A program made the translations under genes and the position numbers. A model generated the notes under the pieces. It was not told the origin of the DNA. It saw only the letters and a program-made list of their open reading frames with translations, and made no database searches. A stretch of 42,629 nucleotides of DNA from Pseudomonadota bacterium (GTDB lineage: Bacteria > Pseudomonadota > Gammaproteobacteria > Burkholderiales > Burkholderiaceae_C), in NCBI GenBank assembly GCA_030538605.1, contig JAUNTQ010000016.1:5952-48580 (forward strand), in the 5' to 3' direction. Positions 1-42,629 of this stretch are shown here, one piece after another; position 1 is the stretch's first letter, and the number at the start of each line of letters is the position of its first letter.

Positions 1-80
1 GGCGTCGACCCTTGCGGCGCGGGCACACATTTCGCTTACAGTGTTTTCCCTCTCAAACACCACAAGATGGAGTGAAAGCC

Positions 81-1676
81 ATGACCCAAAAGCGCGTCCT
101 CACCCTGGCTGCTGCCGCTGCCATTGCTGCCTGCATGGCCCTGCCCGCGCAGGCCAAGACCTTCCGCTGGACCAGCGCCAGCGACATCCCGACCATGGAC
201 ATCCACTCGCAGAACAACGCGCTGGGCAACGGCGTACAAGCGGCCATTTATGAATCGCTGGTGACCTACAACAGCAAGAGCTTCAAGGTAGAGCCGCTCT
301 TGGCCACCGCCTGGAAGCAGGTCAGCCCCACCGAGATGCAGTTCACCCTGCGTGAGGGCGTGAAGTTCAGCGACGGCAGCGCCATGACGGCCGAGGACGT
401 GAAGTTCTCCATCGAGCGCGCGATGGCCAAGACGAGCAACTTCGGCGTCTACACCCAGGGCATCGACAAGGTGCAGGTGGGCAGCCCCACCAGCGTCAGC
501 ATCTTCACCAAAACGCCCAACCCCGTGCTGCTGAACCAGCTCACCGAGCTGCGCATCATGAGCAAGGCATGGGCCGAGAAAAACAACTCGGTCGAGCCAA
601 AAGACATCAAAACCAAGGACGAAAGCTACGCCCACCGCAACGCCATGGGCAGCGGCCCCTTCATGGTCAAGGAATGGCAGCCCGACCAGCGCCTGGTGCT
701 GGTGGAAAACCCCCACTGGTGGGGCACCGCCGCCAAGGCCAAGACCGGCAACGTGACCGAGGTCATCTACACCCCCATCCGCTCCGAAGCCACGCGCATG
801 GCCGCGCTGCTGTCGGGCCAGGTCGATCTCGTGCTCGACCCCACGCCGCAAGACCTTGACCGCGTGCAGCGCAACAGCGCGCTGAAAGTGCTCAGCGGCC
901 CCGAAAACCGCACCATCTTCTTCGGCCTGGACCAGCACCGCGACGAGCTGCCCGGCAGCAACATCAAGGGCAAGAACCCGCTGAAAGACCAGCGCGTGCG
1001 CCAGGCGCTCTATCAGGCCATCGACATCGACGCGCTGCACAAAGTCGTCATGCGCGGCCTGAGCCAGAACACCGGCACCCTCGTGGCCCCGCAAGTCAAC
1101 GGCTGGACCAAGCGCGCCGACGAGCGCTACCCCTACGACGCCGCCGCCGCCATCAAGCTGCTGGGCGACGCAGGCTACAAAGACGGCTTTGAAGTCGACT
1201 TCGCCTGCCCCAACAACCGCTACATCGCCGACGAGCGCATCTGCCAGGCCGTGGCCGCCATGTGGGCCAAAGTGGGCGTGAAAGCCAAGCTGCGCACCCT
1301 GCCGCTGGTCACCTACTTCCCCATGATCCAGCGCCACGAAGCCAGCATCTACATGCTCGGCTGGGGCGTGCCCACGTTTGACGCGCTCTACAGCCTGCAA
1401 TCGCTCGTGCGCACCCCCGGCGAAGGCGGCGACGGCAACTACAACGTCGGCCGCTACAGCAACCCCGAAATGGACAAGCTGATCGACCGCATCAAGGTCG
1501 AAACCGACCAGAAAACGCGCAACGACCTCATCGAGCAAGCCCTCGTCCTGGAGCACAAGGACGTCAGCCACCTGCCCCTGCACAACCAGGTCATCCCCTG
1601 GGCGATGAAGAAAAACATCGACGTGGTGCACCGCGCCGACAACCGGCTTGACTGGCGCCTGATTCAGGTCAAGTAA
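81..1676 (+). CDS. ABC transporter substrate-binding protein, dipeptide/oligopeptide type (SBP_bac_5)
   Basis: This is a 531-residue periplasmic binding protein of the DppA/OppA class, which captures peptides or similar solutes for an ABC importer. Residues 1 to about 25 form a signal peptide: a Lys/Arg start, an Ala-rich hydrophobic core, and a predicted cut after AQA before KTFRW. The mature part shows the family pattern, with a YESLV segment near the start, the FSDGSAMTAEDVKFS stretch typical of the class, and a C-terminal segment ending in LPLHNQV. I chose the ATG at 81 because a GGAG box lies just before it and the signal peptide starts there; the frame stays open 23 codons further upstream. 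No permease or ATPase gene follows, so partners lie upstream of the window or elsewhere. The true ligand is not visible. Confidence 0.9.
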   Translation: MTQKRVLTLAAAAAIAACMALPAQAKTFRWTSASDIPTMDIHSQNNALGNGVQAAIYESLVTYNSKSFKVEPLLATAWKQVSPTEMQFTLREGVKFSDGSAMTAEDVKFSIERAMAKTSNFGVYTQGIDKVQVGSPTSVSIFTKTPNPVLLNQLTELRIMSKAWAEKNNSVEPKDIKTKDESYAHRNAMGSGPFMVKEWQPDQRLVLVENPHWWGTAAKAKTGNVTEVIYTPIRSEATRMAALLSGQVDLVLDPTPQDLDRVQRNSALKVLSGPENRTIFFGLDQHRDELPGSNIKGKNPLKDQRVRQALYQAIDIDALHKVVMRGLSQNTGTLVAPQVNGWTKRADERYPYDAAAAIKLLGDAGYKDGFEVDFACPNNRYIADERICQAVAAMWAKVGVKAKLRTLPLVTYFPMIQRHEASIYMLGWGVPTFDALYSLQSLVRTPGEGGDGNYNVGRYSNPEMDKLIDRIKVETDQKTRNDLIEQALVLEHKDVSHLPLHNQVIPWAMKKNIDVVHRADNRLDWRLIQVK

Positions 1677-1704
1677 CGCGCCGCAGCCTGCGGGCCGGCA
1701 CCTC

Positions 1705-1739
1705 GTAGGCTGGGTAGAGCGCAGCGAAACCCAGCCTAC
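1705..1739. repeat. Inverted repeat of the GTAGGCTGGGT family
   Basis: An 11-bp perfect inverted repeat (GTAGGCTGGGT at 1705-1715, ACCCAGCCTAC at 1729-1739) lies 28 nt behind the binding-protein gene and is followed by an A-rich run. The same arm sequence returns in a larger inverted repeat at 17304-17385. The type is widespread in proteobacterial intergenic DNA. It could fold as a 3'-end hairpin for the upstream gene. Confidence 0.75.
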
Positions 1740-1758
1740 AAAAAACCAAAACAATCGT

Positions 1759-1834
1759 AGCTGCTTGCGTACGTTTTAAAACAAATTCAGCATCATTTAC
1801 ACCTGAAATCGTTTTAAAACGTACGCAAGCAGCT
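1759..1834. repeat. 76-nt hairpin repeat, copy A
   Basis: This is a perfect 24-bp inverted repeat (arms 1759-1782 and 1811-1834, beginning AGCTGCTTGCGTACG) around a 28-nt A/T-rich centre. The centre itself carries ATTCAG/CTGAAAT, which would extend the fold. A T-run follows on the plus strand and an A-rich stretch precedes it, so it has the form of a two-way terminator. Four more copies of identical length lie at 12441, 17198, 28791 and 39502. It sits between the binding-protein gene and ruvA. Confidence 0.9.
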
Positions 1835-1861
1835 CATTTTTTCATAAAGAAACACCCTCCC

Positions 1862-2434
1862 GTGATCGGACGCCTCACCGGCTTGCTGGCCGAGAAAAAC
1901 CCGCCGCAAATCCTCATCGACTGCCACGGCGTCGGCTACGAGGTGTGGGTGCCCATGAGCACCTTCTACAACCTGCCCGCACTGGGTGCGCCCGCCACCC
2001 TGCTCACTCACATGGTCGTGCGCGAAGACGCCCACCTGCTCTACGGCTTCGGCACCGAGCCCGAACGCGCCGCCTTTCGCGAACTCGTCAAGATCAGCGG
2101 CATCGGCCCGCGCATGGCCCTGGCCGTGCTCTCCGGCATGGCCGTGCCCGAACTCACCCACGCCATCGGCACGCAAGACGCCGCGCGCCTTACCAAAGTG
2201 CCCGGCATCGGCAAGAAAACCGCCGAACGCCTGCTGCTCGAACTCAAAGGCAAGCTCGCCCCCGACCTGGGCGCGCGCCCCGCCCCCGCCAACGACACGC
2301 AAGCCGACATCCAGCAAGCCCTGCTCGCCCTCGGCTACAACGAAAAAGAAGCCGCCGCCGCCCTCAAGGCCCTGCCCGCCGATGTGGGCGTGAGCGAAGG
2401 CATCAAGCTCGCCCTCAAGGCGCTGGCGCGCTGA
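1862..2434 (+). CDS. ruvA: Holliday junction branch migration protein RuvA
   Basis: RuvA forms the tetramer that holds a Holliday junction open in a square-planar form while RuvB hexamers pump DNA through it, in recombinational repair. The 190-residue product starts MIGRLTG, has the N-terminal OB-fold with the DCHGVGYEV strand, and two helix-hairpin-helix motifs ([16 protein letters not shown] at about 75-90, [15 protein letters not shown] at about 110-125). A short C-terminal domain III (about residues 145-190) follows; this part contacts RuvB. The start is a GTG without a strong ribosome binding site. ruvB is not adjacent here: it lies 3.35 kb downstream on the same strand, behind two other genes and an IS remnant. 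Confidence 0.97.
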
Positions 2435-2489
2435 ACACGCGCGCAGCAGGGTGCGAGAATCGCCTTCGTTCCCACACCCGGCTCCCCCC

Positions 2490-3203
2490 ATGGTCACGCC
2501 ATTTACCCCGTTGAGCGAGGACGAACTCAACGAACTCGACCAGTTCCTGCTCCATGACGTCGACACCGAAGAAGTCATGATGCTGGACATCGTGGACGGC
2601 TTCCTGCACGCCATCGTGATCGGCCCCACCACCATCCCGCCCAGGCAGTGGCTGCCCAGGATCTGGGGCACCCAGGAAATGATGCCCCCGGCGGACGCCA
2701 TCCAACAGTCGGACCACATGCTGGGCCTGGTCATGCGCCACTACAACGGCATCATTGCCGGGCTTGAGGGTGAGCCGCGAACGATCCGCCCCTGCTGGTC
2801 AACGATGACCTACGCGAAAGACCAGCAGCCATATGACGATGCCGAGATGTGGGCCTACGGCTTTGTCGAAGGCATGCGGCTTTGCTGGGACGACTGGCAG
2901 CCCCTGCTCTCCACCCCGCAAGGGCACGCCTGGTTCAGGCCCATCGGCCTGCTCGGCCAAGACGACTTCTCGGAAGACCAGGACGCACTCGTCAAGACGC
3001 CCCCCATGCGGGCCGAGCTGGCCCTCCAGATCCCGCAAGCCGTCCTTGACATGCACGCCCATTGGCTGCCGCTCAGACTCGCCATCCATGAGCGCATGGT
3101 GGCCCAATCCATGCAACCCAAGGTCGGCCGCAACGATCCCTGCCCCTGCGGCAGCGGCAAGAAATTCAAGAAGTGCTGCGGCGCAGCGGCCGATCTGCAT
3201 TGA
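2490..3203 (+). CDS. UPF0149 (YecA-like) protein with C-terminal SEC-C zinc motif
   Basis: The product is a 237-residue cytoplasmic protein. The N-terminal part (about 8-150) fits the UPF0149/YecA family, with acidic helices followed by [15 protein letters not shown]. The last 25 residues hold the SEC-C motif [19 protein letters not shown] (about 212-231), a CxC...CC zinc site first known from the SecA C-terminus. Such proteins are uncharacterised; a link to ribosomes or SecA-like partners is known only for the motif. I chose the ATG at 2490 because family similarity begins there; an upstream in-frame start at 2451 would add 13 Pro-rich residues. A second member with the same C-terminal motif is at 39653-40540. 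It lies 55 nt behind ruvA on the same strand. Confidence 0.85.
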
Positions 3204-3232
3204 GGCATCACGCACGTCAGCGTCAAGCCGAC

Positions 3233-3605
3233 TCACTGCGTCGTCAGTCGCCAGGGCAGTAGCGCCTCGTAACCATCTGCCGTTTGTGCCAGCGGCAGCT
3301 TCTTGAACAGAAGCCACCAGATACCGGTACGGCTTCATGCCATTGGCCTTGGCCGTCTCGATCAGCGAGCACAGATTAGCGCTGGCCCGTGCGCCGTCCA
3401 CCGTGCCCGCAAACAGCCAGCTTCGCCTGCCGACGACGAAGGGCCGGATCGCGTTCTCCACGGGGTTGGCGTCCGGCGGCCAAGCCTCCTTGTTCAGAAA
3501 GCGTACGAGCTTGAACCACTGCCCGTGCAGATAGTGCCAAGCCTCGCTCAGCAGATGCGATGGCAGACACCTTGCGCCCGTGCTGCTTAAGTGCCGCAGC
3601 CCGCG
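3233..3605 (-). pseudogene. IS66-family transposase (TnpC) C-terminal remnant with two frameshifts
   Basis: Read on the minus strand, this stretch encodes only the tail of an IS66 transposase: AEAWHYLHGQW-like sequence, then ENAIRPFVVGRRSWLF, GARASANLCSLIETAKANG and PYRYL. After PYRYLVA the frame breaks. One base out of frame it continues as LFKKLPLAQTADGYEALLPWRL and stops at 3233-3235, the normal family end. A second break of the same kind lies near 3556, before LPSHLLSEAW. In each case one extra T before CTG explains the shift. The rest of TnpC, TnpA, TnpB and the terminal repeats were not found, so the 5' limit is approximate. The remnant cannot move by itself. Confidence 0.85.
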
Positions 3606-3753
3606 CGATTGACAATTGGTAACCACCGCACGCGGGCAGCGTCAGACATTCGTCACCAGCGCGCCCTACCATCTGCGGCGCGCTTGCGCACAGTGCAGGC
3701 AGGCACCCGCAGCACCGCCGCCCGCATCCCACCACCCTTGAATCAACCGCACC

Positions 3754-5736
3754 ATGCCCTTCCCCCCCACATCCCCCTCGCTTGAAGCCACCGCCCGCCG
3801 CATCGCCATGCGCAGCGCCTTGGCCACCGCCGGCCTGTCGCTGCTGCTGGCCGCCTGCGGCGGCGGCGAGTCCTCCGTCGCACTCGCCAGCCAGGCCGGC
3901 AACACCCCCGTCCTGCCCGCCCAGCCCGTGCGCGAACTCGCCGCACTTGAGAACCACTCCCCCGTGGACCTGAAGCTGGTGCAGATCAAGACCCTCTCGC
4001 AAAGCGCCGCCGATCGCGTGACCCCGCAGGTCATCACGCTGCCCGCACTCTCGGCAGAAAAGTCCGCGCTGACCGCGCCCGAACCCGGCCAGCCCCAGCG
4101 CATCGGCGTGGCCCGCGCGCTGGCCCAGGCAGCCCATGCCGACGACACCGCTCAGCTGCTGCACTGGCAGCCCGCGCCCGGCGGCGGCCAGCGCGCCGCC
4201 CTGGCCGTGCGCCTGGAAGGCGCCAGTGCCGTGCGCCTGGGCCTGCGCATCACCCAGCTGCCGCCCGGCACCCTGCTGAGCGTGTACGCCCCCGGCGCGC
4301 CCGAGGCCGAGCAGGTGCATGCCGCCGAAGTGCTGCGCACCATCCAGAACAACCTCAACGCCGGCACCACCGGCGACGACGCCTATACCTACTGGCTGCC
4401 CACCGTCTCCGGCCCCGAGGCCGTGCTGCAGATCGAGCTGCCCGCCGGCATGCGCGCCGAGTGGCTCAAGCTTGCGCTGCCCGTGGTCTCGCACTTCGTG
4501 GTCGACCCCGCCACCGACGACATTCCGACCAAGGCCGCTGCGGCGTGCAACATCGACGTGAACTGCGCCAACGAAGGCAGCGGTCAGCGCACGGCCGTCG
4601 CCCGCATGGTGTTTTCTGACAGCCAGGGCAGCTACAACTGCAGCGGCGCGCTGATGAACAACACGCGCAGGGACGGCACGCCCTACTTCCTCACGGCCAA
4701 CCACTGCCTGAGCACCCAGGCCGTGGCCTCCTCGCTGGAGACCTTCTGGAACTACCGCTCCTCCACCTGCAATGGCAGCAGCCTGTCCAACGACTTCCGT
4801 CGCGTGGGCGGCGGTGCCCGGCTGCTGTGGACCCACGCGGCCACCGACGCCACGCTGCTGCAGATCAACGGCGCACTGCCAGACAACCGCACCTACCTGG
4901 GCTGGAACGCCAGCGCCGCTTCGGGCACCGGCTCGGTGTTCGGCATCCACCACCCGGCCGGCGACTGGCAGAAGTTCAGCGCGGGCCAGTTGCATGGCTT
5001 TGCCAGCTGCCAAAACACTGGCGGCAACGGCGTTTCATGCGCCGACACCAACGCCAGCACAGGCGGCTATCTGGTCGTCGCATGGACGCGCGGCACGACC
5101 GAAGGCGGCAGCAGCGGCAGCCCCTTGTTCTCAAGCAACAGCCAGGTCATCGGCCAGCTTTATGCGGGCGGCGGCGATTGCAGCTCATCCATCCGTGCGG
5201 GAGCCTATGGCCGGCTGGACTGGTCCTTTGACGCGGGCCTGGCCCAATGGCTCAGCCCCAGCGCCGCCACGCCCCCTCCCGCACCCGGCACCCGCGCGCC
5301 CATCTACCGCTTCTACAACCGGGTCACCGGCGCGCACTTCTACACCATCAACCCGCTGGAGCGCGACTTCGTCATCGCCGCCATCCCCGACTACACCTAC
5401 GAAGACACCGCTTACTCCGCCTACGTCGGTGAAGTCAGCAACGCCTCGCCCGTCTACCGCTTCTACAACCGGGTCACCGGCGTGCACTTCTACACCATCA
5501 ACCCGCGCGAGCGCGACTACGTGAACGCCGCCCTGCCCGACTTCGACTACGAAGGCCCCGCCTGGAGCGCCCGCACCAGTGCAGGCGACGGCACCTCGCC
5601 CGTCTACCGCTTCTACAGCAGCGTGCGGCGCGGGCACTTCTACACCATCAACCCGCGCGAGCGCGATTTCATCCTCTCCGCCCTGCCCGACTTCACCGAC
5701 GAAGGCGTGGCCTACTACGCCTGGCCAGCGCAGTAA
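3754..5736 (+). CDS. Secreted lysyl-endopeptidase-like serine protease lipoprotein with three DUF5648-type repeats
   Basis: This 660-residue protein resembles the S1-family lysyl endopeptidases (Achromobacter protease I type). The N-terminus carries a lipoprotein signal, LSLLLAAC at about residues 28-35, so it is probably lipid-anchored. A propeptide-like region runs to about 264. The catalytic part starts near ACNIDVNC, with His317 in LTANHC, Asp365 in ATDATLL and Ser454 in GGSSGSP, plus paired cysteines. After a Pro-rich linker (about 505-515) come three repeats of about 50 residues with the pattern [23 protein letters not shown] (starts near 513, 567 and 615), matching the DUF5648 type, perhaps for surface or ligand binding. 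The start is uncertain: ATG 3808 would give a shorter, more typical signal, and neither site has a clear ribosome binding site. Substrate specificity is inferred only. Confidence 0.88.
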
Positions 5737-5754
5737 AGTCGAGGCTTTTTCCGC

Positions 5755-5775
5755 CCGCCGGGCCTCACCCGGCGG
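5755..5775. repeat. GC-rich hairpin between protease gene and ruvB
   Basis: An 8-bp inverted repeat (CCGCCGGG at 5755-5762, CCCGGCGG at 5768-5775) with a 5-nt loop lies in the 49-nt gap before ruvB. No T-run follows, so a standard terminator is unlikely. Its position 10 nt before the ruvB start could affect translation initiation. Confidence 0.45.
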
Positions 5776-5785
5776 CGCTCTTGCC

Positions 5786-6856
5786 TTGACCATCCACACC
5801 GACGACTTCGCCCTGCCCGCCGCAGGCGACGCCCCGCGCGTCGTCTCCGGCGCTGCCGCCTCCCCGCGCGAAGAGGCGCAAGAGCGCGCGCTGCGCCCCA
5901 AGCTGCTGGATGAATACGTGGGCCAGGCCAAGGCACGCGGGCAGCTTGAAATCTTCATCGGCGCGGCGCGCAAGCGCGGCGAGGCGCTTGACCACGTGCT
6001 GCTGTTCGGCCCCCCGGGGCTGGGCAAGACCACGCTCAGCCACATCATCGCCATGGAGCTGGGCGTGAACCTGCGCCAGACCAGCGGCCCGGTGCTGGAA
6101 AAGCCCAAAGATCTGGCCGCGCTGCTGACCAACCTGGAAAAGAACGACGTTCTTTTCATCGACGAGATCCACCGCCTCAGCCCCGTGGTGGAAGAGATCC
6201 TCTACCCCGCGCTGGAGGACTACCAGATCGACATCATGATTGGCGAAGGCCCGGCGGCGCGCAGCATCAAGCTCGACCTGCAGCCCTTCACCCTGGTGGG
6301 CGCGACCACGCGCGCGGGCATGCTCACCAACCCACTGCGCGACCGCTTCGGCATCGTGGCGCGGCTGGAGTTCTACACGCCCGAAGAGCTGGCGCGCATC
6401 GTCACCCGCTCGGCGGGCCTGCTGAACGTGCCCACCGACGCGCCGGGCGCGATGGAAATCGCCCGCCGCAGCCGGGGCACCCCGCGCATCGCCAACCGCC
6501 TGCTGCGCCGCGTGCGCGACTTTGCCGACGTCAAGGGCGATGGCCACATCAGCCAAAAGATCGCGCACGACGCCCTGGCCATGCTGGATGTCGACCCCGA
6601 AGGCTTCGACGTGATGGACCGCAAGCTGCTCGAAGCCGTGATCCATCGCTTCGACGGCGGCCCGGTGGGGCTGGACAACATTGCCGCCAGCATTGGCGAA
6701 GAGCCCGGCACCATCGAAGACGTGATCGAGCCTTACCTGATTCAGCAAGGCTTTTTGCAGCGCACCCCGCGCGGGCGCGTGGCCACGCTGGCCGCCTACC
6801 GGCATTTGGGCGTGACGGCGCCGCAGGGTGGTGGAGGGTTGTTTGGCGGCGGATAA
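5786..6856 (+). CDS. ruvB: Holliday junction branch migration ATPase RuvB
   Basis: RuvB is the AAA+ motor that, with RuvA, drives branch migration. The 356-residue product has Walker [10 protein letters not shown] (about 75-83), Walker B FIDEIHR, sensor GATTRAG, the arginine-finger region and the winged-helix end ([12 protein letters not shown]). The start is probably the TTG at 5786, because TIHTDDF is the usual beginning in related bacteria; no Shine-Dalgarno sequence is seen. It follows the protease gene by 49 nt. The last codons overlap the next gene, which suggests coupling. Length and motifs are complete, so the gene is intact despite being separated from ruvA. Confidence 0.96.
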
Positions 6857-8324
6857 GGCCACGCCGCGCTGGGCCTATCCCTTGCGTGCGCTCGTCGCGA
6901 CGGTGGTCATCGTGCCGCTGGCGGTGCAAGCGCTGCTGTTGGCCTGGGTGGCCGCGACGCTGCTGCCGTCGGCTCAATGGCCGCAGCACACCGCCGAAGC
7001 GGTGCTGGCGCTGCCCACGGTCGCGCTCGCGGCCTGGCTGGGCAAGCGCTTCGCGCGACGCGGTGATCTGCCTGCTTCGCCCTGGGCGCGCTATGGGCCG
7101 CTGCTGGCCTACCCCCTGCTCATCTGGCTGGCCTGGGTGGTGAGCATGCATGCGTCGGGCGGCGACTTCACGCGCCCGCCCAATGCGCTGTTCTACGCGT
7201 TGATGCCGTTTCTGCTGCTGTCGCTGGTCGCCGGCTTCGAGGGCCATCTGTGGTGGCTGCTTCTGGTGCCGCTGGGGGCGTACGCGGCCTTCGTGGGCGG
7301 CTTCTGGCATGCCAGCCGCAAGCAGCCCACGCAACCGGCCGCCTCGCGTGTCTGGGCTTCGGCGGTTTTCGGTGCGCTGGCGCTGTCGCTGGGCGGCGTC
7401 ACGGCCTGGCAGGCGCTGGAGCGTGCGCGGGCGCTGGCGCCCTCGGACGGCCAGGCGCTGCGCGAAGAGGTGCAGATGCACCGCTATCGGCCTTTTGCCG
7501 CTGACAACCTGCTCAAGCCCGTGCAGCCCAGGCCGGGCTTGCAGTTCGGCCTGGCCGATGCGCCAGCGCTCGATGGCGCCACCGCCGCCTACCCGGTGTA
7601 CGCAGCAGCGGCGCAGGCGATGTATTCCGAAGAGGCGGCGAGAAGGCGCGTCGAAGTCAGCCGAACGCCCGAGGCTTACCAGCGGCTGATCGACGGCCAG
7701 GCCGACCTGATCTTCGTCGCGCAGGCCTCGCCCGCGCAGCAGCAGCGCGCGGCAGATGCCGGTGTGGCCCTGCGCTTCACGCCCGTCGCCAAAGAGGCCT
7801 TCGTGTTCCTGGTCAGCCCGGACAACCCGGTGCACAGCCTGTCACTGGCGCAGATCCGTGCCATTTACAGCGGCCAGATCACGCGTTGGAGCGCCGTGGG
7901 CGGCCCCGATGCACGCATCGTGGCCTACCAGCGCCCGGCCGATTCCGGCAGCCAGACCGTGATGCTGGCCCAGGTGATGCAAGGCGCGCCCATGGCCCAG
8001 CCGCTGGACGAGGAACTGGCCGTTGGCATGGGCGGGCTGGTGCGCAAGGTGGCGGCGTACCGCAACGCGGCGCCCAGCCTGGGCTATTCGTTCCGCTACT
8101 ACGCCACGCAGATGAAAGCCGACGACCCGGTGCGCTTGCTGGCCGTGGACGGCGTGGCGCCGACGCCGGAGAACATCCGCACTGGCCGCTACCCGCTCAC
8201 CGTGGATGTGTTCATGGTCACGCGCCAGAACCCGCCGCCCAACGTGCAGCGGCTGATGGACTGGTTTCTGGGCGACGCCGGGCAAAAGCTGGTGGCCGAC
8301 GTAGGCTACGTGCCCTTGCGCTGA
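6843..8324 (+). CDS. Membrane-anchored PstS-like phosphate-binding domain protein
   Basis: This protein of about 493 residues joins an N-terminal membrane part to a soluble PstS-like domain. The first about 190 residues hold five or six hydrophobic segments (for example the stretches around [19 protein letters not shown] and [14 protein letters not shown]). From about residue 200 it looks like a periplasmic phosphate-binding protein: [45 protein letters not shown] and a C-terminal [11 protein letters not shown]. It has no signal peptide, so the domain is displayed from the membrane. A TTG at 6843 is preceded by a GGAGGG box; an alternative GTG at 6828 adds five residues. Both overlap the end of ruvB. 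No pst permease genes are present; a sensing role is possible but unproven. Confidence 0.75.
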
Positions 8325-8337
8325 ACCCGGTGGCGGC

Positions 8338-9012
8338 TCAGCCCGCGCCCCCAAACACATCCACCACCGCCTGCATCTGCGCGGGCGTGACCACGTCGGC
8401 GCGGCGCGTGGCGGGGTCGACGCAGGTGGTGCGCAGCACCTCGGGCGGCAGGCTGGCCAGGCCGCGAAAGCCCCATTCACGCAGCACGGCCCAGCGTTCG
8501 GGCGCGGCGGCGGCGCGCTCGCGCAGGGCGCGGGCTTGGTTGGGCGTGTAGGCCCAGACGTCTTCGACCTCGCCCGTTTCGCGCGCGGCCACGCGCAGAC
8601 CGGCCATCGGCGCTCTGACCATCAAAATACGCGCTTGCGCAAGCAGATCGGGCGCAAATCGCTTCAAATACAGAAGCAACAATGCGCCGATGTGGATGCC
8701 GTCCGCGTCTGGGTCGAGCAGCAGCAGCACGCGTTCGAAGCGCGGCGCGGTTTCTGGCACCGCCACGGGCGATGGCCAGCCCATGGCCGCCGCCAGCTGC
8801 CCATACAAGGGGTAAGCCGCCACACGTTCGACGCTGGCGCGCCAGGCGTTCAGCGGCTTGCCCTGCAAGGCCAGCACGGCCTGCGTGCGGGCGTTGCGCA
8901 CGGCGGCCACCGCGCCGGCGGCCGATTCGCCTTCGACCAGAAACAGCTCGCAGCCGGCGCCGTGCCGCTGGCTGTCGATGAGCGCCATGGCGGCCTGCGC
9001 GCGGCGCGTCAT
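8338..9012 (-). CDS. Stand-alone TOPRIM-domain protein related to GyrB/ParE
   Basis: The 224-residue product covers only the TOPRIM region of type IIA topoisomerase B subunits. CELFLVEGESAAGAVAAVRNAR matches the GyrB catalytic Glu motif, QAVLALQGKPLNA matches its RGK-LN segment, and LLLLDPDADGIHIGALLL matches the DxDxDG metal site. The GHKL ATPase and transducer domains are absent. The key acidic residues (E of LVEGES, and D, D of DPDADG) are kept, so metal binding is plausible, but strand passage alone is not. ATG 9012 gives MTRRAQAAM, aligned with the helix before the TOPRIM fold; a GTG at 9093 would add 27 residues. It runs toward the PstS-like gene, tail to tail with a 13-nt gap. Its function is unknown. 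Confidence 0.8.
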   Translation of the reverse strand: MTRRAQAAMALIDSQRHGAGCELFLVEGESAAGAVAAVRNARTQAVLALQGKPLNAWRASVERVAAYPLYGQLAAAMGWPSPVAVPETAPRFERVLLLLDPDADGIHIGALLLLYLKRFAPDLLAQARILMVRAPMAGLRVAARETGEVEDVWAYTPNQARALRERAAAAPERWAVLREWGFRGLASLPPEVLRTTCVDPATRRADVVTPAQMQAVVDVFGGAG

Positions 9013-9198
9013 GCCCGCGCCCTGCGCGCTTCGGTAGCGTTTGGCAACACCGCCATACGTTTGCTCGCAGCAAGCGTGTGGGTGCAGCCACACCGCTGTG
9101 TCTTTTGACGCATTGCGCGCGGCGAATAGGCACGCACAAGGATTAGCTGATTAGTATTCAAATCCTGTTTCACTTCTTTGAACCATGGGAGCTTCATC

Positions 9199-9888
9199 AT
9201 GAACAAGTATCTGGCCGAATTGATCGGCACCTTCTGGCTGGTGCTGGGCGGCTGCGGCAGCGCGGTGCTGGCGGCGGCGTTTCCTGAACTGGGCATCGGC
9301 TTTGCCGGCGTGGCGCTGGCCTTCGGCCTGACGGTGCTGACGATGGCCTTTGCCATTGGCCACATCTCGGGCTGCCACCTGAACCCGGCGGTGTCGTTCG
9401 GCCTGTGGGCGGGCGGGCGCTTTGAGGGCAGGCAACTGGCCCCCTACATCGTCGCGCAGGTCATCGGCGCGGTGCTGGCGGCGGCGGCGCTTTACTTCAT
9501 CGCCAGCGGCCAGCCGGGCTGGCAGGCGGGCGGCTTTGCCAGCAACGGCTTTGGCGAGCTGTCGCCGGGCAAGTATTCGATGGCTGCCGTGCTGGTGTGC
9601 GAGGTGCTGCTGACGGCAGTGTTTCTCTTCGTCATCATGGGCGCAACCGACAAGCGCGCACCGGCTGGCTTTGCGCCCATTGCCATCGGCCTGTGCCTGA
9701 CGCTGATTCACCTGGTGAGCATTCCGGTGTCCAACACTTCGGTGAACCCGGCGCGCTCCACCGGCGTGGCGCTGTTTGCGCAGACGGCAGCGCTTGGCCA
9801 GCTGTGGCTGTTTTGGGTGGCACCCATTGTCGGCGGCATCCTCGGTGCCGTGGTTTACAAGGCGGTGGCGAGCGAGCCGCGCCACTGA
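9199..9888 (+). CDS. aqpZ: Aquaporin Z
   Basis: This 229-residue inner-membrane water channel has six hydrophobic helices and both Asn-Pro-Ala half-helices: HLNPAVS near residue 63 and SVNPARS near 184. The Arg after the second NPA belongs to the selectivity filter. The N-terminus [15 protein letters not shown] is typical of AqpZ rather than GlpF, and length is normal. A GGGAG box lies 8 nt before ATG 9199. The gene is monocistronic in appearance, followed by hairpins and a terminator before the next gene. Confidence 0.95.
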
Positions 9889-9945
9889 TCGACCTGATGG
9901 GCTGCTTGCCCTGCTTGCCCGGCCCGCATGCGGGCAAGCTCTTGC

Positions 9946-9969
9946 AAAGCGCCGCGAGGCGCTTTTTTT
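9946..9969 (+). terminator. Rho-independent terminator behind aqpZ
   Basis: The stem AAAGCGCC/GGCGCTTT (9946-9965) with a GCGA loop is followed by a T-run to 9969. Another inverted repeat, GCTTGCCCG/CGGGCAAGC (9913-9939), lies just upstream. Together they close the aqpZ transcript before the cation exporter gene. Confidence 0.85.
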
Positions 9970-10015
9970 GTGCACGCGGGCGCGCCGCACGGGCACTGCA
10001 CGGACAATGCGCGCC

Positions 10016-10948
10016 ATGTCCCAAGCCCCCTCACCATCTGCCGTGGCCGCCTGGATGACCCCGCGTCGATTGATGGTGGTGTCGGTCGCGGTGGCCGTGC
10101 TCACCATCACGCTGAAGACGCTGGCCTGGTGGATCACCGGCTCGGTGGGTCTGCTCTCAGACGCGATGGAGTCGTTCGTCAATCTGGCGGCCGCGATGTT
10201 CGGGCTGCTGATGGTGACGGTGGCCGCGCGCCCCGCCGACAAGGAGCACCCCTTCGGGCACGGCAAGGCGGAGTATTTTTCGTCCGGCTTCGAGGGCGTG
10301 CTCATCATCGGCGCGGCGGCGGCCATTATCTGGGCGGCGCTGCCGCGCTTCTGGCACCCGCAGCCGCTGGAGCAAATGGGCTGGGGCCTGGCGTTGGCGG
10401 TGGCCAGCTCGGCGCTCAATGGCGCGCTGGCCTGGGCCATGCTGCGCGCAGCCCGCGCGCACCGCTCCATCGCGCTGGAGGCCAACGCCAAGCACCTGCT
10501 GACCGATGTGTGGACATCTGCCGGCGTGGTGCTGGGCCTGCTGCTGGTGCCACTGACGGGCTGGCTGTGGCTGGATCCGCTGGTGGCCGTGGCCGTGGCG
10601 CTGAACATCGTGCGCGAGGGCTGGCGCCTGCTGTGGCGCTCCAGCCAGGGGCTGATGGACACGGCCGTGGAGCCTGAAACCCTGGCCGCCATCGAGGCTG
10701 CGCTCGCGCGTTGCGCCTCGCCGCTGGTGCGCTTTGACCACGTGATGACGCGCAAGGCCGGGCAAAGCCGCTTCGTCGATCTGCACATGCACCTGCCCGC
10801 TGGCTGGACGCTGCGCCAGGCCGCCGACATGCGCGCGCACGTGGAGCAGGCGCTGGACAGCGCGGTGCCGGGGTTGCACGCCAGCATCCAGATGCTGCCC
10901 GACGGGGTGAAGCCGCAAACCGGGCTGCACGCGCCGGATGACGCATGA
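10016..10948 (+). CDS. Cation diffusion facilitator (CDF) family efflux transporter
   Basis: This inner-membrane transporter of about 310 residues is expected to export divalent metal ions against protons. It shows the CDF layout: six hydrophobic segments within about residues 15-205, the LLSDAMESFVN motif in helix 2, HPFGHGKAEY in the first loop, HLLTDVWTS in helix 5, and a C-terminal cytoplasmic domain ending in a HMHLPAGWTL-like strand. The first metal motif has Asp but Ser/Glu where FieF has a second Asp, so the metal is uncertain. Two starts three codons apart are possible (10007 and 10016); I chose the second by family similarity. The stop codon lies within a dispersed ATGAC repeat. Confidence 0.85.
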   Translation: MSQAPSPSAVAAWMTPRRLMVVSVAVAVLTITLKTLAWWITGSVGLLSDAMESFVNLAAAMFGLLMVTVAARPADKEHPFGHGKAEYFSSGFEGVLIIGAAAAIIWAALPRFWHPQPLEQMGWGLALAVASSALNGALAWAMLRAARAHRSIALEANAKHLLTDVWTSAGVVLGLLLVPLTGWLWLDPLVAVAVALNIVREGWRLLWRSSQGLMDTAVEPETLAAIEAALARCASPLVRFDHVMTRKAGQSRFVDLHMHLPAGWTLRQAADMRAHVEQALDSAVPGLHASIQMLPDGVKPQTGLHAPDDA

Positions 10949-10978
10949 CCGCGTTCTGGCGAACGCATGACAAATGAC
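10945..10978. repeat. ATGAC/TGGC hairpin repeat, copy 1
   Basis: The layout is ATGACC, stem GCGTTC, loop TGGC, stem GAACGC, then ATGACAAATGAC. Other copies with different but still paired stems lie at 13476, 41831 and 41905. This copy overlaps the stop codon of the cation exporter gene. Confidence 0.8.
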
Positions 10979-11028
10979 GGAAGGCGTCAGCCTTCACACA
11001 GCCCCAGCGCAGCCCTGTCCCTCAAAAG

Positions 11029-11128
11029 GTCGCGGAGCAGGCCATCCCAGGCCACCCGAGCCGGGGTCTGCCCGGCGACCGGTGGCGTCCCCCTGGGGGG
11101 ATGACGCGCGCAGCGCGGCTCAGGGGGA
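11029..11128. repeat. Dispersed CGCGGAGCAGGCCA repeat with CCCCCTG/CAGGGGG hairpin
   Basis: This intergenic stretch shares the CGCGGAGCAGGCCA...CCAGG core with 15243-15358. It contains a palindrome around 11089-11102 and an inverted repeat CCCCCTG/CAGGGGG whose outer arm ends at about 11127. That lies 4 nt behind the minus-strand gene, where it could act as its 3'-end hairpin. Confidence 0.65.
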
Positions 11129-11131
11129 ATG

Positions 11132-11692
11132 TCAGTACATCGACTGCGGCCTGGTGCGCGGATACAGCGCGGCGCATTCGGCCGATGCGTCCGACTTGCC
11201 TTTGCAGTGCTGCCAGCCGCAGGCATCACGGCGGAAGGGGTTGCCGCCCGCTTCGGTCAGGCAGCGCCCGAGCGGGGTGGCGCGGTTGGGCACGGTGGGC
11301 ACCAGCACGTTGCCGCTGCTGGCCGGGCAGTCGCCCTGCCCCCAGCGGCCATCGCAGTGCTGGCGCATGCAGCGGTCGCGCGCGGCCATGTTCATGCCGG
11401 CGTGGTCCATGCAGCTCTTGAGGCTGGCATGGGGGTTGGCCTGCGGGTTGGCGCTGGAGCGGAAGGGGCGCTCGTGCGGGGCGGGCTGGGGCAGCGCATC
11501 GGCAGGCGCGGCGCGCGGCTGGCCCGCCTGCGCGGCGCGGTGCTGGCGCACGGCTTCGATGGCCTGCGGCGAGTTGGACTGCGCCTGCGCGAGCGCGGGC
11601 AACAGCCAAGCCATCAGCGCAAGCGCGAGCGCCAGCCACAGCGCCTGGGTATTCAAAGCGAGGCTTGAGAGCCGTGAAGTGCGGGTGTGCAT
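11132..11692 (-). CDS. Exported cysteine-rich protein of unknown function
   Basis: The product has 186 residues. A long hydrophobic segment (LWLALALALMAWLLPALAQAQ, about 19-39) ends in a signal-peptidase-like ALAQAQ, so it is probably exported to the periplasm. The C-terminal half has two related Cys blocks: SCMDHAGMNMAARDRCMRQHC...DCP and RCLTEAGGNPFRRDACGWQHC...ECAALYP, each with spaced cysteines and a CxxxxC pattern that could form disulfides. I recognise no named family. ATG 11692 has an AAAGG box; an upstream GTG at 11725 would add 11 residues. It is downstream of ybeY on the same strand, about 100 nt away. Confidence 0.7.
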   Translation of the reverse strand: MHTRTSRLSSLALNTQALWLALALALMAWLLPALAQAQSNSPQAIEAVRQHRAAQAGQPRAAPADALPQPAPHERPFRSSANPQANPHASLKSCMDHAGMNMAARDRCMRQHCDGRWGQGDCPASSGNVLVPTVPNRATPLGRCLTEAGGNPFRRDACGWQHCKGKSDASAECAALYPRTRPQSMY

Positions 11693-11794
11693 GCGAACGC
11701 CTTTGCAACGGTGGGTGGCGTTCACCTTACCGCCGAATGCCCGCCGGGATCCTGCGCGCCGGCAAGGCAGATGTAACCGTTGGTCGGCGCGGGG

Positions 11795-12259
11795 CTAGAC
11801 GTAGGGGTTGGGCACGCCCAGGGCGGCGAGGATGCGCGCTTCTTCGGCCTCCATCGCTTCGGCTTCTGCATCGCCGTGTTCGTGGTCCCAGCCTTGCGCG
11901 TGCAGCGCGCCGTGCACGAGCAAATGGGCGTAGTGCGCGGCCAGCGGCTTGCGCTGCTCGCTCGCCTCGCGCGCGAGCACGGGGGCGCAAAGCACCAGGT
12001 CGGCCATCACCACCGGCGCGCCGCTGTAGTCGAAGGTGAGCACGTTGGTGGCGTAGTCCTTGCCGCGAAATTCGCGGTTCAGCCGCTGGCCCTCATCGGT
12101 GCCGACCACGCGCACGGCGAGTTCGGCGGCCTGCACATCTGCGCCCAGCGCGTTGCGCAGCCAGCGGGCCACGTGGTGGCGCGGCAAGGCGGCGCGGTGG
12201 GCGGCCACGTCGTCAAAGCGGGCGAACTGCAAGCTGAGTTGAAGCGGGGGCAAGGGCAT
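11795..12259 (-). CDS. ybeY: Endoribonuclease YbeY (rRNA maturation)
   Basis: YbeY is a zinc metalloprotein that takes part in 16S rRNA 3'-end processing and 70S ribosome quality control. The 154-residue product has the family hallmark [16 protein letters not shown] near residues 115-130, supplying the three zinc-binding histidines of HxxxHxxxxxH, and the [18 protein letters not shown] strand before it. The start at 12259 gives the normal length; an upstream ATG at 12325 would add 22 non-conserved residues. The common neighbours phoH and corC are not beside it. A large inverted repeat lies directly upstream. Confidence 0.95.
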
Positions 12260-12329
12260 GGGTGGAGCGGATGGCGAAGGCGAAACGACCACCTTGCTGC
12301 GGCGGCTGTTGCGGGTGGCATTCACATTT

Positions 12330-12419
12330 CACCGCAGAGGGGCAGAGAACGCAGCGTTTCGCAGAGGAAATACTTGGGCTTCCTCTGCGAAACGCTGCGT
12401 TCTCTGTGCCTCTGCGGTG
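12330..12419. repeat. Large inverted repeat of the CACCGCAGAGG family
   Basis: Two 40-nt arms (12330-12369 and 12380-12419) match with about two mismatches around a 10-nt loop. The sequence is of the CACCGCAGAGG...GCAGAGAACGCAG type seen scattered in many bacterial genomes. It fills most of the gap between ybeY and the dehydrogenase gene, beside hairpin repeat copy B. Confidence 0.85.
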
Positions 12420-12440
12420 AGGGTATTGAATCAAAACAAT

Positions 12441-12516
12441 AGCTGCTTACGCACGTTTTAAAAAGATTTCACATACAAAATCATCTTAAATTGCTTTAAA
12501 ACGTGCGCAAGCAGCT
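12441..12516. repeat. 76-nt hairpin repeat, copy B
   Basis: Arms 12441-12464 and 12493-12516. The outer 16 nt pair except for one mismatch, and the arms read CGCACG/CGTGCG where copy A has CGTACG, a paired change. A T-run follows. It starts 17 nt behind the dehydrogenase stop codon (minus strand), where TTGTTTTG follows the hairpin. Confidence 0.9.
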
Positions 12517-12533
12517 TCTCTTTTTTATATACC

Positions 12534-13451
12534 TTACTTCAACCGCTTGATGAGGCTGGAGGTATCCCAGCGCGCGCCGCCCATCTGCTGCACGTCGGCA
12601 TAGAACTGATCGACCAGCGCAGTGACGGGCAGGCGTGCGCCGTTGCGCTTGGCCTCATCCAGCACCAGGCCCAGGTCCTTGCGCATCCAGTCGACGGCGA
12701 AGCCGAAGTCGAACTGGTCTTGCACCATGGTCTTGCCACGGTTGTCCATCTGCCAGCTTTGCGCCGCGCCCTTGCCGATCACATCCAGCACCTGCGGCAT
12801 GTCGAGCCCCGCGCGCTGGCCGAAGGCGATGGCTTCGGACAGGCCCTGCACCAGCCCGGCGATGCAGATCTGGTTGACCATCTTGGTCAGCTGCCCGGCG
12901 CCGCTCGGCCCCATGAGCGTGAAGGCGCGCGAGAAGGCCATGGCCACGGGCCGCACGCGCTCGAAATCGACCGGATCGCCGCCGCACATCACCGTCAGCT
13001 GGCCGTTCTGCGCGCCGGCCTGCCCGCCCGACACCGGCGCGTCCATGAAGGAAAAGCCCCGCGCACGCGCCACCGCATACAACTCGCGCGCCACGTTGGC
13101 CGAGGCCGTGGTGTGATCGACGAACACCGCCTCGGCCGGCATGCCGGCGAAGGCGCCGCTGTCGCCCAGCGTGACTTGCCGCAGGTCGTCGTCGTTGCCC
13201 ACGCAGCAGAACACGATGTCGGCGTCGGCGGCGGCTTCGCGCGGCGTGGGGGCGCGCTTCACGCGCTCGGTCGATGCCAGCTCCCGCACGAAGGCTTCGG
13301 CCTTCGGGGCGCTGCGGTTGTACACGGTGACCGTGTGTCCCGCCAGCGCCAGGTGCGCGGCCATGGGGTAGCCCATCACGCCCAGGCCGAGAAAGGCGAC
13401 CTGGCGGGGGTGGGCGGGTTCGTAGGTTTTGGCTTGGGTGGAGGTGTTCAT
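12534..13451 (-). CDS. NAD(P)-dependent beta-hydroxyacid dehydrogenase (3-hydroxyisobutyrate dehydrogenase family)
   Basis: The 305-residue cytoplasmic enzyme oxidises a short 3-hydroxyacid such as 3-hydroxyisobutyrate, tartronate semialdehyde (reverse) or a related compound. The Rossmann motif FLGLGVMGYPMA (about 20-31) binds the nucleotide, DAPVSGGQAGAQNGQL is the substrate-site signature, and GQLTKMVNQ carries the catalytic Lys. Length and domain order are normal. The neighbours do not reveal its pathway. No clear ribosome binding site precedes ATG 13451, but an upstream start is not supported. Confidence 0.9.
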   Translation of the reverse strand: MNTSTQAKTYEPAHPRQVAFLGLGVMGYPMAAHLALAGHTVTVYNRSAPKAEAFVRELASTERVKRAPTPREAAADADIVFCCVGNDDDLRQVTLGDSGAFAGMPAEAVFVDHTTASANVARELYAVARARGFSFMDAPVSGGQAGAQNGQLTVMCGGDPVDFERVRPVAMAFSRAFTLMGPSGAGQLTKMVNQICIAGLVQGLSEAIAFGQRAGLDMPQVLDVIGKGAAQSWQMDNRGKTMVQDQFDFGFAVDWMRKDLGLVLDEAKRNGARLPVTALVDQFYADVQQMGGARWDTSSLIKRLK

Positions 13452-13475
13452 GCGGGCATTCTAGGAAAGCGGGGC

Positions 13476-13516
13476 ATGACGAATGACTGCGCCCTGGCGG
13501 GCGCATGACGAATGAC
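13476..13516. repeat. ATGAC/TGGC hairpin repeat, copy 2
   Basis: The layout is ATGACGAATGAC, then TGCGCCC-TGGC-GGGCGC, then ATGACGAATGAC. The stem GCGCCC/GGGCGC differs from copy 1 but still pairs fully. It lies in the 94-nt gap between the dehydrogenase start and the next minus-strand gene; GGTCATTCGTC at that gene's stop codon (13544-13554) is a further partial match. Confidence 0.8.
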
Positions 13517-13545
13517 CTGCGGCCCCGGCACGTCCGACGCGGTGG

Positions 13546-13995
13546 TCATTCGTCCTTGACGACGTCAAACCAGCGCCGCCAACCCCATCCGCGCGAGACA
13601 CCTGCCACGCGCGGCCAGACGGGCATGCGCCAGACGGGCCGCGCGTGCAGGCGCAGCGTCCATGGCGCATCGGCCAGAAAGCGGAACTGCACGGCACCGG
13701 GCGGCAGCAGGCGCAGGCCGCTGAACATGTCCGTCGCATACGGCACGCCGATGCGTGCGCTGTCCAGCCGCTGGCCGTGCGCGCCCAGCAGGTGAATGGA
13801 CAGGCTTTCTTCAAACGGCACGTCGTCGGTGAGAAACAGCAGCCAGCCGGCGGGGCACTGCACGGCGGCTTCGAGCACGCAGCCAGGCACGGGGCCGCCC
13901 AGCGGGGCATCGCCCGCCCACACCATGCAAAGCGGCGGCTGATGTGCGTGCTGCGGTGCCAGCGGCTGCACGCGGATGTGCGGCGCGAGCTGCAC
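13546..13995 (-). CDS. Hypothetical protein downstream of pilU
   Basis: The product has 149 residues, no signal peptide and no membrane segment. The sequence has ordinary, balanced composition (for example LLFLTDDVPFEESLSIHLLGAHGQRL) and ends in WFDVVKDE, unlike the Arg/Ser/Cys-rich reading of other frames, so I take it as real. It begins with GTG at 13995, 40 nt behind the pilU stop on the same strand, which suggests co-transcription with pilU. I do not recognise a family. A twitching-motility accessory role would be guesswork. Confidence 0.6.
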   Translation of the reverse strand: MQLAPHIRVQPLAPQHAHQPPLCMVWAGDAPLGGPVPGCVLEAAVQCPAGWLLFLTDDVPFEESLSIHLLGAHGQRLDSARIGVPYATDMFSGLRLLPPGAVQFRFLADAPWTLRLHARPVWRMPVWPRVAGVSRGWGWRRWFDVVKDE

Positions 13996-14035
13996 GGCAC
14001 CCCGGCTTCAGCGCATGCGGGTGAGGCGGGGGGGA

Positions 14036-15172
14036 TCAGACGATTTGCAGATGCTCGGTGCCTGCGGCCAGGTCGAGCGACTTGGCGCGCTTGCTGGTGA
14101 GCTTGATCTGCAGGCGCAAATCGTTGGCCGAGTCGGCGTTGCGCAGCGCGTCTTCGTAGCTGATGAGGTTGGCCTCGAAGGCGTCGAACAGGGCCTGATC
14201 GAACGTCTGCATGCCCAGCTCGCGGCTTTTCTTCATGATCTCCTTGATCTCGCCGACTTCGCCTTTGAAGATCAAATCGGAAATCAGCGGGGAGTTCAGC
14301 AGGATCTCGACCACCGCCGTGCGGCCCTTGCCGTCCTGCTTGGCGATCAGGCGCTGCGAGATGAGCGAGCGCAGGTTAAGCGACAAGTCCATCAAGAGTT
14401 GCTGGCGGCGCTCTTCGGGGAAGAAGTTGATGATGCGGTCAAGCGCCTGGTTGGCCGAGTTGGCGTGCAGCGTGGCCAGGCACAGGTGGCCGGTTTCGGC
14501 AAAGGCCACCGCATGCTCCATCGTCTCGCGGTCGCGGATCTCGCCCATCAGGATCACGTCAGGGGCCTGGCGCAGGGTGTTTTTCAGCGCGGCTTCCCAG
14601 TCTTCGGTGTCCAGGCCCACTTCGCGCTGGGTGACGACGCAGTTCTTGTGCGGGTGCACGAATTCGACCGGGTCTTCAATGGTGATGATGTGGCCCTGGC
14701 TGTTGACGTTGCGCCAGTCGACCATGGCCGCCAGCGTGGTCGACTTGCCCGAGCCGGTGGCGCCCACAAGGATGGTCAGCCCGCGCTTGCTCATGGCCAC
14801 GTCTTTCAGCACCTGCGGCATGCCCAGCTTGTCGATGGTGGGCAGCTCTTGCGGAATCACCCGCATCACCATGCCCACGTGGCCCTGCTGCACGAAGGCG
14901 TTGCAGCGAAAGCGGCCGATGCCGGCGGGGCTGATGGCGAAGTTGCATTCCTTGGTGCGCTCGAACTCCGCCGCCTGCTTGTCGTTCATCACGCTGCGCA
15001 CCAGCGCCAGCGTGTGCGCGCTGGTGAGGTTCTGCGACGAGACCTTGGTCACCTTGCCATCGACCTTGATGGCGGGCGGAAAGTCGGCGGTGATGAACAA
15101 GTCGCTGCCCTTGCGCGTGAGCATGAGCTTGAGCAGGTCGTTGATGAATTTGCTGGCCTGATCGCGTTCCAT
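14036..15172 (-). CDS. pilU: PilT-like retraction ATPase PilU
   Basis: PilU is a hexameric cytoplasmic ATPase that helps PilT retract type IVa pili during twitching motility. The 378-residue product has Walker A VGATGSGKSTT (about 130-140), the Asp box ITIEDPVEF, Walker B ILMGEIRD and His box GHLCLATLHANS. It is longer at the C-terminus than PilT, as is usual for PilU, and has a divergent version of the PilT AIRNLIRE end motif. It lies downstream of pilT with a 188-nt gap that holds a dispersed repeat. Confidence 0.95.
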   Translation of the reverse strand: MERDQASKFINDLLKLMLTRKGSDLFITADFPPAIKVDGKVTKVSSQNLTSAHTLALVRSVMNDKQAAEFERTKECNFAISPAGIGRFRCNAFVQQGHVGMVMRVIPQELPTIDKLGMPQVLKDVAMSKRGLTILVGATGSGKSTTLAAMVDWRNVNSQGHIITIEDPVEFVHPHKNCVVTQREVGLDTEDWEAALKNTLRQAPDVILMGEIRDRETMEHAVAFAETGHLCLATLHANSANQALDRIINFFPEERRQQLLMDLSLNLRSLISQRLIAKQDGKGRTAVVEILLNSPLISDLIFKGEVGEIKEIMKKSRELGMQTFDQALFDAFEANLISYEDALRNADSANDLRLQIKLTSKRAKSLDLAAGTEHLQIV

Positions 15173-15242
15173 GTGTCTGTTCCTTCATTGACGCCTGGTC
15201 GGCGCGCTTTCAATTCGTTCGGGGAGTGCACTTGCTCGAATG

Positions 15243-15358
15243 GCCGCGGAGCAGGCCAAGCCAGGGTGCCCGCGCAAGGGCTTGGCCCGCCCGCTGGGCA
15301 CGCCCCCGGACGGGGGGTGGCGAAACAATGCGAAGCATGTGGAGCCTGGGGGCGAGCC
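15243..15358. repeat. Dispersed CGCGGAGCAGGCCA repeat between pilT and pilU
   Basis: The repeat shares the CGCGGAGCAGGCCA...CCAGG core with 11029-11128 and continues with GGGCTTGGCCCGCC, CCCCCGGACGGGGGG and a CCTGGGGG end. It fills nearly all of the pilT-pilU gap and could fold into a strong structure there, lowering pilU expression relative to pilT. Similar GGGCTTGGCC sequence is near 26265. Confidence 0.65.
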
Positions 15359-15360
15359 TT

Positions 15361-16404
15361 TTATCCGGGGAAGTTTTCCGGGATCTTGGCCTTGGCGCGC
15401 GCCTCGGCGTTGCTGATGACGTTGCGGCGCACCAGCTCGGTGAGGTTCTGGTCGAGCGTCTGCATGCCCATGGCGTTGCCGGTCTGGATGGACGAGTACA
15501 TCTGCGCCACCTTGGCTTCGCGGATCAGGTTGCGGATGGCGGGGGTGCCCAGCATGATCTCGTGTGCGGCCACGCGGCCCGAGCCGTCCTTGGTCTTGCA
15601 CAGCGTTTGCGAGATGACGGCCACCAGCGATTCGCTCAGCATGGCGCGCACCATCTCTTTTTCTTCGGCGGGGAACACGTCGATGATGCGATCCACCGTC
15701 TTGGCGGCGCTGGAGGTGTGCAGGGTGCCGAAGACCAAGTGGCCGGTTTCAGCGGCGGTCATGGCCAGGCGAATGGTTTCCAGGTCGCGCATCTCGCCCA
15801 CCAGAATGGCGTCGGGGTCTTCGCGCAGGGCGCTGCGCAGCGCGTTGGAGAAGCTGTGGGTCATGGGGCCCACCTCGCGCTGGTTGATCAGGCACTTTTT
15901 CGATTCGTGCACGAATTCGATCGGGTCTTCCACCGTCAGCACGTGGCCGTATTCAGACTCGTTCAGGTGGTTGATCATGGCCGCCAGCGTGGTCGACTTG
16001 CCCGAGCCGGTGGGGCCGGTGACCAGCACCATGCCGCGGGGCTTGAGCGACAGGTCGCCAAAGATCTTGGGCGCGTTGAGCTGCTCCAGCGTGAGGATCT
16101 TGCTGGGAATCGTGCGCAGCACGCCGGCTGCGCCCCGGTTCTGGTTGAAGGCGTTGACGCGAAAGCGCGCCAGGCCTTCGATCTCGAACGAGAAGTCCAC
16201 CTCCAGGTTTTCTTCGTACACCTTGCGCTGGGTGTCGTTCATGATGTCGTAGAGCATCGCGAAGACCTGCTTGTGTTCGAGCGGCTCCACGTTCAGGCGC
16301 CGCACGTCGCCGTGCACCCGGATCATGGGCGGCAGGCCGGCGGAAAGGTGCAGGTCGGAGGCCTTGTTCTTGACGCTGAAGGCCAACAGTTGGGTGATGT
16401 CCAC
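15361..16404 (-). CDS. pilT: Type IV pilus retraction ATPase PilT
   Basis: PilT is the main hexameric motor for depolymerising type IVa pili at the inner membrane. The 347-residue product starts MDITQLLAFSVKNKASDLHLS, has Walker A GPTGSGKSTT (about 130-139), Asp box VEDPIEF, Walker B ILVGEMRDLE, His box GHLVFGTLHTSSA and the PilT-specific end motif AIRNLIRE. All are intact. It is divergent from yggS with only 39 nt between the start codons, a conserved arrangement in Burkholderiales and Pseudomonas, so the two promoters must overlap. Confidence 0.97.
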   Translation of the reverse strand: MDITQLLAFSVKNKASDLHLSAGLPPMIRVHGDVRRLNVEPLEHKQVFAMLYDIMNDTQRKVYEENLEVDFSFEIEGLARFRVNAFNQNRGAAGVLRTIPSKILTLEQLNAPKIFGDLSLKPRGMVLVTGPTGSGKSTTLAAMINHLNESEYGHVLTVEDPIEFVHESKKCLINQREVGPMTHSFSNALRSALREDPDAILVGEMRDLETIRLAMTAAETGHLVFGTLHTSSAAKTVDRIIDVFPAEEKEMVRAMLSESLVAVISQTLCKTKDGSGRVAAHEIMLGTPAIRNLIREAKVAQMYSSIQTGNAMGMQTLDQNLTELVRRNVISNAEARAKAKIPENFPG

Positions 16405-16443
16405 AGGAAAACCTTGGTTTCAGTTTGATACGCTGCGGCGATT

Positions 16444-17148
16444 ATGACGAGCATTGCCCACCAACTCCAACAGGTGCGTGACCGGATCGCCACAGCTTGC
16501 GCATCGGCTGGGCGCGATGTGCAGGACGTCACGCTGCTGGCGGTCTCCAAGACCTTTCCCGCCGCTGCCGTGCGCGCGGCCCACGCGGCGGGCCAGCGCG
16601 CCTTTGGCGAGAACTACATCCAGGAAGGCGTGGACAAGATCGCCGCGCTGGCCGATGTGCCGGGCATCGCCTGGCACTGCATCGGCCCCATTCAAAGCAA
16701 CAAGACGCGGCTGGTGGCCACGCATTTCGACTGGGCGCACACCATCGACCGGCTGAAAACCGCCGAGCGCCTGTCGGCCCAGCGGCCGGCCCATTTGCCG
16801 CCGCTGAACGTGTGCCTTCAGATCAACATCGACGGCGGCCCGACCAAGGCAGGCGTGCCGCCGGGCGAGGCGGAGGCGCTGGCGCTGGCGCGCGCCGTGG
16901 CCGCCCTGCCGCGCCTGCGCCTGCGCGGGCTGATGACGATCCCCGAGCCTGCGCCCGACTTCAAGAGCGCATACGCCGTGCATGCGCGCGCCAAGGCGCT
17001 GTTCGACGCGCTGAACGCGGCGGGCCTGCGGCTGGACACGCTGTCGATGGGCATGAGCGCCGACATGGAAGCGGCCATCGCCGCAGGCAGCACGCTGGTG
17101 CGCGTAGGCACGGCCATCTTCGGGGCGCGGGGTGTGAGGGCTGGGTGA
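16444..17148 (+). CDS. yggS: YggS-family pyridoxal-phosphate homeostasis protein
   Basis: The 234-residue cytoplasmic protein binds PLP without a known enzymatic activity and helps balance vitamin B6 and amino-acid pools. It is a single alanine-racemase-like barrel. The PLP lysine lies in LLAVSKTFPA (about residue 36); other family motifs are FGENYIQE, WHCIGPIQSNK, GLMTIP, LSMGMSADMEAAI and a C-terminal VRVGTAIFG. Length is normal. It is divergent from pilT. Downstream is a block of inverted repeats and then the convergent rtcR gene. Confidence 0.96.
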   Translation: MTSIAHQLQQVRDRIATACASAGRDVQDVTLLAVSKTFPAAAVRAAHAAGQRAFGENYIQEGVDKIAALADVPGIAWHCIGPIQSNKTRLVATHFDWAHTIDRLKTAERLSAQRPAHLPPLNVCLQINIDGGPTKAGVPPGEAEALALARAVAALPRLRLRGLMTIPEPAPDFKSAYAVHARAKALFDALNAAGLRLDTLSMGMSADMEAAIAAGSTLVRVGTAIFGARGVRAG

Positions 17149-17197
17149 GTTGCTGAACTTCCGGACGCGGAGGACGCAAAAGAATAAAGAAAAAGTG

Positions 17198-17273
17198 AGC
17201 TGCTTGCGCACGTTTTTAAAAAAATTCAGCACGTTTTATATTTGAAATTGTTTTAAAACGTACGCAAGCAGCT
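17198..17273. repeat. 76-nt hairpin repeat, copy C
   Basis: Arms 17198-17221 and 17250-17273, with a 28-nt centre containing ATTCA/TGAAAT as in copy A. The left arm has CGCACG and the right CGTACG, giving one mismatch. An A-rich stretch precedes and a CATCTTTTA stretch follows. It lies between two convergent genes. Confidence 0.9.
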
Positions 17274-17303
17274 CATCTTTTATTCAATCAAACGTCTTTC
17301 TTT

Positions 17304-17385
17304 GTAGGCTGAGTAGAGCGCAAGCGAAACCCAGCAACCCGGCTCGCGAGAACGCTGGGTTTCGCTTGCGCTCTACCCAGCCTAC
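17304..17385. repeat. Inverted repeat, GTAGGCTGGGTAGAGCGC family
   Basis: Two 32-nt arms (17304-17335 and 17354-17385) match with one mismatch around an 18-nt loop. The same unit, as a short hairpin, lies at 1705-1739. It is probably two head-to-head copies of the short element. Confidence 0.88.
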
Positions 17386-17427
17386 GCCCTTGAGAGCACG
17401 CCCGTCTGCACCGTCATTCCCGCCCCC

Positions 17428-17503
17428 CGTCATTCCCGCGCAGGCGGGAATCCAGCCGTGGCACAGGCGCAAACACTGGATTCCCGCCTGCGCGGGAATG
17501 ACG
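17428..17503. repeat. 28-bp perfect inverted repeat with dRS3-like core
   Basis: Arms 17428-17455 and 17476-17503 are exact reverse complements around a 20-nt loop. Each arm holds ATTCCC-N8-GGGAAT, the form of the neisserial dRS3 repeat, found in many proteobacteria. A T-run follows at 17505-17510, so it may also end yggS transcripts. A partial extra copy (GTCATTCCCG) begins at 17413. Confidence 0.88.
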
Positions 17504-17582
17504 AATTTTTCAAGGTTTTCTTTCGCGTCCTTCGCGAACCCTTCGCGTCCTTCGCGTCCTTCGCGTCCGGAAGTTCGGCTGT

Positions 17583-19232
17583 TCAGACCGCCCCGCGGCT
17601 CACCGCCTCCCACGTCAGCCCGAACTTGAGCAGGTATTTGCGCAGCCGGTCGGCATCGTTCACTGCCTTGCGCTGCTGGCGCGACTGGGCGAAGAGCTGC
17701 CGCCCGGCGTCCGACAGGCTGCGGCTGGCCGCCACCACAGGCAGCACGGCAGCCAGTTGCAGGCGGTCGAAGGCGTCGAGCGCGGCGGCACCTTCGGCAC
17801 CCAACAGCGCCACCAGCAGCGCATCGCCATCGCTTGGCGGCGGCGCGCGCCCATCGTCATCGCGCGCCCACAGCCAGCCCAGGCGCGCCACTTCGGCGGC
17901 CACCAGCTCGCGCGAGATGCGCCCGCCTTCGGCCAGCGTGGCCAGGCGGGTGACGCTGGCGCTCAGGTCGCGGAAGTTGCCGCGCCAGGGCGCGCCCGGG
18001 CCTTGCGCAAACGCCAGAAAGTCGCGCCGCGCCTCGGGGTGAAAGCGCACCACGCGGTGGTGCTCGTCGGCGTGGCGGGCGAGCAGGTGGTCGATGTTGG
18101 GCTCGATGTCTTCCACCCGCGCGGCGAGGCCCGGCAGGTCATACGTCCACAGGTTGATGCGCGCGAACAGGTCCTCGCGAAAGCGCCCCTCGGCCACGTC
18201 GCGGCGCAGGTCGCGGTGCGTGCCGGCGATGAGCTGAAAGCGGCTTTCCACCTCGCGGTCGCTGCCCAGCGGGTAGAAGCGCTTTTCCTCGATGGCCTTC
18301 AGCAGCATGGCCTGCTCGTCCAGCCCCAGCTCGCCGATTTCGTCGAGAAACAGCACGCCGCCGTCGGCGCTCTTGAGCAGGCCCGCGCGCTCGGTGGCCG
18401 CGCCGGTGAAAGCGCCTTTCTTGTGGCCGAACAGCGCCGACATCGCGCCCTCGCCTTGCAGCGTGGCGCAGTTCACTTCCACGAAAGCGCCCTCGATCAG
18501 CTTGCGCGCGCGCTTCAGCTCGGCCATGCGCCGCGCCAGAAACGACTTGCCCGCGCCCGTGGGGCCGACCAGCAGGATGGGCGCGGTGGAGCGCACGGCC
18601 ACGCGCTCGATCTCGTCGATCAGCGCGTTGAAGCGCGCGTTGCGCGTGGCGATGCCGCTTTTCAGATAGGCCACCGCGTCGCGTTGCGCGGCCTCGAAGC
18701 GGCGGGCAATGGCGTCGTAGCGCGACAGGTCCAGGTCAATCAGCGTCACCGTGCCCGCATCGCCCATGCCCCAGCGCTTAGGGGGCGAGGTTTGCGCCAG
18801 CACCCCGGGCAGGTGGCGCGACTCAGCCAGCAGAAACAGGCAGATCTGCGCCACGTGCGTGCCGGTGGTGATGTGGATCCAGTACTGCTCGCGCTCGGGC
18901 GCAAAGGCGTAGCCGCGCGCGAAGTCGTACAGCGCGGCGTAGACCTCGCCGAAGTCCCACGGGTCGGCAATGGGCAGGTGGATCAGGTTCACCTGCGTCT
19001 CGGGGGCCACCTGGGCCAGGTCGTCCTGCACGCGCTCGGCCAGCTTCAGGTGGTGCTCGCCGGTATAGAACAGCTCCAGCCGCGCAGGCACCACGTCGGG
19101 GTGCTGCCCCAGCGCCACGGTGGGCCGCCACTTCTGCCACCGCCCCGCGCCAAAGCCGCCGTCAAGCTGGGTGCCGATGAAGCCCAGGGTGACGATGGGC
19201 AGGGGTGCTGAGGCGTGAGCGGGCTTGTTCAT
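17583..19232 (-). CDS. rtcR: Sigma-54-dependent RNA-repair regulator RtcR (CARF domain)
   Basis: RtcR activates the divergent RNA-repair genes through sigma-54 RNA polymerase. The 549-residue product has the N-terminal RtcR/CARF sensor domain (about 1-185; IHITTGTHVAQICLFLLAE is its conserved core), an AAA+ domain with Walker A VGPTGAGKS, the sigma-54 contact loop GAFTGA, Walker B LFLDEIGEL and arginine finger, and a C-terminal DNA-binding helix region (AASRSLSDAGRQLF). The CARF domain is thought to sense a nucleotide or RNA-end ligand. ATG 19232 gives MNKPAHASAP; the longer open frame upstream lies in the promoter region. The palindrome GATAAA-AG-TTTATC sits just before the start codon. Confidence 0.96.
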   Translation of the reverse strand: MNKPAHASAPLPIVTLGFIGTQLDGGFGAGRWQKWRPTVALGQHPDVVPARLELFYTGEHHLKLAERVQDDLAQVAPETQVNLIHLPIADPWDFGEVYAALYDFARGYAFAPEREQYWIHITTGTHVAQICLFLLAESRHLPGVLAQTSPPKRWGMGDAGTVTLIDLDLSRYDAIARRFEAAQRDAVAYLKSGIATRNARFNALIDEIERVAVRSTAPILLVGPTGAGKSFLARRMAELKRARKLIEGAFVEVNCATLQGEGAMSALFGHKKGAFTGAATERAGLLKSADGGVLFLDEIGELGLDEQAMLLKAIEEKRFYPLGSDREVESRFQLIAGTHRDLRRDVAEGRFREDLFARINLWTYDLPGLAARVEDIEPNIDHLLARHADEHHRVVRFHPEARRDFLAFAQGPGAPWRGNFRDLSASVTRLATLAEGGRISRELVAAEVARLGWLWARDDDGRAPPPSDGDALLVALLGAEGAAALDAFDRLQLAAVLPVVAASRSLSDAGRQLFAQSRQQRKAVNDADRLRKYLLKFGLTWEAVSRGAV

Positions 19233-19233
19233 G

Positions 19234-19247
19234 GATAAAAGTTTATC
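19234..19247. promoter_or_regulatory. Palindrome immediately upstream of rtcR
   Basis: GATAAA-AG-TTTATC is a perfect 6-2-6 inverted repeat ending 2 nt before the rtcR start codon, where a ribosome binding site would be expected and is not seen. It could be an autoregulatory operator or part of a -10 region of a near-leaderless transcript. This is inference from position only. Confidence 0.35.
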
Positions 19248-19367
19248 TTTCTGTCTAAATTCAGGCGCGATTTTCTCACAGCCATCTGAGCAGCATCCGT
19301 GGCCATAAGAATATTTCTCCTTGTTTTTCAACAGCTTGCACAACTTCCAACGGCATCCGCGCCAAGC

Positions 19368-19384
19368 TGGCACGCGCGCTGCAA
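19368..19384 (+). promoter_or_regulatory. Sigma-54 (-24/-12) promoter of rtcB
   Basis: TGGCACGCGCGCTGCAA matches the sigma-54 consensus TGGCACG-N4-TTGCA with one base different. The invariant GG (19369-19370) and GC (19381-19382) are exactly 10 nt apart. It points at rtcB, whose start codon is about 70 nt downstream, and the activator RtcR is encoded divergently, as in E. coli. Confidence 0.85.
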
Positions 19385-19453
19385 TGCATCTGGCACCGGG
19401 GCACAGGCCCTGCCCTCTGTCACTCTCCCATTTCATTTTTCTGGAGTCACACC

Positions 19454-20671
19454 ATGAACTACAACGAAACCCAGCAAGGCAGCGCCGCCCCCATCAAGAT
19501 GTGGACGAAAGGCGTGCCCGTCGAAGCCGAGGCACTGCAGCAGCTGCAAAACGTGGCCAGTCTGCCCATCGTGTTCAAGCACGTGGCGGCCATGCCCGAC
19601 GTGCACTACGGCATCGGTGCCACCGTCGGCTCGGTCATTCCCACCATCAAGGCCATCATCCCCGCCGCCGTGGGCGTGGACATTGGCTGCGGAATGATCG
19701 CGTGCAAGACCACACTCACCGCCAGCGACCTGCCCGACAACCTCGCGCCGCTGCGCACGGCCATCGAAAAAGCCGTGCCCCACGGCCTGACGCCGCGCAA
19801 GTTTGGCCGCGACAAAGGCTCGTGGGACACGCCGCCCGATGAGGCCGACGTGGCTTGGGACGCGCTGGCCGACGAGTTCGAGCAGATCTGCGAGAAGTAC
19901 CCGCGCCTGAAAAACACCAACAACCACCGCCACATGGGCACGCTGGGCACGGGCAACCACTTCATCGAGATTTGCCTGGACGAGGCGCAAAGCGTGTGGG
20001 TCATGCTGCACAGCGGATCGCGCGGCGTGGGCAACGCCATGGGCACGCACTTCATCGAGCTGGCCAAGAAAGACGCCGAGCGCAACAACGCGCAACTGCC
20101 CGACAAGGATTTGGCCTACTTTGAAGAAGGCAGCCAGTACTTTGCCGACTACGTGCAGGGCGTGGGCTGGGCGCAGAAGTTTGCCCGCGCCAACCGCGAG
20201 GTGATGATGGCGCGCGTCATCAAGGCGCTGCGCGGCGTCATCGCCAAGCCCTTCGACACGCACCTGGAGGCGGTGAACTGCCACCACAACTACGTGCAGA
20301 AGGAAACGCACTTCGGGCAAGACGTGTTCGTCACCCGCAAAGGCGCGGTGTCTGCCAAGACGGGCGAGCTGGGCATCATCCCCGGCAGCATGGGCGCGCG
20401 CAGCTTCATCGTGCGCGGACGTGGAAACCCCGACAGCTTCATGAGCTGCAGCCACGGCGCCGGCCGCGCCATGAGCCGCACCAAGGCCAAAAAGCTGTTC
20501 ACCGTGGATGACCAGATCAAGGCCACCGAAGGCGTCGAATGCCGCAAGGACGCCAACGTGATCGACGAGATCCCGATGGCCTACAAGGACATTGACGCGG
20601 TGATGGCCGCGCAGCAAGACCTGGTGGAAGTGGTTTACACGCTCAAGCAGGTGGTGTGTGTGAAGGGCTAG
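19454..20671 (+). CDS. rtcB: RNA-splicing/repair ligase RtcB
   Basis: RtcB joins RNA 2',3'-cyclic phosphate or 3'-phosphate ends to 5'-OH ends using GTP and manganese. The 405-residue product matches the E. coli-type enzyme in length. Metal and guanylate residues are present: Cys in VDIGCGM (about 76), His in GTGNHFIE, His in LHSGSRGVGN, NCHHNYV, and the guanylated His in CSHGAGRAMSR. A GGAG box precedes ATG 19454. A sigma-54 promoter lies upstream and rtcR is divergent. No rtcA (RNA cyclase) gene follows; a zinc-ribbon gene does, only 2 nt later. Confidence 0.97.
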   Translation: MNYNETQQGSAAPIKMWTKGVPVEAEALQQLQNVASLPIVFKHVAAMPDVHYGIGATVGSVIPTIKAIIPAAVGVDIGCGMIACKTTLTASDLPDNLAPLRTAIEKAVPHGLTPRKFGRDKGSWDTPPDEADVAWDALADEFEQICEKYPRLKNTNNHRHMGTLGTGNHFIEICLDEAQSVWVMLHSGSRGVGNAMGTHFIELAKKDAERNNAQLPDKDLAYFEEGSQYFADYVQGVGWAQKFARANREVMMARVIKALRGVIAKPFDTHLEAVNCHHNYVQKETHFGQDVFVTRKGAVSAKTGELGIIPGSMGARSFIVRGRGNPDSFMSCSHGAGRAMSRTKAKKLFTVDDQIKATEGVECRKDANVIDEIPMAYKDIDAVMAAQQDLVEVVYTLKQVVCVKG

Positions 20672-20673
20672 AC

Positions 20674-21246
20674 ATGAAAAGCAACAAGCAAAAGCGTGCC
20701 GAGATCAAGCGCAAGCGCCAGGCACGTGTGCTGGCCACTGCAGACCTGTGGGCCTGGGCGCTCCACCACGCAACTGACAAGCCCCCGCGCTACGCCGACC
20801 AGCCCTTTGTCTGCGTGGACTGCGGCGCTCACGAGGTGTGGACGGCCAAGCAGCAAAAGTGGTGGCACGAAGTGGCGCACGGCAGCGTCTACAGCGTGGC
20901 CCGCCGCTGCGCTGCCTGCCGCCGCACGCGCCGCCGCCAGCGTGCGCACAGCCAGGCCACCAGCGCGCTTGACCAGCAAATCGCTCGCCTGCGTGTGCTG
21001 GCCCCTGCCCCACCCGATGCCGCCGCACGTGCCGAGATGCAGGCCGCGTTGACCAGCAAATGGGAGGGCGTGCGCGTGGTGGCCATCGGCGTGCTGGGTG
21101 CGTGGTGGCACCGGCACGGCCACCCTGCTGACCTGGCCCGGCTGCGGGCCTTTGCGGCACACGGTCAACCGGGCCAAGCCCGCTGGTCTGACCCAACCGT
21201 GCAGGCAGCCCAAAAGGCGCTGGCCGAGCACCTTGGCGGCACCTGA
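20674..21246 (+). CDS. Zinc-ribbon protein in the rtcB operon
   Basis: The product has 190 residues. The first about 20 are very basic (MKSNKQKRAEIKRKRQAR), fit for RNA or ribosome binding. Residues about 37-85 form a probable zinc ribbon of the zf-trcl kind: YADQPFVCVDCGAHEVWTAKQQKWW ... RRCAACRRTRR, with two CxxC pairs. The C-terminal part (about 125-185) has HEAT-like helices (WEGVRVVAIGVLGAWW). It starts 2 nt after the rtcB stop with a GAAGGG box inside the rtcB end, so it should share the sigma-54 transcript. This suggests a role with RtcB in RNA repair or damaged ribosomes, an inference from position and composition only. Confidence 0.8.
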   Translation: MKSNKQKRAEIKRKRQARVLATADLWAWALHHATDKPPRYADQPFVCVDCGAHEVWTAKQQKWWHEVAHGSVYSVARRCAACRRTRRRQRAHSQATSALDQQIARLRVLAPAPPDAAARAEMQAALTSKWEGVRVVAIGVLGAWWHRHGHPADLARLRAFAAHGQPGQARWSDPTVQAAQKALAEHLGGT

Positions 21247-21368
21247 AAGCGCGGTGAGCGCAGGTGAAAAAGCGCGCCAATTTGCGCGACATTGCGTGTC
21301 GCGCTTCATGTCAATTGACAAAAACAAGCGGCCAAGCTGCTGACGAAGCTGGGCGAACCCGCGCAACG

Positions 21369-21405
21369 GATTGAACAGGAAGGCTGTCAGCGCTTGTTCA
21401 ATCGT
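21369..21405. repeat. Hairpin between convergent zinc-ribbon and thiolase genes
   Basis: GATTGAACA (21369-21377) and TGTTCAATC (21397-21405) form a 9-bp perfect inverted repeat with a 19-nt loop. It lies 19 nt behind the thiolase stop (minus strand), where it could serve as a 3'-end hairpin. No clear T-run. The rest of 21247-21423 shows nothing recognisable. Confidence 0.5.
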
Positions 21406-21423
21406 TGCTGGCTGCTACTGTTT

Positions 21424-22605
21424 TCAAATCATTTCAAGCGCCAGCGCCGTGGCCTCGCCTCCGCCGATGCACAGCGTGGCCAGCCCTTTTTTCTTGCCGC
21501 GCGCTTTCAGGGCATGGATCAGCGTGACCATGATGCGTGCGCCGCTGGCACCAATGGGGTGGCCCAGCGCGCAGGCACCACCGTTGACGTTGACCTTGTC
21601 GTGCGGCACCTTCAGGTCGTGCATCAGCGCCATCGGCACCACGGCGAAGGCTTCGTTGATTTCCCACAGGTCGACGTCATCGACCTTCCAGCCGGCCTTG
21701 GCCAGCGCCTTCTCGGTCGCGCCGATGGGGGCGGTGCTGAACCACTCCGGCTCTTGTGCGTGCGTGGCGTGGCTGACGATGCGCGCCAGCGGCTTGACGC
21801 CGAGCTTCTTCGCGGTGCTCTCGCGCATCATCACCATGGCGGCGGCACCGTCGTTGATGCTGCTGCTGGCCGCCGCCGTGACGGTGCCGTCTTTCTTGAA
21901 GGCGGGCTTGAGCGTGGGGATCTTGTCGATGTTGATCTTGCCCGGGCCTTCGTCGGTATCGACCACGCGCTCGCCCTTGCGGTCTTTGACCGTGACGGGG
22001 GCGATCTCGCCCTTGAATGCACCGTTTTTGATAGCATCTTGCGCACGCTGCACGCTGGCTTGCGCGAATGTGTCTTGCTGCTCGCGGGTGAAGCCGTATT
22101 TGGCTGCGCAGTCTTCGCCAAAGGTGCCCATGCTGCGGCCCGGCTCGTAGGCGTCTTCCAGGCCGTCGAGCATCATGTGATCGAACACGCGGTCATGACC
22201 GATGCGATAGCCGCCGCGCCCTTTTTGCAGCAAATAGGGGGCGTTGGTCATGCTCTCCATGCCGCCAGCCACCAGCACGTCGTGCGTGCCCGCCACCAGC
22301 ATGTCGTGCGCGAACATGGCCGCGCGCATGCCGGAGCCGCACATCTTGGAGAGCGTCACCGCCCCCGCGCTCTTGGGCAAGCCGCCCTTGAGCGCGGCTT
22401 GCCGCGCCGGCGCCTGCCCCTGACCGGCCAGCAGGCAGTTGCCGAAAAGCACCTCGGTGACCAGCTCGGGCGCAATGCCCGCGCGCTCGACCGCCGCCTG
22501 GATGGCCGCGCCGCCCAGATCGTGTGCGGCAAGCGGGGCGAAGTCGCCCTGGAAACTGCCCATGGGGGTGCGGGCGGCGGAAACGATGACGATGGGGTCG
22601 GACAT
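21424..22605 (-). CDS. Acetyl-CoA C-acyltransferase (thiolase)
   Basis: This 393-residue thiolase interconverts two acetyl-CoA with acetoacetyl-CoA, or cleaves 3-ketoacyl-CoA. The acyl-accepting Cys89 lies in SKMCGSGMRA, the loop NxAFA-like INEAFAVV carries the His/Asn region (GGACALGHPIGASG with the active His), and the end motif CIGGGEATALALE carries the second Cys. In the last motif Glu replaces the usual small residue (CxGGGxG); activity should be kept. AAGGAG lies before ATG 22605. No pha or fad genes are adjacent, so a PHB, leucine or fatty-acid role cannot be chosen. The acyl-CoA dehydrogenase 4.4 kb away is a possible partner. Confidence 0.93.
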   Translation of the reverse strand: MSDPIVIVSAARTPMGSFQGDFAPLAAHDLGGAAIQAAVERAGIAPELVTEVLFGNCLLAGQGQAPARQAALKGGLPKSAGAVTLSKMCGSGMRAAMFAHDMLVAGTHDVLVAGGMESMTNAPYLLQKGRGGYRIGHDRVFDHMMLDGLEDAYEPGRSMGTFGEDCAAKYGFTREQQDTFAQASVQRAQDAIKNGAFKGEIAPVTVKDRKGERVVDTDEGPGKINIDKIPTLKPAFKKDGTVTAAASSSINDGAAAMVMMRESTAKKLGVKPLARIVSHATHAQEPEWFSTAPIGATEKALAKAGWKVDDVDLWEINEAFAVVPMALMHDLKVPHDKVNVNGGACALGHPIGASGARIMVTLIHALKARGKKKGLATLCIGGGEATALALEMI

Positions 22606-22644
22606 GGTGTGCTCCTTATGGTCAGGGAATCAGAAAAGGATGCT

Positions 22645-22875
22645 TCATCGGGGTTTGAGCGGGCCGAAGAAGCCGGTGATGGATTCGATGCGCGAGTGGT
22701 CGGCAGAAAGGACAACGATGTCCAGCCCTTCGGGCAGGGATGTGCCGTCAGCCAGGATCATCTGCCAGCCGAAGCGCGCGTGCGATCCGTACACGTCCAC
22801 GCGCGTGGTGCGTTCGACGCGGGCACCGGGATAGAGGGTGCGTGCGCGCTCGATCAGGTCTTCTATGCAATTCAT
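22645..22875 (-). CDS. Short NTF2-like (SnoaL-type) protein, probably N-terminally truncated
   Basis: This 76-residue product resembles only the second half of nuclear-transport-factor-2-like proteins. TTRVDVYGSHARFGWQMILADGTSLPEGLDIVVL and the closing GFFGPL match the last strands of that fold. The first helices and strands that complete the cone-shaped barrel are missing. The start codon overlaps the vapC stop (ATGA), so translation is coupled to the toxin gene. The likely history is that vapBC inserted in, or rearranged with, a longer gene and removed its 5' part. It may be an expressed fragment without function. Confidence 0.6.
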   Translation of the reverse strand: MNCIEDLIERARTLYPGARVERTTRVDVYGSHARFGWQMILADGTSLPEGLDIVVLSADHSRIESITGFFGPLKPR

Positions 22876-23255
22876 CAGTGCAGCGGCACCGTGTGCTGGA
22901 CATCAAAGCGCTGGGCCAGCGCACCCAGGCACCTGTCGAGCGTCCACAGCCGAGTGGCAGGGGTCATCAGCGCAGACGCCAGCAGCAGAACGTCCACCAG
23001 ACCACAGCCCAGCCCATACAAGCGCTCGGTTTCGATGAAGTGCAAGGCTTCTTCCACACTGGCTTGCTGCACCGAGCGCAACAGACGCAGGTTAGACAAG
23101 ACTTGCTGGCGTTTGGGCGGCGTGCCGCAGGCTACTTCACCAATGATGAGCGGATGCACCAACACCCGGTCAAGTGCCAGCAACGCGATCAACTCTGCGT
23201 TGTGATGACGAAAGTGATCGACCCACACGGATGTGTCCACCAGCACCCTGCTCAT
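22875..23255 (-). CDS. vapC: VapC-type PIN-domain ribonuclease toxin
   Basis: The 126-residue toxin cuts RNA (often tRNA or rRNA) when its antitoxin is lost. It has the PIN-domain acidic set: Asp7 in [11 protein letters not shown], Glu in IIGEVACG (about 40), Asp in [13 protein letters not shown] (about 88) and Asp in LWTLDRCLG (about 106). Its start overlaps the antitoxin stop (ATGA) and its stop overlaps the next gene in the same way. All PIN residues are present, so it should be active. Confidence 0.93.
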
Positions 23256-23455
23256 GCTTGACCAGAACTTTGGCGACGGGGAATGTGAGGCATATCGGGC
23301 GCGGCAGCACCTAGCGCTGCCAGACGGTTGGCCGCTTGCACCCGCACGAAGGTCTTGACGGCCTCGCGAAACAGATCGGCCTTGTCCATGTCCGGATCGG
23401 CCACTTCCAGAGCCTTCTCGTACAAGGCGTCGTCAATGGTGACTGTGGTTCTCAT
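23252..23455 (-). CDS. vapB: VapB-type antitoxin
   Basis: The 67-residue protein has an N-terminal ribbon-helix-helix-like DNA-binding part ([19 protein letters not shown], matching the type II VapB family) with [16 protein letters not shown] behind it, and a flexible tail that should occupy the VapC active site. It overlaps vapC by 4 nt, typical for translational coupling. Like other antitoxins it should repress its own promoter; the inverted repeat TCAATA-N9-TATTGA lies 22 nt upstream of its start. Confidence 0.92.
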
Positions 23456-23477
23456 GGCTTATATCCTCAAAATTGAT

Positions 23478-23498
23478 TCAATATCACATCATTATTGA
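23478..23498. promoter_or_regulatory. Candidate VapBC operator
   Basis: TCAATA (23478-23483) and TATTGA (23493-23498) form an inverted repeat with a 9-nt spacer in the A/T-rich 82-nt gap between aceK and vapB. Position and symmetry fit autoregulation by the VapBC complex; nothing else supports it. Confidence 0.4.
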
Positions 23499-23537
23499 TG
23501 CATTTGACATCGAGCACCGTCTGCTTTTTTGTTTGTC

Positions 23538-25442
23538 CTACTCCGGCGGCTCCACCGCCGTCCCCGGTGCCGATGTATCGGCCTGGTCGGCGGGCGTTTC
23601 GGCACCTTCCGCCGCCGGGTCCACCAGCTCCGGCATGCCGCGGATGCCGCCGTTGACGTCAAACCGCCGGTGCACGCCGTAGGGGAAGAAGTCGATCATC
23701 TCGCCCTCCAGGATGCGCGCCTTGGCGCTTTGCCAGAAGCCGGCGTCCAGCAAGTCGGCGTGGTGGCGCATGAAGGCTTCGCGCACGCGCGGGTGGCCGA
23801 GCAGGAAGGGGCCGAAGGTTTCGGGGAACACGTCGTGCTTGCCCACGCTGTACCAGACTTCGCCGCTCAGCTCGTCTTCTTCGTTGCGCGGCGGGGGCAC
23901 GCGGCGGAAGTTCGTATCGGTGACGTATTCGATTTCGTCGTAGTCGTAGAACACGACCTTGCCGTGGCGGGTGACGCCGAAGTTCTTCCACAGCATGTCG
24001 CCGGGGAAGATGTTGGCGGCCACCAGGTCCTTGATGGCGTTGCCGTATTCGATGACGGCGTGGGTCAGTTGCGCGCTGGCAGCGGCGTCGTGTTCGCCTG
24101 CGTCCAGGGCCTCTTGCAGATAGAGGTTGAGCGGGATCATGCGCCGCTCGATGTAGGCGTGGCCGATGATGACCTCGATCTGGCCGTCGCCGTCGCGGTC
24201 GGATATTTCGAGCTGGCTGGGCGCGTGCTGCTCGATTTCGGCGATGAGCGCGTCGTCGAAGCGCTCGCGCGGAAAGGCGATGAACGAGAACTCCAGCGTG
24301 TCGGCCATGCGGCCCACGCGGTCGTGGCGCTTGACCAGTTGGTATTTGGCGCGCACCTGTTCGGGCGTGGTGTCTTTGGGGGCGGGAAAGCTGTCCTTGA
24401 TGATCTTGAAGACGTAGGGAAAGCTGGGCAGATCAAACACCAGCATGACCATGCCCTTGATGCCGGGGGCGATGCGAAAGCGGTCGCTGGAGTGGCGCAG
24501 GTGCCAGAGCAGGTCGCGGTAGAACAGGTTTTTGCCCTGCTTGGCCAGGCCCAGGGCGTTGTAGATTTCGGCGCGGGGCTTGCGCGGCATGAGGCTGCGC
24601 AGAAACTGCACGGTGGCGGACGGGATCTCCATGTCCACCATGAAATAGGCGCGCGAGAAGCTGAAGAGGATGAGCAGATCTTCTTCGCCGAACAGCGCGG
24701 CATCGACGTGCAGCGTGCCGGGCGTGCGGTGCAGCAAGGGCAGGGCGAACGGGATTTCGCGAAAGCCGTTGATGAGCTTGCCCACCAGATACGCGCCCTT
24801 GTTGCGATAGAACAGGCTGGAGAGCACCTGGATCTGGAAGTTGGGCCGCGTGCGTGCGTCGCCCAGCTCGCGCCGCATGGCGGCGGCCACGTAGCGCGCG
24901 TCGCGCTCGATGTCTTCAAAGCCGCCGTGCAGCGCAAACGATTCGATCACGGCGCGCACGCTGTCTTGCAGGCGGTCGATGTGGGGGTAGAAGGCCTGGT
25001 AAGTGGTCTTGGCGCGCGGGTCGTCGGTGGCCAGGTATTCGGTGCTGATGGCCGGGCGCACGAAGATGAAGTCGTTGTGGAAGTAGCTGCGGTGCAGGAT
25101 CTTGGTGGTGACCGAGTTGAAGAAGGTCTCGGCCAGCTCGGGCTGCTTGTGGTCGACCAGCAGGCCGATGTAGCGCAGCTTGACTTGCTGCCACACGTCC
25201 ATGGGCTGCTCATGCGCCTTGAACTCGCGCTCCAGGCGCTTTTGGCATTCGCGCACGCGCAGGTCATAAAAAGCGATGCGCTCGCGCTGCGCGCGCTGCT
25301 GGCCATGCCAGTCGCAGGTTTCGAAGCGGTGCTGCGCGCGCGCCGATTCGTGGCGAAACAGGGTGTAGTGCCGGTTGAAGCCGTCGATCATGGCCTGCGC
25401 GATGTCGCGCGCAAGCGGGGAGTCGAGGGCGGGCGGCTGCAT
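23538..25442 (-). CDS. aceK: Isocitrate dehydrogenase kinase/phosphatase AceK
   Basis: AceK phosphorylates and dephosphorylates isocitrate dehydrogenase, switching carbon between the TCA cycle and the glyoxylate shunt when cells grow on acetate. The 634-residue product includes the regulatory N-terminal half and the atypical kinase C-terminal half ([27 protein letters not shown] carries the metal-binding DYDE region; MLWKNFGV lies just before). The true start is ATG 25442 ([16 protein letters not shown]); the frame remains open far upstream across the carbonic-anhydrase gene, which is not part of it. The tail, rich in Ala, Glu and Pro, is longer than usual. It lies 14 nt behind can. aceA/aceB are not in the window. 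Confidence 0.96.
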
Positions 25443-25456
25443 GGGGTGCGCCCGGC

Positions 25457-26179
25457 TCAGCGGGAGCCCGGCATGTCGTTGCCGCCGCCGGGCAAGTCGT
25501 CCATGACGAACTCGGCGGGCTGCGGCTCGGTCTCGCGCGGGTAGCGCTTGATGGCAGCGCGGTACACGTCCACCACGGTGGCGGCCTCGGACATGGTCAC
25601 GCCCAGGTCTTTCACCTTGCCGTCTTTCAGGCCATAGCACCAGCCATGCACGGCCAGCGCCTGCCCGCGCCCCCAGGCGTCCTGCACCACGTTGGACTGC
25701 GCGATGTTGCCCACCTGCTCGATCACGTTCATCTCGCACAGCACGTCTTCCTGCTCGTGGCGGCACAGGTGCATCAGGCGGCCACGGTGGCGCATCTTCA
25801 CGTCGTGCACGTGGCGCAGCCAGTTGTCGGCCAGGCCCACGCGCTGGCCATGCAGCGCCGCCAGCACGCCGCCGCAGCCGTAGTGGCCCACCACCATGAT
25901 GTGCTTGACCTTGAGGTAATCCACCGCGAACTGGATGACCGACAGCGCGTTCAGGTCGGAGTGCACCACCACGTTGGCCACGTTGCGGTGCACGAACACC
26001 TCGCCGGGGTCCAGCGCCACCACCTGGTTGGCAGGCACGCGGCTGTCGGAGCAGCCGATCCACAGGTAATCGGGCGTCTGCTGCCGTGAGAGCTTGTCGA
26101 AAAAGCCGGGCCGCTCTTGCGCCATGCGCTCGGCCCAGGCGTGGTTGGCGTCGATCAGATGCTGAAGTGAAGAGGACAT
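25457..26179 (-). CDS. can: Beta-class carbonic anhydrase
   Basis: The enzyme interconverts CO2 and bicarbonate. The 240-residue product has the zinc site of the beta class: Cys in IGCSDSRVP (about 43, with the Asp-Arg dyad), His and Cys in VVGHYGCGG (about 98-105). [19 protein letters not shown] is the usual start and AGAGG-like box precedes it. The C-terminal extension after about residue 215 ([15 protein letters not shown]) is typical in Burkholderiales. It is upstream of aceK in an apparent two-gene operon, 14 nt apart. Confidence 0.95.
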
Positions 26180-26344
26180 GCGCAGCGGGGTTCGGTGAAT
26201 GACGGTAAAGACAGCGCTCCATTGTCGGCCACAACATGCACGGCATGTGACGATGGGCAGGCAAGGGCTTGGCCTACATGGCGGGGGGTGGCTGTCGCCC
26301 AGGATCGGGCGCAAGCCCTCTCACCCCACGCAAGGAGCCTGGCC

Positions 26345-26932
26345 ATGCCCGACCTCGACATCTACGCCGCCCTGCGCGAAAGCCACGACATTCAGCGCGA
26401 GCTGTGCACGCGCCTGACGCGCACCCGCAATCCCGAAGGGCGGCTGGAAACCTTTCGCACCCTGAAGCTCGAGCTGTACGCCCACGCGGCGGCGGAAGAG
26501 CGCTTTCTGTACGCGCCCATGCTGATGGAAGACGCGGGCCTGTACAGCGCGCGCCACGCGCTGGCCGAGCACCACCGGCTCGACCACGCCGTGGAGGCGC
26601 TGCAAGGGCTGCCCGCTGACGGCGACGACTTTGGCGCAGCGGCCAAGCGGCTGGTGCATGGCGTGCGCCACCACCTGAAGGAAGAAGAGCGGCGCTTTTT
26701 CCAGGTCAGTGGCCGCATCCTGACCGAAACGCAAAAGCGGAAGCTGGCCCGCCAGTATCTGCGCGACTACGCCCGCATGAAAAAGCACTTGGCCGCGCAA
26801 TGGGGCTGGACGCCCGCGCGCGCCACGCACACCGACACCCCCGCCGTGAAGCAAGCGCGCAAGACCGTGCCCGCGCGCAGCGGCCCCGAGCGCGTGGCGG
26901 GCCTGGTGCAGGGCATCACCACGGCGCGCTGA
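26345..26932 (+). CDS. Hemerythrin HHE domain protein
   Basis: The 195-residue cytoplasmic protein has a four-helix HHE domain over about residues 5-150. The probable di-iron ligands are His in ESHDIQRE, His/Glu in YAHAAAEERFLYAP, His in EHHRLDHAVE and His/Glu in HGVRHHLKEEERRFF. Such proteins bind O2 or NO-related species or take part in iron and redox responses; the exact role is open. The C-terminal 45 residues are basic and low in order. An AAGGAG box precedes ATG 26345. It is divergent from can and convergent to the acyl-CoA dehydrogenase gene. Confidence 0.85.
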   Translation: MPDLDIYAALRESHDIQRELCTRLTRTRNPEGRLETFRTLKLELYAHAAAEERFLYAPMLMEDAGLYSARHALAEHHRLDHAVEALQGLPADGDDFGAAAKRLVHGVRHHLKEEERRFFQVSGRILTETQKRKLARQYLRDYARMKKHLAAQWGWTPARATHTDTPAVKQARKTVPARSGPERVAGLVQGITTAR

Positions 26933-26948
26933 AAGCGGCCATCGCCCA

Positions 26949-26985
26949 CAAAAAAAACGCCTGCCACGACAAGCGCGTGGCAGGC
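26949..26985 (-). terminator. Rho-independent terminator between hemerythrin and ivd genes
   Basis: A 10-bp stem (GCCTGCCACG at 26959-26968, CGTGGCAGGC at 26976-26985) with a 7-nt loop has a run of eight A on its left side. On the minus strand this is a hairpin followed by U8, ending transcripts from the acyl-CoA dehydrogenase gene; on plus it is followed only by CTTTGC. Confidence 0.88.
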
Positions 26986-27016
26986 GGCTTTGCGCTGTTT
27001 GCGCGCCAGCGGCGCT

Positions 27017-28198
27017 TTACATCGTCTCGGCAAACAGCTCCCGCCCGATCAGCATGCGGCGAATCTCCGATGTGCCCGCGCCGATCTCGTACAGCTTGGC
27101 GTCGCGCCACAGGCGGCCCAGCGGGTATTCGTTGATGTAGCCGTTGCCGCCGAAGAGCTGAATGCCGTCGCCCGCCATCTTGGTGGCCATTTCGGCCGTC
27201 CACAAAATCACCGAAGCGCAGTCCTTGCGCACCTGGCGCACGTGCTCGCTGCCCAGCGCGTCCAGGTTCTTGCCGATGGTGTACAGAAAGGCGCGGCCGG
27301 CTTGCAGCACGGTGTACATGTCGGCCACCTTGCCTTGCACCAGCTGGAATTCGCCAATGCTCTGGCCGAACTGCTTGCGGTCGTGGATGTAGGGCACCAC
27401 GTTGTCCATCACGGCCTGCATGATGCCGATGGGGCCGCCGGCCAGCACGGCGCGCTCGTAGTCCAGCCCGCTCATCAGCACCTTGGCACCCATGTTCAGG
27501 CCACCCAGGATGTGGTCGGCGGGCACCTCGACGTTGTTGAACACCATCTCGCCCGTGTGGCTGCCGCGCATGCCCAGCTTGTCGAGCTTTTGCGCGGTGC
27601 TGAAGCCCTTCATGCCCTTCTCGACGATGAAGGCGGTGACGCCGCGCGCGCCCAGCTCGGGCTCGGTCTTGGCGTAGACCACCATGGTGTCGGCGTCGGG
27701 GCCGTTGGTGATCCACATCTTGGTGCCGTTCAGCAGGTAATAGCCGCCTTTGTCTTCGGCCTTCAGCTTCATGCTGATGACGTCGCTGCCCGCGCCCGGC
27801 TCGCTCATGGCCAGGGCGCCCACATGCTCGCCGCTGATGAGCCTGGGCAGGTATTTCTGCTTTTGCGCCTCGTTGCCGTTGCGCTTGATCTGGTTCACGC
27901 ACAGGTTGCTGTGCGCGCCGTAGCTGAGGCCAATCGACGCGCTGGCGCGGCTGATTTCTTCCATGGCGATCATGTGCGCGAGATAGCCCATGTTGGCGCC
28001 GCCATATTCCTCGGGCACGGTGATGCCCAGCACGCCCAGCTCGCCCATCTTGGGCCACAGGTCCATGGGGAACTGGTCGGTCTTGTCCACCTCTGCCGCG
28101 CGCGGGGCGATTTCGGCGGCGCAGAAGTCGCGCACGGCGTCGCGCAGCGCGTCGATGTCTTCGCCAAGCTGGAAGTTCAGGCCGGGCAGGTTGCTCAT
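27017..28198 (-). CDS. ivd: Isovaleryl-CoA dehydrogenase
   Basis: This FAD flavoprotein oxidises isovaleryl-CoA to 3-methylcrotonyl-CoA in leucine breakdown. The 393-residue product has the acyl-CoA dehydrogenase signatures [13 protein letters not shown] and [33 protein letters not shown]-type end (about 340-375). The IVD-specific catalytic Glu position is within [14 protein letters not shown] (about 245-258), as in human IVD, instead of the usual site near the end. AAGGAGAC lies before ATG 28198. liu/mcc genes are not nearby. A PaaI-type thioesterase is directly upstream on the same strand. Confidence 0.9.
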
Positions 28199-28224
28199 GG
28201 GTGTCTCCTTGTGTGTGAATAGAT

Positions 28225-28668
28225 TCATCTGGCCAGCGGCACGAGCACGATGGTCTGCTGCATCAGCGCGCAGGGGCTTGGCTTGCCATCATCGCCCACG
28301 TGCGTGACTTCGGCGGTGGTGACGATGAGCCGCTTGCCCGGCTTGATCACGCGGCCCACGGCGCGCAACGCGCCGCCCTGGTGGCTGCCGAGAAAGTTGA
28401 TCTTGTATTCGGCAGTCACCACTTCCATGCCTTCGGGCGCGACGGTCAGCGCGGCATAGCCGCCCGCGATGTCGGCCACCGCGCCCATCGCGCCGCCATG
28501 AAAACCGCCTTGCTGCTGCGTGACCTTGTCGGAATAGGGCAGCCAGATTTCGACCAGGCCCGGCTCCACGCGCCGCAGTTCGGCACCCAGGTGGCGCATC
28601 ATCCCCTGGCGGGCAAAACTGGCGGCAATGCGGGCGTGCAGGGGGGTGGAGGCAGCGGGCATGGTCAT
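28225..28668 (-). CDS. PaaI-type hotdog-fold acyl-CoA thioesterase
   Basis: The 147-residue protein is a hotdog-fold thioesterase that hydrolyses acyl- or aryl-CoA esters. The motif [22 protein letters not shown] (about 51-72) holds the HGG and Asp/Glu region of the PaaI class, and EYKINFLG and [10 protein letters not shown] are its later strands. It overlaps no gene; 26 nt separate it from ivd, so the two are probably co-transcribed, fitting CoA-ester metabolism. Two starts are two codons apart (28668 and 28662). Confidence 0.87.
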
Positions 28669-28790
28669 GGCGGGCGGGGCGACAAGCAGGGGCCGGGCAG
28701 GAGGTGTTTGGGTTGACGTTTACGTCAAGGTCACTCTAACACGGAGGGTGTTGTGCAGTTGTAGCAAACTCGGGATATATTAAAAATAGT

Positions 28791-28866
28791 AGCTGCTTGC
28801 GTATGTTATAAAACAATTTTGAATGTATTTATATTGTATTTTGTTTTATACCGTACGCAAGCAGCT
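28791..28866. repeat. 76-nt hairpin repeat, copy D
   Basis: Arms 28791-28814 and 28843-28866, with two imperfect pairs (one is G-U) and a very A/T-rich 28-nt centre. Unlike the others it lies in a divergent gap, about 55 nt upstream of the metX promoter and 120 nt from the thioesterase start, so here it cannot serve as a terminator of either gene. Confidence 0.9.
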
Positions 28867-28920
28867 ATCATAAATATCACTCCCCATGCACAACGCCACT
28901 GGCTGGGCAGCGGGGCGCTA

Positions 28921-28926
28921 TATACT
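28921..28926 (+). promoter_or_regulatory. Candidate -10 box of the metXW promoter
   Basis: TATACT lies 14 nt before the first stem of the riboswitch, so transcription would begin at about 28932, just ahead of it. The -35 region is poor. The assignment rests on spacing to the riboswitch. Confidence 0.4.
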
Positions 28927-28939
28927 GGCCAGCTTTCCT

Positions 28940-28992
28940 CAGCGCCGATTTGCTTTCCTGCTTGCGGGCGCTTTACCAAATGCTGCTAAAGA
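28940..28992 (+). promoter_or_regulatory. SAM-II-like riboswitch upstream of metX
   Basis: The sequence can fold as the SAM-II pseudoknot. P1 pairs AGCGCC (28941-28946) with GGCGCT (28967-28972). The loop segment ATTTG (28948-28952) pairs with CAAAT (28977-28981) to make the pseudoknot helix. TGCTAAA follows (28984-28990), as in the conserved GCUAAA end. Order, spacing and the gene controlled (metX) all fit SAM-II, which binds S-adenosylmethionine. A terminator hairpin begins 16 nt later, so SAM would switch off the methionine genes, probably by early termination. Identified by eye from the known pattern; no covariance search was run. Confidence 0.8.
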
Positions 28993-29007
28993 CGAAACAC
29001 CCGCGAC

Positions 29008-29043
29008 ACCCGGTTTTCGCCTCTTTGGCGGACCGGGTTTTTT
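29008..29043 (+). terminator. Attenuator terminator between riboswitch and metX
   Basis: A long stem pairs ACCCGG (29008-29013) with CCGGGT (29033-29038), continued by TTCGCC/GGCGGA with one G-U pair, and is followed by T6 (29038-29043). It lies wholly before the metX start at 29056. CCCGC in the linker (about 29000-29004) could pair with GCGGG of the riboswitch P1 side, one possible switching route. Confidence 0.85.
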
Positions 29044-29055
29044 CATGGGGGTGCC

Positions 29056-30198
29056 ATGTCCTTCATCGCCACGCCGCAAACCATGCGCTTTGCCGAGCCG
29101 CTGCCGCTGCAAAGCGGCGCGTCCATCCGCGACTACGTGCTGGCCTACGAAACCTACGGCCAGCTCAACGCCGCGCGCGACAACGCCGTGCTCATCTGCC
29201 ACGCGCTCAACGCCTCGCACCACGTGGCCGGTGCCTATGAAGGCCAGCCCAAAAGCGAAGGCTGGTGGGACAACATGATCGGCCCCGGCAAGCCGGTGGA
29301 CACCAACCGCTTTTTCGTCATCGGCGTCAACAACCTCGGCTCGTGCTTCGGCTCCACCGGCCCCATGCACGCCAACCCCGACACGGGCGCGGTCTACGGG
29401 GCCGACTTTCCCGTCGTCACCGTCGAAGACTGGGTGGCCGCGCAGGCACGCTTGCTCGATGCGCTGGGCATCGAGCGGCTGGCCGCCGTCATGGGCGGCA
29501 GCTTAGGGGGCATGCAGGCGCTCAGCTGGACGCTGCAATACCCCGAGCGCGTGCGCCACGCCGTGGTGGTGGCCAGCGCGCCCAACCTCACGGCAGAGAA
29601 CATCGCCTTCAACGAAGTGGCCCGCCGCGCCATCGTCACCGACCCCGACTTCCACGGCGGCCACTTCTACCGCCACGGCGTGGTGCCCAAACGCGGCCTG
29701 CGCATCGCCCGCATGATCGGCCACATCACTTATCTCAGCGACGACGTGATGAACGAGAAGTTTGGCCGCGAGCTGCGTGAAGCCGTTGCCGGCAACGCCA
29801 GCGGCTACCGCTTTTCCACGCAAGACATCGAGTTCCAGATCGAGAGCTATCTGCGCTACCAGGGCGACAAGTTCAGCGAATACTTCGACGCCAACACCTA
29901 TCTGCTCATCACCCGCGCGCTCGACTATTTCGACCCCGCCCGCGCCTTCGGCGGCGACCTGACGCAGGCGCTGGCCCGCACCCAGGCCAGGTTCCTGCTC
30001 GTCAGCTTCACCACCGACTGGCGCTTTGCTCCCGCGCGCTCGCGCGAGATCGTCAAGGCCCTGCTCGAAAACCGCCGCCAGGTCAGCTACGCCGAAATCG
30101 ACGCGCCCCACGGGCACGACGCCTTTCTGCTCGATGACGCGCGGTACACCGGCGTCGTTCGCTCCTATTTCGATGGCATTGCAGGAGAGGCCGCATGA
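29056..30198 (+). CDS. metX: Homoserine O-acyltransferase MetX
   Basis: MetX activates homoserine with an acyl group from acyl-CoA, the first committed step of methionine synthesis; in betaproteobacteria the acyl group is reported to be succinyl. The 380-residue alpha/beta-hydrolase has [11 protein letters not shown], the nucleophile motif GGSLGGMQ (Ser about 149), Asp in TTDWRFAP (about 318) and His in GHDAF (about 353). A GGGGG box precedes ATG 29056. It is controlled by the riboswitch and terminator upstream and overlaps metW by 4 nt. Confidence 0.96.
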
Positions 30199-30779
30199 GC
30201 GACGCGCAGCTTCAACACCCCATCGCACAGCTCGTGCCCCAAGGCGCGCACGTGCTCGATCTGGGCTGCGGCGACGGCGCGCTGCTCGACCACCTGGTCA
30301 AGGCGCGCCGCTGCACCGGCTACGGCATCGAGATCGACGATGCCAACGTGCTCGCCTGCGTGCGGCGCGGCGTCAACGTGCTGCAACTCAACCTGCACCA
30401 GGGGCTGGCCGCCTTCCACGACCAGAGCTTCGACGTGGTGCTGCAAATCGACACCCTGCAACACCTGCGCAACGCCGAAGTCATGCTGCGCGAAACCGCC
30501 CGCGTGGGCCGCATCGGCATCGTCGCCTTCCCCAACTTCGCGCACTGGCCCAACCGCCTGTCCGTCGTGCGCGGGCGCATGCCCGTCACGCGGCGCATGC
30601 CCTACCAGTGGTACGACACGCCCAACATCCGCGTCGGCACCTTCAAGGACTTCGAGGCGCTGGCGCGCAAGAACGGCCTGCAAGTGCTCGACGCCTTCGG
30701 CCTGCAAGATGGCCGCGTGGTGCGCTGGCTGCCCAATGCGCGCGCCAGCACGGCGGTGTTCAAGCTGCAACGGGCATGA
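30195..30779 (+). CDS. metW: Methionine biosynthesis protein MetW
   Basis: The 194-residue protein is a SAM-dependent methyltransferase-like partner of MetX, needed for homoserine O-acyltransferase function in several proteobacteria. Motif I is [15 protein letters not shown] (about 18-32); [15 protein letters not shown] and the family sequence [16 protein letters not shown] with [10 protein letters not shown] are all present. It overlaps the metX stop (ATGA) and has an AGGAGAGG box inside metX, so the two are translated together. Confidence 0.95.
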
Positions 30780-30792
30780 CGAGGCGCTGACC

Positions 30793-31320
30793 ATGGCCAC
30801 ATTGCCCCTGCAAGCGTTGAACCCCACCGCTTTCGCCCCCCATGGCTGGGTGCTGGGCCTGCCGATACCCAGCGGCGATGCGGCCGCCACCTTCCGCAGC
30901 GCGGCCTCCGACTTCTGGCAGGCCCATGTGTTCGACGCGGGCGAGGCCGGCCAGCCGGAGCTGCTGTGGGTCAGCTACCGCGACGCCGTCAGCCCCGTCG
31001 GCACGCTGGAAAAACACCTGCTGACGCAGCAGGCGCTCATGCCGCTCACCGGCGAGCTGGTGCAGTTCGTGGCCAGCAGCGGGGCCGATGGCGCGCCCGA
31101 CCTCGCCACGCTGGCGGCGTTTCGCGTGCGCCAGGGGCAGGGCATCTGCATGCGGCCGGGCTGCTGGCACGCCACGCGCGTCGGGCAACCCGGCGAGGTG
31201 CTGTGCGCCATGCTCACGCGGCGCTCGACCACGCTGGATCTGGTGCGGCACCTCACGCAGGGCGCGCCCGCCGCCGAGAGCGTGCTGGCACCCATTGCGC
31301 CGCACCTCTGGCAGGGCTGA
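30793..31320 (+). CDS. Ureidoglycolate lyase (AllA)-family protein
   Basis: The 175-residue product fits the AllA/ureidoglycolate hydrolase cupin family. The start LPLQALNPTAFAPHGWVL is the typical opening, EKHLLTQQALMPLTGE is the first cupin strand with the His/Gln ligands, and MRPGCWHATRVG is the family GxWH segment. AllA cleaves ureidoglycolate to glyoxylate and urea in purine (allantoin) breakdown, but no other allantoin gene is present, and family members with other roles exist. It lies 13 nt behind metW yet seems to belong with the catabolic genes downstream. Confidence 0.7.
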   Translation: MATLPLQALNPTAFAPHGWVLGLPIPSGDAAATFRSAASDFWQAHVFDAGEAGQPELLWVSYRDAVSPVGTLEKHLLTQQALMPLTGELVQFVASSGADGAPDLATLAAFRVRQGQGICMRPGCWHATRVGQPGEVLCAMLTRRSTTLDLVRHLTQGAPAAESVLAPIAPHLWQG

Positions 31321-31332
31321 AAAGCGCTGGCC

Positions 31333-32238
31333 ATGATCGACCTGCGCGGCATCGAGACCTTCTACTGGGTCGCCACGCTGGGCGGCTTTCGCGCGGCGGC
31401 GGAAAAGCTGCACGCCAGCCAGCCCGCCATCTCGCAGCGCATCAGCCAGCTGGAAGACCAGCTGGGCACGCGCCTGTTCGAGCGCGACAAGCGCAGCGTG
31501 CGCCTGACGGTGCGCGGGCAGGCGCTGCTCACGCAGGCCGAGCGCATGCTGCAACTGCGCCAGGACATGCTGGCGCTGGCGCGCGAGGAGAACGCCATCG
31601 CCGGCCGCCTGACGCTGGGCGTGGCCGAAACCATCGTGCAGACCTGGCTGCCGACCCTGCTGGCGCGGGTGCACGACATGTTTCCCGCGCTGGCGCTGGA
31701 GATCGAGGTGGACAACACCCCACCCATGCGCAACCACCTGCTGGCGCACCGCATCGACCTGGCTTTCCTGATGGGGCCGCTGGCCGAGGCCGAGGTGGAA
31801 AACCTCGACCTGTGCCGCTACCCGCTGGCCTGGCTGGCCAGCCCGCAGCTGGATCTGGGTGCTGGCCCGCTCACGCCGCAGCGCGTGGCCGCGTGGCCCA
31901 TCGTCACCTACCCGGCCAGCAGCCGCCCGCACCAGGCCGTGCGCCAGATGCTGGCGGGCGCGGGCATTCAGAACGTGCGCATGGTCGGGTCGGCCTCGCT
32001 CAGCACCACGGTGCGCATGGTGCAGGCCGGCATGGGCGTGGGCGTGTTCGCGCCGGCGGTGCTCAGGCGCGAGCTGGCGGATGGCCAACTGCGCCTGCTG
32101 GAGGTGCACGGCGCGCCCTTGCCTGATCTGGCTTTCACCGCCTCCTGGCGGCGCGGCCGCGACAGCCATGTGGCCGCGGCGGTGGCGCGGCTGGCCGTGC
32201 AGGTGGCGGCCAGCGCGGGCACTGATTCGAAATTCTGA
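31333..32238 (+). CDS. LysR-family transcriptional regulator
   Basis: The 301-residue regulator has the N-terminal winged helix-turn-helix ([34 protein letters not shown], about 7-40) and a periplasmic-binding-like effector domain from about 90. Unlike many LysR genes it is not divergent: it lies in line, 12 nt behind the AllA-like gene and 106 nt before the hydro-lyase gene. It probably controls the TRAP/hydro-lyase/DUF2848 genes in response to their substrate. No T-N11-A site could be assigned with confidence. Confidence 0.92.
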
Positions 32239-32344
32239 TCACGCGCCATCCGAACATGGAATTGGACAGCCCCGCGTTTCTGGGCTGAAATGGGTTGTAC
32301 GGCGCGGCGCACGAGACGCCCGCAGCCGCAAGGAGACGAAACCC

Positions 32345-33151
32345 ATGCTTGCAGTCGACGCACCGGCCAACGCGTCAAACGAGGCGCTGGCTGTGCGCCG
32401 GCAGTCGCGCTGTGGCCGCCTGACCGGCCCCACGGCGGGCCTGGCCCCCGGTTTCGTGCAGGCCAATCTGGCCATCCTGCCTGCGGCGCTGGCCGACGAC
32501 TTTCTGCGCTTTTGCCAGCGCAACCCCAAGCCCTGCCCGCTGCTGGCCGTGTCCGAGCCGGGCGATGGGCGGCTGCCCGCGCTGGGCACCGACCTGGACG
32601 TGCGCACCGACGTGCCGCGCTACCGCCTGTGGCGGCACGGCGAGCTGGTGGACGAGCCGCTGGATGTGCGCGCCCACTGGCAGCACGACCTAGTGAGCTT
32701 TGCCATCGGCTGTTCTTTCTCTTTCGAAGAAGCCCTGCTGGCCGAGGGCATCGAGGTGCGCCACATCGCGCGCGGCTGCAACGTGCCGATGTACCGCACG
32801 CACATCCCCACGCAGGCGGCGGGGCCGTTTGCCGGGCCGCTGGTGGTGTCGATGCGGCCCTTCAAGGCGGCGGATGCCATCCGCGCCATCCAGATCACCA
32901 CGCGCTTTCCGCAGGTGCACGGTGCGCCGGTGCACCTGGGTGACCCGGCGCTGATCGGCATTGCCGACCTGTCACGCCCCGACCACGGCGATGCGGTGCC
33001 GGTGCACGACGATGAGATTCCCGTGTTCTGGGCCTGCGGCGTCACGCCGCAGTCGGTCATGGCCGCTTCACGCCCTGCGTTCTGCATCACCCACGCGCCC
33101 GGTCACATGCTGGTGACCGATCTGAAGAACCACCAACTTGCCGTTCTGTAG
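32345..33151 (+). CDS. DUF1445 putative hydro-lyase (D-glutamate cyclase-like)
   Basis: The 268-residue protein belongs to the DUF1445/UPF0317 family, related to the C-terminal domain of mammalian D-glutamate cyclase. Family features: [13 protein letters not shown] at the start, [65 protein letters not shown] and [12 protein letters not shown] at the end. AAGGAGACG lies before ATG 32345. It is directly upstream of a TRAP transporter, as is common for this family, suggesting it works on an imported acid. Confidence 0.88.
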
Positions 33152-33175
33152 TCCGTCCACAAAAGGAGACCCCTC

Positions 33176-34219
33176 ATGACCATCCGTTCCGTTCTCACCA
33201 CTGCCGCCTTTGCCCTGGCCGCCGCGCCCGCGCTGGCACAAGAGCTGCCCAAGACGCACCTGAAGATCACTGGCGGGCTGTCCAACCTGACGGCCTACCA
33301 GGACTACGAAGTGCCGTTCTGGACCAAGACGATTCCCGAAGCCAGCAAGGGCCAAGTGACGGCCGAGATCAAGGGCTTCAACGAAATGGGCATCAAGGGC
33401 CCCGAGCTGCTGCGCCTGATGGGCAGCGGCGTGATCGAGTTCGGCACCGCCACGCTGGCGTACTTTGCCTCCGACAACCCCATCAACGAAGCCATCGACC
33501 TGGCCGGCCTGGCGCCCGACGTGCAGACCGCGCGCGACGTGACCAAGACCTTCGAGCCGGTCTACGCCAAGCTCTACGGCCAGGGCAACAACGTCAAGCT
33601 GCTGGGCATTTCCACCTACCCGGCGCAGGTGCTGTTCTGCAATGCCGAGATCAAGTCCTTGAGCGACCTGAAGGGCAAGAAGGTGCGCACCAGCAGCCGC
33701 ACGCAGGCCGACTTCGTCGAGGCGCTGGGCGGCGCCAGCGTGACCATGGCCTTTGGCGAAGTGGTGCCCGCGCTGCAAAACCGCGTGGTCGATTGCGCCA
33801 TCACCGGTTCGCTGTCGGGCTATTCGGCCAAGTGGTACGAGGTGTCCACGCACCTGGTGGCGCTGCCCATCAACTGGAACCAGCAGATCCACGCCGTGGG
33901 CGCCAGGACCTGGGCCAGGTTCAACCCGGCGATGCAGCAGTTTCTGCAAACGCAGGTCGATGGCCTGGTGGGTCAGATCTGGGACGCGGCCGCCAAGCAG
34001 ACGCAGGAAGGCTACGACTGCAACACGGGCGCTGCCGCCTGCACGCAAGCGGTGAAGGGCAAGATGGTGCTGGTGCAGCCCTCGGCCGCCGACCGCGAGC
34101 AGCTCAAGACGATCCGCGACGCCGTCATCGCCAAGTGGGCGCAGCGCTGCAACGCGCAATGCGTGCAGGACTTCAACGCCACCATCGGCAAGCAGCTGGG
34201 CGTGGTGGCCAGGAAGTAA
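33176..34219 (+). CDS. TRAP transporter substrate-binding protein (DctP type)
   Basis: The 347-residue periplasmic receptor delivers an organic acid to the QM permease. A signal peptide covers residues 1-22 (MTIRSVLTTAAFALAAAPALAQ). The DctP pattern is visible: LSDLKGKKVRTSSRTQADFVEALGGASVTMAFGEVVPALQNRVVDCAITG, whose Arg binds the ligand carboxylate. AAAGGAG lies before the ATG. It has extra Cys residues near the end (CNTGAAAC and CNAQC), perhaps a disulfide. The gene starts 24 nt behind the hydro-lyase gene. A hairpin follows before the small permease. Confidence 0.93.
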   Translation: MTIRSVLTTAAFALAAAPALAQELPKTHLKITGGLSNLTAYQDYEVPFWTKTIPEASKGQVTAEIKGFNEMGIKGPELLRLMGSGVIEFGTATLAYFASDNPINEAIDLAGLAPDVQTARDVTKTFEPVYAKLYGQGNNVKLLGISTYPAQVLFCNAEIKSLSDLKGKKVRTSSRTQADFVEALGGASVTMAFGEVVPALQNRVVDCAITGSLSGYSAKWYEVSTHLVALPINWNQQIHAVGARTWARFNPAMQQFLQTQVDGLVGQIWDAAAKQTQEGYDCNTGAAACTQAVKGKMVLVQPSAADREQLKTIRDAVIAKWAQRCNAQCVQDFNATIGKQLGVVARK

Positions 34220-34269
34220 GACGCTGCCCGGCGCTGCGGCGGGGCCACAGCAGCGCCTTGCGAATCAAA

Positions 34270-34310
34270 ACAGGTTCCAGCGCTTGCCTGGCAAGCGCTA
34301 ACAGCTATCA
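34270..34310. repeat. Hairpin repeat of the CAGGTTCCAGCGCTTGCC type between dctP and dctQ
   Basis: AGCGCTTGCC (34279-34288) is followed by T and its exact complement GGCAAGCGCT (34290-34299), then AACAGCTATCAA. This AGCGCTTGCC...AGCT element is one I recognise as scattered in Comamonadaceae genomes. Placed behind the binding-protein gene and before the permease genes, it can stabilise the dctP message and reduce read-through. Confidence 0.8.
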
Positions 34311-34379
34311 ATAGCGCAGCAACCAAACCTTGGCGCTGGCGGCTGCGCGTGGCTTTGACCCTCTCAGGAGTTATCGGTC

Positions 34380-35003
34380 ATGGGTGTGTCTTCTTCTCCT
34401 TCCGTGCTGGAGCGCCCGCTGGCGCTGGCGCGCACCTTGTCGCGCGTGGGCGTGTGGGTCGGCGGTGCGCTGACGCTGGCCAGCGTCGCGCTCATCACCT
34501 ACGAAGTGCTGGCACGGCGCTTTTTCGGCGTCACCCTGGGCGGTGCCGACGAGCTGTCGGGCTATGCGTTTGCCATCAGCGTCACCTGGGCGCTGGCCTT
34601 CACCGCGCTGGAGCGCGCCAACGTGCGCATCGACGTGCTCTACCAATACCTGCCCGTGCGCCTGTCGGCGGTGCTCGACTGGATCGCGCTGGTGGCGCTG
34701 GGCGTGTTCGCGGTGTACCTGAGCTATTACGGCGGCCAGGTGGCACTGACCTCGTGGCAGATGCAGTCGGCGGCCAATACGCCGCTGGGCACGCCCTTGT
34801 GGATCCCGCAGACCCTGTGGTTTGCGGGCCTGGCGTGGTTCGTGGTGGTGCTGGCGCTGATGCTGCTGCGCGCCAGCACGGCGCTGGTCACGGGCGACAT
34901 GGTGGTGCTCAAGGCGCTGGCGGGCGTGAAGTCGTCGGTCGAAGAAGCCGAAGAAGGCGCCGCCGAGGGCCAGCGCCTGGTGCGCGGGGAGGCCAAGTCA
35001 TGA
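34380..35003 (+). CDS. TRAP transporter small permease (DctQ type)
   Basis: The 207-residue inner-membrane protein has four hydrophobic segments (about 25-45, 60-78, 100-122 and 145-165) as in DctQ, and the family stretch TYEVLARRFFGVTLGGADELSGYAFAISVTWAL. It pairs with the large permease. The C-terminal tail is acidic and longer than usual. AGGAG precedes ATG 34380. Its stop overlaps the start of dctM by 4 nt. Confidence 0.92.
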   Translation: MGVSSSPSVLERPLALARTLSRVGVWVGGALTLASVALITYEVLARRFFGVTLGGADELSGYAFAISVTWALAFTALERANVRIDVLYQYLPVRLSAVLDWIALVALGVFAVYLSYYGGQVALTSWQMQSAANTPLGTPLWIPQTLWFAGLAWFVVVLALMLLRASTALVTGDMVVLKALAGVKSSVEEAEEGAAEGQRLVRGEAKS

Positions 35004-36283
35004 TCGCCACCGCCTTGATCGTGCTGCTGGTGCTGCTGGGCATCAGCATTCCGGTGGCCGCCGCACTGGGCGTGCTGGGCCTAGTGCTTGACCCGCTGTA
35101 TTCGTCGCTGCCGCTGCAGCGCGCCATGGGCGAGATGGCCTGGGGATCGTCCAACGAGTTTTTGCTGGTCGCCATTCCGCTGTTCATTCTGCTGGGCGAG
35201 ATCTTGCTGCGCGCCGGCTTTGCCCAGCGCATGTACGACGCCATGGCCAAGTGGCTCAGCTGGCTGCCGGGCGGGCTGATGCACGCCAACATCGGTGCCA
35301 GCACCGTGTTTGCCGCCACCAGCGGCTCCAGCGTGGCCACCGCCGCCACCGTGGGCACGGTGGCGCTGCCGCAGATCAAGCGCTTTGGCTACCACGAGCC
35401 GCTGTTTCTGGGCAGCATCGCCGCCGGCGGCACGCTGGGCATTCTCATTCCGCCGTCCATCAACCTCATCATCTACGGCGTGCTGACCAACACCTCGGTG
35501 CCCAAGCTCTACCTGGCGGGCATCATCCCGGGCATTCTGGCGGCGCTGCTGTTCATGGCCGTCATCGTCGGTGCCTGCCTGTGGCGGCCCGCCTGGGGCG
35601 GGCAGCGCGTGCGCGCCAGCTGGGGCGAGCGCCTGCGCAGCCTCGTCCACCTGCTGCCGCCGGCCTTCATCTTCCTGCTGGTGGTCGGCTCCATCTACGC
35701 CGGGCTGGCCACGCCCACCGAAGCCGCCGCGCTGGGCGTGGTGGGCGCGCTGGTGCTGGCGGCCTCGTTCAAGCGCCTGAACCTGGGCATGCTGCGCGAG
35801 GCGGTGGAAAACACCATGCGCTCGACCGCCATGATCATGCTGATCGTGATCGGCGCGGCGTTCTTGAACTTCATCATGTCGGCCATCGGCCTGACCGACG
35901 CCATCACCCGCACCGTCACCGAGCTGGGCCTGTCGCCCGCCTGGATGCTGCTGGCGCTGGTGGTGTTCTACGTCATCCTGGGCTGCTTCATGGAGACGCT
36001 GTCGATGATGATCACCACCATCCCCATCGTGGCGCCGATCATGATCGCGCTGGGGTTCGACCCCGTGTGGCTGGGCATCGTCATCATCGTGCTGGTCGAA
36101 ACCGCGCTCATCACCCCGCCCGTGGGCCTGAACCTGTTCGTGGTGCAAAGCCTGCGCAAGGCCGGCTCGATGCAGTCCATCATCGTCGGCGCGCTGCCTT
36201 TCGTGCTGGCGCTGTTCGCCGTCATCGTGCTGCTGGCGCTGTTCCCCTCGCTGGCGCTGTGGCTGCCTGAACTTTTCGGATAA
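35000..36283 (+). CDS. TRAP transporter large permease (DctM type)
   Basis: The 427-residue membrane protein carries out sodium-coupled uptake. It has about twelve hydrophobic segments and the DctM signatures EFLLVAIPLFILLGEILLRAG, GASTVFAATSGSSVATAATVG, IPPSINLIIYGVLTNTS, ATPTEAAALGVVGAL and ITPPVGLNLFVV. Start ATG 35000 overlaps the dctQ stop (ATGA). Length is normal, and the domain order is intact. Confidence 0.95.
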   Translation: MIATALIVLLVLLGISIPVAAALGVLGLVLDPLYSSLPLQRAMGEMAWGSSNEFLLVAIPLFILLGEILLRAGFAQRMYDAMAKWLSWLPGGLMHANIGASTVFAATSGSSVATAATVGTVALPQIKRFGYHEPLFLGSIAAGGTLGILIPPSINLIIYGVLTNTSVPKLYLAGIIPGILAALLFMAVIVGACLWRPAWGGQRVRASWGERLRSLVHLLPPAFIFLLVVGSIYAGLATPTEAAALGVVGALVLAASFKRLNLGMLREAVENTMRSTAMIMLIVIGAAFLNFIMSAIGLTDAITRTVTELGLSPAWMLLALVVFYVILGCFMETLSMMITTIPIVAPIMIALGFDPVWLGIVIIVLVETALITPPVGLNLFVVQSLRKAGSMQSIIVGALPFVLALFAVIVLLALFPSLALWLPELFG

Positions 36284-36288
36284 GAACC

Positions 36289-36975
36289 ATGTTGCTCACT
36301 TTTTCATTGCACACCAGCGCTGGCGAAAGCCGCCTTGAGACCGAGATCGACCAGTTCATCATTGCCGGCTGGGCCGGGCGCGACGCCGCCGCCATCGAGC
36401 ACCACATCGACGAGCTGGCCGCCATCGGCGTGCCGCGCCCTTCGGCCGTGCCGCTGTATTACCGCGTGGCGGCCAACCAGCTCACGCAGGCCGAGCGCGT
36501 GCAGGTGGTCGGCCCGCACAGCTCGGGCGAGGTCGAAGCGTTCGTGTTTGCGCACGGCGGCGAGCTGTACGTGAGCCTCACGTCCGACCACACCGACCGC
36601 AAGCTGGAGGCGCACAGCGTGGCCCTGTCCAAGCAGGTGTGCGCCAAGCCCGTGGCGCGCGTGGCCTGGCGCCATGCCGACGTGGCCGGCCACTGGGACA
36701 CCTTGCGCGTGCGCGCGCACATCGTGGAAAACGGCGTCGACACGCCCTACCAGGACGGCCTGCTGGCCAGCCTGCGCAGCGTGCCCGACCTGATCGCCCG
36801 CCACACCGGCGGCGGCACCACGCTGCCCGACGGCACCGCCATGAGCTGCGGCACCGTGGCCGTGATCGGCGGCATTCGCCCTGCGTCTTCGTTCCGCATG
36901 TCGCTGCACGACCCGGCGAGCGGGCGCAGCATCGAGCACCGCTACACGGTGGACGTGCTGCCCGAAGTCGCTTGA
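36289..36975 (+). CDS. DUF2848 family protein
   Basis: The 228-residue cytoplasmic protein matches the DUF2848 family, which I know only as a protein of unknown function often found beside amidases and TRAP or ABC transporters. Features are FIIAGWAGRDAAAIEHHIDELAAIGVPRPSAVPLYYRV, VSLTSDHTDRKLEAHSVALSKQ, GGGTTLPDGTAMSCGTV and RSIEHRYTVDVLPEV. The fold may be of the fumarylacetoacetase type, by the SDHTDR/K and end motifs, but this is inference. It starts 5 nt behind dctM and should be in its operon. Confidence 0.85.
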   Translation: MLLTFSLHTSAGESRLETEIDQFIIAGWAGRDAAAIEHHIDELAAIGVPRPSAVPLYYRVAANQLTQAERVQVVGPHSSGEVEAFVFAHGGELYVSLTSDHTDRKLEAHSVALSKQVCAKPVARVAWRHADVAGHWDTLRVRAHIVENGVDTPYQDGLLASLRSVPDLIARHTGGGTTLPDGTAMSCGTVAVIGGIRPASSFRMSLHDPASGRSIEHRYTVDVLPEVA

Positions 36976-37375
36976 CATGGAGCGCCCCCTGAGCCGCCTG
37001 CGGGAGGCTGGTGTCTGCACACATCTTCGTGAAGCGCAACCCGTGGGGCGGAACCCCGAAGGGATTCCGCCGGTGCTGCTGGGGCGGCGCTGCAGAACTC
37101 GCTTTGTTCGCTTCGCTCTCGCCGCTCAGACAACTGCAGCGAGCCAGAGCACGAAGTGCGCATGCTTCGCTGCGCACCCGCCCCACGCCCTGCGCTTCTC
37201 GGCACGGCCAGAGGGGCTTTACAAATCCACACGGGCCATCGCTTCGCTCGGCCCTGTCTTGCTCCCTCTCCCTCTTGGAGAGGGTTGGGGTGAGGGCCGC
37301 CCACCTTCGCTCTGTTGTGCGGTGCCCTGGTTTGGCCTGCTCTGCGGCCTATGGCATGCAGCAAAAGACAGGGGC
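36976..37375. repeat. Gene-free region filled by a large dispersed repeat and a CTCCCTCTCC hairpin repeat
   Basis: This 400-nt stretch between convergent genes has no supported gene. About 37045-37235 contains GGGGCGGCGCTGCAGAACTC, CGCTTCGCTC-like runs and ACGGCCAGAGGGGC, a long repeat type I have seen scattered in Comamonadaceae. At 37259-37299 is CTCCCTCTCCCTCTTGGAGAGGGTTGGGGTGAGGG, here cited only by its ends CTCCCTC and GTGAGGG, a common proteobacterial hairpin repeat. Confidence 0.65.
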
Positions 37376-37996
37376 TTACGCCGCCCGTGCCTGCGCGATC
37401 AGCTCGCGCATCTGGTCGCGGCTGATGGCACCGGGCGCGGCGGTGCGGCCGATGAGGTAGCTGGGCGTGCCGCGAAAGCCCAGCGTGCGGGCAAAGCGCT
37501 GGTTGCGCGCAAACAGCGCCTGCAGCCGATCGTCGTTTTCGGCCACCCAGGCCTTGGCGGCGGCCATGTCCACGCCGCGTGCGGCCAAGGCGGCTTCGGT
37601 GCGCGCTTCGTTCAGGCGACCCGAGTGGGTCATCAGCGCGTCCACCGCGTCGGCGTATTTGCCCTGCCGCGCGGCGGCCAGCGCCAGGCGGGCGGCGTGG
37701 CGCGAGCTGTCGCCGTAGACGAACAGGTCGCGCATCACCAGCCGCAGCTTCGGGTCTTCGGCCAGCAGCGCCTTCACGTCGGGGTAGCTGCGCTTGCAAT
37801 AGGCGCACTGGTAGTCGAAGAACTTGACGATGGTGACGTCGCCCTTGGCGTTGCCCAGCGCTGGCAGCGCGACGTCGTGCGTGATCTCGCGCAGCGCGTC
37901 GGCAGATTGCGCGCCAGCCAGCACGGGTGCGGCCAGCAGCGGCGCGGCCAGGAAGGTGCGGCGGGACAGACGAGGCGCGGGCAAGGGCAACAACAT
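37376..37996 (-). CDS. DsbA-family thiol oxidoreductase with Tat-type signal
   Basis: The 206-residue protein is a thioredoxin-fold disulfide oxidoreductase of the DsbA/Com1 kind. SRRTFLAAPLLAAPVLAGAQ (about 10-29) is a twin-arginine signal, so export is probably in folded form. The active site is CAYC in FDYQCAYCKRSYP (about 60-72), and the cis-Pro loop is GTPSYLIG near 178. It runs opposite to its neighbours: convergent with the DUF2848 gene and divergent from the amidase gene, 107 nt apart. Its link with the catabolic genes is unclear. Confidence 0.87.
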   Translation of the reverse strand: MLLPLPAPRLSRRTFLAAPLLAAPVLAGAQSADALREITHDVALPALGNAKGDVTIVKFFDYQCAYCKRSYPDVKALLAEDPKLRLVMRDLFVYGDSSRHAARLALAAARQGKYADAVDALMTHSGRLNEARTEAALAARGVDMAAAKAWVAENDDRLQALFARNQRFARTLGFRGTPSYLIGRTAAPGAISRDQMRELIAQARAA

Positions 37997-38103
37997 GCAA
38001 TGGGCTCCAGTGGCGTCGAAAAGGCCCGTTGGAGACAGGCACGCGCCGCAGGTTCCCCGCGCCATCAGGCCCGACAGACCCGTTTTTGAACTTGAACCAC
38101 ACG

Positions 38104-39483
38104 ATGAAGCACATGACCTCCTTGCCCACCATCGCCCACCTGGGTGCCGAGCTGGCCGCTGGCCGCACCACCTCGCAGCAGCTGACCGAAGCGGCGCTGG
38201 CGCGCGCGCAAGACCCGGCCGGCGAGGGCGCACGCGTGTTCACCCGCCTGGACGCAGACCGCGCGCTGGCCGCCGCGCGCGCCAGCGACGTGCTGCGCGC
38301 CGCAGGCATGGCGCGCTCGCCGCTCGAAGGGCTGCCGGTGTCGGTCAAAGACCTGTTCGACATCGCGGGGCAGCCCACCACGGCAGGCTCGGTGGTGCTG
38401 AAAAACGCCGCGCCTGCGCCGCGCAACGCGCCGGTGATCGACCGCCTGATCGCCGCTGGCGCGGTGATCGTGGGGCGCACCAACATGACGGAGTTCGCTT
38501 TCTCCGGCCTGGGCCTGAACCCGCACTACGGCACGCCGAAGAACCCGTGGGACCGTGCCGCAAAAGAGGGCGGCGGGCGCATCCCCGGCGGCTCGTCCAG
38601 CGGCGCAGCGGTGTCGGTGACGGACGGCATGGCGGCGCTGGCCATCGGTTCGGACACGGGTGGCTCGGTGCGCATTCCGTCGGCGCTGTGCGGCCTCACC
38701 GGCTTCAAGCCCACGCAGCGGCGCGTGCCCATCACCGGCACGGTGCCGCTGTCCACCTCGCTCGACTGCATCGGCCCGCTGGGCGCCAGCGTGCGCTGCT
38801 GCGCCATCGCCGACGCCGTGCTGGCCGGCGACGCGCCCACGGCGCGCGCCGCGCTGCCCGTGCGCGGCGCGCGCCTGGCCATCCCGACCACGGTGGTGCA
38901 CAACGACATGGACGAGGCCGTGGCGCGCGCCTTCGAGCACGCCTGCGCCAGGCTGTCCGACGCCGGCGCGCAGCTCACGCGGCTGGCCGTGCCCGAGTTC
39001 GCCGAAGTCGGCGCGCTGAACGCCCGCGGCACCCTGGCCGGCGCCGAAGCCTGGGCCTGGCACCGCGCCCTGCTGGCAGACCACGCCGCCGCCTACGACC
39101 CGCGCGTGGGCACGCGCATCCGCGCGGGCGAGGCCATGGGCGCGGGCGACTACATCGACCTGCAAGCCGGGCGCCGCGACTGGATCGCGCGTGTCGAAGC
39201 GCGCATCGCCCCGTTCGACGCGCTGATCCTGCCTACCGTGCCCACCGTCGCCCCCGGCATCGCCGCCACCGGCGCCAGCGACGAGGTCTATTTCAAGACC
39301 AACGGCCTGATGCTGCGCAACCCCTCGCTCATCAACTTCCTGGACGGCTGCGCGCTCAGCCTGCCCTGCCACACGCCGGGCGAGGCGCCCGTGGGGCTGA
39401 TGCTGGCCGGCCCCGCCATGGCCGACGCGCGCATCCTCGCGCTGGGGCTGGGGGTGGAGCAGGTGCTGTCGGGCTCACACTGA
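38104..39483 (+). CDS. Amidase signature family hydrolase
   Basis: The 459-residue enzyme hydrolyses a carboxamide or related C-N bond. The Ser-Ser-Lys set is complete: Lys82 in VSVKDLFD, cis-Ser in GGSSSGAAV (about 164-166) and nucleophile Ser189 in GSDTGGSVR. AGAVIVGRTNMTEFAFSGLG and NPHYGTPKNPW are further family marks. No GatB-like partner is nearby, so this is a metabolic amidase, not GatA. ATG 38104 gives MKHMTSL; 38113 is a close alternative. It is the last gene of the island with the TRAP and DUF2848 genes. Confidence 0.92.
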   Translation: MKHMTSLPTIAHLGAELAAGRTTSQQLTEAALARAQDPAGEGARVFTRLDADRALAAARASDVLRAAGMARSPLEGLPVSVKDLFDIAGQPTTAGSVVLKNAAPAPRNAPVIDRLIAAGAVIVGRTNMTEFAFSGLGLNPHYGTPKNPWDRAAKEGGGRIPGGSSSGAAVSVTDGMAALAIGSDTGGSVRIPSALCGLTGFKPTQRRVPITGTVPLSTSLDCIGPLGASVRCCAIADAVLAGDAPTARAALPVRGARLAIPTTVVHNDMDEAVARAFEHACARLSDAGAQLTRLAVPEFAEVGALNARGTLAGAEAWAWHRALLADHAAAYDPRVGTRIRAGEAMGAGDYIDLQAGRRDWIARVEARIAPFDALILPTVPTVAPGIAATGASDEVYFKTNGLMLRNPSLINFLDGCALSLPCHTPGEAPVGLMLAGPAMADARILALGLGVEQVLSGSH

Positions 39484-39501
39484 AGGATGAAACAAAAATA
39501 G

Positions 39502-39577
39502 AGCTTCTTGCGTATGATTTAAAGCATTTTCAATTTATTTTATATATGAAACCGCTTTATAACATGCGCAAGCAGCT
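39502..39577. repeat. 76-nt hairpin repeat, copy E
   Basis: Arms 39502-39525 and 39554-39577; the left arm has one unpaired change (AGCTT for AGCTG) and the most divergence in the inner arm. It starts 18 nt behind the amidase stop, is preceded by ACAAAAATAG and followed by CTATTTTTG, so it looks like the amidase terminator. Confidence 0.88.
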
Positions 39578-39652
39578 ACTATTTTTGATTATCAAGCCGC
39601 CCATCACCAACGGCAGCGCTACCATGCGGGGCTTGATCGACTCCGCGCGGAC

Positions 39653-40540
39653 ATGGCCATGACTTCCTTGCAGCCCCCGAACCCCTCAGACGAGGCCAAC
39701 GACGAAAACAACGCCCTTGACGATGCCGCCATGGCCACGCTGGGCGCGCTGGAAGACGCGCTGGACGCCATGCGCGCGCGCAGGCAGGACGTGCCGCAGT
39801 GGGAATTCTGCGAAGGCGTGCTCACCGCCATGCTGTGCATGCGCCGCGCCGTGTCGCAAAGCGAATGGCTGCACCACCTGCTAGCCGACAGGGAAGGCGG
39901 CGAAGCCTTCGCCAGCGAGGGCGAACGCACGCACTTTCTGATGCACTGGTACGCGCGCGAAGCCCAGCTGCGCGCCGCGCTGGAAGCGCCCGTGGACGAC
40001 CTGCGCGACGAGCGCGCCTTGCAGCCGGGCCTGATCGACTGGCGCGGCATGGCGCTTGCGATGGAGCAGGAGCAGGCACAGGAGCAGCCCCCGGCCGATG
40101 CCGACGCCCCCCAGGACGCCGCAAGCGACACGGACGAAGCAGAAGACGCGCTCACGCCCGAGGCCTTGCCCGCCTACGGCCAGCTGTGGGCGCTGGGCTT
40201 CATCACCGTGACCGAGCTATGGGCCGACGACTGGGCGCCGCCGCGCGACAAGGAGATCGCCGCCGACATGACGGATGCGCTGGACTGCGTGGCCGCACTG
40301 CTGGACGACGACACCGTCACGCCCGCCTTCAACTTCTTCGACGACGACGCGCCGCCCAGCACCAGCGCGGCGCGCATCGACGCCTTTGGCGAAGCCCTGT
40401 GGGCCGTGTACGACCTGTACGCCATTGCCAAAAGCCTGGGCCCGCGCGCGGCCCCCGTGCGCCACACGGGCAAGGTGGGCCGCAACGATCCCTGCCCCTG
40501 CGGCAGCGGCAAGAAGCACAAGAAGTGCTGCGGCGCGTGA
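39653..40540 (+). CDS. UPF0149-like protein with C-terminal SEC-C zinc motif (second copy)
   Basis: The 295-residue cytoplasmic protein has a YecA/UPF0149-like body (about 25-260; [31 protein letters not shown]) interrupted by an acidic, low-complexity linker at about 140-165 ([18 protein letters not shown]). It ends with [20 protein letters not shown], almost identical at DNA level to the end of the 2490-3203 gene. The function of neither is known. ATG 39653 or 39659 may start it. It lies 27 nt before the SpmA-SpmB gene on the same strand. Confidence 0.83.
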
Positions 40541-40567
40541 GCGCGGCCTGTTGCCGGGGCTGAAGCG

Positions 40568-41815
40568 GTGGTGCTGAACATCGTCTGGCTCGCCTTGCTG
40601 CTGGGCGGCATGGCGGCGGCCGTGGTGCAGACCTTCGGCGGCGACATGGCCGCGCTGCCCCGGCTGATGACGGCCATGTTCGATGCGGCGCGCACCGGCT
40701 TCGAGATCTCCATCGGCCTGGTCGGCATCATGGCGCTGTGGCTGGGGCTGATGAAGATCGGCCAGCAGGCCGGCATGATCGACGCCTTCGCGCGTGGGGT
40801 GAACCCGCTGTTTCGCCACCTCTTTCCCGGCGTGCCGCGCGGCCACCCGGCGCAGGGCGCGATGACCATGAACATGAGCGCCAACCTGCTCGGGCTGGAC
40901 AACGCCGCCACGCCGCTGGGCCTCAAGGCCATGCAGGAGCTGCAATCGCTCAACCCCCGGCCCGGCACCGCCACCAACGCGCAGATCATGTTTCTGACGC
41001 TGAACACGGCGGGCCTCACCCTCATCCCCACCTCGGTCATCGCCATCCGCCAGACCATGGCCGTGAAGGAGGGGCTGGTGGGCTTCAACGCGGCAGACAT
41101 CTTCCTGCCCACGCTGATTGCCACGGCGGGCGGGCTGCTGTCGGCGCTGCTCATGGTGGCCGTGGTGCAGCGCCTGCCGCTGTGGCGCGCGGCCCTGCTG
41201 TGGCCGCTGGTGGCGCTGGCAGCCATCGTCGGCGCGCTGGTGTGGTGGCTTTCGCGCATACCGCCCGAGCACGCGGCGCAGGTCATGGGCGTGGTGGGCG
41301 CGGGCTTCATCCTGGCCGTGGTGGCGCTGTTTCTGCTGGCCGGCGCGTGGCGGCGCGTGAACGTGTACGACGCTTTCGTCGAAGGGGCCAAGGAAGGCTT
41401 TGGCGTGGCCGTGCAGATCATCCCCTACCTGGTGGCCATGCTGGTGGCCATTGCGGTGTTTCGCGCGGCGGGGCTGATGGACGTGGCCATGGCCGGCATC
41501 GGCGCTGCCGTGGCGGCGCTGGGCCTGCCCACCGACTTTCTGCCCGCCGTGCCCGTGGGGCTGATGAAGGTGCTCTCCGGCTCGGGCGCGCGCGGGCTGA
41601 TGGTGGACGTGATGCAGACGCACGGCGTCGATTCGTTCGCGGGCAAGCTGGCCGCCATCATCCAGGGCTCGACCGAAACCACCTTCTACGTGCTGGCCGT
41701 CTACTTCGGCAGCGTGGGCGTGAAAAACACCCGCCACGCGCTGCCCTGCGCGCTGTTCGCCGACGCGGCGGGGCTGGTGATCGCCATCTTCGTGGCCTAT
41801 GCGTTTTTCAAGTGA
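40568..41815 (+). CDS. SpmA-SpmB fusion, nucleoside-recognition (GATE) domain membrane protein
   Basis: The 415-residue inner-membrane protein joins an SpmA-like half (about 1-200; GLVGIMALWLGLMKIGQQAGMID, NLLGLDNAATPLGLKAMQEL, FLTLNTAGLTLIPTSVIAIR) to an SpmB-like half (about 240-415; FVEGAKEGFGVAVQIIPYLVAMLVAI, LKVLSGSGARGLMVDV, STETTFYVLAVYFGSVGVKNTRHAL). The parts are named for spore maturation in Bacillus, but fused forms are common in non-sporing proteobacteria, where the role is unknown; transport of a small molecule is likely. The start is GTG. Confidence 0.92.
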   Translation: MVLNIVWLALLLGGMAAAVVQTFGGDMAALPRLMTAMFDAARTGFEISIGLVGIMALWLGLMKIGQQAGMIDAFARGVNPLFRHLFPGVPRGHPAQGAMTMNMSANLLGLDNAATPLGLKAMQELQSLNPRPGTATNAQIMFLTLNTAGLTLIPTSVIAIRQTMAVKEGLVGFNAADIFLPTLIATAGGLLSALLMVAVVQRLPLWRAALLWPLVALAAIVGALVWWLSRIPPEHAAQVMGVVGAGFILAVVALFLLAGAWRRVNVYDAFVEGAKEGFGVAVQIIPYLVAMLVAIAVFRAAGLMDVAMAGIGAAVAALGLPTDFLPAVPVGLMKVLSGSGARGLMVDVMQTHGVDSFAGKLAAIIQGSTETTFYVLAVYFGSVGVKNTRHALPCALFADAAGLVIAIFVAYAFFK

Positions 41816-41830
41816 GGCGGCTGGGCGCGC

Positions 41831-41876
41831 ATGACCGGCGCTGGCGCGCCATGACGAATGACGAATGACGAATGAC
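41831..41876. repeat. ATGAC/TGGC hairpin repeat, copy 3
   Basis: ATGACC, stem GGCGC, loop TGGC, stem GCGCC, then ATGAC followed by a threefold GAATGAC run. Stem bases differ from copies 1 and 2 but pair. It starts 15 nt behind the SpmA-SpmB gene. Confidence 0.75.
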
Positions 41877-41904
41877 AAAGCCGCCGTGCGTGCGGATGCC
41901 CTGG

Positions 41905-41945
41905 GTCATCTGTCATGCGCTCGCCAGAGCGCGGTCATTCGTCAT
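41905..41945. repeat. ATGAC/TGGC hairpin repeat, copy 4 (inverted)
   Basis: Read on the minus strand: ATGACGAATGACC, stem GCGCTC, loop TGGC, stem GAGCGC, ATGACAGATGAC. It faces copy 3 across 28 nt and lies 5 nt behind the sulfate-binding protein gene (minus strand), so each of the two convergent genes has its own copy at the 3' end. Confidence 0.8.
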
Positions 41946-41950
41946 CGGCT

Positions 41951-42629
41951 TCACTGGTGCGTGTAAATCTGGTCGAACAGCGCGCCATCGGCAAAGTGCT
42001 TGCGGCTGGCCGCAGCCCAGCCGCCGAAGGCTTCGTCGATGGTGAACAGGTTCAGCCGGGGAAAGCGCTCGGCGTACTTGGCGGCGGCCTGGGGCGACGT
42101 GGGGCGGTAGAAGTGCTTGCCGGCCAGGTCCTGGCCTTCGTCGCTGTAGAGGTATTGCAGATACGCCTCGGCCACCGCGCGCGTGCCCTTGCGGTCGACG
42201 TTCTTGTCGACCACGGTCACGGCAGGTTCGGCCAGGATGGAGAGGCTGGGGTACACGATGTCGAACTTGGCGCCGGTTTCCTTTTCCAGCAGATAGGCCT
42301 CGTTCTCCCAGGCGATCAGCACGTCGCCCTGGCCCCGCTGGCCGAAGGTGATGGTGGAGCCGCGCGCGCCGGTGTCCAGCACCGGCACGTTGCGGTAGAG
42401 CTGCGCCACGAAGGCGCGCGCCTTGGCCTCGTCACCCAGCTTGCGCCGGGCAAACTCCCACGCAGCCAGGTAGTTCCAGCGCGCGCCGCCGCTGGTCTTG
42501 GGGTTGGGCGTGATGACGCGCACGCCGGGCTTGACCAGGTCGTCCCAATCCTTGATGCCTTTGGGGTTGCCCTGGCGCACCACCAGCACGATGGTGGAGG
42601 TGTAGGGCGAGCTGTTGTGCGGCAGGCGT
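41951..42629 (-). CDS. Sulfate/thiosulfate ABC transporter substrate-binding protein (5' part outside window)
   Basis: This is the C-terminal 225 or so residues of a periplasmic sulfate-type binding protein (Sbp/CysP). The frame runs open to the window end ([14 protein letters not shown] before the first inner start codon), so signal peptide and first lobe lie beyond. The family sequence [41 protein letters not shown] and the later [27 protein letters not shown] hold sulfate-binding residues. cysT/W/A genes are not seen downstream; convergent SpmA-SpmB follows. Which of sulfate or thiosulfate is preferred cannot be told. Confidence 0.93.

Follow-up and report, generated by a model that had tools for sequence, protein, structure and literature searches.

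The palindrome that occurs five times in the window (the whole stretch of 42,629 nt that was analysed) belongs to a Comamonadaceae family whose members, with roughly an even chance, act as two-way terminators or insulators that are read whole at the DNA level; both the termination and the reader are what we infer from the sequences. The length of the element stays near constant although much of its sequence drifts; this suggests that the entire element is read by something as a single unit. We found no description of this palindrome family in searches of an open-access library, where the occurrences of the arm 11-mers were judged unrelated to the element.

Anatomy of the element

Five hairpins of 76 nt each lie in the window, with the positions and the length that the initial annotation had given them:

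Copy A, 1759..1834: 76 nt with perfect 24-bp arms, 82 nt past the stop of the gene ending at 1676
A-rich outer tract of copy A, 1747..1758
T-rich outer tract of copy A, 1835..1846
Copy B, 12441..12516: 76 nt, 17 nt past the stop of the minus-strand gene 12534-13451
Copy C, 17198..17273: 76 nt, in a convergent gap, 49 nt past the gene ending at 17148
Copy D, 28791..28866: 76 nt, the sole window copy in a divergent gap
Copy E, 39502..39577: 76 nt, 18 nt past the stop of the gene ending at 39483

Both strands of all five copies fold, with energies of -25 to -47 kcal/mol. The 24-nt arms described earlier are perfect in copy A but contain mismatches in copies B-E, and the left arm of copy E carries an AGCTTC variant. 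The centre does have the described length of 28 nt, but is not featureless, since a second conserved pair of boxes, TTTCAG/CTGAAA, lies inside it. Four of the five copies, rather than three, lie behind a stop codon (at 17-82 nt, by our own gene caller), and copy D lies between divergent genes. From the starts of their proteins, we take the gene ending at 1676, upstream of copy A, to be substrate-binding-like, the gene downstream of copy A to be ruvA-like, and the gene ending at 17148, beside copy C, to be yggS-like. Other repeats share this region: a long inverted repeat (17310-17385) directly follows copy C, a similar string lies ahead of copy A, and a further inverted repeat at 17425-17508, TCATTCCCGC...GCGGGAATGA, is dispersed in other Ottowia genomes too.

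The layout of the element is an outer box AGCTGCTTGCGC, a 14-nt spacer, the inner box TTTCAG, a variable centre and then the mirror image of all this, with A/T tracts outside; the 76-nt core plus the tracts make up an element of ~100 bp. When both halves are read together, positions 1-11 are AGCTGCTTGCG, position 12 is C (C or T in the genome from which the window comes, hereafter the window genome or G000), positions 13-26 vary, positions 27-31 are mostly TTTCA, position 32 is mostly G outside the window genome, and positions 33-44 are variable, the very centre (38-39) being AA or TT and rarely self-complementary. Outside both ends, positions 5-8 are T on 82-86% of sides in the window genome and on 60-81% in the named set of copies from other genomes. 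At least one side carries a run of four or more T within 20 nt in 73 of 74 copies of the window genome and in 36 of 45 copies of the named set; the tract begins ~5 nt from the core in G000 and 2-3 nt from it in many of the Comamonas copies compared. The element shows the combination by which intrinsic terminators are recognized: past a stop codon comes a hairpin, and then a T tract. Copies A-C escaped a simple scan for terminators over window positions 1-20000, probably owing to its limits on the stem, the loop and the start of the T run.

Copy number and fixed length

In the window genome, a 3.77-Mb assembly of 234 contigs whose genus is probably Ottowia, exact 10-nt ends separated by a gap of 40-70 were found in 133 copies, versus 0 for a reversed control pattern. 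The initial annotation had called about one copy per 8 kb dense, and an arm-only scan of 426,357 bases (the window and 20 stretches of four large contigs, drawn from a hit list) agrees, giving ~1 per 9 kb; by extrapolation, the genome would hold ~400 copies. The arms themselves are hardly seen outside the element: the exact 10-mer GCTGCTTGCG occurs 9 times in the window, 8 of them in element arms. In Neisseria and Haemophilus, paired DNA-uptake signals serve as terminators, and the inverted, conserved 11-12-mer at gene ends would suit such a double role here; uptake signals should, however, be common singly, and the length lock would be left unexplained, making this reading barely credible.

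A variant pattern, in which 75 or 76 nt was allowed, was run on a genome collection of 84,980 species and matched 41 stretches, every match being 76 nt. The carriers were Ottowia beijingensis, two Acidovorax, Paenacidovorax caeni, Comamonas (testosteroni, kerstersii, denitrificans, suwonensis and MAGs) and two MAGs without a genus name. With strict patterns, 5 of 41 genomes and 6 of 399 genomes gave matches, and viral contigs gave 0 matches to one strict pattern. A covariance model with flanks, R2, had matches in at least 16 of 120 family genomes (at least 15 of 119 genera), the window genome included, in a survey with stricter filters and at most 34 candidates scored per genome, so that absences from it are weak. 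Three Comamonas genomes had at least 146, 145 and 135 R2 matches (both strands counted, with a ceiling of 150 on the candidates scored). Many gene ends in these bacteria bear the element.

The length of these copies is narrowly fixed. Among the 426,357 bases, arms with at most one mismatch each and at most 200 nt apart formed 45 pairs, 40 of them of 76 nt, 4 of 75 and 1 of 35. When a second mismatch was tolerated, there were 43 pairs of 76 nt and 4 of 75, versus 1 to 3 for any other length. The distance from outer to inner box could be measured in 300 of 416 arms (the other 116 were unclear) and was 14 nt in 298 of these 300, the G000 and Comamonas sets having been collected at 75-77 nt only, and O. 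beijingensis (17 copies) and the Ottowia genome G013 measured with 60-94 nt allowed. The 32 distinct copies of O. beijingensis comprise 28 of 76 nt and 4 of 75. In G013, by comparison, all 20 long copies read are of 75 nt (L231, L235, L243, L248-L264), and the distance from TTTCA to TGAAA is 13 instead of 14 in the 11 copies with both inner boxes recognisable. There is also a short form: nine copies read are 35-nt hairpins that share the outer arms of the long form (L233, L236, L237, L241, L245, L247, L265-L267), which would correspond to the long form minus the 41 nt between two CAAG repeats. Among the matches listed, genome G016 has short forms only.

Inheritance and pairing of the arms

A selected structure, one of the two origins that the initial annotation had suggested, is supported by copies at the same sites in three Comamonas genomes, where length, outer arms and inner box are retained. 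We compared 27 loci of C. testosteroni ATCC 11996, 26 of JL40 and 26 of C. suwonensis, among which flanks matched in 16 ATCC-JL40, 10 ATCC-suwonensis and 10 JL40-suwonensis pairs. Length differed in 0 of these 36 orthologous pairs (the finder allowed 75-77 nt), which lean towards recognisable elements: the Comamonas copies are nearly all top R2 matches among those listed, and L175 and L212, with no element by the finder, were left out of the pair counts. Between ATCC 11996 and C. suwonensis, divergence was 9% in the outer 12 positions, 15% in the TTTCA box, 46% in the spacers, 55% in the loop and 26% in the 12-nt flanks; between the two C. testosteroni the corresponding values were 6, 5, 14, 7 and 11.5%. 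Orthologous copies of the two species thus differ at about half of the free positions. In the ATCC 11996-suwonensis comparison, 27 double changes had a Watson-Crick pair as their starting point, and 17 of these led again to such a pair.

Since both members of each pair had been chosen by R2, partner-less sites were queried by their flanks alone, with 60-94 nt allowed. Nine of the 17 partner-less copies were queried and 8 sites were found (with the flanks far apart at L148 and a single flank matched at L161), 6 of which hold an element of exactly 76 nt. The remaining two, judged by eye, hold one an ordinary hairpin with a T tract and the other a GC-rich repeat; arm scores ranged from 25 to 34 where the element was present and stood at 22 at both sites that lack it.

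These comparisons bear on an alternative, namely that the copies are plain bidirectional intrinsic terminators under ordinary selection on stem and T tract, whose fixed length is inherited and meaningless. Placement at gene ends and the T tracts agree with this, as does the one orthologous site at which the element was exchanged for an ordinary-looking terminator; paired changes would have a precedent too, compensatory evolution in terminators being described in PMC5381666. From the indel-to-substitution ratio of the 60-nt flanks (0.198), however, ~82 indels were expected in the 20 between-species pairs (non-independent, as they have suwonensis copies in common), and every pair agreed in length. 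Together with the unpaired spacers and the strand symmetry described below, this makes plain terminators an unlikely explanation.

The paired changes noted earlier between the arms exceed chance: in an ungapped alignment of 56 copies there were 190 double-changed cells, versus 103 +/- 7 after shuffling (0 of 500), and the covariation score of these copies was 0.216, versus 0.119 shuffled and at most 0.099 slid. The strongest covarying pairs, the top five in the window genome and the top eight in the named set, all cross from arm to arm, with positions summing to 77. A cloverleaf with a hairpin in each arm was rejected, the within-arm pairs reaching no higher than z 2.6. The initial annotation had reserved the name of a loose family of AT-rich terminators for copies that vary freely in length and show no excess of paired changes, and the copies do neither. 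Rfam gave nothing at gathering score in the window and, at the elements in 6 loci, sub-gathering matches to microRNA-precursor families only.

The consensus fold retains the outer 13 and inner 5 pairs only, with a weak covariation term (-0.34). Pairing between spacer positions 14-25 exceeds chance in G000, in the two C. testosteroni genomes and in C. suwonensis (p 0.0005 each), with no such excess in O. beijingensis (match 0.43 versus 0.47 expected) or G013 (0.42 versus 0.43). As the 14-nt distance is held in these last two genomes as well, spacing is kept even where the spacer is unpaired, which also speaks against plain terminators. What surprises in this result is that length is locked where the bases do not pair; the lock predicts a reader. 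The covariation itself could be false if template switching within the quasi-palindrome rewrote one arm from its partner while structure was under no selection, and in four of the six genomes the arms within a copy are indeed more alike than those of different copies. The spacers of O. beijingensis and G013, however, lack this excess, the signal is patchy along the arm, and neither length lock nor placement would be explained; we regard template switching as highly improbable.

Placement, strand symmetry and mobility

Relative to genes, which were called with our own simple codon-based model, the elements follow stop codons and seldom occupy divergent gaps. The 46 copies classified in the window genome were 23 tandem, 16 convergent, 5 divergent and 2 at edges, versus 130 tandem, 42 convergent and 44 divergent gaps of at least 76 nt (divergent 44/216); the 45 copies of the named set were 27 tandem, 16 convergent, 1 divergent and 1 at an edge, versus 85, 27 and 35 gaps of at least 90 nt (divergent 35/147). 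Pooling gave 198 classified copies, 101 tandem, 90 convergent and 7 divergent (copy D among the 7), in a set that includes orthologous Comamonas copies, the gap baselines covering the window genome and the named set. Of the 101 tandem copies, 77 lie no more than 60 nt from the upstream stop, and of the 90 convergent ones 85 lie no more than 60 nt from the nearer stop; over 203 copies, the median distance past the stop was 29 nt (tandem) and 15 nt (convergent, nearer stop).

On the sense strand of 97 tandem copies, G.T pairs were not above A.C pairs (153 versus 171), and T in 12 nt was not richer downstream (6.00) than upstream (6.13). Control inverted repeats from 87 tandem gaps of the window genome and the named set did show a bias (T 3.21 downstream versus 2.25 upstream, p 0.008; not significant in the window genome alone, 2.92 versus 2.29, p 0.23), and their G.U test (12 versus 8) had counts too small to use. 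A plain terminator should show such strand bias, as the pooled control hairpins do, and its absence counts against a reading by termination only. The element is thus symmetric as DNA, and a plain one-way terminator would not need this symmetry. The earlier description of a terminator from both sides holds insofar as placement and A/T tracts fit it, but the tracts are symmetric even where transcription is one-way.

A two-way terminator or insulator that is read as one unit could work as follows. On each strand, the outer GC-rich arms would fold into a hairpin with a T tract after it, and the element would stop or insulate transcription arriving from either side at gene 3' ends. A putative factor would recognize the outer box, 14 nt, the inner box, the short centre and their mirror image as a unit, probably at the level of DNA or of a single-stranded-DNA hairpin. 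Were the element recognized whole in this way, its locked length, its symmetry at one-way sites and its different dialects from genome to genome would be accounted for. More speculatively, and rather doubtfully, the factor might gauge the distance between outer and inner box on both halves and mark hundreds of gene ends in the window genome as two-way boundaries, and the dialects (a 75-nt standard in one Ottowia species among them) would then resemble the outcome of co-evolution between element and reader. Should termination be confirmed, the family would annotate a sizeable share of 3' ends in these bacteria.

Alternatively, the palindrome might be REPIN-like non-autonomous mobile DNA, copied by a transposase on a single-stranded hairpin, with the length locked by this machinery and the 3' placement reflecting tolerated insertions; we hold this to be a possibility worth weighing, though a doubtful one. 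The architecture is that of REPINs (conserved ends, fixed spacing, a length-constrained variable spacer, compensatory changes), and for the REPIN spacer PMC3116915 describes length and hairpin capacity as seemingly critical and compensatory changes as common. The element is dense in the window genome and differs in dialect between genomes (AT-rich spacers in G000, 75 nt in G013), and no element was found at the sites corresponding to copies B and C in 8 of 8 other Ottowia genomes, nor in any of the 20 loci fetched from them; dialects and missing copies together hint at past spread. Intergenic sequence has turned over among Ottowia, so that the absence of copies B and C does not prove insertion. 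Direct repeats of 2 nt at the ends are in small excess (28 of 203, where 300 shuffles gave 19.7 on average and never more than 27), so that a target-site duplication of 2 nt is conceivable.

The mobilised REP/MITE-like unit put forward in the initial annotation was nevertheless not borne out. Direct repeats of 3-10 nt at the ends show no excess in 203 copies, pairs of copies with >90% identity are few (18 of 2701 in the window genome), and the long vertical retention with length kept argues against REPIN-like mobility. The REP-associated tyrosine transposase (RAYT) that was to support the proposal showed no link to the element in the Ottowia loci read: of the 8 Ottowia tested, 7 carry PF01797 genes, three of these 7 (G010, G019, G023) lack a strict-pattern copy, and none of the 15 PF01797 loci read is bracketed by a long element. 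G016 has no PF01797 match. Short-form or single-arm matches lie near the PF01797 loci L123, L124, L126 and L130, and at L125 one long copy lies ~175 nt (by eye) from a RAYT gene that has its own repeats. The latter, TGATCTGACCCCAATT at 1011-1035 and 1897-2041 of L125 (G000 contig C211), flank this RAYT-type gene and constitute a separate REP-like system.

We compare the element here with known systems. With bidirectional intrinsic terminators it shares the position behind stop codons, a GC-rich outer stem, a T tract on both strands and rarity in divergent gaps; it differs in its sequence-conserved boxes, a spacing held where unpaired, symmetric tracts at one-way sites and the length of 76 nt. 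BRE (Betaproteobacterial repeat element) resembles it as a mostly intergenic repeat common to Bordetella and Comamonadaceae, and is given in PMC3110155 as having a mean of 69% GC, 75-91 bp and partly tandem arrays; BRE is GC-rich and the centre of our element AT-rich, and we rejected their identity on this basis. GC-rich dispersed repeats do occur in the window as separate sequences (11020-11130 and 15236-15358, with many matches in other Ottowia genomes), and are called BRE-like by look only. Of the features of MITEs, the element has terminal inverted repeats and lacks target-site duplications of 3-10 nt. With REPs and REPINs, the latter as described in PMC3116915, it shares a palindromic unit or doublet, conserved ends, fixed spacing, compensatory changes and many extragenic copies. 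It departs from REPINs in generally lacking the GTAG tag (of 406 ends, 42 have GT ahead of AG), in showing no RAYT bracketing in the loci read and in having no end repeats of 3 nt or more, and it is set apart from them by its position at the 3' ends of genes, by the A/T tracts that flank it on either side and by its retention across two Comamonas species.
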